A stretch of 64,000 nt of DNA from Gautieria morchelliformis (Eukaryota > Basidiomycota > Agaricomycetes > Gomphales > Gomphaceae), in NCBI GenBank assembly GCA_015179125.1, contig WHVA01000047.1, positions 298,835 to 362,834 on the forward strand, given 5' to 3'. Position 1 is the stretch's first letter; every line of letters starts with the position of its first letter. Below are positions 1 to 64,000 of the stretch, in pieces. The notes beneath the pieces were generated by a model. That model had not been told where the DNA came from, did no database searches, and saw nothing but the letters and a program-made list of their open reading frames with translations. A program made the position numbers and the translations under genes.

Positions 1-2237
1 AATGCTGCAATTCCTGAAGATGCAATGCATAGGACAATAAGACCCCTTCCTCTGATAGACTGAGCCAGGGTATTCCAGGTAAAGGTTTTGCCTGTACCAC
101 CAGGGCCATTGACAAAGAACAGAAGACCCTCTCCATTTATGGCCGAATGGAGGATCTCATCATGGACACGCCTCTGTTCCGCATTAAGCTTGTCAATATT
201 GGTGGCGGCTTTTTCCAGCTCTGTAGCTGGGTCATAGTCCCGCTGCTCAGCTATCCAACGGTTCCCTACCAATCCCTCCCAGTGCCCCATTATCTGTGGC
301 ATATCTGGGAACTCATCCAGAGACTTCCCCCCCTGATGTATGATCTTGTCAATGAGAAAGAGACCAAAGTCATAGATTTGATCATTGGTAGGATGGTGAA
401 TGCCATGCCTATTTTGAAGCTGATGCTCCAGGTCATCACAAATACACTCTCGAAACTCCTCCCAGATTTGAGCAGGCTGAGCAGGGTTACACCAAAGGAG
501 AATAGTGACAAATAACCTCCAGAGCTGGAAACCTGTTTGTATATGTGCAGCCTCCTGATGACACTGTGTCCACTCCGAATCATCTTCTAACAGGCCCCTT
601 GCCAGGCATGCAGCCTTGTAAGTAGGACAAAGGACACCATCAAATGATCTAAGCTCCTCGAATGACGTTGCTCCTCTGACAACTGTAAGGAGGGTTCGCA
701 AGTAAAAGCGCTCTCCAGAGGCTGGACTTGCAAAATGAAGGCGACCGAGACTGAAACCCTGCTGGCGAGGTTTCCACCGCTTGGGTGACTTCTCCCAGAC
801 ATAGTGCTCAGGAAATTCCACATAGAGTCGTTCACGTGCCTCAGGATATCTGTGATTGGCTTCAAAATAGGCCATGAGCATGGTCTTAGCATCCTCTGCC
901 CTCTGCAAAGCCATGCCTGGATCCATATGAGGATCAAATATCACATTGTGCTGGCCTGGCAAATGGACTGGAAGTGCCATGACAGGAGGGACCTGAACAT
1001 GCATTTTATATTCCAGCAGTCTCCAAGCACCTTCATGTGAGCTGACATAGCGTGCATCGAGGTACTGTTTAACCTCATCCCGCTCCTTATTAATGGTCAT
1101 TGTGGTCCTGTCAGGCCCCTTGTACATATACTTGTGAATGTACTTGATAGAGCGCACATTGAAAGTGGGTTCCACATTAATATGGCATTCAAATTCCAAG
1201 AGGAGGGTGGGACAATAGGGAACCACGTCGCGGTTGTCCATGACGTTGCCTCTGACATTATGCTGTCTGCCATCATTAGGACGGTGATACTGTGGATAGC
1301 CATCTTCAGTGACAGATGTCACCTCACGAAATTCCTTTGGGAAATGTTTAGAACACTTGCCCTCTGTCATGCAAGAAGCCCGAGGACGTGCTTGTCCACA
1401 GGGGCCATGAGTCATTAGATCACAAACTAATTTGTAGAGCCTTGGATGCTCTTGCTGATCAGGAAAGACAGCTCAAACCAAAGCATCCACAGCTTCCGGT
1501 GTCCTGATCTTATCCTCCTCTTTAAACCATATAAGAAGGTGCATATGAGGGAGCCCCTGCTTCTGGAATTCGATCACATGGACACGTGCAACTGTGCGAC
1601 CAAGGATACCATCCTTCATGATACGTTTGATCAATTGCTCCTTCTTGAGATGAAAAACCCTTGCAACCAAGTCAGGACGATCACTGGGAGTCTGGCCTGG
1701 CTTGAGAGCATCTTTTATTTCTTTCCACTGGGGGTTTGCTGTCATTGTCACAAAGACATCTGCTGGACCATGCTTCCTAGTGATTGCCATTGAATTTTGA
1801 AAATTCTCGTTCATATCCCTGACACTCCCAGTAAATGTAGCAGGCAAGATGACCTTTTGTCCCAAGTTAGCTGGATTGGCCTGATTGTCCTCAGGTCCAA
1901 ACGTATCAATCATCTGATTGTAGACCTCAGCTCGCAGCTCGTGTTGATGGTATTTGATCCAATTTAGCTTCTGCTGTTCAGTCGCTGCCCAAGCATCCAC
2001 AATGTATTGCTGAAAGAGCTTGCCAGCCAGGAAGAGAGTTTCAGCTTCACCCTCCCTTGGAAAAAGACGATAATGATAGTATTTTGACATGGTCACACGC
2101 CTGTCACTTGAAGGGTCCTCCTCCTCCTCCCCCTCCTGGCCTTGTCGTGGAAGAGCTTGGTCTATCCGTGGAATGTCCCAATCCCAGCCTGATTCACCTC
2201 TGGGAAAGAGAAGGACATAGTGTAGTGGCGCATACAA
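1..2237 (-). pseudogene. Helitron Rep/PIF1 helicase, main part (runs off left edge)
   Basis: This is the rolling-circle transposase of a Helitron, which nicks and unwinds its own DNA. The minus-strand frame from 2237 opens with the Helitron N-terminal motif PLHYVLLFPRGESGW. The HUH nickase motif (GLPHMHLLIWF, HMH codons near 1539-1547) follows. There is an in-frame TGA at 1473-1475, after which the same frame stays open to the window edge. It carries the two-tyrosine motif KYIHKYMYKG near 1116-1147 and the helicase Walker A GPGGTGKT near 84-107. Helicase motifs II-VI and the 3' terminus lie outside the window. The upstream part is in other frames, so this copy is probably not functional unless the breaks are sequencing errors. 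Confidence 0.9.
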
Positions 2238-2719
2238 AGCATGTTCAGCCTGAATTGTTGCAGTTCTCCACCTCTAAGCTGAATGACAATGTCTCTAGTG
2301 CCTCCAGGCACACCTTCTCCAGGGAGCACAATGGCAATCTCATCCGCTGTAGGAATATTATATCTTCTCTGGTCTGTATGTGCTCTGTAGGTGAGTCTGG
2401 CCTCCACAGTCAACCTATCTGGCTGGTTCCTAAGCCTTTCCATCGCCTGCTGATAGATTGGAACCAATGGATTGTGAGCCTGCATCATTTCCTGGAGGTC
2501 ACTTAAAACATCTGAATCCAAAGGATCAAAACTGTTATTGGCCTCCCTACGTCGCAAAGCCTCTGCTGGATCATAAAAGTAGAGCTGCGCATAGCTGGGT
2601 GCCCTATCCTGACCCTGAGTAGGAAGAAGAGCGCCATGAATATGATAGAGGCCTCCCTGAATTTTGAAGACATATGGCCCAGGTCTATTCACGACCTTGT
2701 CATCTATATTCACTCCCAC
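2162..2719 (-). pseudogene. Helitron Rep, segment upstream of the HUH domain
   Basis: The minus-strand frame carries the conserved Helitron stretch ahead of the nickase domain, including YVFKIQGGLYHIHGALLP and a D-P-L-D-x-D-V-L helix. Near 2237 the sequence must shift by one base to continue into PLHYVLLFP, because this frame instead reads on to a stop at 2162. At its 5' end the match begins at 'VGVNIDD', and the preceding residues (YNAALALS) lie in the next frame, giving a second frame break near 2719. Both breaks look like single small indels rather than introns, since no splice signals flank them. Confidence 0.82.
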
Positions 2720-3860
2720 AGAGACAATGCCAGTGCAGCATTATAGTTCCGAATCTTTTCCCTAAACTGTTTGCCACGCCTGTCTTGGCTGACCAAAAGA
2801 GTCTTTAGTGGTTCTGGAGGTTCCATCAACAATTCAAGGTGTATCTGGCCCTTTGAACAACATATACCAAATTTGGGCTCAGCAATGGTAGAGTCGGACA
2901 GGCGCTCTGCCTTCCAATGCCATGCTTTACATTTTGGACATTTGTCATCCATAGCACCAAGGTCATGAGGTGCAATCCGTTGTTCAATCAAAGGGCGACG
3001 TGCTAGCGGAAGGGTTCTTAAAGGCATTGGTGGAGGCGGTGGAAGTGGAGGGGGCTGAGGAGGAGCAGGTGGATGCAGAGGCTGTGGAGGCACAGGGGGC
3101 CCTGGAGGCAGAGGAGGTACAGGTTGTTGTGGTGCAGGCTGCTGCTGGAGTGGCATTTGATCTGGGAGAGGTTCAGGGTGTCGTGCGCACCGTCGTGCCT
3201 GTCTTTGTTGTGGCAGAGGTCTAGGATTGATATTAGCAGCCTGGGCCCGCAAGGCAGCTACTGCTGCAGAGCCTACAGGGATAGGAGGAGGAGGTGCTAT
3301 CTGGGCATTAGCGACCTGGACCCGCAAGGCAGCTACCGCTGCAGAGCCTACAGGGATGGGAGGAGGAGGTGCTATCTGGGCATTAGCAGCCTGGACCTGC
3401 AAGGCAGCTAGACCTGCAAGGCAGCTACCGCCGCAGAGCCTACAGGGACAGGAGGAGGAGGTGCTATCTGGGCATTAGCAGCCTGGGCCCGCAGTGCCGC
3501 TACTGCTGCAGAGCCTACAGGAACAGGTGGCGGTGCTAACAGGGGATGTCTCTGACGCACAGGTGCCAGAGGCATATCTGTTAACCGTTCCAGTATGGCA
3601 CGTACAGCATCCCGAGGACTTAGATCAGGTGGAATGGCATTTGAAGGTCCAGCCACAGGAGGCCAAGGAATTGCATTGTCCTGAGGGAGTAGAGGTCGAG
3701 GAAATGGCTGAGGAGGTGGAGGGTCAGGATTTGAAGACGTTCTTGAGCTGCAGCGAGAACCCTATCCCGACGACGCACAGAAGGGGACGTCATTGGCAAC
3801 CGCCGCTGACGCTCCAGAGCATGCTCCTCCTGCCTATCATGCTCTGGTGTAGAGGGCTCC
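2710..3860 (-). pseudogene. Helitron Rep N-terminus: Pro-rich repeats and Cys zinc motif
   Basis: The frame 3402-2710 ends in the Helitron N-terminal zinc-binding region (CPKCKAWHWKAERL, then a GICCSKG motif) and the helix before the Rep core. Upstream is a low-complexity part built from a 25-residue repeat (AQIAPPPPIPVGSAAVAALRAQ-like). The frame is broken at 3394-3427 by a 17-bp direct duplication, so the repeat continues in another frame (3656-3408, MAGPSNAIPP...). Further upstream a basic stretch (SPSVRRRDRVLAAAQERLQ) near 3730-3800 looks like the true N-terminus but is in yet another frame. I cannot place the start codon. Confidence 0.72.
3235..3535 (-). repeat. 75-bp minisatellite in Helitron coding sequence
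   Basis: About four copies of a 75-bp unit, with repeat phases at 3241, 3316 and 3391. Each encodes 25 residues rich in Pro and Ala. After the third phase a perfect 17-bp duplication (3394-3410 = 3411-3427) displaces the next unit to 3483 and breaks the reading frame. Confidence 0.85.
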
Positions 3861-3951
3861 CTTAGATTACAGCCAGTTTCAAATCAAGCCAAAAAAAATT
3901 TTTTTATCAAGGATACTCACATTTTCACAATGACTGTAGCTCACAACCAAC

Positions 3952-4300
3952 AATAGGAGATACCAGGGATGCGGTCGATGTCCACCTAAACCGTCTAAAT
4001 CACCAAACCAATCCCAGTTCACAGACCACACTGGCTAACAGAGTTGTAACTCTGGCCAGACTCAAACTGCAATGCAAGCCCCCAGTGCACAATCCAACCA
4101 ACTGACCACCCAACCTAACAAATCCACCACAGATACCAGCAAGGTGGTCAATGTCCACCTAAACCCCCTAAATCCAATATGCACCACCAAACCAATCCAG
4201 TTCACAGACCACACTGGAGTTGTAATTCTTGCCAGAACCAAACTGCAATGCAAGCTTCCAGTGCACAATCCAACCAACCAACCACCTCAATCACTATAGG
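3952..4300. repeat. Tandem dimer of ~173 bp, non-coding
   Basis: Two diverged copies offset by 173 bp (TACCAG at 3961 and 4134). Each contains the same blocks in order: 'tccacctaaac', 'ttcacagaccacactgg', 'aaactgcaatgcaagc', 'agtgcacaatccaacca'. I see no coding potential. Confidence 0.75.
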
Positions 4301-4469
4301 CCAGAGAGATTAGCACCGCACAGAGCCTAGCAAAAACCAAGAAGGGAAACTAATGGCCAAGTCAACATTAGCTTGAAAATCCAAAATACAGATGGCAAAA
4401 CCTTACTGGATAGCTGGGACTGAAAGAAATAGCAAACTGATCAGTTATGGACAAACCCAAAATTGGTGC

Positions 4470-5400
4470 CAAAAAGGAAAATTGCTATGAGAATAGGAAG
4501 ATACCTAAGGAGTGACAGCCTGGAGAACAGATCTGGAATGAAGAGGTTAAATCAAGCCTGAAAAAGTTATATAAAACAACCAAATATACCAGAGGGACTT
4601 AGATATATCTAATAAGCATCCAAGAAAAGTAAAAGTGACCGCCAAACTCACCAATGACAGGAAGGCCTGTTGGAGGACCTGATAACAAAGTCTAAATTAA
4701 TTTCAAAAAAGCAACAATGTGATGAGAACGAAAACCTACCAAAGGAATAGGAGGCTTGGAAGTATATCTGGGATGAAAAAGGCCTAAGTAAGCTTGAAAA
4801 ACAGCCAAAATAAACTTTAAAAAGCAAAATCAAAAGAGAAAAACATACCCAAGGCACTGCAGAGCTTCTAGCATGAGCAAACCATGCAAAAAAGCAAAAA
4901 TGAGGGCAGGATGCTCACCAGAATGCAGGCAGACACCCACAGGTAGAGTGAAGAGGAGCTGAGAGGTGTAATCTGGCCTGAAAAGGGGAACAAATGGGGC
5001 AAAAAAGCGAAAATTAACACAGAAAAGGGGAATTGCTCAGAGGATGAAACCATACCTAAGAGATATGAGGCTGGGAGGATAGATCTGGCATGAGAAAGGC
5101 AAAAATAAGCCTAAAAAAGCGAAAATAAAAGAGAAAAACATACCCAAGGCACTGCAGAGCTGCTTGCATGAGCAAACCATGCAAAAAAAGAGAAAATGGG
5201 GCCAGGATGCTCACCAGGATGCTGGCAGACACCCACAGGCAGAGTGAAGAGGAGCTGAGAGGTGTAATCTGGCCTGAAAAGGGGCCAAAAATGAGTTAAA
5301 AAAGCGAAAATTAAATGAGAGACACACCAGTGAATGAAAAGCTTCTGCATGCCCCATCAGGGTCAGTCAATTGATCCAGGAGGTGAGAACATACCTGAGA
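4470..5400. repeat. Degenerate tandem array, ~294-bp unit
   Basis: The block 'aaggcactgcagagc' through 'gtgtaatctggcctgaaaagg' occurs at 4851-4985 and again 294 bp later at 5145-5279. More diverged relatives lie at 4500-4560 and 4720-4800. On the minus strand each unit contains sequences resembling 5' splice sites (ggtatgtt, ggtatggt, ggtgagc) and pyrimidine-rich AG acceptors. I found no protein motif in it. Confidence 0.65.
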
Positions 5401-5653
5401 CAGAAATAGATATGAAAGAAGCACGCTGGGAGGACGGTGGGAGAGCGTGATGGCAGGGGATAGAGAATGCGCGTCGTGCGCAGCGTCTTAGTCAGGATTA
5501 GATGCTGCTCGCGGCTGTGCCGCTCGCATTCAAGCCCCGCCATAGTGCATGGTTTGTTTGCATCTTAGTCAGGATTATGTCAGCAGAGCGTGCTGTTTTC
5601 ATATAGGGAGGGCCACAACCGCCCCCCCTAGAACTTTATACTATAGATTTACA
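5400..5653 (-). other. Candidate 3' LTR start of gypsy A, after a polypurine tract
   Basis: Reading the minus strand, a purine tract (GAGGGGGAGGG, about 5654-5666) is followed directly by TGTAAATC at 5653, a typical PPT/LTR junction. A TATA-like box (tatatgaaaa) lies near 5598. A repeated 'cttagtcaggatta' occurs at 5485 and 5562. The far end of the LTR and a partner 5' LTR are not visible, so this is tentative. Confidence 0.4.
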
Positions 5654-5689
5654 CCCTCCCCCTCTATAGACAACTATAGGGGACCAACT

Positions 5690-7308
5690 ATGTCTCATAA
5701 AGGTCATCCATGATGGCATCCTCCAGAGTTGCCAATATGATGATGTCGTTGTCGTATGGGGCCGGTGGAGCACGTGACTCCTCCGGGGGCACCTCCGTGT
5801 CAACGGTGGTGATTGGGTGAGGCTGTTCGGCCTCACCACTAGCGGTGGTTTCTGCTTGGGTGATGAGGCCAGCATCCTCGTGGAGCATGGCCTCAACGGC
5901 CGGGTCCTCAGTCTGAGGCGGGGGCCAGAAGCATGCCAGCTCCTGGTCAAGCTGAGCGTGAGTGAGGGGTCACAGCACCACGGCCCTCACGTGGCTGGTC
6001 TCGAGGACCTTTTGTTCCTAGGTTGAAGGTGCCATCCGCGTTGTCACGGATGGCTGACGGGATTCCTTCAGGGTTGTGTATCCAACCCTTTAGGATGGCC
6101 GCGATATCGTGCGGGGTACTGCCCGCTATCACAAGACAATCCCTTGTGGGATTGCGAGCGCGTTGTTCGCGCTCGATGCATTTGAATACGCCGATCATCT
6201 CGCGCGTACGCACGAGTTGTGGTGTTTCTTTTGCCCACGCTAGGAGTTCGACGAAGCGTGGGTCGTTGAGCGGGCAGACGTCCTACCATTGAGTACAACA
6301 CTGTTGGGCCTTCCCTACTGGTCATGGTAGGAGGCCCATCTCAGATATCGGTGGATCTCCGAGTGGGATGATCATCCCCTCCCCCGGGTAGGGAGGGTGA
6401 ACTGTCCCCGCCGGTGGAGGCAGGGCCACGCCAGGCCCGATGTACTGGGCCTCGACCTGTGTGATCCGCCGTTGAAGGGCGGGGTCGTTGATTGTGTGCG
6501 ACGGTGACACCACCAGGTATGCACTGATCGCGCTCTCCTTCGCAATGGCTAGCCCATTCAGGGTGTTGGGGGTGCCGCGCAATTTCTTGCGCTTTTTCTT
6601 CAGCTGCTCTTCCAGCCGCTGTGCCCTCCTCGGGTCATACATCTTCCAGACGGATGAGTCGGATTCCCATCTGTCCAAGACGCCGTACGCGGCGTCGGAA
6701 GGCGTGCTCTGCCCTTCCATTGTTGTCGGGGTCGGGGTCAGCGCCGACAATCGGGACACTAGCCCTGATGTTGCACGCGCCGGCAAGGGCGCCATCGTGT
6801 GAGGTGATGATGGCCCGGGCACTGGGTCCGTGGCCGGGTCATGTCGTGGCCTTTTTGAGGCAGCGTGGACTAGGGTAACCTGGAGCTAGGCTGCGCTCAG
6901 CTGCTGCTCCAGTTCCTTGATTTTGGCGTGCTCGGCTTTGAGCGCGTTGTCGCGGTCTTCGACCGCGCGTTCCAACTCCTTGACCTCTTTTTTGAGGTCA
7001 TGGATGTCCCGGAAGAGCTCCTCTCACGCGTCATGCGCGATGCCTCTCGGGAGCCATCCCCAGGCCGCATTGACGGCGTCGCCGATGTCTTCATCCTGCA
7101 GTTTGACCTTGCGGGTGCCTGTCGCGGCCCTTAGGTGCGCGGCGTAGTCCACGCACATTGTGCAATCGTCCAGGTGGACGATTGCGAGGGCATCCTCCCA
7201 TCCCACGATCATCCAGTGCTCCTGGTCGACTGGAGCATGTAGGATATCTGCGGCCCCCTGTCTTGGGGCTGTTGTTCGTGTTGTGGAGGTTGACGGATCA
7301 ACGTCCAT
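5690..7308 (-). pseudogene. Extra ORF between pol and 3' LTR of gypsy A
   Basis: It lies downstream of the chromodomain on the same strand, starting at ATG 7308 (MDVDPSTSTTRTT). The frame has an acidic first domain (EHWMIVGWEDALAIVHLDD), then a stop at 7024-7026 (TGA, probably from CGA). Next come a heptad-rich coiled coil (LKKEVKELERAVEDRDNAL), a further stop near 6891, and 6822-6322, which ends ...GDPPISEMGLLP. A last segment (6213-5947) contains HDIAAILKGWIHNPEGIPSAIRDN. I do not recognise the family. Its position is that of env in other LTR elements, but I see no signal peptide or transmembrane segment. It could also be the gag of a second, truncated element. Confidence 0.5.
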
Positions 7309-7478
7309 CCCATCTTTGGGGGCATCATCTTCGTGGCGATGATGGTGGTAGCTTCCAAGAAGCGATGCGCCCTTGGAAAGATCCGAGGTGAAAATTTAAC
7401 CGCACCGTGGCCGGTGCATCACGTGGTCTGCACGTGACAGACGCATCTAGCGGCGTCTGGGGAGGTCGCATGGCTTGT

Positions 7479-8033
7479 TCACCCCCGAAGCTCTAGATAG
7501 TTATCTAGGGCTTCAAGGTCCTTGCAGGATGACATGGGTTCCCATGTCACGTCACCTAGTGTCCAGCGGACCTGGAACTCCAGGTCCATCGAGTTTATCC
7601 ATCGATGTGCGATAATCTCGTCGACGAGCCACTCCTCGTCGTCATTCGCTCCAAAGTCATAAAATGACTTTGCCTCATGACGAGGGAATAATTCGTCGTT
7701 GTTACCCTTGAATCGTCGTACGAGGCTCAAATGGAAGACCGGTGAAATACGACGGCTTTTCAGCTCGTCGGGAAGATCAAGGGTCACCATCTAGGCATCA
7801 TTGTGGGCCTTGACGATGCCGTACGGTCCGATGTACCGTAGGACTAGTTTTCTGGCTCTTCCTTTCGGGAGAGTTAGGTTCTGTGTCGAGAGGTAGACAC
7901 GGTCATTGGCCGCGTACTCCTCACTCACCATACGTTTCTTGTTTGCATGAAACGTTTGCGTCACTCGATGCTCTATGATTGCATCGTGTGCTGCCATCAG
8001 GTTCCATTTTGCCTGATGTGCGAACCGGGCTAC
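7479..8033 (-). pseudogene. Gypsy A integrase C-terminus (GPY/F) and chromodomain
   Basis: The frame contains the integrase C-terminal GPY/F-type motif RKLVLRYIGPYGIVKAHNDA, with an in-frame TAG at 7791-7793. It continues as DLPDELKSRRISPVFHLSLVRRF and then a chromodomain. That domain is recognisable from EWLVDEIIAHRW, FQVRWTLGDVTWEP and a final LEALDNYLE helix, ending at 7479. The upstream part of integrase is displaced by the solo LTR inserted at 8034. Confidence 0.85.
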
Positions 8034-8523
8034 TGTCAGGGGACACCCTGTTTTCCATTTCCAGTTCCGACACCACACCCAGTTCCGACTCCATTTCTGA
8101 CTCCGCTTCCAGTTCCGATTCCATCTCCGCCTCCACTTTCGGAAATGATTCCGCTCCTGGGAGAACTTCCACCAGTTCTGTTTGCCTTGCCAGTTCCACT
8201 CCAATTTCTGACTTCCACTCTTGGAACAGTGTCGGAAATCAAGCAACTCGCGTAATGGGTGGCATCAAGGGTTGATCAAGGGTCAGGGAGGTCAGGGGGA
8301 TGCAGGGTTGATGGTGGGTGCCAAGTGTTGTCCCTTGCTGCGCAGCGTAGTATAATACGGGCTCGCTGACATTGGGGGTCCTTAGACTTTTCTCTTTGGA
8401 TTTCCCCTTGTCAGGTGAGAATCCCCTCTCTTGTATACTCTGTTCATTTATACATACTTTGGATTTCCCCTTGTCAGTTGTGTGGTAGTGCGATCTCCAC
8501 AACTAACCAGGGTTGCCCTTACA
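8034..8523 (+). mobile_element. Solo LTR, gypsy family C
   Basis: A 490-bp LTR bounded by TGTCAGGGG and CCCTTACA, flanked by a perfect 5-bp duplication GCTAC (8029-8033 and 8524-8528). It is the same length as, and highly similar to, the LTRs at 42274-42763 (minus) and 60891-61380. The first half is a C/T-rich run of imperfect 'ttccgattcc' units. The second half has a TATA-like 'tataata' and the predicted RNA start. No internal domain remains, so LTR-LTR recombination after insertion is likely. Confidence 0.95.
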
Positions 8524-9556
8524 GCTACCCCCTTGAACGGGGTATCCTCGGCTATGGGGAGGTCTATCTGCGGCATATAGTCGTGGTTCAGCTCAAAGGG
8601 CATGAACCCTGTGGTCGCGCTGACGTTGCTGTTGAGGGCGACCTCAACCATTGGGCATTTCAATGCCCAATCCTTCTGGCCGTATCTGACGACCGCGTGC
8701 AATATCTGACCGATCGAGCGGTTTGCCTGCTCGGTGGCTCCATCCGTTTGGGGATGGAAGGCAGTTGACATGAGGAGCTTAGTCCCCATGAGTCGCTGTA
8801 GTTCACGCCAGAAGATCGACGTGAACTTCGAGTCTCTATCCAAGACAATGGAGTCGAACGATCTCCTTCAGAAACAGCCAGGCTACTCCCTTGGCTGACA
8901 CGCTCGTCGTTGTTGGTACGAGGTGTACGAGTGACGTTAGTTGGTTGATGACTACCATCAGGTAGTCACAGTCATTGGATTTGGGCAGAGGCCCCATGAA
9001 GTCGATGCCAATCAACTGCCATGGCCTATCCGGAATGGGTAGGCTGTGTAGTAGGCCTTTGGGCCGTTGTGGCCCGGTCTTCGTCATCTGGCACTTTGCG
9101 CACACCCTGACGCACACCCGAGATTCGGGATCCGGGACGGGCTGATATGGACAAAAAACCAGCTCAAAAGAGACGTCATTGCCGCCCCCCGCTCTGTTCT
9201 TCAGGGGGGAAGGAGGCTGATCGAAATCATCATCGATCGGGCACATCAGATAGTCGGTCACTACGGCCATCTGAAGACTTCGAACTATGTTCGAAGATCA
9301 TATTGGTGGCCGGGCATGAGCCCAGACATAGAGTTGTTCTGCACATAGGGTGCGCCATGATCTTTGAGAACATGGCGTCCCTATGGTACGCGTCTCGTAA
9401 GACCTTAGACAGGTCTACACCTTGCTCGATGATCCGGCGCAGGGGCGCGCCGTCATTTCCTGCGGCGATGACTTTCACATCATCGTCATCGTCGTCGCGT
9501 GCTGCGGCGACGCTCGCGGGCTTTTGTGAGCCCTCATTTAATGCGGCGGATTCCAT
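8524..9556 (-). pseudogene. Gypsy A integrase, catalytic core
   Basis: The DDE core of the LTR-retrotransposon integrase is visible in two minus frames. The first aspartate is in WQLIGIDFMGPLPKS, the second in VLDRDSKFTSIFW, and the glutamate in HPQTDGATEQANRS. A small deletion near 8855 shifts the frame between KEIVRL and DSIVLDRD. The N-terminal zinc motif is split: its cysteines (CAKCQMTKTGPQ) are on the minus strand near 9085-9110, while the histidine half is on the plus strand (9119-9348). The upstream minus frame 9556-9350 holds the RNase H-integrase linker. Confidence 0.85.
9119..9348 (+). other. In-place inverted piece of gypsy A integrase (HH half of zinc domain)
   Basis: The plus strand reads GLIWTKNQLKRDVI..., then HAHQIVGHYGHLKTSNY and SYWWPGMSPDIELFCT. 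This is exactly the integrase segment missing from the minus-strand gene at this point. The remainder on the minus strand joins just before (…IMAHPM) and just after (CAKCQMTK). Both breakpoints carry short inverted similarity (GCGCACACCCTG on the left, GCGCACCCTATG on the complement at the right). Confidence 0.85.
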
Positions 9557-10127
9557 TATTCCCGCCTCTGTCTTCTCAGCGAGGCGTTTAGACCGTCTCG
9601 TCGCCGCTGTTCACAGTTAGATATACCGGTCGGTGGGCAATAACTCCCTGTCCGGGTCTAAACACGCATCTGCGTTTACGAAGATGTGGTCCGGGTGATT
9701 GTCATCACTCGTGTCGTTCTCGTAGTAGCGCGACAGGCAGTCTGCTACCTTGTTCTCTACACCGTCAACATGTACGGTGTTGAAGTTGAACCGGGAGAGA
9801 AACTCCCACCATCTGACCTGGCGGTCAGACAGGCTCTTCTGGGTCTCAAAGTACTCAAGCCCTTTGTGGTCTGTGACGAGGGTGAACCTTTGCCCCAGCA
9901 GTTTGTCCTCCCATTTTCATGAGAGCCTCGAGCACCGCAATCGTCTCGTGCTCATGAGTCCGGTAGTGTGTGGCATTGTGTGTGTAGAGATCCAGTGCAC
10001 CCTGAAACACGCTCTGCCGTGGCCCATGCGGCCGCCCTCTACGCTGTCCAAACTGTCCTCGACGACAACGGTGACCGCGATGAGGGCTACGGCCATGATT
10101 CTCAGCAATGGTAACTTCTGCGCACAT
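9557..10127 (-). pseudogene. Gypsy A RNase H region
   Basis: The minus strand encodes the C-terminal part of a gypsy RNase H and the connector to integrase: NATHYRTHEHETIAVLEAL, then (after a frame break near 9915) FTLVTDHKGLEYF and VRWWEFLSRFNF, then VENKVADCLSRYY. Two stops follow near 9610-9620, before a linker rich in aspartate. The polymerase domain should lie upstream but the homology ends near 10127. Confidence 0.8.
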
Positions 10128-11034
10128 TATAGCCTTACTTTTTGCGCTTGCATACGCCCCCCACCCCCCCTCCTTTCACTCGCATCATGCACGAATGCTT
10201 TTTCCCTACGGGGTTTTTAAACACCTTGCATCGTCAACAGGTTTTCTAGCCATGTTTTCTTTTCTATTTACATGTACTTACTGCCCCTGTAATACGGCCC
10301 TCGAAAAAAGAAATCCCCTTTATTTTCTGCTCTAGGCCATTCCTCCCACGTGAGAAATTTGATATGTGCAGTCTGCCATACTGGCCCAGGTAGGCCCTAC
10401 TCTAAAATAATACAAACTGATCTTGGACCAGTCTAAGACATGTTACATAATTGCTGTGTTGAAGTTAGGCATATGCTGAAACAAGTGTTTGCTTTGTCCC
10501 TATCAGCTTATGGCAAAAGCTGAAAGGAAACATGCCATATTCCCTATAACCTTTAATCGTGAAGATTTTACTGATGATCTAGGAGCAGTATCCACCAGCA
10601 GCTCAGAGGATGTTGGTGATGAGGCATTCACCAAGTTGGGCGATAACGACAGTAGCTCTGGACTGGTGCCAGAAGGTAACAGACCCAAATTTCCCTCTAA
10701 AGTGAGTGCAAAAATTATATCTATGCCATACCTGACTGATTCAAGCATTGTCACTTAGCGCTCCCGTTTAGAACAGGCTCGAGTGAATGATATTGAAGTT
10801 GACATCGCTAACCTTGGACGTGAGCTTGCGGCACTCAAAAATGCCGATTCCCAAGGCTCCAGCTCTTCAGGTTTCCAAATTCTCATAAGGTGACCCTAGA
10901 AGATACTGGTTCCAAGCTCAATGGAAAGGATATCGAACGTATTCGCCAGCTCGGTGGAAAATTTGCAATTATGCACATGCTGTGGATCAGCAATGCACAG
11001 GCTGCATTTCGTACACCGCTGAATGGGGATTACA

Positions 11035-11717
11035 TGTTACAACCGTTCATTTCCGACTTCCGACCCTCAGTTCCGCCACACCTTCCACCCCTCCGATATT
11101 TCCGCAACACATTCCGCCCCTCCGATATTTCCGACATTCCGCCCATTGTTCTATTCCCTTGTTCTTTCGACTCTATTACTCAGACCCACCGGACCCGTTT
11201 CATCATTCATCAAAACCACATATCCGGTCACCCTTGTAATTCGTTGTCAGATATGTTTTCCCAACCCCTTGTTCTTTGCCATTGTTCTACCTTACCCTGA
11301 ACCCCCCTTGTAGTCCCATTGTTCCCAATAGTTAGTTCCCACGCATTGTCTACTCGACTTCCGTTTCCCCCGGAATTTGCTTAGTACTATGTCATTACCT
11401 GTTGTCTCAGCTCTTTGTATAAAAGCCTGTCATGTATGTCTCTTATTCTGCAATCAGATAATCGCCTTCGATACTTGATTTCCTTCGCTCCATCTCCTGT
11501 TCTTAGCACAGCGAGTCTAGCAAGATCTCAGTCTCTCCGCCTTCCGCCTTCCGCCTCAGTTCTGACCCAAGTTCCGACCAAACCTTTGGTTCAGTACTTT
11601 CCGACTTCGGACTCAGTTCCAAAATACTTAGGACGATAGTTCATCGGGGGCGCAACCTATAAGTTGAAGCCGCTGTCCTTTCCAGTTCCGACTTAGTGGA
11701 AATCTCGATACGTAACA
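11035..11717 (+). mobile_element. Solo LTR, gypsy family B
   Basis: A 683-bp LTR from TGTTACAACC to CGTAACA with a perfect 5-bp duplication TTACA (11030-11034, 11718-11722). It is the complement of the LTRs of element B. It carries a TATA box ('tataaaag' near 11418) followed about 34 nt later by AATCAGATAAT, the predicted self-primer. It sits in an exon of the surrounding gene. Confidence 0.95.
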
Positions 11718-12173
11718 TTACACTCCAATGGACCATTTCAAGCCAGGCATTTCTCCAGCTGTAAGTTATTACTTAGTCCATTTCACTGTGCTGATATATT
11801 TGTAGTTCACTTATGGTATGAGCAATGAACACTCGAATAGCTCATCCAGAATCAGAAAACATCTTGGATCCAGAATCTTTGGATTCCCACCCGATCTCTT
11901 TGTCAAAGCTGACTGGTGACTTGCAAGCTGTCGTGTATTGGCTGGGTGGATGGAAAATTCTGACGGTACCTCGTTCTATACGCTGTTCGCCCCTATTCTT
12001 TATCAGGATGGCCAACATGATGTAAACCATGTTTTCCTCAATAAGGCGCTATTTGATGTATGTCTCTATTACATATTCTATAATTGGGGTTTTCTTATAT
12101 ATTTACACACAGGTTTTCAATGTTATAATTCGTGGTCCAAGTGCCCTTGACCATGAGCCTGGTGTTAGGAGTG

Positions 12174-12835
12174 TGTTACATATCGAGATTTCCGCTAAGT
12201 TGGAACTGGAAAGGACAGTGGCTTCAACTTGTAGGTTGCGCCCCCAATGAACTATCGTCCTAAGTATTTCGGAACTGAGTCGGAAGTCGGAAAGTACTGA
12301 ACCAAAGATTGGTCGGAACTTGAGTCGGAACGGAGGTGGAAGGCGGAAGACGGAAGGCGGAGAGAAACTGAGATCTTGCTAGACTCGCTGTGCTAAGAAC
12401 AGGAGATGGAGTGAAGGAAATCAAGTATCGAAGGCAATTATCTGATTGCAGAATAAGAGACATACATGACAGGCTTTTATACAAAGAGCTGAGGCAACAG
12501 GTAATGATATGGTACTAAGCAAATTCCGGGGGAAGCGGAAGTCGAGTAAACAATGCGTGGGAACTAACTATTGGGAACAATGGGACTACAAGGGGGGTTC
12601 AGGGTAAGGTAGAACAATGGCAAAGAACAAGGGGTCGGGAAAACATATCTGACAACGAAACACAAGGAGGACCGGACGTATGATCTTGATGAACAGTGAG
12701 GTGGGTCCGGTGGGTCCGAGTAATAGGGTCGAAAGAACAAGGGAAATATACAAGGGGCGGAATGTCAGAAATATTGGAGGGGCGGAAGGTGTTGTGGAAC
12801 TGATGGTCGGAAGTCGGGAATGAACGGTCGTAACA
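12174..12835 (-). repeat. 3' LTR of gypsy B (662 bp)
   Basis: Bounded by TGTTAC/GTAACA. It differs from the 5' LTR by 113 bp in length and about 15 substituted sites. The length gap equals six 14-bp units plus one 29-bp unit. Most substitutions are CpG to TpG or CpA, mainly in this copy. Confidence 0.93.
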
Positions 12836-12957
12836 GTATCTCCCTTCTAAGGTCGAGCCCCGCGAGACCACAAGTCGGAATCACGTGACTTGTGAACAAA
12901 TGCGTCGGAGTTCGAAAGATAGGCGGGAAACAAGACGTGTCTTCGTTTTGATCCATC

Positions 12958-14189
12958 ATGAGCACTCCAGTCGACTTCTCCAAAATGTCCAGTGCTGAGA
13001 TGAAGCAGCACTTTGCTGACATGCTTGCACAGAAGGAACTGGCCGAAAAGCGCGAGGCCGAGGAAGCCGCGCGGAAAGAGAGGGAGCGTCTGGAGGAGGA
13101 GCGCCAGGAGAAAGAGCACAAGGAACAGGAGCGTCGGGAGCAGGAGTGGAAAGAGAAGGAGGAGCGTGACCGTAAATGCCGTGAGGAGGAGTCGAAGCGG
13201 GACGCGGCCAAAAAAGCTGCGGAAGACAAAGCCGCGGCGGAGAAGGCGGGAAAATCCCGGGTTAGTCGGAAATGTCGTGTGGGGTGTTCCAGAGCTCATG
13301 GAAAAACTGCCAGAGGGTCGTAGAATCTGAGGGGGAGTCGGAAGCGGAAAGTCGTGCGGAAAGCACGCCGACTCCAGAGGGCAAGGGGAAGCAGAAAGAA
13401 GGTGCTCCCATGCCGAACATCGTTGCGGAGTGGAAATGGAGGGCGGACGAGTTCCAGCAGGCTCGGAAAGAGAAGATGGCCTGGATACTGGAGTTGCGAG
13501 AGCTGGGGCCAGAGAATCCCATGACCCAGAAAAGGAAAACCAGGGACGGCGAGGAGGAGAAGGCTCCTTGCGACATGTGCGAGGTCAAGGGCCTGGAGTG
13601 TGTGTGGTCGGAAAATCCGCGGGAGACGGCCTGCGAACGGTGCCGGGACAAGAAACGTTGTTGCGTGGTGGATGGGTGTGCCACGAGGGTGGAGCGGAAA
13701 AGGCGCAGGGTTGAGACCGAGGGGCCTGAAACCCCCAAGTCGAAACCGGGACCGAGCGGAAAGAAGCCGGAGGGATTTCCGGTGACCGGAAGCTCGGAGA
13801 CTGCGGTGCTCAACCGCTTCTCCATGGTGTCGCCGTTGTTCGACATCGCTAGGTCATTGAGGGGTATCCGGAGATCCCAGCGTGGGATCCGGAACACTCT
13901 TGAGGAGATGGCGGAAGTTCAACAACAACAGTTGTTGTCCTTCCAAAATCAAATGACCGTCATGTTGGCGGTCCTGGAGCAATTCCAATGGGAGTATAGA
14001 TGGTGGAATGACATGGTCCGGGAAAGGATGGACTTGCGGATGCAGGAGGAGAACGGGGCGGAAGCGGGTCCGAGTCAGGTGGCAGATACGAGGGTGGGGA
14101 CCGAGTTGGTCAGTGTGGAGATAGTGAATGCGGAAGAGGGTGCGGAAGTGGAGAACGAGAGTGAGGCAGAAATGATGAGGGAGGAGTGA
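12958..14189 (+). CDS. Antisense two-exon Cys-cluster/coiled-coil gene inside gypsy B
   Basis: It lies on the strand opposite gag-pol, between the chromodomain and the 3' LTR. Exon 1 is 12958-13260 and exon 2 is 13314-14189. The 53-nt intron (GTTAGT...GCCAG) joins them in phase to give about 392 residues. The N-terminus (MSTPVDFSKMSSAEMKQHF) is followed by a long Glu/Lys/Arg coiled coil. At about residues 185-222 is a cysteine cluster C-x2-C-x6-C-x10-C-x2-C-x5-CC (CDMCEVKGLEC, CERCRDKKRCC) followed by a basic patch VERKRRRVE. A second helical region (MAEVQQQQLLSFQNQM) and an acidic tail end the protein. This suggests a zinc-binding, possibly DNA- or RNA-binding accessory protein. The family is unknown to me, but the frame carries no stop while gag-pol is broken. 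Confidence 0.72.
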
Positions 14190-14321
14190 GCATCGTGGTG
14201 ACTTGTAAAATATTTCTTGAAGTGTTGGAAATTTAGCGTAGCGGAATATTAATCGGATTTGACCAATGACTTGAGAACTTGTAAGAAAACAATGGGGTAT
14301 CGGAAATGAGGTCGGAAATGA

Positions 14322-15521
14322 CTAAGGCGCGGAAATGGGGCCAGGCTTATCAGGATAAGACTTGTGGAAATCAGAGACGAGGTCAGAGGCGTGGTCTAGT
14401 TCCGTGGCGGAAATCCACGAGGTCTCTTCGTCGGTGTTTTCATAGCCTGCCCACTTGACTAGGTACTGGAGTTGGCAGCGGTATCATCTGTCTAGCTTGG
14501 AGTTGAGAATTTCCGAGATCTCATATTCCGGTTCTCCGTCGATGATGACTGGCGGAGGCGGAGGTTGTTCTCGATTCGGAATTGTATTCGGAACTGCGGG
14601 CTCAAGCATGGAGACATGGAATACCGGGTGTACTGCACGCATATTGTCAGGAAGTCTGAGGGTGAAAGAACGACTGCCGGCCTTAGCGATGATCTCGTAA
14701 GGACAAAGGTATTTCTCAGAGAGCTTCTTCAAGGGGTGAGTGGTGCAGAAGTTTTCAGCTTTGACAAAGACTTTGTCGCCTATCTCGAATGCCGGTTGCG
14801 GAAGTCGTTTCCGATCGGCGGAAGTTTGGTATCTCTTTTGTGCAGCAGAAATGTTCTCTCGGAGGTGCTGGTGAAGGTCGTCGAGTTCCACAACAAAATC
14901 TCGGGCTCTTGCAGAGGCGAGGTCGCGTTCAGGGTGGATGGTGAGATTCGGGTGGTAGCCCTTATTGGCGTAAAAGGGTGAAATTCCGGTGGTAGCGGAA
15001 GGCGCATTGTTGTAGGCAAACTCCGCGAGCGGAAGGAGGTCGGACCAATTGCTGTGTTGATAGTTGCAATAGATGCGGAGATACTGCTCAAGGGTCTGAT
15101 TAGTACGTTCCGTTTGTCTGTCTCCTTCGGGGTGATAACCGGAAGTGAAGTGGAGCTTCATGTCGAGAGCCTTGCCGAGTGTGCGGAAAAAGGATGACAC
15201 GAATTCTGATCCACGGTCGGAAGTGACATGGGAAGGGATTCCGTGCTTGGAAAAGACGTGGAGCACGAAGAGCTGTGCGAGCTGGGCGGAAGTGATGGTG
15301 TTGTAGGTCGGAATAAAGATGGACTGCTTTGTGAGGTGGTCAACGATCACTAGAATGGTATCATAGCCAGATGACTTAGGAAGTTTCTCAATGAAATCCA
15401 TGGATATCGAATTCCACGGTTGTTCCGGGATCGGAAGTTGCTTCAGGAGGCCGTAGGGTTTGTGACATTGAGGCTTGGCTCGCATACAGGTGGTGTATGA
15501 CTTGCAGTAGTCTTGGACCAT
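14322..15521 (-). pseudogene. Gypsy B integrase core and chromodomain
   Basis: The frame begins at the second half of the integrase zinc motif (CKSYTTCMRAKPQ). It has the DDE core (WNSISMDFIEKLP, VTSDRGSEFVS, HPEGDRQTERTNQ), the GPY-like region (LCPYEIIAKAGSRSFTLRLP) and the HPVFHVSMLEP connector. A stop at 14484-14486 (TGA, expected CGA after LDR) interrupts a chromodomain that continues as LQYLVKWAGYENTDEETSW and ends at 14322. The histidine half of the zinc domain is missing between this frame and the RNase H frame, apparently by deletion. Confidence 0.9.
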
Positions 15522-16660
15522 CCAGGACTGGTAGGGTCATCGAGGTGGGCTGCGGAGATGGGGTCCGAACGAAGTGCGGAACGGATGTCGGAATGGAGAG
15601 ACTCGGTGTCCATAATGATTGAGGCGCGGAGTAGCAGAAACTGCAATGCTGTGGCACACAGGGACAATGCCAGTTGCTCAGTAGAGAATACTGGGTGGAA
15701 ATTGTGCGGATTAACGCTGGCATAGTCGCTACTTCCCTCTTTTGGGTAGACGTCCCAACGTCTAGTGAGTGCGTCAGGTTTTGCTCCAAGCTTTCCAGGG
15801 CGGAAGCGGATCACCATGTTGAACTGTGAGAGATATTCAGACCAGTGGACTTGACGGCGAGTCAATATCTTAGTCATTGCAAAATACTCAAGGTTCTTAT
15901 GATCCATTACAACGTCGATCGGATAAGTTGGACCTTCGAGGTAGTGTCTCCAGATTTTGAAGGCTTCGAAAATCGCAAGTAGTTCCTTATCGTGGACGTC
16001 GTAGTTGAGTTCCAGGGCAGAAAAGGTGCGGGAATGAAAGGCGATCGGATGAATTTCTCCATCGTCAGGGGAAATGATGGAAAGAATGGCGGCTAGCGCG
16101 TAGTAGGAAGCGTTGGTTTCGAGTACAAGTTGGGCATCAGGAATCCAGAAACCGAGTATAGGAGCCGTAGTGAAGGCCGATTTGAGGGCTTCAAATGCGG
16201 AACGGCATTCCGGAGTGAAATTCCATGGGGCACCCTTCCTGGTGAGACGCGTGAGCGGAACAGTAATGTCGGAAAAATTATAAATGAAACGCCGGTAAAA
16301 GTTGGCGAAACCAAGGAAAGACTGCACATCCTTAACACGTTGGGGTTCCAGCCATTCTTGAATTGCCTTGACTTTGTCCTCTGCCATGGTAAGACCTGTT
16401 GGAGAGAGGATGTAGCCGAGGTATTCGACCGTGTCGGGATGCCATTCGCATTTCTCTGCTTTTGCGTAGAGATGATGTTTGCGTAGACGGTGGAGTACTT
16501 CGCGGACATGTTCCCGATGTTTTTCCGGTGTGTCGGAATAGATGAGGATGTCGTCAATGTAGACTAGGACGCATACGTCGAGAAGGTCGGAAAATACGTC
16601 GTTCATGAATCGCTGAAAAGCGGCCAGAGCATTGGTTAGACCGAAAGGCATGACAACCAC
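15443..16660 (-). pseudogene. Gypsy B reverse transcriptase (palm, thumb) and RNase H
   Basis: The frame starts inside RT at [16 protein letters not shown] and contains the catalytic motif VYIDDILIYSD and the LGYILSPTGL and FLGFANFYRRFI motifs. RNase H follows, with ETNASYYALAAIL (expected DASDYA, so the first catalytic Asp is altered), FHSRTFSALELNYDVHDKELLAI and VVMDHKNLEYF. It joins the upstream RT frame by a 1-nt deletion near 16660 (EWL|VMPFG). Confidence 0.92.
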
Positions 16661-17853
16661 TCAAAAGCACCGTAGCGGGTGCGGAAAGTGGTTTTCCACT
16701 CGTCACCTTCCCGGATGCGGACAAGGTGATAAGCGTGCCGGAGGTCAATTTTGGTGTAGATCTTCGCCCTGCGGGGAGTGTCGAGTAGGTCGGAAATGCG
16801 CGGAAGCGGATATTTGTCCTTCTTAGTGAGGGCATTGAGTCCACGGAAATCAACGCAGAGGCGGAGAGATCCATCCTTCTTCTTGACGAAAAGGACCAGA
16901 GCGCCGTGCGGAGACAGCGAAGGGCGGATAAAGCCCATGTTGAGATGTTCATCGACAAACTCTCGGAGAGTCTGGAGTTCGCTTTGCGAAAGGGAGTAGA
17001 TCGGTCCAAGGGGCAGAGATGCTCCTTCTTCCAAATCTATCTTCAGATCGTAAGGTCGATGTTCCGCAGGTTTGTCGGCTTTGGCCTTATTGAACACGTC
17101 CGGGTAGTCACGATATTCTTCCGGAACTGAGCTCATGTCGACCGGAGCGGAAGTCGAGGCGGAACAAGCCTTGACTGAAGCCGAGTCGGAAAGGTGAAGC
17201 TGGAAAACGGTTGTGTCTTCTTGCCGTTGCAATACTCGGAAAGCGGTGGCGGAGACGAGCGCAATTCGAGGAGCTTCGAGGGGCGGAGGTGCTAAAGCGG
17301 GACCGGAGTGTGGAACTGAATCCACAAGCGGAGTTGCAGAAGAGGCCTGAGCCATCTTTGCGGACGACGTCGGAATAGACGGAAGTTGATCCGGGGTACG
17401 GAACTTTATTTGACCCAATGCCCAGTTAATCGACGGAGTATATCAGGTGAGCCAATTGTGTCCTAGTACAACGGAACAGCTAGCATCTAGCGGAGTAACG
17501 TAAAACGTAACTTCATGGTTGTCCTCAGTAGCGAAACGGATAGACAGATCCACCACTTAGGAAATTGCCGTGTTGGAAGATCCATCGAAAAGGTGGAGTG
17601 GAATAGTCGGAATGTTGCGGGTCAGAAGTTTATGTTTCAAAACAAAGTCGGAATTGAGGAAACAGTGAGTCGAACCGGAGTCGACCAGTGCTGTGAACGG
17701 GGGTGCAGAAATGGTGTCGGAAGAGAGCGGAATGGAAAGGGAGTCGGAGGACGAAAGAGCGGATGCGTTGAGTTTAACCTCATTTGTTGCACGAATGGGG
17801 TCAACACAGCCCTCAGCTCGTGCGGAGGCCAGAGGACTGCTGACTATTTTTTT
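16636..17853 (-). pseudogene. Gypsy B protease and RT fingers
   Basis: Immediately after the gag slippery site the -1 frame stays open into a retropepsin (ALVDSGSTHCFLNSDF, active-site DSG). Two stops follow: a TAA after NTAIS near 17555, and TGA at 17443-17445 where WLTRY is expected. The RT N-terminus follows ([23 protein letters not shown] in parts; [51 protein letters not shown]). It ends at WLSCLSV through the 1-nt deletion. Confidence 0.9.
17844..17853 (-). promoter_or_regulatory. Predicted -1 ribosomal frameshift site, gag-pol of gypsy B
   Basis: The last gag codons read GCA AAA AAA TAG, an A_AAA_AAA slippery heptamer (17847-17853) abutting the stop. Slipping by -1 enters a frame with no stop that leads directly into the protease. 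An imperfect hairpin can be drawn right after it (GTCAGCA...TGTTGAC outer arms, CCTC/GAGG inner). Confidence 0.65.
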
Positions 17854-19222
17854 GCATCCATAGCGGGAGCCGCTTCGTATTTCTCTTCCGTCTTCGCCGC
17901 ATGGCCCTTGGCCTTAGCAGCGGAAGCGGAAGCTCGGGTGCAATCGCAAGCGATGTGTCCGCCTTTGCCGCAGAAAAGGCAAAGGTTGTTGTCCATGCGA
18001 CGCTGGCGTTCTGCGGGGGTTAGTTTTCCGTCCTTCCAAGTTTGTCGGAAAGGTCCGGAGTACCCTTCCGGGCGTTGGTGTTGGAACCAGAGGCCTGGTT
18101 GTTGCGAGGGGTGTTGTTGTTGTTCCGGGTGCCGGAGTTGGATCCGGAACTGTTGTTGCTGTTGTTGTTTCCGGAGTTGTTGTTTCCGGAATTGGTCTTC
18201 TTCTTGTCTTTATCAGACTTCTTGTCGGAAGACTTGTCGTTCTTGCTCTGGGCGGAAGTTTCGCGAGCAATCTCGGAGTGTCTTTCCCAGTAGCGCGAAT
18301 CGATGGATTGGGCGAGGTTGCGGAGGTCGGTAAGGGTGGCGGGTTTTCCGACGCGGGCAATTTCATCCTTGATCCGGGATGGCAAGCCCATGTAAAACTG
18401 ACGTCGGAGTGCGGCTTCTCCCCATTGGACTCGAGGAGAGAGCTGCTGAAATGTGACGATATATTTAGCTATCTTATGAGTGTCTTTCATACGAAGCTTA
18501 TTGAGTTCATTTTCCGCATCGGCTTCCATGTCAAATGGTCCGAAGTTGCTGCGGAGTTCGGAGACGAAGTTGTGGTAATCGTCGGCCCAGTCGACGAGAG
18601 CGGACGGGTCCATGAGGGGGGGTTCGAAGTAGTCGAGAGCCGTGCCTCGGAGATAGGAAAGGGCATAATTGACCTTTCGTTCGTCGTCGGGAAAGGCGTC
18701 GGGATGATCACGGAAATTGAGTTGAAGCTGGACCAGAAATGGCTGGAGCTTCTTGGGGTTGGAACCGTCGAACTGATCTGGTTCGCGGACCTTTGTCTTG
18801 GGGCGTGGTGGTGCTTGGGCCGGGCACTGAAGTTGTCTGGCTAGCATGGCGATGGCTTGTGCAAGATCCGGAACTGGCGCGGGCGGAACTGGGTTGGCGG
18901 GGATCTGAGGTGGGATTGGCGGTGGAGGACCGCCTGGTGGGCCGCCATGAGGGCCGCCTGGAGGTGGTCCTGGTGGAGGTGGTGGTGGTGGAGCTGGGCG
19001 TCGGAATGACGTCGAATTCCCGTCATAGTCGGGATTGTCGTCGGGATTAGCATCGGGAACTTCTTCGAAACGTTGCGGAAAGGCATCGGAGAGCTCATCG
19101 TCAGCACGAGAGCTGCCGGAGGGTTCCGCATGCCTTGGTGCTGCGGATCTGAGACTGCCAAAATAAGAGAGAGCTTCGACAGCTCCTGCTCGAGCTGAAG
19201 TAGCTGTGGTACGAGGAGGCAT
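17844..19222 (-). pseudogene. Gypsy B Gag with CCHC zinc knuckle
   Basis: ATG at 19222 (MPPRTTATSARAG). The protein has a Pro/Gly-rich region, then the retrotransposon gag domain (FDGSNPKKLQPFLVQLQLNF, ALSYLRGTALDYFEP, FGPFDMEADAENELNKLRM, YMGLPSRIKDEIARVG) and an Asn/Ser-rich linker. A 1-nt deletion near 18020 (GGAAGG for expected GGAAAGG) shifts the frame. Restoring it by eye continues into LTPAERQRRMDNN and the knuckle C-x2-C-x4-H-x4-C (CLFCGKGGHIACDC), and ends at TAG 17844-17846, directly after a run of seven A. Confidence 0.9.
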
Positions 19223-19242
19223 AGTGATAGTTATCGGGTAGG

Positions 19243-19253
19243 AATCAGATAAT
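19243..19253 (-). promoter_or_regulatory. Self-primer binding site of gypsy B
   Basis: Two nt after the 5' LTR the minus strand reads ATTATCTGATT. It is perfectly complementary over 11 nt to AATCAGATAAT at 19613-19603 in the LTR. That site lies about 34 nt after the TATA box (19647-19641), i.e. at the predicted RNA 5' end. No tRNA-type TGG primer site is present at this position. Confidence 0.75.
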
Positions 19254-19255
19254 AC

Positions 19256-20030
19256 TGTTACGTATCGAGATTTCCGCTAAGTCGGAACTGGAAAGGACAG
19301 CGGCTTCAACTTGTAGGTTGCGCCCCCAATGAACTATCGTCCTAAGTATTTCGGAACTGAGTCGGAAGTCGGAAAGTACTGAACCAAAGGTTGGTCGGAA
19401 CTTGAGTCGGAACGGAGGCGGAAGGCGGAAGACGGAAGGCGGAAGACGGAAGGCGGAAGACGGAAGGCGGAAGACGGAAGGCGGAAGACGGAAGGCGGAA
19501 GACGGAAGGCGGAAGACGGAAGGCGGAGAGAAACTGAGATCTTGCTAGACTCGCTGTGCTAAGAACAGGAGATGGAGCGAAGGAAATCAAGTATCGAAGG
19601 TGATTATCTGATTGCAGAATAAGAGACATACATGACAGGTTTTTATACAAAGAGCTGAGGCAACAGGTAATGATATGGTACTAAGCAAATTCCGGGGGAA
19701 GCGGAAGTCGAGTAAACAATGCGTGGGAACTAACTATTGGGAACAATGGGACTACAAGGGGGGTTCAGGGTAAGGTAGAACAATGGCAAAGAACAAGGGG
19801 TCGGGAAAACATATCTGACAACGAAACACAAGGAGGACCGGACGTATGATCTTGATGAACGGTGAGGTGGGTCCGGTGGGTCCGAGTAATAGGGTCAAAA
19901 GAACAAGGGAAATGTACAAGGGGCGGAATGTCGGAAATATCGGAGGGGCGGAAAGTGTTGCGGAAATATCGGAGGGGCGGAAGGTGTTGCGGAACTGATG
20001 GTCGGAAGTCGGGAATGAATGGTCGTAACA
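19256..20030 (-). repeat. 5' LTR of gypsy B (775 bp)
   Basis: Bounded by TGTTAC/GTAACA, with TATA box TATAAAA at 19647-19641 (minus). It contains seven copies of a 14-bp unit GACGGAAGGCGGAA (19431-19528) and a 29-bp tandem duplication near 19940-19990; the 3' LTR has one copy of each. Confidence 0.95.
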
Positions 20031-20567
20031 GAGTGGGACTATGACAATGGATGTGATATGGGAGCTTACAGAGGTTACTCCTGGTGCCATAGCTGCTGCT
20101 GCTACATTTGTAAGCTATAACGCACCTCTACGATTATTGTTTTCTTTACTGATACCCCTGTGATTAATCAGGCATGATTTGCATTGAGTCACGATGGTGC
20201 ATTTCAACACCAAGGTGCTGCAACGAAAATCGACTACGAAGGAGACTTCAACATTTACCTCCGCTACCTCATCTCTGGTCGTGAAGAGAATAAGCGGTCA
20301 GTCAAGCAGATTCTTAGAATTTGGAACGATTATTTCTTTCCGGCTACATCAAATTTCGACACCATTGTAGCAGCACCTGTACAGGCAGTCAACGATGCCT
20401 TCGCAATGCTTGAGGAAGATGAGGAGGTTGGACCCATCGATCAGCACGATATTCTTTCTCCCAATCACCTGCCAACTCATGATAATGCTGCAATTCCTGC
20501 TGACCCACCAACAACCTCTATACCCTCCGACACATATCCTACCAGAAAACAGCGAGCGCCTATATGA

Positions 20568-20881
20568 GTAGGAGACACGGTTGAAGTAATCAAGCCATCC
20601 AAAGGGATGGGAAAACCAAGAGTGAATAGGAAGGGGAAGCGGGGTGGGAAGAAGTAGGTTAGATGTAGTCCAAGTCATGTAATAGATGGCCAGCATGTGT
20701 TCAATGAGGAGAACCTTTACTTTTTCATTAACTGCTTGGTGAACAAGTTTACAGCTTAATTCTGAGTTTTTTTTATAAGATAGGATTCCAGGGATTGACA
20801 TATTTCTCTAGTAGTTACAAGTAGAACTACCATTGACAAGACATTTCTAAGCTAATACACTTGACTTGTGCAAAGCCTACC
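20568..20881. other. Gene-free stretch after the disrupted gene
   Basis: Between the stop at 20567 and the pseudogene end at 20882. It is A/T-rich in its second half and probably holds the 3' ends of both converging transcripts. I see no further feature. Confidence 0.4.
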
Positions 20882-21743
20882 CTACTCGAAAAAACTGTCT
20901 GCGGGAATAAGCCTTTTGAAAGCCTCGTAACATTTGACTATGATAACTCTATTATCAAGTGGCATCATCCCCTCCGATGTTTGCTTGTCCATCCTCAGGA
21001 CTTCTGGATATACTCCTTCACAACTGTCTTGATGGTGGGGGTCTCCCAAGGATAACCGCCTCAGATAGCTCCTCTGTATCCAGTATCAAGTAGAATGCAG
21101 GCGCAGTGCCATGCATGACGATCCCAGGGATTATCTGTCCCAAATAAGCTTGGTAAGGTAAAGAATGTTAGAAAACTAACGAGCTTACCATTTCCTTCAG
21201 GCGAGGAAGTTTGGCTTTTCTCCTCAACCTGTTGTTGTATTGGAAAGCACCGATCACTTCTGTGATCAGCTGAGGAGTCACGTCTGAGGTATTTTTCACA
21301 GTTTTATCCTCCTGTAGGAGCATGAGGATGCTACTAGAACTGTCTGACAAATAGACATCGGGCTTTGCATAGGTTTCCTCCCCACACATAGTGAGGGGGA
21401 GCTCCTTCCAGATGCTTATGTACCGTGTCTCGGATGTGTAACGAAGATGGGACAGAAAGGTGACAGCAAAGATATCCACAGTGGCCACATTGGGAGCAGA
21501 TGAGGCAAGATATAGGAGCTTGGCAAGGTCCCTAGTGAGATGGTCGTTGATATCTTCTCCGTTCTCCTTTGTCAGAAATTCAGAATTGATGGGGATCTGA
21601 GGAAGGCTTGGAATTAAAAAATGCGGGGACATCGCAGGGCAGGATTGTAATGGAATAGTCGAGTAATTCAGCACTTGTCCAGTGACACCCTGATTTCGCT
21701 GTGCGTATTCTGCGATCGCTGGCCATGGTGGTGTGGGAAGCAA
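20882..21743 (-). pseudogene. Decayed Agaricomycete protein of unknown function
   Basis: The minus frame 21743-21168 contains KPDVYLSDSSSSILMLLQEDK and TPQLITEVIGAFQYNNRLR. These match a pattern I associate with a widespread uncharacterised Agaricomycete family (an LLLVQEDK ... QLIAEAIAAFQ pair). An intron (GTAAGC...GACAG) follows KEM, then IIPGIVMHGTAPAFYL and LSEAVILGRPPP. Two frameshifts separate this from VVKEYI and from RMDKQTSEGMMPLDNRV, IVKCYEAFKRL, with a stop at 20882-20884. The start is not visible. Confidence 0.55.
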
Positions 21744-21835
21744 ACAGAATGTTATGGAAGCCTCATTACCGAGTAAACATTTATAGTGACTCCTGCCTCA
21801 GAATTATATTTCCTCTAAGCTATACCTAGCATCTT

Positions 21836-21922
21836 GTCTGCGTAGCTCAACGGTTAGTGCTTGTGTGTGCATATAACTTTTCTCACCCATCACTGCACTC
21901 ATTCAATTCGCGTGGGGCACAC
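21836..21922 (+). tRNA. tRNA-like remnant (possible SINE head), degenerate
   Basis: The sequence has an A-box-like TAGCTCAACGGTTAG spaced as in a tRNA after a 7-nt stem candidate, and a weak B-box-like TTCAATTC about 55 nt later. The D-stem pairs only partly (GCTC with GTGC) and I could not draw a convincing anticodon stem. It abuts a solo LTR. This is probably not a functional tRNA. Confidence 0.22.
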
Positions 21923-21934
21923 TTGTTGTATATG

Positions 21935-22481
21935 TGTAAGAACCCGGCCTTTGGCCGGTTACTTACCGGTATAACTTTCTTCCGAGCCCAAGCCTTGTGA
22001 TACTCGTGCCTGAGTACATATGATTCTTATCCTGCACCCGAGCCCGAGCTAGAGCTAGAGCTCATATCCGACCTTGATCCATGCCCGTATCCCCTTAGTT
22101 ACTGATTCTGCTCCATCATGCATCATTCATATATTACTCGCCCTGACCTCGCCCTGATCTCCACTAATATGTTCGCCCTGACTCGTACCTCACCCCCGTA
22201 TATAAACCCCCCTGTATGCATTCCTACTCCTCAGTCTGAAAATCAACTATCGTATAACTTCGATCCTTAGTTAGTTTCTAAGCCTCACCTCTTAAGCCAA
22301 ACCTCGCCTCTTATTCGTTTGCCTCCGAAGTTGGGACTCGTGTGTAGGGTCGGCGCAGCACATAAGCTGAAGCCTAGTCCCTCTCTGACTTCCCCATCCA
22401 AACCTCGCCCCGTAACCTTGGACCGTACCTCGGGTTTCACTCCCGACCTCAGTCAACCTTACGACGGATCGTATCGTAACA
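21935..22481 (+). mobile_element. Solo LTR, third family (D)
   Basis: A 547-bp LTR bounded by TGTAAGAACC and CGTAACA, with a perfect 5-bp duplication ATATG (21930-21934, 22482-22486). A TATA box (gtatataaac near 22198) supports plus orientation. It has no internal copy in the window. Confidence 0.9.
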
Positions 22482-22651
22482 ATATGCCTACATAACAAAT
22501 AACTGTACTTGACTGCATCACACTTTATATATACCTACATAATAAATAGCAATACATGTCTGGCTGTAACATTTCACAAATTTACCAGACTTAACAAAAA
22601 TGCCTTGTATAACATGTAAACTTATTACAGCATTGGCACCTTAACACTTAA

Positions 22652-24277
22652 GGAGGGTGTTTGGAACTACTATAATATCAGATGATTACTAATAAAAGTG
22701 ATGTTCCCATAAAACTCCATCTTCAAATAGTGATATCTTTTCTGAAACTATTCTATTATTAAAAAGCAATTCTGGGAAATAGCTCTCCATGTTACATGCT
22801 AAACAATTAAAGGTCATTTAATAGAATCCATTGTATATGATTTCCTTCTGTTTATAGATATCTGTTAATACTTTTGTTGGTACTCCATTTTTTAAAAACT
22901 AAACTGCAGTTCTTTCCATGTAAAATATGTAAGATATTATTGGAGATTTTCATGCTACAACCTGTCAAGATTGGTTTTCAAGCGTTAATATCGTGTATTA
23001 GTGAACACAGCGAATGCCCGATTAACTTGTGCGAATAAGTATGCCGTTCGGCGAATAGGTGAACCAATGAATGTTCACAAGGTAAGAGGGTTTTGCCTAA
23101 ACGGGGCTCGCCCTATCTACAGTCGTAGCGAAATAGCCCGTGGCTCTTGACGATGTAACGTGCAAGGTCCCACGGAAGGGCTGTCTAAGTCTCGACAATC
23201 CCTTCGCTGGCGAAGGTGCTCCTTCGGAGCCCTTCGCCAACAGCACAGAAAATGGTTCGAAGGCTAAGGTAACGAAGATGAAGTATGAGAACTCACCAGT
23301 GATGCCTAAGTCCTTTGCTGGTTGAAGATAGAAATCTCCAAGAGAAGGCTTAAGACGATGATCACAGTGAGGTCAAGTTTGCACAAGATGGACGACGTAT
23401 GATAATTGAACTGGGGAATATACATGCGAATGTGAACTACTTATATCGAATGCTCGTACGGTATCAGCGAATAGGAAAGAGGCCGTCATGAGTCAGGGTT
23501 GGATAGGGGTGCGCAGTCATGATACTAAGGAGATGGAATAAACATACAATAGAGTGAGGGAAGAATGCGAACGTGGAACGACGGAGAGTAAAAGGGGCGA
23601 AGGCACTTATGGACAAAACCATGTCTTGGGACCCGCATACATGCTACCCTGCACGGACTCTTTGTTGACTGGGTTGATCCCGCATGACTTATGGAAGGAC
23701 ACCCTGTGAACACACATTGGTCATACGAACACCCAATGGGGTTGGATTAAGAAGATGATGGGGCTAATGATGAACCATCATGCCAAGTGATTGGTATCGA
23801 TCATTTTTGATGGCGTGCCTGCTGGCGAAATGCGCGAGCAGTGAACAGCTAGGGAGTGACGAGGGGAACATGGAGGTAGCGCGGTAGGAGAAATAAACCA
23901 GTCATGACACAACCTTCCTAATTAAGCAAAACCGCCCAGGAATTCTTAGTATGTTGAATCAAATAGAAATATATTCTAGTTAACTCACCCATTCCAAGGT
24001 AACACATATGCATTTAAAGGTGTCAATGGCATACATGTGTATGAAATGTACTATCTAAGGGAGTCTACCTTTTAAAATTCTTAAAGTTCTAACTCACTAC
24101 AGTGTTTCATAATCTATTCATCTCTTAAAAGATGCTTTGTTTCATGATGTACAAATAAGTTTTAAAAATTCCAAAAGTTTTAAAATCCAAATTATGTTTA
24201 GAATAGACTCCAATTATTTAAATGGTCTTAAGGAGATATTAAAGTTTGATACTTCTTATAGTTTCCGAACAACCTCC
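22652..24277. mobile_element. MITE-like element with TAA duplication, split by a solo LTR
   Basis: Terminal inverted repeats GGAGGGTGTTTGGAACTAC (left) and GGAGGTTGTTCGGAAACTAT (complement of right) are flanked by TAA (22649-22651, 24278-24280). Without the LTR inside it the element would be about 674 bp and AT-rich with no ORF. The 3-bp TWA duplication suggests the PIF/Harbinger group; this assignment is inference. Confidence 0.72.
22963..23909. mobile_element. Solo LTR, fourth family (E), inside the MITE
   Basis: A 947-bp segment with TGTCA...TGACA ends and a perfect 5-bp duplication CAACC (22958-22962, 23910-23914). It is less AT-rich than the MITE around it. Orientation is not clear and no coding sequence is evident. 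Confidence 0.83.
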
Positions 24278-24280
24278 TAA

Positions 24281-25751
24281 ATTGAAGTTGCATGAATTGC
24301 GGGGGAAGGTTGAACAACAATGTAAATTGATTTAATGCATAACAATTAATCTCTCAACATTACTTATAATGTTGCCTATATGAATCCTCTTTCACACCGG
24401 AAAGACCATATGTTGATAGCTGTCTACCTGGTTGTTAGGTAGTTGTTAGGCCCTAGTCAGTAAAGATTAGGACATATCTAGTTAATCAGTACATGTCACT
24501 GCATGCTGACTCTATCAGTAAGTATCTACTTGATCATTACTTGTCAGTATAGTGCAAAACTGATCAGCTACCTCTTCATTATCAGGTCTGATAAGGCGGT
24601 ACCACAGCCTGATGGCTTGATGGGCCTTGTCGGGCCTGATATGGACTTTTGAGTTTTTCTGACAAACACAGTAGTGGAACACGCATGAGAGTGGGAAGAG
24701 GAGGGTTTATATCACTAAGAACGCCCAGAGAATCGCGCAAGAATAATTCTCCAACTTTTCACGTGGCGTGCGAGTTGCTTACACAGCTGATTTGTCTACG
24801 GTCATGCCGAGGCGAGGGAGGAACAAGGCAGAGATGCCAGGCGTGCCTGTTCCAACGATGAGATCGAGGTAATCGAAACGTTTTCCGCTCACTGCCCCTT
24901 ACTGTGAGACGCTTTTCGTGTGCGACGGACACCTTTCGACACACATGAGAGCCGGAGAGGAGAGGCCTCGGCCCTCGAATGCCGCCTCAGAGTGATCAGA
25001 GTGCGCGCGCGAAGATGAGTGCTACGTTCCACGCCGGCGGCCGAGCAGAGACGTTAGCCACAAACTCAGTCAGAAAATGATAAAGTTTGACTCAGAGGAG
25101 AGCACGGCACTCAGTGGGTTGATGAGAACAAGGTGCGATGCCGTAGCAGGCGCGCGGCCCCCAGCTGCGGCGGATCTCCAGCCACTTGCTTGTTTTGGCA
25201 CGTCGGACGGCAGGTGCCGAGCTGCGCTTCCGTAACTTTGTGGATTCGGTTGAATACTAGGGAACACGGTACACAACGGCCGTTCTAGCTGTCACAGATG
25301 TCGGCCCAGTGGGGATGTAGTAGGTGATGACTGGACATGAGGTTAGAGCTCAGTGTGTTTTATATTACGTGTTGGGTTCACGATGCATGTCATCCATCCA
25401 GTCTGGTTGAGCCACGGCAAAATCAAAGCTGCACACCGTCAACGAGGGTAAGTACTCGTGGTGGTGGCTTTAACCCCGGTCTCAGTTCCGTCCCCATCTG
25501 CCATCCCATGCTATAAGGTTCTATCGGTGGACGGTTCACCTTTAACATTCAGATATCTATCCCACTTAGTTCATAGTATACGATCACCATATGGCATCTC
25601 AACAGAGCGTGGATATTCAGGTTATATCAGACGGGTGAGTAGGTCGGGCCATTCAGTGGTGTAGAGTCTGACAACCCAGAAGTCGGGCTTTAACCTATGT
25701 GGACGTCGCCACCCTCGGTGTGTAAGGAGTACATGGACTGTTAACGTATCC
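24281..25751. other. Gene-free stretch
   Basis: About 1.5 kb between the MITE and the DUF6533-like gene. Base composition changes from AT-rich to moderate GC near 24650. ORFs here are short and show no recognisable motif. Confidence 0.4.
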
Positions 25752-27423
25752 CTGATCCAAGCAGCACTCCTCACCTATGATACTCTCTTGACTCTTCCAT
25801 CTGAGATTACCTATCTCTGGCACAGAAGAGTCAGATTAGGAACGGTCCTTTACCTGCTCGCTCGCTACCCTACCTTCCTTTTCTTTATTTTTACGTCATA
25901 CATTGGTATAGCAAATATCCCACTCGAGGTGAGACGGTTTGTTCGTGACATGTAGGCTGCTTACATATATCCATGCGCCCGGCCAGTATGACATTTGTGT
26001 CCTTTTATACATAATCTGATACCGAAGCAGTCTGTGCAATCCATTGGCTCATCTCACATATTCTCTAGGCATTGTGGCACTTTCAGGTGTAGAAGGCAAG
26101 TATATACTGGTAAGTCCTCAGATATCAACTTAGATACCTCTCCTTGCAGGACTCTTATTGGCGCGAGTATACGCCATGTCCCAGCACAAAGGGATGCGGT
26201 GGGTGCTTGGGGCCTTCGGTCTTCTTCTGTATATGGGCAGTTTCGGTTCGGAAGTGGTACGCACACTTCCCTCTTCAAGTTCAAGTGTGCCACTAATCTA
26301 TCCTCAAACACAATACGGTATTATAGCTTATCGCTGTCAGAAACACATGCAACCCCACAGCTCATGATATGGGTGCTATTATTTCGTGAGTGATGACAGC
26401 TGTTATTTTGAAACATGTCCTTATATTACTTTGTCAGGGGTGAGAAAACAAAAAATTTCTCATGTTCAGTTGCGGTTTAATAGACCATTTACTCCTAGCG
26501 GAAACCATAAATGATATTTTCATTATACTTTTTGACACATTGGTCGTTGTTGTGACCCTATACAATACCCTTGGGCTCGTGAGGCGCTCAAGAAAGTTTC
26601 AGATGCCCCCTCAAAAGTCATTGACCCAAACTTTGGCTGTACACGGTCTGTTAATTCATACTTACACTTTGAACTTGCTCATTGCTAGTCTAGGTCTCAT
26701 AAGATATGGGTATGTACTTTCTGGACACTGTCATTGAACTTTCCATCTAATACCGACTCAGATTTATATTGAGCATAACATTAACATCTGCCATTGCTTC
26801 TAAGGTACCGTAGTGTCCAATTTATGAGACGTACTGAGTACCATGTATAATAGGTTTTGAGAGTGAGTCTATTGCATGCATACACTTGGACGTCCAGTTA
26901 CACACAGGGTCAATAGAGCAGCATTGCAACAGTCCTTCCAGCTGTGCAGATTAGGTGAGAGCCTAGCTGCCTGGACACGAATTCATATGGCTAACGCTGC
27001 AGGTAGTCTGTCTGTCATAATCATTTGTCGCAGTCATCTTGCTCTTCAAGAGAGGGCTGCTCACCCTAATGGCACCACACATTCGGCACAGCATCCCGTA
27101 ACGAGCTTTCGTGCAGCCGCAGGACAGATTCACGATTCGCTCATAGAGGAATTCGGCGATCCGAACATTGAGGAGATTGGAACATCTGAAGCAGTTGAAC
27201 CTTACAGGGAGGACGACCCCTCGTCTGACGCAGTCATGGGACATGAGCTTGAGGAAATCCCTCGCGGCAGGGAAACTGCGGGCACTGTAGACGGTGATGT
27301 ACGTTCTGAACCTCGCTATGGTGAGTCATTGTTGTTGTTTCGGTGGTTCATGCCTTCTTGACACTCAAAACTATATCCATTGTAGTGGCGGCATCCACAG
27401 GGGAAGTATCACTAGAGGCGTGA
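25752..27423 (+). CDS. DUF6533-like multi-pass membrane protein
   Basis: Exon-like blocks match the layout of the large basidiomycete DUF6533 family. The first block (25752-25934) reads LIQAALLTYDTLLTLPSEITYLW, then LGTVLYLLARYPTFLFFIF, with donor GTGAGA. A block at about 26152-26260 has LIGARVYAMSQHKGMRWVLGAF, the family's 'RVYAxY' helix. A block at 26470-26710 has FDTLVVVVTLYNTL and further hydrophobic helices. After an intron comes FILSITLTSAIASK. A cytosolic acidic tail (27020-27320) ends, after a GTGAGT...TGTAG intron, in AASTGEVSLEA at 27423. The start codon and several splice sites are unresolved. The function of the family is unknown. Confidence 0.6.
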
Positions 27424-28464
27424 TGCGCGTCAGAGGACATGATACCGCCGGAAGGAGAGCAAGATTAGATGAAAGGCATCACGGAGAGGGCATAGAGGAA
27501 AGAGGTGTCAGAACACTGTATACCCGAACACCCATATATAAGGCTCGCAACGAATAACAGTATTATTTTGATAAAGGTATATTTGTAAGTGAGCGATTGT
27601 TTCGAACCACGAAAATAGCTTGAAGTATCAGAGGTTGAGCTGCGTTACGAGCGATGTTTGGAACAAGATACAATGTTTTTCTCTCGTCTCCTAGAGGTAC
27701 AAACGCGTCTAGATAGTGATTAAGTCGGTTCTTGTCACCCGCCCATCAGAGACCACGAGCACGGCTATGATTCATGTGGGAAGGCAGCTGCGTTCCTAGT
27801 AGAGTCTAGCAACAACTCGCTGTTATCATTGGCGTTGCGGGAGGACGGGTCGCCCAGCTTCGCGGCAGGCGCCACCTGGTCCATCGCTGCGAAGAACAAC
27901 GAGGAATTAGCGTCGATCACCTGGGCAGACCGCGAGCTTCGACACTTTCACTTGGACACTTAGTGCGAAGTGCTGGTCAGTGTCGGTACTCAACAGCACA
28001 CCCACATATCATAGTATCTCGCTACCTCTTCAAGTTGTGGCTTCATGTGCCACCGCAGGCCACCGCCGGCTCTATATGCTCGTTAGCCCTTTTCGCACCT
28101 GCTTTGCTGAAGGACACCGCCGTCGGAATTCGGTTCAGCTGTTCGCCTGACAGCCATTGGTGTGTGGACGGTTGTTGTTATCCCTTCCGGCCAATAATGC
28201 GTGTGTTGCCCCATACACTTCCTCACGAAATTTTAATGTGCCGTGCCTGTTTCGGCCAACACAAGAGACAGGAGCCAATATTATACAACTCCCACGGTCT
28301 CTTGTGCCAGTAGTGAGTGTCGCCCGGAACCGAACACTCGGAGGGCGATCCAAACCTGTGTATCACCTGCACAGCATATACTTATATTCTATCTGCCTAC
28401 ACATACATTCTCTTATCTTTAACAATACGGCACTGCACAAGAAATAATACACCATTTTATAAAA
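27424..28464. other. Mostly gene-free; possible orphan exon near 27803-27961
   Basis: A plus-strand open stretch (NSLLSLALREDGSPSFAAGA, then ITWADRELRHFHLDT) ends at TAG 27961. Its regular composition is exon-like, but it lacks a recognisable start or partner exon. The remainder shows nothing I can name. Confidence 0.25.
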
Positions 28465-31400
28465 TTACATGCTGACAGTGGCGTATCCAAAGCTGGAGCC
28501 TTCTAACCCTCGAGCAACCAGAGCAAATTGATTCGATGCATCGCGTATTCTCTTCGTAGACCGGGCACTACGAGTAGGTAAATCAAGCTGACAGCGAATT
28601 ATAAGGAAAGCGAATACGAACCTAGCCACCGTCTTCAAGAACTTTTCCTTGGATTCTGGGGATGCCTGACTAGGGATAAAGTAGGCCTAGAAGACGATTA
28701 GCAATAAGTACATCAAAGGATAGACAAACGGACAGAAAGCAGTGTCTCTCTCATCCACAGTCGACACTCCTCGGGACGCTTGAGTGAAATCATTGCAAGG
28801 AGATCAATCAAATTAGGTAGCGCGGATCGCGGAGCGACACCAGCGACACCTGAGAGCAAGGCGTGCACTATTGGTTTTCCATGCAGCGACATCAAAGTAT
28901 TTGCCTCCTCTGTAAGGTCGCCGTCGGCCAAACTGTTTCGAATGAGGCTAGCCTATATAGTAATAGTTAACACTCATACAACGCTATTCACTATGAAATA
29001 ATATTTAAGCGCACCAAAAATGTACATGCAGCCACGAGTGCATAACGCTCTTGAACAGCAAACGCACCCACCGCTGTTTGCATCAGAGTGGAAAATATTG
29101 CCTCTGGAAGTTGATAAAGCACGCGAGTGAAGTGGTGTGTAACCTGTGTCCTCAAAATGAATGTTATACGAATATTTCGTTAGGTTACAATTATACCATT
29201 TCCATGCAAGAGAAAAACGCTTGAGCAATATCGGGATTCTATTTCAAAACGAGTCAACATCAGCGCATGATTGATTAGTTTCATGTTGCTTACAGTTTCC
29301 ATGGCTTGCGTGCTACTCAGCACCTGAAAGCTAGGTCCCAGCAAAGCCGGCAAAGCCGTAAGAACTAGGTTCTGCGCTTCGGGTTTAGGCCCAAGGCTAA
29401 GTGTGGAGAAGGACGGCGGATCCAACTGCGCCAATAACATGCCAGCTAACGACAGCCACACTCCGCTAAGACATCGCTGGGCAGCTGCACAGGTGAGTTC
29501 CAGCAGGGGCCCCGGAGGTAGGGATATCAGCGTGGTGTCTGTTGGTAGACAAGTGATCGCTTTGAACAAATCACTTAGCGCCTGTAGTCATTCAGAATGG
29601 TTAGGACAAAATAAAGTTATAGGATTACCTACGTCTGCTGTTTCTACATCCGTCGACCATAGATGCATGGCACGTTCCAGCCCTGTCACCATCTCGGTAC
29701 GTAGTTTGACCATTCGAAGGTCTTCTCTAGCTGAGCACATTCGATCGAACTCAATCTGCGCCTTATTAGACTCCTCGAGCACAAACAAAGGCTCTGAAGC
29801 GCTAGTGAGTCCACGTGCGCATCCGGTAAGAGCGTGTAGTTGTTGTATGCACAAATTCCGAGCATCTTCAGGCAGCTATTCATATGCCATCATGTCAGTC
29901 AGACATGTCGCAATAATGTCAGATACTAACGTGTCCAGCCAACGCGATAGCCTCAGCTAGTTTCGCCACTACGGGAGTCATGATTGCCTGTGTGCCAGTA
30001 AATGACGTTGGACATTGACATAATATGTATAGTGTACCTCCACGGGCGAAATAGCCTCCTCTGGAGGAATGGCCTGGATGACGCTGGCTATGGACTGAAG
30101 AACCTTGCTCTTCTCCGTTTCCTAGTCATGCCATGGGGATGATTCCACGTACAAATCGTCATCTGAGAGCAAGAAAAGAACTTACGGGAATGGAGGCGAG
30201 GCCAGCATGGAGAGAGCCGAATGCGCTGATATGTGGCGCTAGCGCAACTCGATTAGCATCGCAAAGCTCTTTGAGAGCATTGGCAGCCGGCAAGCATAGC
30301 GATGGTTCGCTTAATGCCGCTACAACATATGAAACGACGCCCATTAGAAGCGTCCCATCCCGGGTAGTGAACCAGGTAGCATATGCTCCTAGACAATCGG
30401 TGTTTATAAATGTCCACACGGTCAAAAGGTAAGACCATACCGATGAGTTGAAGCATCGTCCGTCGAACACGATCCGAGCCAGAGGTGGGAAGTTTGCCAA
30501 GTACGTAAGGTGTGAACAGCTGTGTCAAGACAAGGTTATCCTCAACTGGAACCGCTTCCTGCGAGCACATAATGCAATGCAGGGCCCCTTCGACATTCTA
30601 CACAATGTGTGAATGAATGACTCAGCTTGAACTGCCACCTTGTCCTACGTACCTCACAACCTCGCTCATGTACGAAAGATAATTCTTCCGTGATGTACGA
30701 GATCAAATTATCCAACATGTGATCGCGTAGAACGTAGTAAGCGTTGACCAGTGTGTCGCCGACGTCTCTTCGATACCTAAATGGAGACGGTCAACCTAGT
30801 TACCCAAGTAACAAGGACAACTCACTGGGTAAACTTATCTATTTGGTCTAAGGGATATCTTAATTGGAAGTTACGTTCATGATCATAAGAACTGACCCTT
30901 GGACCACCCGCACAGCTCTTCTTTTCTAGGCCACGTGACCTTTCTTCTCAAAATTTCGACTAGCTCCTCGTAAATAGAGTGTGCATGCTCCCACTGAACC
31001 TCCTCGCTTCTTTGCCAGCCCTCACTGTCCTTACTGGGCTCACGATCACTTACAAAGTCGACGGACCACAGCGACTCCTGCAGCAGGTACCAGAATGCGA
31101 GGCATAGCTCGCTCTCTTCTTCATCAGCACTGAAGAAGCCTGGAAGACCGGTGTATCCCAACATGAGACGCAGAAAGGTTTGTGTGCGTGGTGCTGCCAT
31201 AGTGGCTGCAAAGTACAGAGTGCTATGGTCTCCAATGGCGCAAAGAAGCTTGCAACATGAATGTGACGTCTCGTCAATATAGCCCTCTGTACACTTGATT
31301 ACTCATAGAAGCGAAGTAAAGGCCAAACAAATACTCACGCGTGATACTTCGCTCATAGATTAACCTACCGTTTGTAGCCATGAAGTCAAGGAGTGGCTCC

Positions 31401-32534
31401 GTTAATACTTTGGTACCTGAACCGTCAGATAATGATGATGATGTCAGAATTTCTTGCAGGACGTCTGACGCAGGGATGAATGAAGCCTCGACAGAGAGCA
31501 ACGAAATCAACGTAGGGATGAGAGGGGTCAAATCACTAAAGAACGAAAAATGAAGATGTAAAAAAGAGAAACTGAAGAACTGGGCGATTGGACGAACTTG
31601 GCAGGTAAACCCCACGCGATCCACTTCTCCAAACATCCCAAGGCTGACCGAATTTCATTGGGTGAATGATGGTGGGTCGCAGAGTCCGTAATGGCTTGCA
31701 TGACCAGTGGCACTGCATCCAACAAACTCTGATTCATCGACATTCTGCGAGTTGCGACATGATGAAGCAGACCCTCCAGAGAGGGCGAAGTCGAACGCAC
31801 TTGGTCGTACTGATGAGATCAGATGTACGGACTTCTTCGGGTACAATAGAGAGAAAGTCCAATAGCTGTTCACGGGATGCACCGCGGCCAGAGAAATGAG
31901 TCACAGTGGCGAGAATCCAGTCTGGCCATTGAGACGGTCGCGTTGGGTGGAGTTTAAGGGCAAGTTGGGCGAGCTGCACAAATCTTTAGAAGGGTAATCT
32001 TCGGCGTCGTAGTAGTATACACACTTACTGCCACGTATAGTTTTCGTAATATCACTTTACTCCTTCCATTGGCAATCGACTTGCCCGTCAAATCCATCAT
32101 CACATCCTTCAGTGCGGCAGCATGGTCTTTAGGAAAAGAATCCCTATGAACGAGAACGCAACCTGAGTAGGAGAGCGAAGGCATTAGTAAACAACTCACC
32201 AATCCCTAACTATTTTCAATTGAGCCGTGTGAGCTCCAAAAAACTGAACTTGTGGGTCGGGATGGTCGAGGAAGGGAATAACCAACGCCCAAGCTTCAAA
32301 TTTTTTCTGAACTTCAAAGAGTTCCCATTGAAACCGGCGCTGGTCCTCTAAAGACGCATGAGCAGCGAAAGATTCTGTAATGAGCTTGGGCAAGGAGGAG
32401 TTTTTGAGACTGGGTCTCAAAAGAAAGATGGTTTGAAAGCTACTGACTCTGATAGCGTGTTCAATATCCTCTGGCTGCAGTACAGGAAGAAACCCAAGAT
32501 CGTTCATTGATAAATTAGGATTAGTAGTGTTCAA
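28465..32534 (-). CDS. Importin-13/Kap122-type karyopherin beta
   Basis: A nuclear transport receptor that binds Ran and carries cargo through the nuclear pore. The proposed start is ATG 32534. Exon 1 and 2 give the N-terminal HEAT repeats, with the family signature EAWALVIPFLDHPDPQVQFF and GAHTAQLKI. At least fifteen further short exons follow on the minus strand, separated by introns of about 50 nt. They include HSPNEIRSALGCLEKWI, LTPLIPTLISLLSVEASF, RTQTFLRLMLGYTGLPGF, LISYITEELSFVHERG, LKELCDANRVALAPH, EKSKVLQSIASVIQAIPPE, PVVAKLAEAI and ARGLEGSSFGYATVSM, ending at 28465. Roughly 1,000 residues are expected, normal for the family. No stop or frameshift was noticed in the exons. It is the clearest intact host gene here. 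Confidence 0.82.
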
Positions 32535-32869
32535 AGCAAGGCTGTATGGTATCAGCGTCTAAATTTATTGAGTTTGGTCACGTGATCATCGATGTAATCC
32601 TTGCTATCCGACACCTTTTGCCGAGCTTTCTCCGCGTATGATCCAATGGCTTAGCAAGCATATCTGCTTTCTTTCCAAGCAAAGGACTTCCGGCACCACG
32701 GCCCTACATCTAGTTTGAGAAATTACTCATGGGAGCAGATGCGCGAAGGTATCATGGCATTCGCAGCAACCTGTGTCACCGGCCTCATGCTCGACTTCAC
32801 CAATCGACTCGCTGCTCCATCCCGAGCATCCATTCCAACTGTGATGTCATCTCAAACATCTCCGTTTTG

Positions 32870-32918
32870 CTCCAACCACTGGCTGGGTCAAGTCACTTGA
32901 CCCAGCCAGCGGTTGGAG
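32870..32918. repeat. 49-bp near-perfect palindrome
   Basis: Two 24-bp arms (CTCCAACCACTGGCTGGGTC... and complement) with a single-base centre at 32894 and one mismatch. It lies about 340 bp upstream of the importin start. Confidence 0.9.
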
Positions 32919-33147
32919 TGGCAACACTGTCTCCATAATGGTGTTCGGTGTGCAGCTTTTCAATATGCAAAGAGTAAGTCAGGGTGACCAACTGAAGCAA
33001 TTACATGGCATAATGAGATACAGTGATGCAGACAGTGCGTAGTAATGTCGCCATCCTCCTTTAATGCTTAGCCTTTCTTCCTTGATCGAGTCATCGACCG
33101 CACGGATTTACATAAGGATGGCTGCTCCAAAATATTGAGCACTTGAA

Positions 33148-33392
33148 GTCATAGCTAGCAAGGGTTATGGCAGCCATACATCCACCAGTACTTCAAGCTT
33201 CAAGATCGGAAGTGGGATGATGCGAGGATAGCCCAGCTGCCGGTGGGTTGGTACGTTAAAGCTGATGGATATAATACTGGCGCGGAGGCAATGGATTGAT
33301 CGAGTGGCGCAAGGGCGGCCCCCACTGTTGAAATTAATTTGGATGTTGGCGGGAAGAGCCTTGCTTCAGAAAGTCTTCAAACCCGTGGAGTG
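33148..33392. repeat. Dispersed repeat, copy 1 (~245 bp)
   Basis: Closely similar to 47717-47972 in direct orientation, from 'aagggttat' through 'ttcaagatcggaagtgggatg' to 'aacccgtggagtgag'. The first copy has partly open frames (KWDDARIAQLPVGWYVKADG) but the second copy has stops in them. Nature unknown. Confidence 0.8.
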
Positions 33393-33969
33393 AGTAGTGT
33401 TCTCCGGGCTTGGGCTCAGGTCCGGGGTGGGGCCGAGCCCAGCCCTAAAAAAACCGAGCGCGGCCCGGCCCAGGCCTCCAAAAGCCCGAGGAGGAGGGCC
33501 GGGCTTCGTTTTCAGAAGCCCTGAGCCCGCCCCTTAAGCCCGGGCTTTTGGGCGCCATCGTGGATCGTCGTTTGCGAAGTCCAAAAGAGTGAACTAGTTA
33601 CAAAAAAGTTTTGAATTAGTTGAAAAATGTCTCAACTGTTTTTTCATCCCTCCACCTATCCTCACTCTCTAAATCCCAATGCCTCACGTAGTCATCGACA
33701 GCTCCGAATATGAAATCAAGGAGCTCGCCCCCGTACCGTGATCGATGACTCTGGGCGCTGTAAGCAGCATCACAGAGATTCAAATACTGAAGCTTACTGT
33801 AAACTTGAAGCCCGGTTCACCGATTCTGCGTTTCTGGCGGCCGCGCAGGCGTGCTGCTGCAATGCTTGCATGTCCTGCAGGCCCGGGGTTTTAACTTTGC
33901 AGGCCCCAGGGATGCGCCGGATGTAGAGAGGTCGCGTGCGTTGGACGTTTAATATAACTATGGCGGCTT

Positions 33970-34421
33970 GCCTGAGGCTTGGAGCTAGCCAGGTGCGTTC
34001 AGTTGCGCCGTCATCGCACGGCAGCCATAAGTGCATGGGTGCTGCTGTTGCACCATGGCGCCGGGGACCTGTACACCTGCAGCCTGTGCTTCAGCTTCGA
34101 CGGGAAGCTCCTCGCCACAACGGTGGAAGATAAACAGATACGGGTGAGTGGTACGCGGCGCGGCGCGTCACTGGGCACTGACTTTGCTTTCGGCGCTGAC
34201 CTCCTTTGCCTTTTGTTTTCTGCGTTTTACCCGCGTCTCCCGCATACCCCGCCGGCGCAGGACGAGGCGGGCGCGACCTCCGTCGCGATCTCCTCGGACG
34301 GGCGGCTTTCCCGGCAGGCATGCTCGACACCATCGTGCGCCTGTGGGACGTGCAGTCGAGGCAGCCAAGCCCGGCCCGAGCCCGGAAGACACTACTTCAG
34401 GGGCTCTATTTACCAGTTTCT
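33970..34421 (+). pseudogene. Tup1-like WD40 fragment with intron
   Basis: Two exon-like pieces resemble the WD40 propeller of the corepressor Tup1. The first is GDLYTCSLCFSFDGKLLATT then VEDKQIR, ending at a GTGAGT donor near 34143. After an AG near 34260 come DEAGATSVAISSDGRL and, in another frame, LDTIVRLWDVQS. The frameshift near 34305 and lack of the remaining repeats mark it as a broken fragment. Local GC is higher than the flanks. That an intron is retained argues for DNA-level duplication or capture rather than retrocopying. Confidence 0.55.
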
Positions 34422-34525
34422 CACACAGGTAAAGTATCCCTTTTTTGTCTTTCTTTCCGCACACACACTAACTTTGCCCATTTACAGTAGTTTCCTTTGT
34501 ACTCTATTCATAGGAATTTAAGACT

Positions 34526-35042
34526 ACGGATAGGTGGCCAAGACAGCTTGTTGAAGCCAGTTGCCGTTAATTACTTTTGTTGGTCATCCAACTGGTGTAC
34601 GTGTTGTAGTGATCAAGGTTGGTTTGGACCTTTGTAAGGTTTCCCTAGAAACAACGAGGTCAGAGTATAGCACTGATCAATTGAAAGGACCTTACCAATC
34701 TTCTGCGTCTGCTATTGTCGCACGCAGGGTCACCAAGAGCTTCCCCAAAGCATGTGCACCACTTCTAACCCAATCTTGTGGGAGGGTCTCCACAGGTAGG
34801 GCATGGTATAATGGGATTATTCGGTTCTGGAGGCGATCAAGATGGAAGTGGATGCGTAATGGATCGAGGTCATCCTGGTGAAGCAGCTGCAGAGAACTAT
34901 TATAAGAGTCTGAGATAGGTCTATAGGCCTGATCCACATCATTGTTTGGTGGCCCAGGGCCATGGAGACCTGGGAATGTCGCTGGCAGCTCGATGGACAT
35001 AGTTACGCTCTGAGTCATCGGACTTTCAATTGCATTTTTCAC
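34526..35042 (-). pseudogene. N-terminal fragment of an Agaricomycete integrase-core-type ORF
   Basis: Exon 1 (35042-34696) reads IELPATFPGLHGPGPPNNDVD, IPLYHALPVETLPQDWV, then LGKLLVTLRATIADAEDW with donor GTAAGG. Exon 2 (from 34644) reads ETLQRSKPTLITTTRTPVG, a TGA at 34584-34586 where G-R-P is expected, then TKVINGNWLQQAVLATYP. This resembles the N-terminal region (including a 'GRP' helix-turn-helix lead-in) of mobile-element-like integrase-core genes frequent in mushrooms. The catalytic region is missing, and the assignment is from memory of the pattern. Confidence 0.42.
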
Positions 35043-35052
35043 TCCGCCACCA

Positions 35053-36040
35053 ATGCACCTGGGTCCAACTCACCATGAAAGGTTCTACTGGCATGACGGC
35101 TCCACCATTTTTCTGGTATGCATTTATAGTTATATATTCCATCCAGCTAACCACTATCCTTCTAGGTTGATAATACACTTTATAAACTCCATATGTCCCT
35201 TCTTGAACCTCATTCTATCGTACTAAGAGATATGTTCACAATGCCAGCCACTGCTAGCGGCAGCGATGAGTCAGTCCAGGAAGGGATAGTGATGAGCGGC
35301 CCATAAAGATTGGAGCTCCATTTACTGTGAGGAAATTAGACAATCTCCTCATATGGTTTCATCGGTGAGTGTTCTAGTCAATTTCTATTCTTGAATACTG
35401 TGTCTAACCAACAAATGTAGTGTTGATTTGACAGTTCTTGATGTGTCAGCGCTCACTGACATATTAGAGCTGGCTTTGTTCCTCCAATGGGACACTGCAC
35501 GGCACTTTGCGATCCAAGCATTAAAGGACAGCAGTCTGACAGCTTCGCATTGGCTATCTTTAGCCATTAGTTACAGGATTCCTGACTGGATTGAGCCGGC
35601 CTTCAAAGATTTAATGGATACACTGCCCCAAACCTTTACTACCGAGGATTCGATGCTACTCGGACAACACATCATGATGCTTATTATGACGATGCAGGCT
35701 GCTATTCGTCATCACTGACTCCTTGTGGCATACAACCCGCTGAAACTACGACATCATGACGTTGCCTGCGTGAAGCCGTCAGCCACCTGCCAGTGTAACT
35801 GGGAGACTGTCTGGTGGGATGGGTTAGCTTGCCATTATCTCCATCCAGATTTCCCGAGCTCACCGCAAGACACCCTTCTCAAACTGGAAAAGACTGCTGT
35901 CACATGTTACGATGGAATGTCGGTTGCGAGGGATTGAAACCCTTAAGGAGCAACGCGTGTTCGAGATGGAGGACGATATAAAGGCAGCAACCCTTAAGAA
36001 GGTTAAGGCTCTCGAGGGAACTGTGGTTAGAGTCAACTGA
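35053..36040 (+). pseudogene. BTB/POZ-domain protein, decayed
   Basis: Proposed start ATG 35053 (MHLGPTHHERFYWHDGSTIF). A 50-nt intron (35116-35165) is followed by VDNTLYKLHMSLLEPHSIVL, the basidiomycete BTB signature. Then come ERPIKIGAPFTVRKLDNLL, after another intron VLDVSALTDILELALFLQW and WLSLAISYRIPDWIEPAFKD, then WETVWWDGLACHYLHPDF. The C-terminus reads GIETLKEQRVFEMEDDI and ends at 36040. Frames break near 35275 and near 35895,and TGA at 35716-35718 replaces an expected CGA. Family members are common in mushrooms and of unknown role. Confidence 0.7.
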
Positions 36041-37065
36041 ACTTGACTGTGATGAGCCGTTGTTTCTTGATAAATCCTAGCACCACCAACGTCTTGATAA
36101 TTCAATGAACTAGTACTCAAACAATATTGCACGCGAGATATATTGAGGTATCGTGTACAAAAGTAAATTTGCTGTTGCGCACGCATGTGCGCACAACTTG
36201 GATATTATTCAGTACTGCGCGAGCAGTGAAATACCTTAAATGGTGCATGGGGTCAAGACCTTTTGTGCAAACTGACTGTCATAAGGACAAAGGGTTAGAA
36301 TTAGGTGAAACGGAAAATATACGCTTCGGCACCAGGGGACGTTGACATTGATGCACAATTGGGGTGTACGTGATGTGTGAGGCGGACACTCACACTGCTA
36401 TAGTGGCGTCCCCTCCATTTCTTGGGATTGTGGGAGCCGCAGTACAGCGCGTTGCGTCGGGTGCACTTGCTGTCATGCCTATGTAGGGTGCTATGCTGCT
36501 CCTCTCGACAGGATGGCCCAACTTTGGTGCGGCGGTGCTGTATATAGTCACTGGGAGTGATCCCCGTGGCTCCCGTGAGCTTGGTACAGGGAGCAGTGAG
36601 GGTGATGTGGTGTATGGTTACGGTGCGGAAGGCAGTATATAACGATCCCCCGGGAGCCAGAAAGGTCGAGGATACGTGGATAGGATGTGGTTTCAGTACT
36701 TCATACTGGGATGCACACCATCATTCTGCGAGCTTCGGGTGGACTGGATCAGCAGTGGTATGCGCATGGACGTGTATATATGTGCCCAATGTCCACAAAC
36801 CAACCGTACCCCTGCATGCTGGCTGCTGTGTTTGTCTGTGCATGGTAAGTACAGCGAGGGCCTGCAAAATGCAGGGGTGCATGCTGCTTCGGAGTACAGA
36901 GATTTTTCACGGTCGTGTGATGGCAGAAGACGATCGGAATAAGAGGGCCCTTCCAGGAATGAGGCAAATATACGATGTGAACGTATATCCGCGAAGCAGG
37001 AACGTCTACCGAAGGATGTAATCGCATGAATGTACACCGTAATGCTGCTAACTATGAACACCCCC
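36041..37065. other. Gene-free stretch
   Basis: About 1 kb upstream of the first long-TIR element. The longest plus frame (36557-37021) is Cys-rich but has no recognisable motif or splice structure. I see nothing I can name. Confidence 0.35.
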
Positions 37066-37260
37066 CAGGACTATGGCAGTCGGTTCACAAATATTATCCC
37101 GTGCCCGCGCCAAAGCGAAAAATTCTCATTTGCGCGGCATTGCATTTTGCGCGCATGCGCAATTCACCGCAAAGTGTTCCTGCGCGTGCTGGTGCTTTCT
37201 GGCACAGTCACGTGACCTGGCCTCGTCTTAAATCATGATTTGCTAGCCTTTGAAGGCATG

Positions 37261-37760
37261 GAATTTTTTTTTTTTTGGCTAGTATGATGGATGGGACCCT
37301 TAGAAATTATTCTAGGTAGATTTTCTGGCCCTACATAAGATTCTGATCATCATTATTTTCAACATTCAAGTCGTCGATCGGTTGTAACTCCGCAGGATGA
37401 ATCACCCTTTCCCAGGCTGAGGTACGGTGAACTCCGGAGGTCATGTGATGTGTCTACAACCACCCATGTTGTGTAAGCATTTCCCAGGCTGAGTTACGGT
37501 GAAAGCCGAATAGAAGTCTGAACAAACTCAGTGTGGGAAATACTTACACAACATGGGTGGTTGTAGACGCATCACATGACCTCCAGAGTTCACCGTACCT
37601 CAGCCTGGGAAAGGGTGATTCATCCTGCAGAGTTACAACTGATCGACGACTCGAATGTTGAAAATAATGATGATCAGAATCTTATGTAGGGCCAGAAAAT
37701 CTACCTAGAATAATTTCTAAGGGTCCCATCCATCATACTAGCCAAAAAAAATAAAATTCC
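37261..37760. repeat. Large palindromic (foldback) module, copy 1
   Basis: Arms of about 210 bp, from 'ttttttggctagtatgatgg' to its complement 'ccatcatactagccaaaaaa', with a ~70-bp centre. 'tttcccaggctgag' occurs four times in alternating orientation. The right TIR of the same element lacks it, so it was added to one arm. Confidence 0.85.
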
Positions 37761-38029
37761 ATGCCTATGGAAAGCCGGACTGACCAGCTTCATTTTTAGC
37801 TGCCGCACCACTGTCTCGGCCGTGATTTATCAGCGGATGGGTCGGTATGAACCCTTAGACCCCAAAGACAGCTGTCTCGGAGGAGTATGCTCAAGAGTAA
37901 TACTCACCGGCTAGATATCTATGGAACTCCAAAGACTCCTCGATAGGGCGACCCGCGAGTGGCCGAGCCCCTTTGGTGGCAGACTGATGGTAGACTTGAC
38001 AATCATCACGTTCACCGTTCGTGTGTGCG

Positions 38030-38330
38030 GTTCCCGTGCACCGTACGTGCATACGGCGGACGATGGACGTGAACCGTACGTGGATACTGCGACGGTGCAC
38101 GTGTGCCTACGGCAGACAGTGCACGTGAACCGCATCATGTGCAGAGGGCGGATGGTTCACCTGCACTGTTCGTGCATGCGGTTCCCATGCACTGTACGTG
38201 GATACGGCGGTTCCCGTGCACCGTACGTGCATACGGCGGACGGTGGACGTGAACCGTACGTGGAGAGGGCGGACAGTGGACGTGAACCGTACATGGAGAG
38301 GGCGTACGGTTCAAGTGCACCATACATCGG
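38030..38330. repeat. Minisatellite built of short palindromes
   Basis: Irregular repeats of 'gtgcaccgtacgtgcatacggcgg' and 'ggacgtgaaccgtacgtgga' type, rich in ACGT/GTAC palindromes. An open frame crosses it but looks accidental. Confidence 0.75.
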
Positions 38331-38334
38331 TAGG

Positions 38335-38664
38335 GCGCACGAAGGCTTCTTGGGGACCACACCCGAAGAGATCCAGGAGGCAGTCAATGTGAACGTCGCT
38401 GGCGCGTTTGCTTTCGGGAGGGAGACCATTTTGGGTTTCAAAGACTTTCCGTGAGTGATTATTGATCATTGCCTAGTATATACTTCTCATTTGTCAGCTG
38501 TAAACCGACTCACATCTGCTGGAAAGCGAGGCACGCTCCTTTTCACGGGTGCAACTGAGAAGGAAGAAGACGACTTCCTGCTTGCTGTGGGAAGGTTTGG
38601 TATTCACGCTCAGTCCCAGAGTTTGAGCAAAGTATTCAGGAAGCAGGATATCCATTCATTCTGA
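38335..38664 (+). pseudogene. Short-chain dehydrogenase/reductase fragment inside TIR element 1
   Basis: Reads GFLGTTPEEIQEAVNVNVAG then FAFGRETILGF. An intron follows (38451-38497, GTGAGT...GTCAG), then GKRGTLLFTGAT and, after a short divergent patch, FGIHAQSQSLSKVF and QDIHSF, stop 38664. These are the central beta strands and helices of NAD(P)-dependent SDR enzymes (N-x-x-G-A-F; G-x-x-x-F-T-G-A-T; A-x-x-Q-S-L). The N-terminal Rossmann glycine motif is missing and the catalytic Y-x3-K helix is degenerate, so this is a captured, non-functional piece. Confidence 0.7.
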
Positions 38665-38713
38665 TTCTGTTGTCCCCATTTATTTTCGTGTGCTACTACA
38701 GATAAATGTGAAC

Positions 38714-39050
38714 ATGTGCCACTCTGCTATAAGCCACGACAAAAAGCATCGCTAAGTGAAATTAAAATGTACGCAAGTGGATTTAAAACAGTACGTTAAG
38801 TGAAATCAAAACTGTAGCCTCAGAGCCCTTTAAAGAAGACACTGGTGTAGATCTGCAGTAGTACATGACCAGGGATTTTTTTTACTGCACACTGAATTTC
38901 ACTTAGCCATATTTTTTGTGATGGCTTATAATGCAACAGGACCTGTTATTATTTTTTTTTTCTGTTTTCACTGTACAGTTTTAATTTCACTTAGCATACA
39001 GTTTTAACTTCACTTAGCAATGTTTTTTGTCATGGCCTATAATGGAGTAG
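38714..39050. mobile_element. MITE nested in TIR element 1
   Basis: Inverted ends TGCCACTCTGCTATAAGCCA and complement TGCTACTCCATTATAGGCCA, each followed by ACRACAAAAAGCAT-like and repeated 'cacttagc' motifs. They are flanked by CATG on both sides; because CATG is palindromic it may be TSD or TIR. About 340 bp, AT-rich, no ORF. Confidence 0.65.
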
Positions 39051-39879
39051 CACATGATCAAATTTTGATTCACCGTACACCTTTATTTCACCTCAAGACT
39101 GTGATTATTATGATGTCTGGAGTCTAAGGGTTCATGCCGACCCATCCGCTGATAAATCGTGACCGACACAGTGGTGCGGCGGCTAAAAATGAATCTGGAC
39201 AGTCTGGCTTTCCATACATGCCTTCAAAGGCTAGCAAATCATGATTTGAGATGAGGCCAGGTCACGTGACTGTGCCAGACAGCACCAGCACGCGTGGGAT
39301 CACTTTGCAGTGAATTGCGCGTACATGCAAAATGCAATGCCGCGCAAACGGGAATTTGTCGCTTTGGCGTGGGCGCGGGATAATATTTGTGCAAACCGAC
39401 CGCCATACAGGACACGCTCCGCGAGTCGACACGGTGGCATCTGCCTTTCTCGAACTTGGAGCGGACACTAATTCATATACTTACTCCACCAGCACAGCTG
39501 TCGAGCGCCCGAGCTCACGCATACCCCGTACGCCGGTGGGCAGCGTTATCTCGGGCGACGAGAAAGGGCTTGAGAGCAAAACTTGGTGTTTTGCTCTCAT
39601 GAAATGCATCTGACTCCGAGTGAGAACAGTGCATGTTCAAATATCGTCGCTCTTCAACTTGGGTGTGAAATCCATGTCAATGCCAGTGCACTATGACGGT
39701 CGGTTTGCACAAAAAGTACTTACACCACACGCCATTCAAGGTATTTCACTCTTCGCGCATGACTGCATTTTGTGCATGCGCGCGATCCACCGCAGCCTGT
39801 TCCCGCACGTGGTGGTGCTATCTGGCAAAGTCACATGACTTTACCGCCTCTTAAATAATGATTTGCTAGCATTTGCATG

Positions 39880-40287
39880 CATGGAATTTTAAATTTTTTG
39901 GCTAGTATGATGGATGGGACCCTTACAAATGATTCTATGAAAATTTTATGGCTCTACATAAGATTCTGGTCATCCTTATTTTCAACATTCGAGGCGCCGA
40001 TCGCATGTAACTCCAAAAGATGAGTAACACTTTCCCAGGCTGACCGTCGGTGAACTCCGGTGTACCTACATGCACCCATCCATTGTCAATATTTCCCAGG
40101 CTGAGTTACGAAGGAACTCAGCCTGGGAAATACTTACACAGCATGGGTGGTTGTAGACGCATCACATGACCGCCTGAGTTCACCGACGGTCAGCCTGGGA
40201 AAGTGTTACTCATCTTTCGGAGTTACATGCGATCGGCGCCTCGAATGTTGAAAATAAGGATGACCAGAATCTTATGTAGAGCCATAA
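39880..40287. repeat. Palindromic module, copy 2 (right arm truncated)
   Basis: Left arm from 'ttttttggctagtatgatgg' and right arm ending at 'gtagagccataaaa', where the LINE 3' end begins. The core again has alternating 'tttcccaggctga' blocks. It occupies the corresponding place in the left TIR of element 2 as copy 1 does in element 1. Confidence 0.8.
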
Positions 40288-40753
40288 AAGCAGAAAAGAG
40301 AATATACCAAAAGGTTGGAAGAATGTATAAGGGGGGGTGTGCGCCCCGCAGATGCACCTGACCCCTGGCGGGGCTGGAGACACGGTTCTAAACCTGTCGC
40401 GCTTTAGAAGATGTGTTGCATCTCCGGATCTATGTCTCTTGCCATGGAGGGATCCTGCCGCTGGTCCCCCAGCAGTGGCCAAAACTCCCCGCATCTCCAG
40501 TGCATGTGTTCTGCAGGAGCGCCTATCTAGAAAACGAGGGCAAGCGGCAGCAGAGTGAATAACAGAAAGGATGAGGAATAACAGTAGGACAGGGGTGCAT
40601 AAAAATTGGCCGGGGGTACTAGAGGGCCAATCCCTCTGGGTGGAAGCTCGGCAGGAATCGAGAGCCGAGTCTAGAGGTGGATGCTACAGCAGAAGGTCAA
40701 AATCAGTACAGTGCAAAGAACAGTAGCAGGTGAAGATGGCTTAGTGTGAGAGG

Positions 40754-41210
40754 CTAGTCTTGCGGCACAATGTCTTTATACTTTTCAAAACGTCTGGTGT
40801 CCTGAATGAAGCGTAGAGTCGCGGCTATTGTCTTCGGGTCCCCCAGCAGCTGGGGGATGGAGTGGGCAGCTTTGCCTGCCTTACGTCTGAGCTGCTCGCG
40901 CTGGGCTGCATATCTGTGGCAGTGCTTGAGATAGTGCACCACTGTCTCGGGCTGACGGCAGCACTTGCAGAGGGCAGTGTCAACTGCCTTGATCTTCTTG
41001 AGGAAGTGGTTGAGGGACACGTGTCCGGTGCGCAACTGGACAATGATGCTTGTGGCATGGCGCGGCAGGGAGCTGAGCATGTTGTAAGTTCTCCAGTTGG
41101 GCAGCGTCTTGTCAACTCTAGACATTTTCTGGAAGCGGGGTGACTCGGACCATATCTTACGCCAACGCTGGATGATGGAGCCCTTATGACCTGCTTTGAG
41201 GGCTGCGATG
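40754..41210 (-). pseudogene. LINE ORF2, C-terminal region with zinc motif
   Basis: The frame reads QPSIAALKAGHKGSIIQRW, ESPRFQKMSRVDKTLPNWR, LRTGHVSLNHFLKKI and the C-terminal zinc motif CKCCRQPETVVHYLKHCHRY, ending KYKDIVPQD at 40754. This is the tail after RNase H in Tad/I-type LINEs. It starts abruptly at the junction with gypsy C sequence. Confidence 0.85.
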
Positions 41211-42763
41211 CTTGGCTGGGCATCGACTCATCAGTACCTTCCGAGTCTGCCAATTGATCTCTGGGTTGTGCTCCTGAAGCCAGGTAAATCTGAGGATGAG
41301 GTCTTGCTTCCCCAGGCTGGTGACTGCAAAGGAAGTACGTTCTGAGTGTCCATCGTAGCGGAGAATTGTGTCTACTATCTCTGTGATGAACCCTGCCTCA
41401 TTGGGGCTTCCATCCACATTGAACACCAGGATTGCATGTTGCAACTTCCGCGTGGTCAGTCAGTTCCATTCCACATAGTCCTGGTCCATAAACTGACCAG
41501 TGGCACCGCAATCAACAAGGGCGGGTCCGGATTTGACTTCCGCTGTATCTGTCGTCTGGATCTCCACCTTAATGACTAGTGACTTGGGGTCAGGGGTGGC
41601 AGCAACAACATAGCGCTTCGGTGTGAGCTGCTCATTTTTCGGACAGAACTGGTCGGAAAATGTTTTCTCGAAGGCGTCCCAGTCCCGAAAGTAGTTCCCC
41701 TTGCCCTTTGCTTCATGTCAGATCACCTTGTTTACAAAATGGGCTGCGTGATACGACTTGAAAAAAGACAATGCCCAGTGAATCCAAGCCTGGTCGTTCG
41801 GAAAGAGGTCTCCGACAATTACGAAGTAGATGCTGCATGTGTTGAAGAATGCACGTCCCTTCTCCCGATCACCATCAAAGTCCGCCGGAGTTGCGGGTTT
41901 GACCTTCCTCTCTTCCGCCAGTTCCGCTTTTCCGAAATCCGGCTCATCCAGCATTGCATTTCCACCACCTTGTGGAATATCTAACTTAGCCAAAATCGTT
42001 TGTAAGGCTGTTTCAATCGCGTCGGTCTTCATCTGGTTCCGCGTCAATTCCTCCTCCATATTCCGAAGGCGATCATCCGGATCCATGTCAGAAGGGGAAA
42101 TATGGGACGGGATTTCCAGGGTTGGGAGCTCAACGTAAGAAGAGGGGCTGTCGTATACCGTGTGCGCGGAAGAGGATGCGATCTCCGAGTCACTGTCTCC
42201 GATTCCGAACGCACCTATGGCGAATGCAACGCGCAGTATGACCGCCGGTCCTCTAGGGGAGAGACTTTTCTGCTGTAAGGGCAACCCTGGCTGGTTGTAG
42301 AGATCACACTACCACACAACTGACAAGGGGAAATCCAAAGTATGTATAAATGAACAGAGTATACAAGAGAGGGGATTCTCACCTGACAAGGGGAAATCCA
42401 AAGAGAAAAGTCTAAGGACCCCCAATGTCAGCGAGCCCATCTTATACTATGCTGCGCAGCCAGGGACAACACTTGGTGCCCACCATCAACCCTGCATCCT
42501 CCTGACCTCCCTGACCCATGATCGACCCTTGATGCCACCTATTACGCGAGTCGCTTGATTTCCAACACTGTTCCGAGAGTGGAAGTCGGAAATTGGAGTG
42601 GAACTGGCAAGGCGAACAGAACTGGTGGAAGTTCTCCCAGAAGCGGAATCATTTCCGAAAGCGGAGGCGGAGATGGAATCGGAACTGGAAGCGGAGTCGG
42701 AAATGGAGTCGGAACTGGGTGTGGTGTCGGAACTGGATATGGAAAACAGGGTGTCCCCTGACA
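41205..42763 (-). mobile_element. Gypsy C fragment (5' LTR, gag N-half, protease) inside the LINE
   Basis: A 490-bp LTR (42274-42763) is followed by gag N-terminus from 42284. A ~900-bp internal deletion joins gag (...KNEQLT) to the protease region (PKRYVVA..., ALVDCGATGQF). It ends at 'atgcccagccaag' near 41205, where LINE sequence resumes; an 8-bp microhomology (cagccaag) lies at that join. Compared with 60891-64000, CGA codons at 41718-41720 and 41460-41462 have become TGA. Confidence 0.9.
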
Positions 42764-43637
42764 GATCCAGCTGGTCCACCATTGTTGGGGTTGTTTCGTC
42801 AGGAAGGCCACGCTGTTGAAGTTCCTCCAGGAGCCTCTCCTTGAACGTTTTCCAGTCAACGTTGCGGAAGTTGCGGCCCGGGATGGTGTGGCATCTGTCA
42901 ATCGCAAGATCCAGAGTGGTGTGGATTGGGAGGTGGTCAGCTGATGGGATGCGATCGTCATGGGAGGTGGTGCATGAAAGAAGCCTGTGAGTGAGGTCGG
43001 CGTCACAGAAGACAAGATCAATGGTTGTCCAGGTACGGTGGCTGTCAGACTGGTATGTAGGTGTGCCTGGCGGCAACTGCAGTTCCATGTGTTGTTCCGC
43101 TAGCAGTTGCATTAGCAGCTCCGTGTTGCTGAGTCTGCAGCGCCGCGCATAGTTGGGTCCAGTCCAGAGTGGGTTGTGCTTGTTAAAGTCACCGGCCCAC
43201 AGTGCAGAGGACTCAGCGGGTGTTCGGTTGTTGGTAAGCCACTGGTGTAGGTGTACGAGTGCCTTGTCGGAGTCTGGGGGGTTGTAGATGTTGTAGATGT
43301 CTAAGTTGGTGTCGTTGTATGTAATGGAGAGTGCCGTTATCTGGTGTGAAACAATTTGAATCTGTCGGAAGGAGCTAGACGTCAGTTGCGTGGAAATAAG
43401 TGTTATAGAGCGAGGCAAATTATCGTTGTCGTTTTCGTCTTGCACCGGATACATTATATACCAGTGCAAAGTAGCCGGCGATAATCTTGTTCTCGGATAG
43501 ATGTAGGGTTCTTGGATTAGGAGTAGGTCCCAGTCCTTGGGGTCTGTGGTGTTGATTAGGGATAGGGTGACGTCTTTCGAGTGTTTGCAGTTTTGCTGCT
43601 TAATTCGTAAGTTCTTGATTTGGGTGGGTTCAGGCAT
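42764..43637 (-). pseudogene. LINE ORF2 N-terminus: APE-type endonuclease
   Basis: Start ATG 43637 (MPEPTQIKNLRIKQQNCKHS). Endonuclease motifs in order are QQN, LLLIQEPYIYP, SALWAGDFNKHNPLW, TTIDLVFCD and ADHLPIHTTLDL (SDHxPI motif with Ala for Ser). The enzyme nicks target DNA to prime reverse transcription. The frame enters the gypsy LTR after MVDQLDL at 42764. Its start codon overlaps the ORF1 stop (ATGCCTGA). Confidence 0.92.
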
Positions 43638-45126
43638 CTGGACCCGTGGGGGAGGTGGCAGGGATGTAATTGATCAGAGGCTGGGACTGGCTGAGAGGCG
43701 GGGGGGGAGTGCGGGGTTGGGCAGTGGAGCGGCGCCCTGGAATGTAATCTACATCTGCGAAAGCAAAGGGCGTATAAGCTTGGTATCTTCCAGTCGCGTA
43801 CTCATCTTTCATGGTTTGAGCTTCGATGGCGGCTTTCGCAGCCGGGCATGTGCGTGTCCAACTGGGGTGGTCGCCTTGGCAGTTGGCACACTTGGGTTTT
43901 TCGGCAGCGCAGTTCTGACCTGTGGGGCAGGGGTGTTCATGTGCGCAAGAGTGGTCGTTAGTGGAGTGAGGCCCGGAGCAGCGGCCGCAGCGTGCCTCCC
44001 CGGTGCACCCCGTCGCCCGGTGGCCCCAGTCCTGGCACCGGAAGCACTGTGGGGGTCGCTGGACATAAATGCTAACGCTGCATAGAGTACCTTCAAAGAT
44101 TAGACCATTCTCTATGGCTGCATTGGCGGCTGCTTTGGTTCTGTAGCTAATCAGTAGTGGGCCGCGACTGGTTCGGTCACGGGATTCGTTGCTGCTGAGC
44201 CACGCAAGGTTGGCCACCTGACGCCCGTCAGGCACATTGTCCGAGTTGCTACCCTCGAGGCTGTCGATGGCATCCTTCAGATCCTCCATCTCCAACCAGA
44301 AATTGGTGGGGACATTGTGCGCCACCACCACGTATGAGCGTTGAGGTGTGGTAGCAGCGGGGTCAATTTCTTTGACCCATTTGTCCACGTGCGCGCGAGC
44401 CTTGTTCGCATCTTCGACCATTTTGAAGGTAAGCGTAATATTACCGGCCATAGACTTGGTGATGCCACGTATCGGAAGGGGCGACGGCGGCGAAGCCTCC
44501 GGGTGTCGTTCAAAGTAGTTAGCAATGATTCCGCAACAATACCTTGTGGCCACCGCCGGCTCCCATTTAAGGATGTGAGCATCTTTCGCAATGTTTTTCA
44601 TGGAAAGGAAAATCTGCTTTTGTTGTAGTTCAGCCGCCATCTTCTGTTTGTGCACCGTGGCTTGATTCGAGGTTCCTCCAAGGCCACGCTTTGCGGCAGC
44701 GGCATAGGAGGCCTCACCCAGGGCCAGGCGGGGCTGCACATGACCGGCAGCTACAGTTTCCTTGATGTCGGAGACCGCCTTTTGCAGATCGTTGTTCGTC
44801 GCCATCCTGTTGTCGCCATACAGGAGGGAGGCCTCCCGTAGTAGCTTGGTGATGGCAATTAGCTGAGCAGCGCCATCTTTGCCCAGATTCCATGACGTTC
44901 CGCGCTTGAAATCTCCAAAAGACTCCAGGGCGGCAGCAAGAGCTGAAATGTTAGTCTTATTATCTTCATTAATACCTCTATTGTTCAGTATGGCGACAGG
45001 GTCGCCAGGGTCTGGAATCGGCGTGGGTGAACGGGCGATCCTGCTTTGGGGGATGGATTGGTTGGGCGCTAGCGTCCCTATTCCCTGCGTCTGTAGGATG
45101 CCGGGAGGATTGGGGTTGGCTGGCAT
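43630..45126 (-). CDS. LINE ORF1, RNA-binding protein with CCHC knuckles
   Basis: An intact 498-residue frame (MPANPNPPGILQTQ...). The middle part (about residues 195-330) has the alternating strand-helix pattern of the ORF1 esterase/RRM-like region (ITLTFKMVEDANKARAHVDK; GPLLISYRTKAAANAAIENG). Three zinc knuckles follow: CFRCQDWGHRATGC, CGRCSGPHSTNDHSC and CANCQGDHPSWTRTC. The C-terminus is Pro-rich. The protein coats LINE RNA. It is the only intact retroelement protein found here apart from the antisense gene. Confidence 0.92.
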   Translation of the reverse strand: MPANPNPPGILQTQGIGTLAPNQSIPQSRIARSPTPIPDPGDPVAILNNRGINEDNKTNISALAAALESFGDFKRGTSWNLGKDGAAQLIAITKLLREASLLYGDNRMATNNDLQKAVSDIKETVAAGHVQPRLALGEASYAAAAKRGLGGTSNQATVHKQKMAAELQQKQIFLSMKNIAKDAHILKWEPAVATRYCCGIIANYFERHPEASPPSPLPIRGITKSMAGNITLTFKMVEDANKARAHVDKWVKEIDPAATTPQRSYVVVAHNVPTNFWLEMEDLKDAIDSLEGSNSDNVPDGRQVANLAWLSSNESRDRTSRGPLLISYRTKAAANAAIENGLIFEGTLCSVSIYVQRPPQCFRCQDWGHRATGCTGEARCGRCSGPHSTNDHSCAHEHPCPTGQNCAAEKPKCANCQGDHPSWTRTCPAAKAAIEAQTMKDEYATGRYQAYTPFAFADVDYIPGRRSTAQPRTPPPPLSQSQPLINYIPATSPTGPDA

Positions 45127-45351
45127 GGAGCACGAGTGCGTTTGGGTGTGTCAGCGTGTGCTCGAGAGAGATGGTATTAGCTGTCTTGGGCCTATACTCG
45201 AGTCTGAAGGTTTGAACAATGCCTTCGGACCGTGGGAAAGTATGGTGAGGTGGTGGTGTGGGTCCAAGAGAGCTCCACCACGCGCGGGAACAGGTGAAAT
45301 ACCTTGAATGGCGCGTGGTGTAAGTACTTTTTGTGCAAACCGACCGTCATA

Positions 45352-47715
45352 GTGCACAACTCATCTAAAAGTGGTGCTAGCTTCATATATTCTCTAGACT
45401 CGAAAGTGAACTAGAGGAAGGGATTGCGTCAGTGGTAGGTACATCGCATGCAGTGGCGGACGCGTATTCATCTGCTATTGTCGTACAGCTTGAACCGTTC
45501 CACTTGCAGCGTCGTCCACAAAGACTCTGACTTCAAGGACGGCCTGGCCACCAGAACACGTCAAGTGGACATAACCGATTTCTTAACCCGTTGTAAGGGC
45601 CTGGCACGATCAGGGAACTCTTTGAATGATGAGAAAGCTCGCAGCCTTCATATAATATATTATATTAGTCCATATATGGTCTGGCCGCGGGCGGCCCCTA
45701 CATTCAAGAAAAAGCGACATGGATTGAAGAGCTGAAAGGCCAGAAGCGAAAATTCTAAGCCACCCGGCTGACGATGGTGCCGCCAAGGTTGGTCCAGGCG
45801 CCCCAAACGCCCGTCTTCGGGTCCCTAACCCTGATGAACATGATGCCGGCTATTCCTACCACAAGGATGCACAGTGAACCGGGCGAGTGGCTGACCGGGG
45901 TAGTGCGGCATACTTTGACACCCCCCAACTCTTCCCATTCTGACCAAGTCTTCCCATCCCAAGCCTTATGACTTACTCCACTTGCCAGGTTTGATCCAAA
46001 TATATCAATCCTTCCCGGTCCCCAAGATATGCATTCTACGCTCTCGAAAAGGCCGGAAATCGTCTCGAGATCCGACTGCTCACCAATACCTAAATTCGAG
46101 AGCAGATTTAAACAGCTTGGCCTGCCGTAGATGCGTAGGACTCACGCTGCCATATGTGGTTGATCTTCCCGAGGGGATCGATACCAAAAACGTCCCAGCA
46201 ACCGTCCTTGTCTGAAACCGCGGTGGGGGTTCCAGCCCAGTAACCTGGAAGTTGTCTGGCAGGTTGCCAACCGGAGGTCGTGTTCCAATGGTAATGGTAC
46301 AGCCTCGCGTCCGCGAATCCCACGGCAAACACAGAGACCTCCTGGGCCCCAGCACTGACGGCCGCAGGGCTATGAGTATGCATAACCTCCCCCAAAAGTC
46401 TCTCAAATGGACTATGATTGGCCCCGTCCCAGGAATTATGATATAACGCGCGGCCCGTACCAACGTGGAAGATGTGTACAGTGCCTTTCCTATTGGCAAC
46501 AGCAGGCGGGCTCAAGAGCTTCCCACCTAAATTCGTCCATGGGCCGGGATGGCCAATCAGAAAGTTAAAATTACACTGTTGGAGGCCGTGGTTGTGGTCC
46601 ATCATGAAAATGTCGACCTCGCCGTCTATACGTTTTATAGTGACCGGTTCATTGAGCCATTGCCCACCTACACGGGCCCACCCCGGGCTCGGAACCCAAA
46701 CAGTATCGGGCTTTCTTTCATCTTTGTATTTTCGGTAGAGTGCACGGTCAGTGCCGAGAGCAAAGGCAGCAATGTGTTTGGGGATGACAGAGACCATGTT
46801 GATGAACGATCAATGCCGACCAACACTGTAAGCAGCGAGAGTGATGTAGAGGGGAAACGGCAATACTGGTACTGGCTGTAGATTAACCTCTGAGTTATAT
46901 GTCTGGAATATAGCATTCAATACAGCCTTTTACTATCACTGCGCCGCTTTTCGCCAGTGTCTAGTGGATGGGCGATGGGCGGAATACCTCGAACTGACAT
47001 GGATGAAACCATTAGGCACTGTCGAACGCCTCACGCAAGATTAGGACTTGAAGCTGAGCCTTTCGCGAACGTTGTGGCTTATCGAGTCTAACCTATTTAG
47101 GCACCGTTACTTTCCAGTGTCCTTCCGGCCTGTGACTTGTGAGACTCCCAGAAGGATATTTGATTAATGCCAGCATGATGGGCGAGATGAAGAGTGACCG
47201 AATGCCGTGTCCTATGTACGCAGTGAGTAGCCTACGAGGTAATTCCCTCGACTACACCGAAAGTCGAATGAAAGATCATACATTGTCTCGGAAGGGAGTG
47301 TTGTTCTATGACGGTACATATATGGACGAGGAACGATAAGCTTGTGCATGCTGGGAACTGAAAGTAGGCGAACGTTATGCCGTACGGGGCTGGCCTGTGC
47401 CATCTAATCACCATATTTCGGTTTCTGCCACTCGTTATGCTCGCGCGCCCGCGGTTGGGAGCAGACACGTACGGCCCGGGGGCCCGGAGAGTGGGGCGCA
47501 GGCCGGCGGAAGCATGGCCGCGACGTGTGGCTGTATGCGGGTCAAAATATTATTTTACCTTTCCCCGACTCGAAGAAATGCCTGAGCGAGTAGCGAGTGC
47601 CAACGTGGGTGACTATAGTGACGGCCGCACTTATCTACGGGGTAAGGACTATTCATTGCAGGCTACATATCCTTCTACAAATCCTTTCTAGTAGTTAGAA
47701 TATATGGAATATTCC
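45352..47715. repeat. Lectin locus duplication, copy A
   Basis: Direct-orientation duplicate of 48038-50167, including the lectin gene, its flanks and a 3' block from about 47325. Its left continuation is displaced to 39616-39691 by TIR element 2. Confidence 0.85.
45755..46797 (-). CDS. PLL-like seven-bladed beta-propeller lectin, copy A
   Basis: Exon 1 is 46797-46146, the intron is 46145-46090 (56 nt, GTGAGT...TTTAG) and exon 2 is 46089-45755, giving 328 residues. Seven repeats follow the pattern V-x-[IV]-F-x2-G-x3-L-x-H-x2-W ... L-G-G ... S-P-A-V. The most typical are VHIFHVGTGRALYHNSWDG and SWGPGRIDIFG followed by VSHKAWDGKTWSEWEELGG. This fits the PLL/DUF346 family of sugar-binding propellers. 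There is no signal peptide; the chosen start MVSVIPKH is the first Met after an in-frame stop. The sugar specificity cannot be read. It is probably cytosolic, as many mushroom lectins are. Confidence 0.82.
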
Positions 47716-47716
47716 T

Positions 47717-47972
47717 TGAAGTCGTAGCTACCAAGGGTTATAGCAGCCATACATCCGCCAGTACTTCAAGTTTCAAGATCGGAAGTGGGATGATGCGAGG
47801 ATAGCCTAGCTGCGGGCGGGTTGCTACGTTAGAGCTGAGGAATATAATGCTGGCACGGAGGTGATGGATTGATCGACCGGCGCAAGGGCGGCACCCAAGT
47901 ACTGTCGAAATTAATTTGGATGTTGGCGGGAAGAGCTTCGACGCAGAAAGTCTCCAAACCCGTGGAGTGAGA
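47717..47972. repeat. Dispersed repeat, copy 2
   Basis: Direct copy of 33148-33392, located at the junction between the two lectin-locus duplicates. Confidence 0.8.
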
Positions 47973-48037
47973 TACAGTGCGTGTTCAAAACATCCTCACT
48001 CTTCAACTTGAGTCTGGAATATTCCATGTCGATGTCA

Positions 48038-50167
48038 GTGCACAACAGTGCTAGCTTCACATATTCTCCAAACTCGAAAGTGAACTAGAGGAAGGGATCG
48101 CGTCAGTGGTAGGTACATCGATGCATGCAGTGGAGCACGCTTATTCGTGTGCGTGGTATGGTCGTACAGCTTGGACCGTGCCACTGGCAGCGTCGTCCAC
48201 AACGCCTCCGAGTCGGTGACTTCAAGGACGGCCTGGCCACTAGAACATGTCAAGTGGACACTCGAATTTTTAAGCCGTTGTAAGCGCCTGGCACCGTGAT
48301 CAGGAAACTCTTTGAATGATGAGAAAGCTCGCAGCCTTCATATAATATAATATATTAGTACATACGTAGTCTGGCCGCAGGTGGCCCCTACATTCAAGAA
48401 ATAGCGACATGGATTGAAGCGCTAAAAGGCCAGAAGAGGTTTGCCAAGTGGATCCAAGAGGACACACGTGCATGCACAGCAGCCGGCTGCATGTATCCTA
48501 ACCGAAAATTCTAAGCCACCCGGCTGACGATAGTGCCGCCAATGTCGGTCCAGGCGCCCCAAACGCCAGTGTTCGGGTCCCTAACCCTGATGAACATGAC
48601 GCAGGTTATTCCCGTCACAAGGACGCTCAGTGCACCGGGCGAGTGGCTGACCGGGGTAGTGCGGCCTACTATGATACCCCCCAACTCTTCCATTCTGACC
48701 AAGTCTTCCCATCCCACGCCTTATGACTTACTCCACTTGCCAGGTTTGACCCAAATATATCAATCCTTCCCGGTCCCCAAGATATGCAGTCTACGCTGTG
48801 GAAACTGCCGGAAATCGTCTCGAGATCCGACTGCTTGCCAGCACCTAAATTAGAGAGCAGATTTAAACGACTTGTCCTGACGTAGACGCGTGGAACTCAC
48901 GGTGCCATACGTGGTTGATCTTCCCATGGGGATCGACACCAAAAACGTCCCACCAGCCGTCCCTGTCTGAAACCGCGGTGGGGGTTCCAGCCCAGTAACC
49001 CGGAAGTCGTCTGGCAGTTTGCCAACCGGAGGTCGAGCTCCAATGGTAATGGTACAGCCTCGCGTCCGCCAATCCGACGGCAAACACAGAGACCTCCTGG
49101 GCCCCAGCACTGACGGCCGCAGGGCTATGAGTATGCATAACCTCCCCCAAAAGTCTCTCAAATGGACTATGATTGGCCCCGTCCCAGGAATTATGATATA
49201 ACGCGCGGTCCGTACCAACGTGGAAGATGTGTACAGTGCCTTTCCTATTGGCAACAGCAGGCGGGCTCAAGAGCTTCCCACCTAAATTCTTCCATGGGCC
49301 GATGCCATGGCCAATTAGAAAGTTAAAACTCGAGTGCTGGAGGCCGTAGTTGTAGTCCATCATGAAAATGTCGACCTCGCCGTCTATACGCTTTATAGTG
49401 ACCGGTTCGTTGATCCACATACCGCCTTCACGGGCCCACCCCGTCCAAACAGTATCGGGGTTTGCTTCATCTTTGTATTTTCGGTAGAGTGCACGGTCGG
49501 TGCCGAGCGCAAAGGCAGCGATGTGTTTGGGGATGACAGAGACCATGTTGATGAACGATAAATGCCGACTAACACTGGAAGCAGCGAGAGAGATGTAGAG
49601 GTGAAACGGCAATACGAGTACCGGCTGTAGATTAACCTCTCAGTTATATGTCCCGATGCAGCCTTTTATTATCACTGCGCCGCTTTTCGCCAGCGTCTTG
49701 TGGATGGGCGGAATACCTCGAACTGACATGGTTGACACCATCAGGCACTGTCGAACGCCTCACGCTTGCGCTGAAGATTAGGCTTGAAGATGAGCCTTTC
49801 GCAAACGTTGTGGCCTAGTCTAACCTATTTAGGCACCGTTACTTTCCAGTGTCCTTCCTGTGAGACTTCCAGAAGGATATTTGATCCGTGCCAGCATGAT
49901 GGCGTGATGAAGCGAGATGAAGAGTGACCGAACGCCGTGTCCTATGTACCCAGTGAGTAGCTTACGAGCTAATTCCATCGACTGCATCAAAATTCGAATG
50001 AAAAATTGTACATTGTCTCAGGGGAGTGTTGTTCTATGACGGCCCGGTGACATGGACGAGGAACGATAAACGTGCATGCTGGGAACTGAAAGCAGGCCAA
50101 CGTTATGTCGTATATACGGGGCTGGGCTGTGCCATCTAATCATATTTCGGTTTCTGCCACTCGTTAT
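48038..50167. repeat. Lectin locus duplication, copy B
   Basis: The partner of copy A. It keeps the uninterrupted left junction (empty site for TIR element 2 at 48038-48043) but is interrupted on the right by CACTG element 1 at 50168. Confidence 0.85.
48511..49546 (-). pseudogene. PLL-like propeller lectin, copy B, frameshifted
   Basis: Exon 1 is 49546-48901 (an upstream in-frame Met at 49612 is not shared with copy A), the intron is 48900-48845 (56 nt, same position as A) and exon 2 starts at 48844. It is about 90% like copy A. One G is missing near 48690 (gaatggaag for gaatgggaag), giving WKSWGVS-stop. The last one and a half blades continue in another frame to 48511. A five-residue deletion (VPSPG) lies in blade 1. 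A truncated product might still be made, but a closed seven-blade propeller is unlikely. Confidence 0.8.
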
Positions 50168-51188
50168 CACTGCAGGAAGAAAGGGTACTTAACTTAAGTA
50201 CATTATGTACCGATAAATCAGTGCGGAAGGTACCAAATTTAAGTGCTCGCGTAGCTGAATTTAAGTGCACCGGTCAATTGGCATGACCCCGAAATCTAGT
50301 AGAGAGAATGTCTATTTCAGAAACAATTTACACTGATTTTCAGCCTTTTTTGTACTTAAAATTGCAGTTATAAAATACTGATAAATCAGTGCATTATACT
50401 ACTGAATGTAGTTCTGAAATACATGAAAAAGTAACTGGGTCGGAAAACGGCGCAGACCAGATGAGTACGCGATACGATGCAGGAAAACACAAAAATGGTG
50501 AGTGGGAGAGGATCGAGCACTGTGAAAAAATGAATAACGGCGGAGGCAATTTCAGCGATGGGACAATAAAAAGAATACTTTATGCAGCAATAACTGTAAT
50601 AAGGCGGCTATGGATCAGGGGTGATCACCGCGAGCTTTAGCAGACGGGATCGGCTGCGAAGTGGAATATGGGAAATCGAGAGAGAGAAGGCAGAGATAGT
50701 TAAGACACACCTGGCGTTTTGTTTTTCTCGCTCCGGAGCTTCCAGTGGCAGTAGAGGATGATGTTTTATTCAGGGCACCCTGATCAAGTCCACTTGAGCA
50801 TGGGTATACGAGTGTATGATGAAAAAAAAAAAAACCTTGGCAACCATCGTTATCTTAGCGGTCTGCAGTCGAGTCGGGAGTGGCCATACGACAAATGGCC
50901 ATGATCTAATCTTTCCCCTGCCCTTGGCCGGTTGGAAGGAAGTTGTTAGATATGTAGAGCTGAACCGCTGGACCGCTGGCTGGAGCGAGGACGCCTACGC
51001 ATGCGGCGACACAGGCGAGGGGGTGTACAAGGCGCGGTGGGGAGAGGGGCCAAGAAAGGAGGGTGGGGTGCGGGTGCGCGGTAATGTGCATAGGATAGCA
51101 TAGATACCAATCGGTCGCTATTGGTTATGGGTACTGGTACTGGTCATGGTTATGGTGCATGATTGTGGTGGTGCATGGGCGATGGGCG

Positions 51189-51949
51189 ATATACGACCTC
51201 CACATCGAAGACCAAGTCCAGACGAAGCGCTGCGGCCACCTCACGGGCAAGGTCGTCGTGCCCCCGTCGGAGTTCTTCCTCCGGATACGCGCCGCCGTCG
51301 CCGCGCGTGAGGCCATCCGCACCGCGTACACCCAGCCCGGCGAGGAGTACGTGGTGGGCAGCCCCGCGGGCGCCCTGGGCCGAGATATGGTGATCATTGC
51401 GCGGACGGACGCGATGCAGGTGGAAGGGTTGGAGCGCGCGATTGAAAGGCTGAAAGGCGCGTGCCACGAGGGCGCGGATGCCTGTTTCATCGAGGGCGTG
51501 CGCACGAGGGAGGGGGAGGTGGGGCGCGTCGTGGAGGCCGTGAAGCCCGTGCCGGTGCTGGTGAATGTCATCTCGGGCGGGCTGACGCCGTCGTTTACGA
51601 TCAAGGAGGCGGAGGAGATGGGCGTGAAGATTATCAGTGAGCCGCGCCGCGCATCGTGCTTTATTATGGCGCACGCCTAATCGATCTCGCTTGGCAGTCT
51701 TCTCCCTCGTGTCCGCCGTCGCAGCCGTGCATGGCATCCGCGCCGCGATGCACTCACTCAAGAAGACCGGCACCGACTTCCCGAGCGCGCAGGGCATGGA
51801 CCCGCGCGGGTTCTTTGAGCTCCTGTACGTCTTGCCTTCGCCGCCGCGCTCCTGGGCTTTTTGCTGACGTTTTGCTTTGTGACAGGGGGCTCGACGATAT
51901 CGTGGCGTTTGACGGGAAGGTCGGGTCGGATACGTTTGCGAGTGTTTAG
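51189..51949 (+). pseudogene. 3' part of an isocitrate lyase/PEP mutase-family gene, inside TIR element
   Basis: Three exons with canonical introns remain in frame: to 51636 (donor GTGAGC), 51698-51824, and 51886-51949 (stop TAG). They read LHIEDQVQTKRCGHLTGKVV, DMVIIARTDAMQVEGLERAI, GADACFIEGVRT, PVLVNVISGGLTPSF and end VAFDGKVGSDTFASV. KRCGH-x-x-GK with the upstream IEDQ is the family's active-site signature. The protein begins abruptly at about the middle of the barrel; strands 1-3 are missing. GC content is far higher than the flanks, consistent with capture of a host gene piece by the element. A product from the upstream in-frame ATG is possible but could not form a full barrel. Confidence 0.8.
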
Positions 51950-52379
51950 GCGTGCGCCTCCGCCACCCTATATCACCCACCACCTTTCCCGTCTCGCTCG
52001 CCTCGTTCATTCACTCATTCACCCGGTCCCCACGCACTGCCCGCGTCCTGTCCGCCCGTTCGTTCATTCACCCGTCCGTATTCAGTATCAATTGCGCCTG
52101 TTGATTCTTGCATTCCCGCATCGCCTATGCACCATACCTCGGGTCAATAGACTTGAATAGACACGCACCACTGGGATTTTTTCAAGCGTCTTGTAGTGTT
52201 TAGACTTGGCTCTGTGTCAGTAAAAATAATAATAAGTCAACCTAGACACACTGGAAGCTGATGCATGCTGCTTACATCGAATATGAGCACACGCTGCGCA
52301 GTGGCGAACCTGGCGCAGTGCGGTGTGTAAGTTACGAAACGACATGCCCTGTGAAATAGCGAATAACGGCACATACATG

Positions 52380-52820
52380 GACGACACTCCGTCAACGAGG
52401 GAGGCCTGCGCCAGGCGCAGACTCGCTGGAATCATTGAATACAAATGTCCAGTGTAGAGCCTGCAGTCACTGTATACACGCGCCGTCGTGAAAGAAAGAA
52501 AAAAGTACGAGAGCGAGAGTGAGACACACAGGGAGCAAAGCGACTCACCCTCAAAGTTGGTGCTAGTACACCCCGTGGCATTATACCCGTCGAATATGCT
52601 CGTGTCTTGAAGAGGCGGCCGACACGAAGTCAGAACCAATTATATGCGTGGCAAAGATTGTTGAAAGTGTTACTTACGTTGAGGTAGAGACTGAGATATG
52701 CTACTGGTATCGAAGGCCTGTGCAAAAACAGCTCATGGATATACACAATTGAGGGTATTGAGCGGCAATAATGAGGACATGAAAAGGTGACTTACTTAGC
52801 ATTTGCCTGGTTGCAGACTC
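52380..52820 (-). other. Possible minus-strand mini-exon gene in TIR element
   Basis: Reading minus, MMESATRQML is followed by a GTAAGT intron ending TTTTTGCACAG. Then come AFDTSSISQSLPQ with another GTAAGT, DGYNATGCTSTNF ending at GTGAGT, and WTFVFNDSSESAPGAGLPR with a stop. Splice signals are good but no family is recognised. It may be a second captured fragment. Confidence 0.25.
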
Positions 52821-53369
52821 CATCATCTAACCGAGGACGTGTTCGTCGAGTTCAAGAGTAGTTATCGTTGATGTGAACGGTTGTTCGTTGTTGGGGGGTC
52901 ATGGCGGTAGGAAGCAGTTACAATTTGGAAAGTGTCGGACATTGAATTGACTTACCAAATCTCATTATTGCACGCACATGCGGCCCAAACCATAGAGCCG
53001 TTTTCCGCAGCGCTAGACGATGTGATGGTTCTTTGCTGTGCTCACAATGATTTGCTTGTGCTAACTTAGTAAGTGAATTTGTCATCTCAAGACTCGAAGC
53101 AGTCGGCGTGCTACGGTGACTTGGAATGCTGCTTTTGGGTAGCTTATTTTAAGTGCCCAAATGTACTTAATTTTGGTGTTAGCTAAAATTATTTCCCTGA
53201 CACTGATTTTGGGGTGAAAAAAGCTACTGAAAATAAGTACTAGTGCAAAAAGTACTTATTTTAAGTGCCCACTATTCCTAGAGTGTTATACTCGCGCGCC
53301 CGCGTTTGGGAGCAGACACGGCCCGGGGGCGCGGGCGGTGGGGCGCAGGCCGGCGGAAGCATGGACGAG

Positions 53370-55592
53370 CACTGTAGAAAACTCCGACATTAAATTTCGG
53401 TACCTTTTACACAAGCGGCAATAATCAGTACCTTTGAGCACTGACAAATAAGTGTTCAAACGTCATTTTGAATATAACTGATAATAAGTGTTTTTGAGCA
53501 CTGATTTTCAGCTACTAAAAACATGCAAGTACATGAAAAAAAAAAAAAAAAAAAAGCTTGCATGTCCATGCACAAGGATGTTTGTGGTGTGCGAGCTGAG
53601 TGATCGTGCCAGTGGTGGGGCAAACGCGAGCATGAGCTGTCGCGTGACAACAGGGAGGTGTCGTGTCCAAATTTTCACAAGTGATTTCAATCGCCGACCC
53701 AACTGAATTACAACTCCTTTCCTCCCACCATGATCACGACCAAAGGAAAACAAACTAACACTTACCCTCATCAAATTTTCGATCGTGTCCACGCGTAATA
53801 AGGTTATGTTGGAGGGTGCCAGGAAGAAGAGTATGTGAATAATCGTGATGTTTTCGCGTGATCGCCGCTCACCACCCGCCTCAAGAAGCTCTTCTTACAA
53901 TGATAGTGAGTCTTGATTCTTTTTTATTCCATTATACTAATTATCTACAGTTTATTAGAAATAGTCACAGCTGGCGCAGGACCCTGGTGCGGGGAGTTGT
54001 TCGCGAGATTGGATAAAACCGTGGCGGTTCAGAGGGTGCCTCCCGGTAAAGTACTCTTTGATTGAAAATAATATGCATATACTCAATAATATTACTGCTA
54101 TATGTCCCTTTGCCGCTCTCGTTCTCGCACTCAACTCAACTCTCACTCTTGCGCTCAGGGTCTTGCTCTCGCAATATGTCCCCTCGGCTGCTCGTACGCA
54201 ATAGACCACTCCCACCCTCGCTCTCGCCGATATGACCCCTCAGCTGCCCTTGCTCTTGCAATGCTCCCGCTCTCGCACTCATGTGGAGGTTGTGAGAGGT
54301 GAGTGTGGGGGCTGGGCTGTCCCAAGTATCGGGAACCACGCTACCTGCCTCGCTCGCATGCTCACATTCCGATCCTTCCACCATGCGAAGTCCTGTCAGG
54401 TCCCCAGGTGCGCCCATGAGCATCTCTACTATTCCTTAACTCAACACCGTATTTCTTTTTTTGGACAGAAACACGGCATTTATGATCCACATGGGGATAC
54501 GTGTTGCAATTCGCACTTGCCATTGTTCTTCGCGCTCCCTTTCCTTTACTTTCTCTGTCACTTATCGACTTATACTTTCCTGGACGTGAACTGACAAATA
54601 TTACCCTTCCCCCTCATCCAGGAAGGCCTGAGCCATGAAGGCGGCCAGCATGCCCCCCTTCGACATGTTTCATCCTTCGGTGGTGGCAGACGTGAGTCCA
54701 ACTCATTGTTAATTTATCGTTCTGCACACTCAATATGATACTTTACCGTATAATAACTCCTCATACTCATGTGCCATATCATTCATGGCACTTGTGATCC
54801 CGTGACACTGCAGCCCAACAACAGGGAGCCTGCCACGGGCCCACAATGACAAGCGACTTTGAAGTGAACCTCGAGGATAGGTACAAGGGTGCGGAGATCA
54901 ACATAGGTTCCATACATCATCTTTGCGTGATTTCTGCTCTGATGATTACGCTTTCGATGCCCATTCCGATCCTTCCTTCGGCTTTCATCTCCCTTTCTTG
55001 TGATCCTGCGACTCGGTATCCAATTCATAATCAACGAATCCTCTGCGACCACTTCCGCGGCTCAGCAGCCGCCTCCAACTCGCACTCCAGACGTATCCCA
55101 CGTGCTCGTTCTGCACACGCAGTACTACACGCTCAACGTCTCTGTGGGCCTTGCCAAGGGCAGCGAGTTCGTGTTTGAGGGCGAGGGCAACGAGATCCCG
55201 GACTGGGAGGCAGGCGACATCATTATACGTGTCCTGGGTCGGAAGAAGACGGGCAGTTAGCGGCGGAGGGAGACGAGTTTGTATTGCACCGAGAGCATTG
55301 AGGTTGGGTTGGTTGGGACATAGCTTTCAATCTATGTATCTCCAAGTGTCTTTTCAGTAATAGAAAGCACTGTTTTATTGTGTTCTAAAGCGGCATTTAT
55401 AAGTAACTTAAGAGCCGAAAATCAGTGTTCTAGGATGCTGAAAGCGGACATTCTAGCTACTAGATTTCGGTACCCAGCTTGTCGAGAGGAAGCATCAAAA
55501 ATCTGCTCCCCGGGTACTTATTATCAGTAACTTGGGCACTGAAAAATTGGTGTGTAATGTACTTATATTAAGTGCCCTGAGTTACTGCAGTG
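53370..55592. mobile_element. CACTG-ended TIR element 2 with captured gene (TSD CGAG)
   Basis: The ends are CACTGTAGAAAACTCC (53370) and, on the complement of 55592, CACTGCAGTAACTCAGGGCA. The latter matches element 1's GGGCACTTAA..TAAGTAC block. Subterminal motifs 'ctgataataagt' and 'gcactga' occur at both ends. The flanking duplication is CGAG (53366-53369, 55593-55596). Empty sites 'atggacgaggaacg' are at 47322 and 50052. No transposase; it carries decayed DnaJ exons. Confidence 0.78.
54620..55260 (+). pseudogene. Decayed DnaJ/Hsp40 (Scj1/ERdj3-like) fragment inside TIR element
   Basis: Exon-like pieces of a type I J-protein. EGLSHEGGQHA lies near 54625, with a C-run frame slip before the FDMF motif and a GTGAGT donor. 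After an intron comes GPTMTSDFEVNLEDRYKGAE, then ILCDHFRGSAAASNS (zinc-finger CDHC with one Cys changed to Phe). In another frame the C-terminal substrate domain reads QYYTLNVSVGLAKGSEFVFE, GEGNEIPDWEAGDIIIRV, and stops at 55260. The J domain and most of the zinc finger are absent. Introns are retained, so capture was at DNA level. Confidence 0.68.
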
Positions 55593-55905
55593 CGAGGAAC
55601 GAGGAACGTGCCTTCTGGGAACTGAAAGTAGGCCAACGCTATGCCGTACGGGGCTGCCTGTGGCATCTAATTACCATATTTCGGTTTCTGCCACTCGTTA
55701 TACTCGCGCGCCTGCGTTTGGGGGCAGACACGGCCTGGGGGCGCAGGCGGAAGCATGGCCGCGATGTGTGGCTGTATGCATGGCGGTCAAAGTATTATTT
55801 TACCTTTGCTCGACTCGACGAAATGCCTGAGCTACGGCGTAAGGACTATTCATTGCAGGCTACATATCCTTCTACAAATCCTTCTAGTAGTTAGATATGG
55901 AATAT
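55593..55905. repeat. Copy of the lectin-locus 3' block
   Basis: Similar to 47325-47715 with small deletions (ggaacgaggaacgtg... ccgtacggggctg... tctacaaatccttctagtagtta). Partial copies also lie at 50052-50167 and 53286-53365, between the two CACTG elements. Confidence 0.78.
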
Positions 55906-56746
55906 TCCTTATTATCAGTAATCCCTTACCTCGTCAGAATCGAATTTGAACACGTCAGCATCGTACATCGGAGGGCAGCGAACTATTTACACAGTCCTAA
56001 CAGTACTATTTCAGGTTCCCATTGTCTAGACCATACTGATAGCGCCCTCCCGCCAGCCTTTGCCATACTTGATCATCGCGCATGTCAGCCTGAAGCTATT
56101 ACAGCTGTTCCGGGTACATAAGGCGGAGTCTGAATTTTGACTCCGTGACAGCCGTTCAGAAAGAAACATGTATACCTCGATAACTAGTGGATAATAAGAC
56201 CTGATATTTTGTAATAACTATATATGATATAGTATCTACCATTTAGTACAAAATATATAGCTTATTATGCAGATTCTAATATTCGAAAAAATAGGCTTAT
56301 ATGCACCATTATGATACCAATATAGCATAAGCAGAGGATGTAGCATTCTCAGACTAGAGTAATATACATGTATAAATGTTTGAAAACTAATGGAATTGTA
56401 TACTGAATGGTTTAGGGAAGGGGAGGGCTGCATACTAATTGAGCACCTTTCCAGCCTTTTAGCTTTCTACAATGCCATAAATGCTGATTGTAACACTCTA
56501 AACTATTGTATATAACGTATATTTACAATAATTACATGTAACGTATTTTTTCAGGCTTTCCTTGACTTCATAAACCTGCTGGCGGCCATGCGGCACTTGT
56601 GACATCACGCGATGTAGCGCGATTAGGTCACGTGACCGCACGAAGCCTCGTGCTGCAACGTGGCCTTGCCGCCTTCCTCTTACTTCCTGTTTTCCCCACC
56701 CATCGTTTCTCTGATCAGCTTCTATCAGACCACATTTTTCTGTCTA
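55906..56746. other. AT-rich gene-free stretch
   Basis: Strongly AT-rich between 56150 and 56560, with a 'tattttgta...tacaaaata' inverted repeat at about 56207-56258. No gene seen; the last 150 bp may hold the promoter of the next gene. Confidence 0.4.
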
Positions 56747-58737
56747 ATGGCCCGTCAAAAGGGCAAAGTAACCACCAAACCACCCAGGGAGCCGCCTCCC
56801 AGCAAACCGAAAACCCGTGAGCGGGACGTGGTAGATCCCTCACACATAGTCGAGGGACTTTGATCCAGACCCCTTCCAGTCGTTTACTCCAGTCAAGTGA
56901 CGCAAAACCGGTCTCCAAGCCGGCGACCGGCTCAGAGACAGCGAGGATACCATCTAAGCCCCCTCCAGTTCGTCCCTCTACTGCTCCCAAGGCCGCGACC
57001 GCTGCTCCCAAGGCCATGACCGCTGCCCCTGCCCCCACCCCTGCCCCCGCCCCTGCCGCGACCGCTGCCCCTGTCCCTGCCCCTGCCGTGACCGCCGCCC
57101 CTGCCCCTGCCCCCACCCCTGCCCCTGCCCCCACCCCTGCCCCTGCCCCTGGCCCTGTTACTACTGCGGCGCTCAGTACGATTCTAGAGGAACAGGAGTC
57201 ACAAATGGAAACTGATGCGGACGACGAGGATCTTTACGTGGACCACCCCTCAGTGAGCAGCGACGAAGATCTATTTTCAGGTCTCGAACCCTTGGATGTC
57301 GAACTCCCGGCTCCATCTGACCAGTCGTCAAAGGCTAGAGTGGCGAGAAAGGTTGGCAAAGGAGCAAGCAAGGCAGCAGTTGCCTTGCCTCACAGTATGT
57401 TTCTTATTCTCACTTTTTTTCTGCACACCAACAATTTATATACAGCTATTAAGTTTAGTATCCCCTCCCGTTTCGGACTCAAACAGCTCATATGGCGTAC
57501 ACACCATGTCGAGCCGACAACGACCATAGCCGACCTGAAGGAGACCATTCACCTCATCCTCGGCCTGGATGCTATACCAGCCGTGAAGCGCCCTCCCCTT
57601 GTTACGCATATCAAACACGATCCGGCCAAGCTTTGTTTCGCTCTCGACACTGACGATGACTGGGAGGCCCTTATGGACGAATGGAGGAAACGGGCAGCAA
57701 AACGGGGTGAAGATACCTGCATTGAGATTGTAACTGGTCCTAAAGTAAGTTTTTATTTTCTTTTGTTCTTCTACAGCTAAATTTTTGATAGTTTTTTGAC
57801 TTTCTGGAGGAGGCCGTTGTGGCACACGCTGCATCCTCTAAAGGAAAGGCCAAGCCTGCCGTTAACCCCTTTCTTCCGGACGACACAGCCATTGAGTCTG
57901 AGTCGGTGGCAAAGCTAGGTGCAGCTGATATGGCCAGGTCAGCGCGATTCCAGGAGGAACTCGGGAAGCTCAGGGAAGCCTGGTCCTGTGACCAGCACCC
58001 CAAGTCAATATGTATGGCGCGTGCATTGAGGGGCCACCACAAGGTACTGAACTTCGAGGGCGAACTTTCCTGGGAATTAGAGCTTGTAATGTTTTCTCTG
58101 ATCTCTTTTTTATTTCATGTGCTAACATTTTAATAGATAGGTGGTACAAGCGGCGTGGACATCAACACCCCTCCCAAGATTGAGTATTTCAAGTTCTTCC
58201 ACACCCAAGATGGCGGCAGTGCCCCAGTCCTTCGTCAAGGTGGCGCACGGCATTATAGCGAGCCACACTAGCATGCATCGTGACGCCGCTCCTCCTGTTA
58301 TGCCTGCTGTTCCCCCCATCCACATCAATTTCCCTGCTGACATCTTTCAGCATCTACAGGCGTCTCACCACTCTCGTCCCAAACGGGGCCGCTCCCCATC
58401 ACCCAGTGATCGTGTGGCAAGTCCGGACGACAATGCACCAGTGGACGACTCGCCTACCCCCACCATCAGGGAGTGGATCACGCACTTGGAGATGCAGCGC
58501 CTCGCGTACAAGAGGTGGGATTTTCTGCGACAGAAGTTTGCCGAGGAAGAGTCAATGGATATGCTCATTAGCAGCCTCGTGAGACTATCGCTTGCGAACT
58601 TGAAGGTTGGGTATAGTCTCAAGATGGTTGATGCAGTGTTTATCTTGGAACAGCTTGAAGTGGCGGGGAAGCGGTATGGTTTTGCGGTAGGTGCTCAGGA
58701 TGATGACAGGCAGAGGTCCAAGAAAGCCAGATATTAG
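56747..58737 (+). CDS. Uncharacterised Agaricomycete multi-exon protein
   Basis: Proposed start ATG 56747 (MARQKGKVTTKPPREPPPSK). The frame ends at 56863 and coding continues in the next frame, so there is a 1-nt break or an unseen intron near 56861. A Pro/Ala repeat (APAPTPAPAP-like, 57020-57150) and an acidic stretch follow. After an intron (about 57398-57447) comes a globular domain (KFSIPSRFGLKQLIWRTHHV, TTTIADLKETIHLILGLD, LCFALDTDDDWEALMDEW). After a second intron come FFDFLEEAVVAHAA and WSCDQHPKSICMARALRGHH. A third intron precedes 58141-58737, which contains PKRGRSPSPSDR and IREWITHLEMQRLAYKRWDF and ends DRQRSKKARY. The order resembles a recurrent mushroom family with a C-x2-HP-x3-C motif; function unknown. 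Confidence 0.55.
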
Positions 58738-58864
58738 ATGTTTTGGTAATACATTTTGATACAGCACAAACCTGTGACTTGGTATTTAGATGAAAATATC
58801 AGTTGGGGCTTTCAGGGAATGAGTGTGATGATGTGCACCTTGGTACATGATATATGCATGAAAA

Positions 58865-58936
58865 GAAAAAAAAAAATTTATAAAAATAATAAAAATTATA
58901 AAAATAATAAAAATAAATAAAAATAAATAAATAAAA
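58865..58936. repeat. AT simple repeat (A-rich, AAAT-type)
   Basis: An interrupted run of A, AAT and AAAT units, just after the end of the preceding gene. Confidence 0.9.
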
Positions 58937-60890
58937 AGCTGCGTCTGTCAGCATTCGGCATCAGCCACATGACTAAGTTAACGAGGAAACAGTGGTCATC
59001 AGTGGAAAGGATCTCCTAAAGCTTTCACTTTTGGAGCAGTGTAGAGTATCAAGTAATAGTAGTAAAAGTGTTGCAAGCTAAGTCATACAGTGATAAAATA
59101 GCATATATGCAGGCACTTGGCAAGGAGTTCACTGTCTCTGTGCCGGTCTCCTGAGGCAGCCAATTGGTATGTTCATCCAGGGAGCTATTATCAGGATTCC
59201 CAGATAGAGTCTGAAGAAATCATTATCCCTGGTGGTCTTGTAGGATCATGGATAACGCAGCGGTTGGTTATGGAGTTGCTCATAGGGCTCCACACCGTGC
59301 CGTACAACCACGGCTGTATGGTGCCATATTATGGCCATGGCACCTGTATCGTCAAGGGTCTGTGTGTGCTGCCGACGGTATGGTATATGGTATGCAATGG
59401 GAAAACCCCAAAAACCTTGTAGCCGAGCCCAAAAATACATCCGCTGATGGGCGCTACTGCTGGTAGGCAGGCCAGATTTATGTGGCGCTCATGCTCCCAT
59501 TCACCCCCTGCTGACATTCCGCCACGCGTGCACACACCGTAGCGAGCAGCTGGGTGTGATATTATCAATATAGTTTTGCTGCCGGTCACATGCAGTAAGG
59601 AATTCTCATAACTGCTCTAAGTTTAGGCCAAGCTATAATAGATCAGCCATATGAATCCGTCAACCATAATACGGATGGTACCGTACCTGTACCGTACATA
59701 CCGTCAGAGGGGTAAGGTGTTGATCTATGGACAGTATACAGTCTGCCGTATCTGTCAACTTGCTGTACATTATATGGCCGTAGCTGTAATACGGACGGTG
59801 TGCAGCCCTAGTTGCTCATGGCCTTCATCTTTGCAAATTCACATGATCCCTCTTTGACAAAATCATTGAAGCCTCCGGCAAGCATGACTTTGGCTTTACT
59901 GCTAAGTATGCAATGTCAAGGGATTGCAGAGCCATTACACTGAATATATTTCAATGATATGTGCACCAGACTTCAAACCCAACATTGTGTTCTGCATGAC
60001 GGGTGCCTAAATTATGTTCCTATGCAATCCCTTTGCCTGACAGGTGCTTATATAAATGGCTGGAACCAAGTACATGCAAGTGAAACAGGCCCATGCGCAG
60101 CCTCCCCTCCGCAGTGTTGACTATCACTGAGGAGGTGAGTTTATTAGTGTATCTTCGTAAAATAGGTAGCTTTCCCTTATATTACTAGTGTTGATTATAG
60201 AACACTAAATAGTCTCCTGAAGGTTCCATCCATTGAACTACTGGTCTATAATATTCCACTGTGTCCATACCGAGTTACTACATGAATATGCTGAATCTAT
60301 CCATATATACAAGAACATACCAAGCACCAATGGGAATCTTGATAGGACCTGCAGGCCACAGCAGAAGCATATTACCTCGCTACAGTATTGATAAAGCTGT
60401 CCCATAAGCATCAGTATGCATTGATCAAAGGCTAGCATAAGAGCACAGATGTCTCCTGTAGTATACCCTTCTGTACTTCAAGCTCCTCCCTACAATATTT
60501 GAACATGGTGGCAATGCTAGCCATTCCTCTCATACCACCAATACTGGACACAACTTCAGAGGGATGAACATATTTGTACAGCTTATATGGGTCAGTGATC
60601 CTGGACATAATCAGTACATATTACATGTATGGGTGGTTTCTGCCTTTTTTGGATGAACATGTCGTGTTGTCTTCCTTGTGTCAGGTGATTTGTGTACCAC
60701 AGCATGCGGTGTTGGCATATTTTCTGCTTTTGTCAACAGTCTTACTGCCACACCTTCATCACCTCATGTGGGTGGCTTTACCATGTGGCTGCTCCTCATG
60801 GTGGCATACTTAGCCATACCAGCAGCACCTAGGTGCATTACCAGCAATGCAGACACCTCAGCTCTGGTCTGGGGGGCTGGAGGCTATGTG
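58937..60890. other. Gene-free stretch before gypsy C
   Basis: About 2 kb. Scattered 'ccgtac/gtacgg' inverted motifs occur at 59290-59380 and 59680-59800. Open frames are short and unrecognisable. The last part, next to the LTR, shows a plus frame (VGIFSAFVNSLTATPSSPHV) with no family I know. Confidence 0.35.
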
Positions 60891-61380
60891 TGTCAGGGGA
60901 CACCCTGTTTGCCATTTCCATTTCCGACTCCACACCCAGTTCCGACTCCATTTCCGACTCCGCTTCCGGTTCCGATTCCATCTCCGCCTCCGCTTTCGGA
61001 AATGATTCCGCTTCTGGGAGAACTTCCCCCAGTTCTGTTCGCCTTGCCAGTTCCACTCCAATTTCCGACTTCCACTCTCGGAACAGTGTCGGAAATCAAG
61101 CGACTCACGTAATAGGTGGCATCAAGGGTCGATCAAGGGTCAGGGAGGTCAGGGGGATGCAGGGTTGATGGCAGGTGCCAAGTGTTGTCCCTGGCTGCGC
61201 AGCATAGTATAATACGGGCTCGCTGACATTGGGGGTCCTTAGACTTTTCTCTTTGGATTTCCCCTTGTCAGGTGAGAATCCCCCCTCTTGTATACTCTGT
61301 TCATTTATACATACTTTGGATTTCCCCTTGTCAGTTGTGTGGTAGTGTGATCTCCACAACCAGCCAGGGTTGCCCTTACA
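60891..61380 (+). repeat. 5' LTR of gypsy C
   Basis: TGTCAGGGG...CCCTTACA, 490 bp. The TATA-like box TATAATAC (61208) lies 33 nt before AGACTTTTCT (61241-61250), the predicted RNA start and self-primer. Confidence 0.94.
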
Positions 61381-62743
61381 GCAGAAAAGTCTCTCCCCTA
61401 GAGGACCGGCGGCCGTACTGCACGTTGCATTCGCCATAGGTGCGTTCGGAATCGGAGACAGCGACTTGGAGATCGCAACCTCTTCCGCACACACAGTGTA
61501 CGACAGCCCCTCTTCTTACGTTGAGCTCCCAACCCTGGAAATCCCGTCCCATATTTCTCCTTCCGACATGGATCCGGACGATCGTCTTCGGAATATGGAG
61601 GAGGAATTGATGCGGAACCGGATGAAGACCGACGCGATTGAAACAGCCTTACAAGCGATTTTGGCTAAGTTAGATATTCCACAAAGTGGTGGAAATGAAA
61701 TGCTGGATGATCCGGATTTCGGAAAAGCGGAAGTAGTGGAAGAGAGGATCTCCGCGAAGTTAGCAAAGGTCAAACCCGCAACGCTGGCGGACTTTGATGG
61801 AGATTGGGAGAAGGGACGCGCATTCTTCAACACATGCAGCATGTACTTTGCAATTGTCGGAGACCTCTTTCCGAACGACCAGGCTCGGATTCACTGGGCA
61901 TTGTCATTTTTCAAGTCAGACTGCGCAGCCCGTTTTGCAAACAAGGTGATCCGACATGAAGCAAAGGGCAAGGGGAACTACTTCCGGGACTGGGACGCCT
62001 TCGAGAAAACATTTTCCGACCAGTTCTGCCCGAAAAACGAGCAGCTCACAGCCCTTACAAAGCTCGAGGGGACCAGCTGGTACCAGGCCAAGGATCCGGT
62101 CGATGACTACATCGATCGCTTCCAGGAGCTCATCGACCTTGCGGAGTATGACGATGACAAGACGATCGTCATCAAATTCTGACGAGGACTTGATCCGACA
62201 CTCCAGAACCAAGTCGCGCTGCTTGGGGATGGAGCTCCAGATTTTGATGACCCGGAAGGGTGGTACCAAGCTGCGCAGAGGGTGTCCCGGAGCAGGGAAG
62301 CAAATGAGGCCTTCGTGGAGACAAGCCGGAACATGACACGCAGTTCCACTCGTCCTACTCCACCTGTGCCAAAACCCAGAAGCACATTCATTCCCACACG
62401 GAAAATATTTCCGATGCTTGCTCCGCCTGCTCCTATTAGGAACCATAGCCCTCCTCCCTCGAAGAGTGGCCCTGCCCCGATGGATGTTGACCGCATGCGA
62501 GGAACAGGCCGCGGAACTATCACCTGCTTCCGATGTCGACAACCAGGCCACTATGCTCGTGAGTGCCCCCAAGCCTTTGATATCCGGCTTATGACCACAG
62601 AGGAGAAACTCGAGCTCCTTCCAGAGTTCCTCGCACTTGCGGACATAAGCGGAGTGCCCACTGCAGAAGAGGTTTCCGAAAATGCGGAACATGGTCCACC
62701 GGTAGCGGAGGATGCATCGGATTTTGTGATGCGCAGCGGGTGA
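61370..62743 (+). pseudogene. Gypsy C Gag with zinc knuckle
   Basis: The frame begins near the LTR end; the first ATG that follows the LTR in frame is within MDPDDRLRNMEEELM. The gag core reads TLADFDGDWEKGRAFFNTC, PNDQARIHWALSFFKSDCA, FEKTFSDQFCPKNEQLTAL and KDPVDDYIDRFQELIDLAEY. TGA at 62180-62182 replaces the Arg of KF-R-RGLDPT. The same frame continues to the knuckle CFRCRQPGHYARECP and stops at 62743, where pol starts in the -1 frame. Confidence 0.9.
61383..61392 (+). promoter_or_regulatory. Self-primer binding site of gypsy C
   Basis: AGAAAAGTCT, 2 nt after the LTR, is the exact 10-nt complement of AGACTTTTCT at 61241-61250 in the LTR. The same arrangement is present in the fragment at 42273. 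Confidence 0.7.
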
Positions 62744-63296
62744 GATGTGTGCCCCTGCTGCCTGTACATAACTGGTTTGCCTGTCTTGAAGTAGAGAATG
62801 AAAAGGCCCCACTCCCCTCACTTCGTACAGACCCACCAGATAAAGTCACACAAAAACCAAATCCGACACCCCGTCCATCCCGCATCCGCCCTTGGGAGAA
62901 ACACCTTCCGAAGCGCTATGTTGTCGCACCACCCCTGGCCCCAAGTCACTAGTCATTAAGGTGGAGATCCAGACGACAGATAAGGCGGAAGTCAAATCCG
63001 GACCCGCCCTTGTTGATTGCGGGGCCACTGGTCAGTTTATAGACCGGGACTATGTGGAACGGAACCGACTGACCACGCGGAAGTTGCAACGTGCAATCCT
63101 GGTGTTCAATGTGGATGGAAGCCCCAATGAGGCAGGGTCCATCACGGAGATAGTAGACACAATTCTCCGCTACAATGGACACTCAGAACGCACTTCCTTT
63201 GCAGTCACCAGCCTGGGGAAGCAAGACATTATCCTCGGGTTTACCTAGCTTCAGGAGCACAACCCGGAGATCAATTGGCAGACTCAGAAGGTACTG
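62740..63296 (+). pseudogene. Gypsy C protease
   Basis: Pol starts VRCVPLLPVHNWFACLEVEN. A 2-nt deletion near 62930 (compared with the fragment at 41.6 kb) shifts the frame before SLVIKVEIQTTD. The retropepsin follows: ALVDCGATGQFIDRDYV (DCG active site, a variant seen in fungal gypsy elements), LVFNVDGSPNEAGSI, SLGKQDIILGFT. TAG at 63246-63248 replaces the Trp of FTWLQEHNPEI, which is intact in the 41-kb fragment. Confidence 0.88.
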
Positions 63297-64000
63297 ATGA
63301 GTCAATGTCCAGCCAAGTGTCACATGTGCCGGTCGGAAGTGCGGAAGGAGCGCCAGGAGCGGCGGAAAACCGAACAGCTCATACAGACATGTCGTTCTGG
63401 CCCCCATCCACTGCTTGCAGAAGAAGATTCGGAAGCGGAATTTGAACCGGATCCCACTTCCAATTCCAATTCCGACGTCATCCAACTCGGCCCAGAAGAC
63501 ACTCTGGCGGAAGGGGAGCGCTTGCTGTATGTAAACCTTCCGTCAGAAGCGGAACACATCCGCGCCACCGGAAATATTTCGCAACGCCTTGCTGAAGCCT
63601 CTAAGAGGCATGATAGGGTGGAGGCGGAAATTCCGGAGTACCTGTGGGAGTTCGAGGACGTCTTTTCCAAGGAGTCGTTTGATGCCCTGCCTCCACGGTG
63701 GGTCAAAGCCCACCAACTGCAAGGTCTACCCGCTGTCACCCAAGGAGCAGGTAGAGCTCGATGCATTCCTCGTGGAAAACCTCCGTACAGGGAGGATCCG
63801 CCCTCCAAGTCACCCATGGCATCTCCGGTGTTCATCATCAAGAAGAAGGATGGCTCGCTCAGACTTGTGCAGGATTACCGGGCCTTGAATGCAATCACGA
63901 TCAAGAACCGGTACCCCATTCCACTCATTTCTAAACTGATCACACAACTCTGCGGGGGCAAGGTACTTCACTAAGCTGGATGTCGCTGGGGCTTCAATAA
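63297..64000 (+). pseudogene. Gypsy C RT N-terminus
   Basis: An acidic linker leads into the RT. In the neighbouring frame is [20 protein letters not shown], then [26 protein letters not shown] and NRYPIPLISKLI. An extra G near 63957 and a missing base near 63985 disturb the YFTKLDVRWGFNN motif at the window end. Confidence 0.88.

Follow-up and report, generated by a model that had tools for sequence, protein, structure and literature searches.

In the ectomycorrhizal basidiomycete Gautieria morchelliformis (Gomphales), a large family of chromodomain Ty3/gypsy retrotransposons carries an apparently spliced gene inside its LTR-bounded elements, on the strand opposite gag and pol. This accessory gene is under purifying selection, and different whole-gene alleles, extending approximately from the ATG to the stop codon of pol, are found in nearly identical element backbones. 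The gene thus behaves as an exchangeable cassette. As the best explanation of the whole, to which we give a probability of roughly one half, the exchangeable antisense gene would encode an accessory nuclear DNA-binding regulator, possibly with an anti-silencing function similar to that of VANC.

Structure of Element B and Its Antisense Gene

The gene was analyzed starting from one copy in a window, by which we mean the whole stretch of 64,000 nucleotides taken from contig WHVA01000047.1. The window contains element B, a minus-strand chromodomain Ty3/gypsy element of 7.86 kb, which is bounded by LTRs and has the target-site duplication (TSD) GAGTG at either end. With its LTRs, the 5-bp TSD, gag, the order RT-RNase H-integrase and a chromodomain at the end of pol (PF00385, 30.7 bits), it has the features of a Ty3/gypsy chromovirus. 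Its parts are located in the window as follows.

12169-12173 (no strand): TSD GAGTG on the 3' side of element B, read from the sequence
12174-12835 (minus): 3' LTR (TG...CA), rich in CGGAA, from the sequence and a motif count
12836-12848 (minus): purine-rich tract adjoining the 3' LTR, from the sequence
12836-12957 (plus): conserved leader from the LTR to the ATG, with low divergence in 12836-12919
12958-13260 (plus): exon 1 of the antisense gene, 101 codons, with a charged N-terminus
12964-14319 (no strand): variable cassette in window coordinates, from breakpoint fits on other loci
13261-13313 (plus): 53-nt intron, GT..AG (so in 38 of 39 copies; length 51-57 nt)
13314-14189 (plus): exon 2, with a Zn2Cys6-spaced cluster, a basic stretch and a long helix, ending in TGA
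14190-14321 (no strand): spacer between the convergent stop codons, within the variable cassette
14322-15536 (minus): 3' part of pol, with integrase, SH3 (Tf2-1-like) and chromodomain; one in-frame stop in the window copy
15443-17442 (minus): RT and RNase H pieces of pol, with broken frames
18020-19276 (minus): gag (Retrotrans_gag / Ty3 capsid)
19256-20030 (minus): 5' LTR, with 29 CGGAA seen against 2.8 expected
20031-20035 (no strand): TSD GAGTG on the 5' side of element B, read from the sequence

The antisense gene starts with an ATG at 12958, 122 bp from the 3' LTR. The donor GTTAGT follows 13260, the acceptor CAG ends at 13313, and the stop codon ends at 14189, giving a product of 101 + 291 = 392 aa. 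The gene is convergent with gag-pol and does not overlap it, the stop codon of pol being at 14322-14324. A sequence-only reading of the window had placed a two-exon gene opposite gag-pol in the gap between the chromodomain and the 3' LTR, and both its coordinates and its length of 392 aa proved to be right. The same reading proposed that an antisense intron is hidden from the genomic RNA. Indeed, the ends of the intron read CT..AC on the sense strand, not GT..AG, and the intron is kept in all 39 aligned copies; it can survive retrotransposition because the sense (genomic) RNA offers no GT..AG there. The further statement that the sense genes are broken applies to the window copy and not to the family, since 25 of 150 scored pol loci (the best 150 of 4613 candidates) are open over at least 1,200 aa, and the family therefore has copies with long open pol frames.

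Judging from its sequence, the purine-rich tract at 12836-12848 is likely to be the PPT. The leader at 12836-12957 presumably holds the antisense promoter or the 5' UTR, and its segment 12836-12919 differs by only 0.01-0.08 in 25 listed pairs whose genes are 0.22-0.26 apart. A near-palindrome around CACGTG (ACAAGTC...GACTTGT) is readable in this leader and may serve the antisense gene as a promoter element.

Other mobile sequences are found in the neighborhood. An inverted solo-LTR-like copy of the element B family, with pieces ~91-94% identical, lies beside element B at window 11035-11720, the relic of a third gypsy pol, a more distant one, at 8559-9913 on the minus strand, and a Helitron helicase-like N-terminal domain at 1473-2273, also on the minus strand.

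Copies of the Gene and Their Intron

When the 122-Mb genome of G. morchelliformis was searched with the exon-2 protein, at least 134 matches with 71-100% identity were obtained (134 of 721 candidates scored), and a divergent allele as the query gave at least 136 matches with 68-100% identity (136 of 717 scored). In a DNA search with the antisense gene, 40 of 484 candidates were scored and all 40 matched. Thirty-nine of these, namely the window copy and 38 others, were aligned, and the partial copy C429 was left out. The ATG is kept in all 39 copies. The intron has GT..AG in 38 of them, the acceptor being lost in L013, and the donor/acceptor pair GTGAGT/CAG is found in 37, to which the window copy with GTTAGT/CAG is an exception. 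The length of exon 1 is a multiple of three in 36 copies. The intron is 53 nt long in 15 copies, 51 in 11, 54 in six, 52 in three, 57 in three and 55 in one, and its length is a multiple of three in 20 of the 39. Among 12 more divergent loci, a GT..AG gene model was obtained by script in 11 and by eye in the twelfth, L052, which has a TAG acceptor. Exon 1 itself shows changes of 15 or 21 nt between alleles (L017, L019, L020, L023, L027, and others).

At least 10 of the 39 copies are fully open, a lower bound because the sequences of L036, L038, L042, L045, and L046 end before the stop codon of exon 2. Six of these ten would be thrown out of frame if the intron were retained. In the other four, the intron is in frame and open and can be read unspliced, so that splicing is not obligatory for every allele. 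Exon 1 has a nucleotide diversity of 0.075/0.078/0.174 at codon positions 1/2/3 and exon 2 one of 0.077/0.067/0.164, position 3 thus being about twice as diverse as positions 1 and 2, and the intron shows no position-3-like rise. CpG decay was ruled out as the cause of this codon bias, which persists at non-CpG sites, and a chance ORF was ruled out by the 39 aligned copies.

Purifying Selection and Linkage to pol

Over 136 pairs of 17 intact CDSs, the median dN/dS by NG86 is 0.19 (0.18 for exon 1 and 0.19 for exon 2), a figure that, as those below, is rough given the NG86 method and decay after insertion. The 17 CDSs come from 10 of the 39 aligned copies and seven of the 12 divergent loci; L047, L048, L051, L052, and L056, which gave no clean model, were left out. 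Without demanding intact frames, and with pairs of dS <= 0.05 or >= 3 left out, dN/dS is 0.19 for exon 2 (404 pairs, 29 loci), 0.30 for exon 1 (118 pairs, 16 loci), 0.14 for the 3' part of pol (325 pairs, 26 loci), 0.31 for RT (105 pairs, 15 loci) and 0.26 for gag (45 pairs, 10 loci). As these values are similar, the accessory gene is constrained about as well as gag-pol. Nor does the protein, taken over its full length, show diversifying selection, given the low dN/dS.

The gene is opposite pol in all 33 loci tested, consisting of the window, 20 related loci and the 12 loci chosen for divergence. On a wider scale, 72 of the 134 exon-2 loci face a scored pol within 1.5 kb (69 of the 72 at 200-449 bp), and none of the 134 has a scored pol on the same strand; conversely, 72 of the 150 scored pol loci adjoin a scored gene, with 134 of 721 genes and the best 150 of 4613 pol candidates scored. 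No unlinked host homologue was seen, 62 of the 134 exon-2 loci being unpaired with a pol from that best 150. LTR pairs were found around the window copy and 12 of the 20 related loci, and contig ends truncate three of the remaining eight (L012, L019, and L022). The expectation that homologues lie antisense in other gypsy copies was therefore confirmed, the proposed dN/dS comparison turned out favorably at about 0.19, and together they support the idea of a retroelement with an intron-containing accessory gene.

Exchange of the Gene as a Cassette

Divergence along the element is uneven. In an alignment of 17 loci, the 12 divergent ones differ by 0.04-0.11 in the LTR (the first bin, which includes flank, left out), 0.06 in bin 12820-12919, 0.14-0.26 in the gene, 0.21 in the stop-to-stop spacer, 0.05-0.08 at the end of pol and 0.12-0.16 in the integrase region. 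The 33 loci form 528 pairs, in 81 of which the backbone, taken as the mean of LTR+spacer and pol end, is less than 5% apart. Exon 2 is more than 15% apart in 28 of these 81 pairs and less than 5% in 12, where 28/81 is not a genome-wide rate because the 12 divergent loci were picked for divergence. For example, L052 and L056 differ by 0.018 in LTR+spacer and 0.023 in pol against 0.240 in exon 2, 0.385 in the intron and 0.358 in the 3' spacer, and L056 and L058 by 0.047, 0.013 and 0.248 in LTR+spacer, pol and exon 2, respectively. Two-breakpoint fits on three pairs gave 12964-14319, 12964-14309, and 12962-14320, that is, edges near the ATG and the pol stop, with divergence of ~0.24 inside and 0.025-0.029 outside. 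At 4-fold sites, L052 and L056 differ in 48/85 positions of exon 2, 6/29 of exon 1 and 5/118 of pol, and in some loci with LTR and pol just 1-5% apart and alleles 24% apart, 4-fold divergence is 0.53-0.57 in exon 2 versus 0.03-0.05 in pol. Since adjacent segments of one element have such different ages, recombination among elements is needed. The size changes of exon 1, together with its lower 4-fold divergence than exon 2, hint at further exchange inside the cassette.

The trees built from the gene, from pol and from the LTR are mutually rejected (32 loci, with L019 left out; p-AU 0.0007 or less), and the conflict between the pol and LTR trees means that recombination is general. In 71 paired loci, genes with 71% identity to the window and genes with 93% go with the same pol identity of 93-96% (correlation -0.26), a range narrowed by the pol list being the best 150 of 4613. 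Within the window's own class (L009-L028), dS is 0.19 for exon 2 and 0.17 for pol, so that gene and pol are about equally divergent there and the cassette effect appears between classes. Two trivial causes were ruled out, namely an assembly chimera, as several contigs carry alleles of the same class, and in-situ hypermutation of the gene, by the sharp edges and the tree conflict. The exchange probably relies on template switching among RNAs packaged together or on gene conversion among copies. Either route would keep homogenizing the LTR and pol, with old alleles surviving in between. That the old alleles persist through frequency-dependent selection is a guess, drift being the alternative.

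A Short Motif Spread Through the Element

The pentamer CGGAA, counted on both strands, occurs 137 times in the 7,857 bp of element B versus 130 times in the remaining 54,900 bp of the window. Compared with dinucleotide shuffles, the 3' LTR has 11 against 1.5 and the 5' LTR 29 against 2.8, values reached by none of 2000 shuffles. The excess extends to coding sequences when synonymous codons are shuffled. The antisense gene has 15 CGGAA against 4.9 (0/2000), the pol pieces have 14, 8, and 12 TTCCG against 3.6, 2.7, and 5.0 (0, 1, and 0/2000), and gag has 10 against 3.6 (2/2000). All 17 intact alleles of the antisense gene exceed their synonymous shuffles (z 2.8 to 6.1), and divergent alleles, compared in 58 pairs, have 40% of their CGGAA sites in common versus 6-24% for seven control pentamers. 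In the LTR and the 3' spacer, nearly all motifs read TTCCG on the sense strand, and in pol the ratio is about two to one.

The motif is also enriched 4-6 times in two other stretches of the window, a LINE-like endonuclease region at 41000-44000 (23 vs. 5.5) and a second gypsy element at 60000-64000 (44 vs. 7.1), and it is below expectation at 0-8, 20.1-41, and 44-60 kb. Two of five control ORFs are enriched as well, and both come from these two stretches (7 and 4 of 500 shuffles). The motif may therefore serve several retroelements, either through the antisense protein or through a host factor.

The CpG bases of the motif decay like other CpGs (0.178 vs. 0.173 in the LTR and 0.184 vs. 0.193 in pol). 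Conservation of the GAA part is twice that of other bases in both the LTR (0.035 vs. 0.070) and the cassette (0.061 vs. 0.148), but in pol the motif has no such advantage (0.076 vs. 0.081). Across copies L009-L028 and L047-L058, CpG variability in the LTR and pol is 0.17-0.19 versus 0.07-0.08 at non-CpG sites, about 2.4 times higher, a pattern that would fit CpG methylation of the family.

The Encoded Protein

Exon 1 encodes a highly charged stretch that is probably a coiled coil. In exon 2, seven cysteines are invariant in all nine aligned alleles, and six of them are spaced C-x2-C-x6-C-x10-C-x2-C-x6-C, which we take to be the canonical spacing for Zn2Cys6. Of the Cys cluster originally described from the window, the extra cysteine (C-x5-CC) is not common to the alleles. 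The cluster is followed by a basic stretch, by its pattern presumably a nuclear signal, and then by a long helix. AlphaFold, given an alignment of nine sequences, places the helix at 162-249 of exon 2, with confidence over about 171-240, and its model is poor around the Cys cluster (block pLDDT 43-59).

The Zn2Cys6 profile PF00172 matches all nine exon-2 alleles weakly (best E 0.00092), and every allele scores below the Pfam cut-off, the best at 19.7 versus 21 bits; for this reason the protein is not filed as Zn2Cys6. When five alleles were aligned singly, the first half of the cluster fell on profile positions 7-35 in four (7-34 in one of them) and the second half on positions 1-13 in the fifth. 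By these alignments, the Zn2Cys6-like halves appear to be in permuted order relative to PF00172.

Neither TRP28 (PF04195) nor bZIP was matched in Pfam scans of the product. Protein searches, which rely on shared 5-residue words, found no relative at E 0.01 or better in a set of 5.8 billion proteins for residues 130-345 (237 candidates) and none at E 0.01 for the nine-allele exon-2 alignment (6945 candidates), and among solved structures there was no match at E 10. A search with the whole protein, in which 8000 candidates were scored, returned coiled-coil noise and a single Gautieria gene model, whose match at the start of exon 1 covers 7% of the query. This model, P0003 (C763:29442-31593), opens with exon 1 and continues with other sequence containing PF20414, and is likely to be a gene-caller chimera. 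It aligns to contig C763 in five pieces, two of them at 100% identity and three at 78-92%.

Comparison with Known Systems

Plant LTR retrotransposons are known to carry antisense genes. The aORF-3R group (Grande gene23, RIRE2, and Retand TRP28) consists of antisense ORFs between pol and the 3' LTR, which, in the accessible parts of two papers, are described as present in most or all copies of certain families and are suspected to encode a nuclear or DNA-binding protein (PMC7264820, PMC11963269). One of these papers invites its readers to watch for spliced and antisense transcripts (PMC7264820), and the word intron is absent from the main texts of both. The Gautieria gene has the same place and strand relative to gag-pol; however, it resides in a fungal chromodomain element, has a conserved intron, undergoes exchange of hyper-divergent alleles and lacks a TRP28 match.

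HBZ of HTLV-1 is spliced, uses a promoter in the 3' LTR and encodes a bZIP protein. By contrast, the Gautieria protein is zinc-cluster-like without a bZIP match, no infectious virus is involved, and the ATG is located outside the LTR. In the part of the source available, HBZ is likewise presented as an antisense regulatory gene of a retroelement (PMC11963269).

A different parallel is VANC. The host element in Gautieria is an LTR retrotransposon, whereas VANDAL is a DNA transposon. VANC is encoded by Arabidopsis VANDAL elements, and its short motif is dense and mostly in one orientation in its own element, mainly in non-coding DNA, according to the accessible text of PMC5735166. The likeness lies in the combination of an element-encoded protein and an element-wide short motif, with binding in Gautieria being a guess and the Gautieria motifs being located in coding DNA too. 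CGG half-sites are the usual target of fungal Zn2Cys6 transcription factors. The Gautieria protein shares the six-Cys spacing with this class (PF00172) but differs in the reversed order in which its halves match the profile and in its score.

Among fungi, a figure legend marks an "add. ORF" of unknown function in Gypsy elements (PMC2864245), and thus an extra ORF as such has a precedent in fungal Ty3/gypsy elements. In searches of the open-licence literature, neither titles nor abstract beginnings mentioned a spliced antisense gene or an exchange of cassettes for gypsy elements of fungi.

Possible Roles of the Antisense Gene

If the gene encodes a nuclear regulator as we favor, an antisense promoter beside the 3' LTR would drive it and the transcript would be spliced. 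The protein would then enter the nucleus, where its zinc cluster would bind CGGAA spread through the element, and the bound protein would relieve CpG methylation or other silencing, as VANC does for VANDALs. Allele diversity would be kept as new alleles escape host or self-directed repression. In this specific form, a nuclear coiled-coil Zn2Cys6-like factor that recognizes CGGAA and keeps the element expressed against silencing, the proposal is tentative and somewhat short of an even chance; it counts against CGGAA binding and anti-silencing that the motif may belong to a host factor. Weighing on the same side are the sub-threshold PF00172 scores and the poor model around the cluster, the decay of motif CpGs at the common rate, the ordinary conservation of GAA in pol and, unlike VANC targets, the motifs in coding regions; the lack of a diversifying signal in dN/dS and the equal divergence of gene and pol within the window's own class also speak against the reading as a whole. 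It is doubtful whether one may go further and suppose modular self-recognition, in which a permuted zinc-cluster protein would read an element-wide CGGAA code and the cassette alleles would be under negative frequency-dependent selection that maintains many old ones in a population of elements otherwise made uniform.

A regulator need not act on silencing. Like HBZ or Tat, the protein may tune its own LTR for copy-number control or superinfection immunity, and diversity would be kept because new alleles escape the repression by resident alleles. The position of the gene next to the 3' LTR, its intron, the long helix, the basic region and the retention of old alleles all suit this reading, and precedents are found in retroviruses and plants, as far as the accessible parts of PMC7264820 and PMC11963269 go. 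However, divergence of the cassette is not accompanied by divergence of the LTR (0.018 in LTR+spacer versus 0.24 in exon 2 for L052/L056), so that an operator matching each allele would have to lie inside the cassette, and we consider this reading rather unlikely. Alternatively, the nucleotide sequence itself may be what matters. Convergent transcription would produce dsRNA over the cassette only, small RNAs would target this segment, and divergent cassettes would escape from such homology-dependent silencing, with nucleotide divergence as the driver and the protein secondary. Divergence does extend over exons, intron and 3' spacer without distinction and ends close to the pol stop, and the 4-fold sites of exon 2 are highly divergent; yet a dN/dS of 0.19 shows that the protein matters, and this explanation is unlikely.

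The two remaining explanations are at odds with more of the data. Sharp cassette edges and old alleles would be expected if one element lineage had repeatedly captured diverse members of a host gene family. Such capture is nevertheless quite improbable, as divergent alleles share their exon structure and the place of the intron, all 33 loci tested lie beside pol, and the shared-word search of 5.8 billion proteins gave no host homologue at E 0.01. Still less credible is a functionless passenger, an old polymorphic segment that was spared by chance while the LTR and pol were homogenized. The share of fully open copies, at least 10 of 39, is what decaying insertions would give, but the codon-position bias that holds at non-CpG sites too, the conserved splice sites, the dN/dS of ~0.19 and open frames across alleles 24% apart all speak against it.

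To the antisense genes already known from plant LTR retrotransposons, the Gautieria family adds an intron kept through retrotransposition, a signal of selection, a candidate motif and allele swaps. These swaps constitute a natural experiment in which the same LTR and pol are combined with a different accessory gene, and they make the role of antisense retrotransposon genes directly testable. Through this system, VANC anti-silencing or the antisense regulators of retroviruses may turn out to have a counterpart in retrotransposons.
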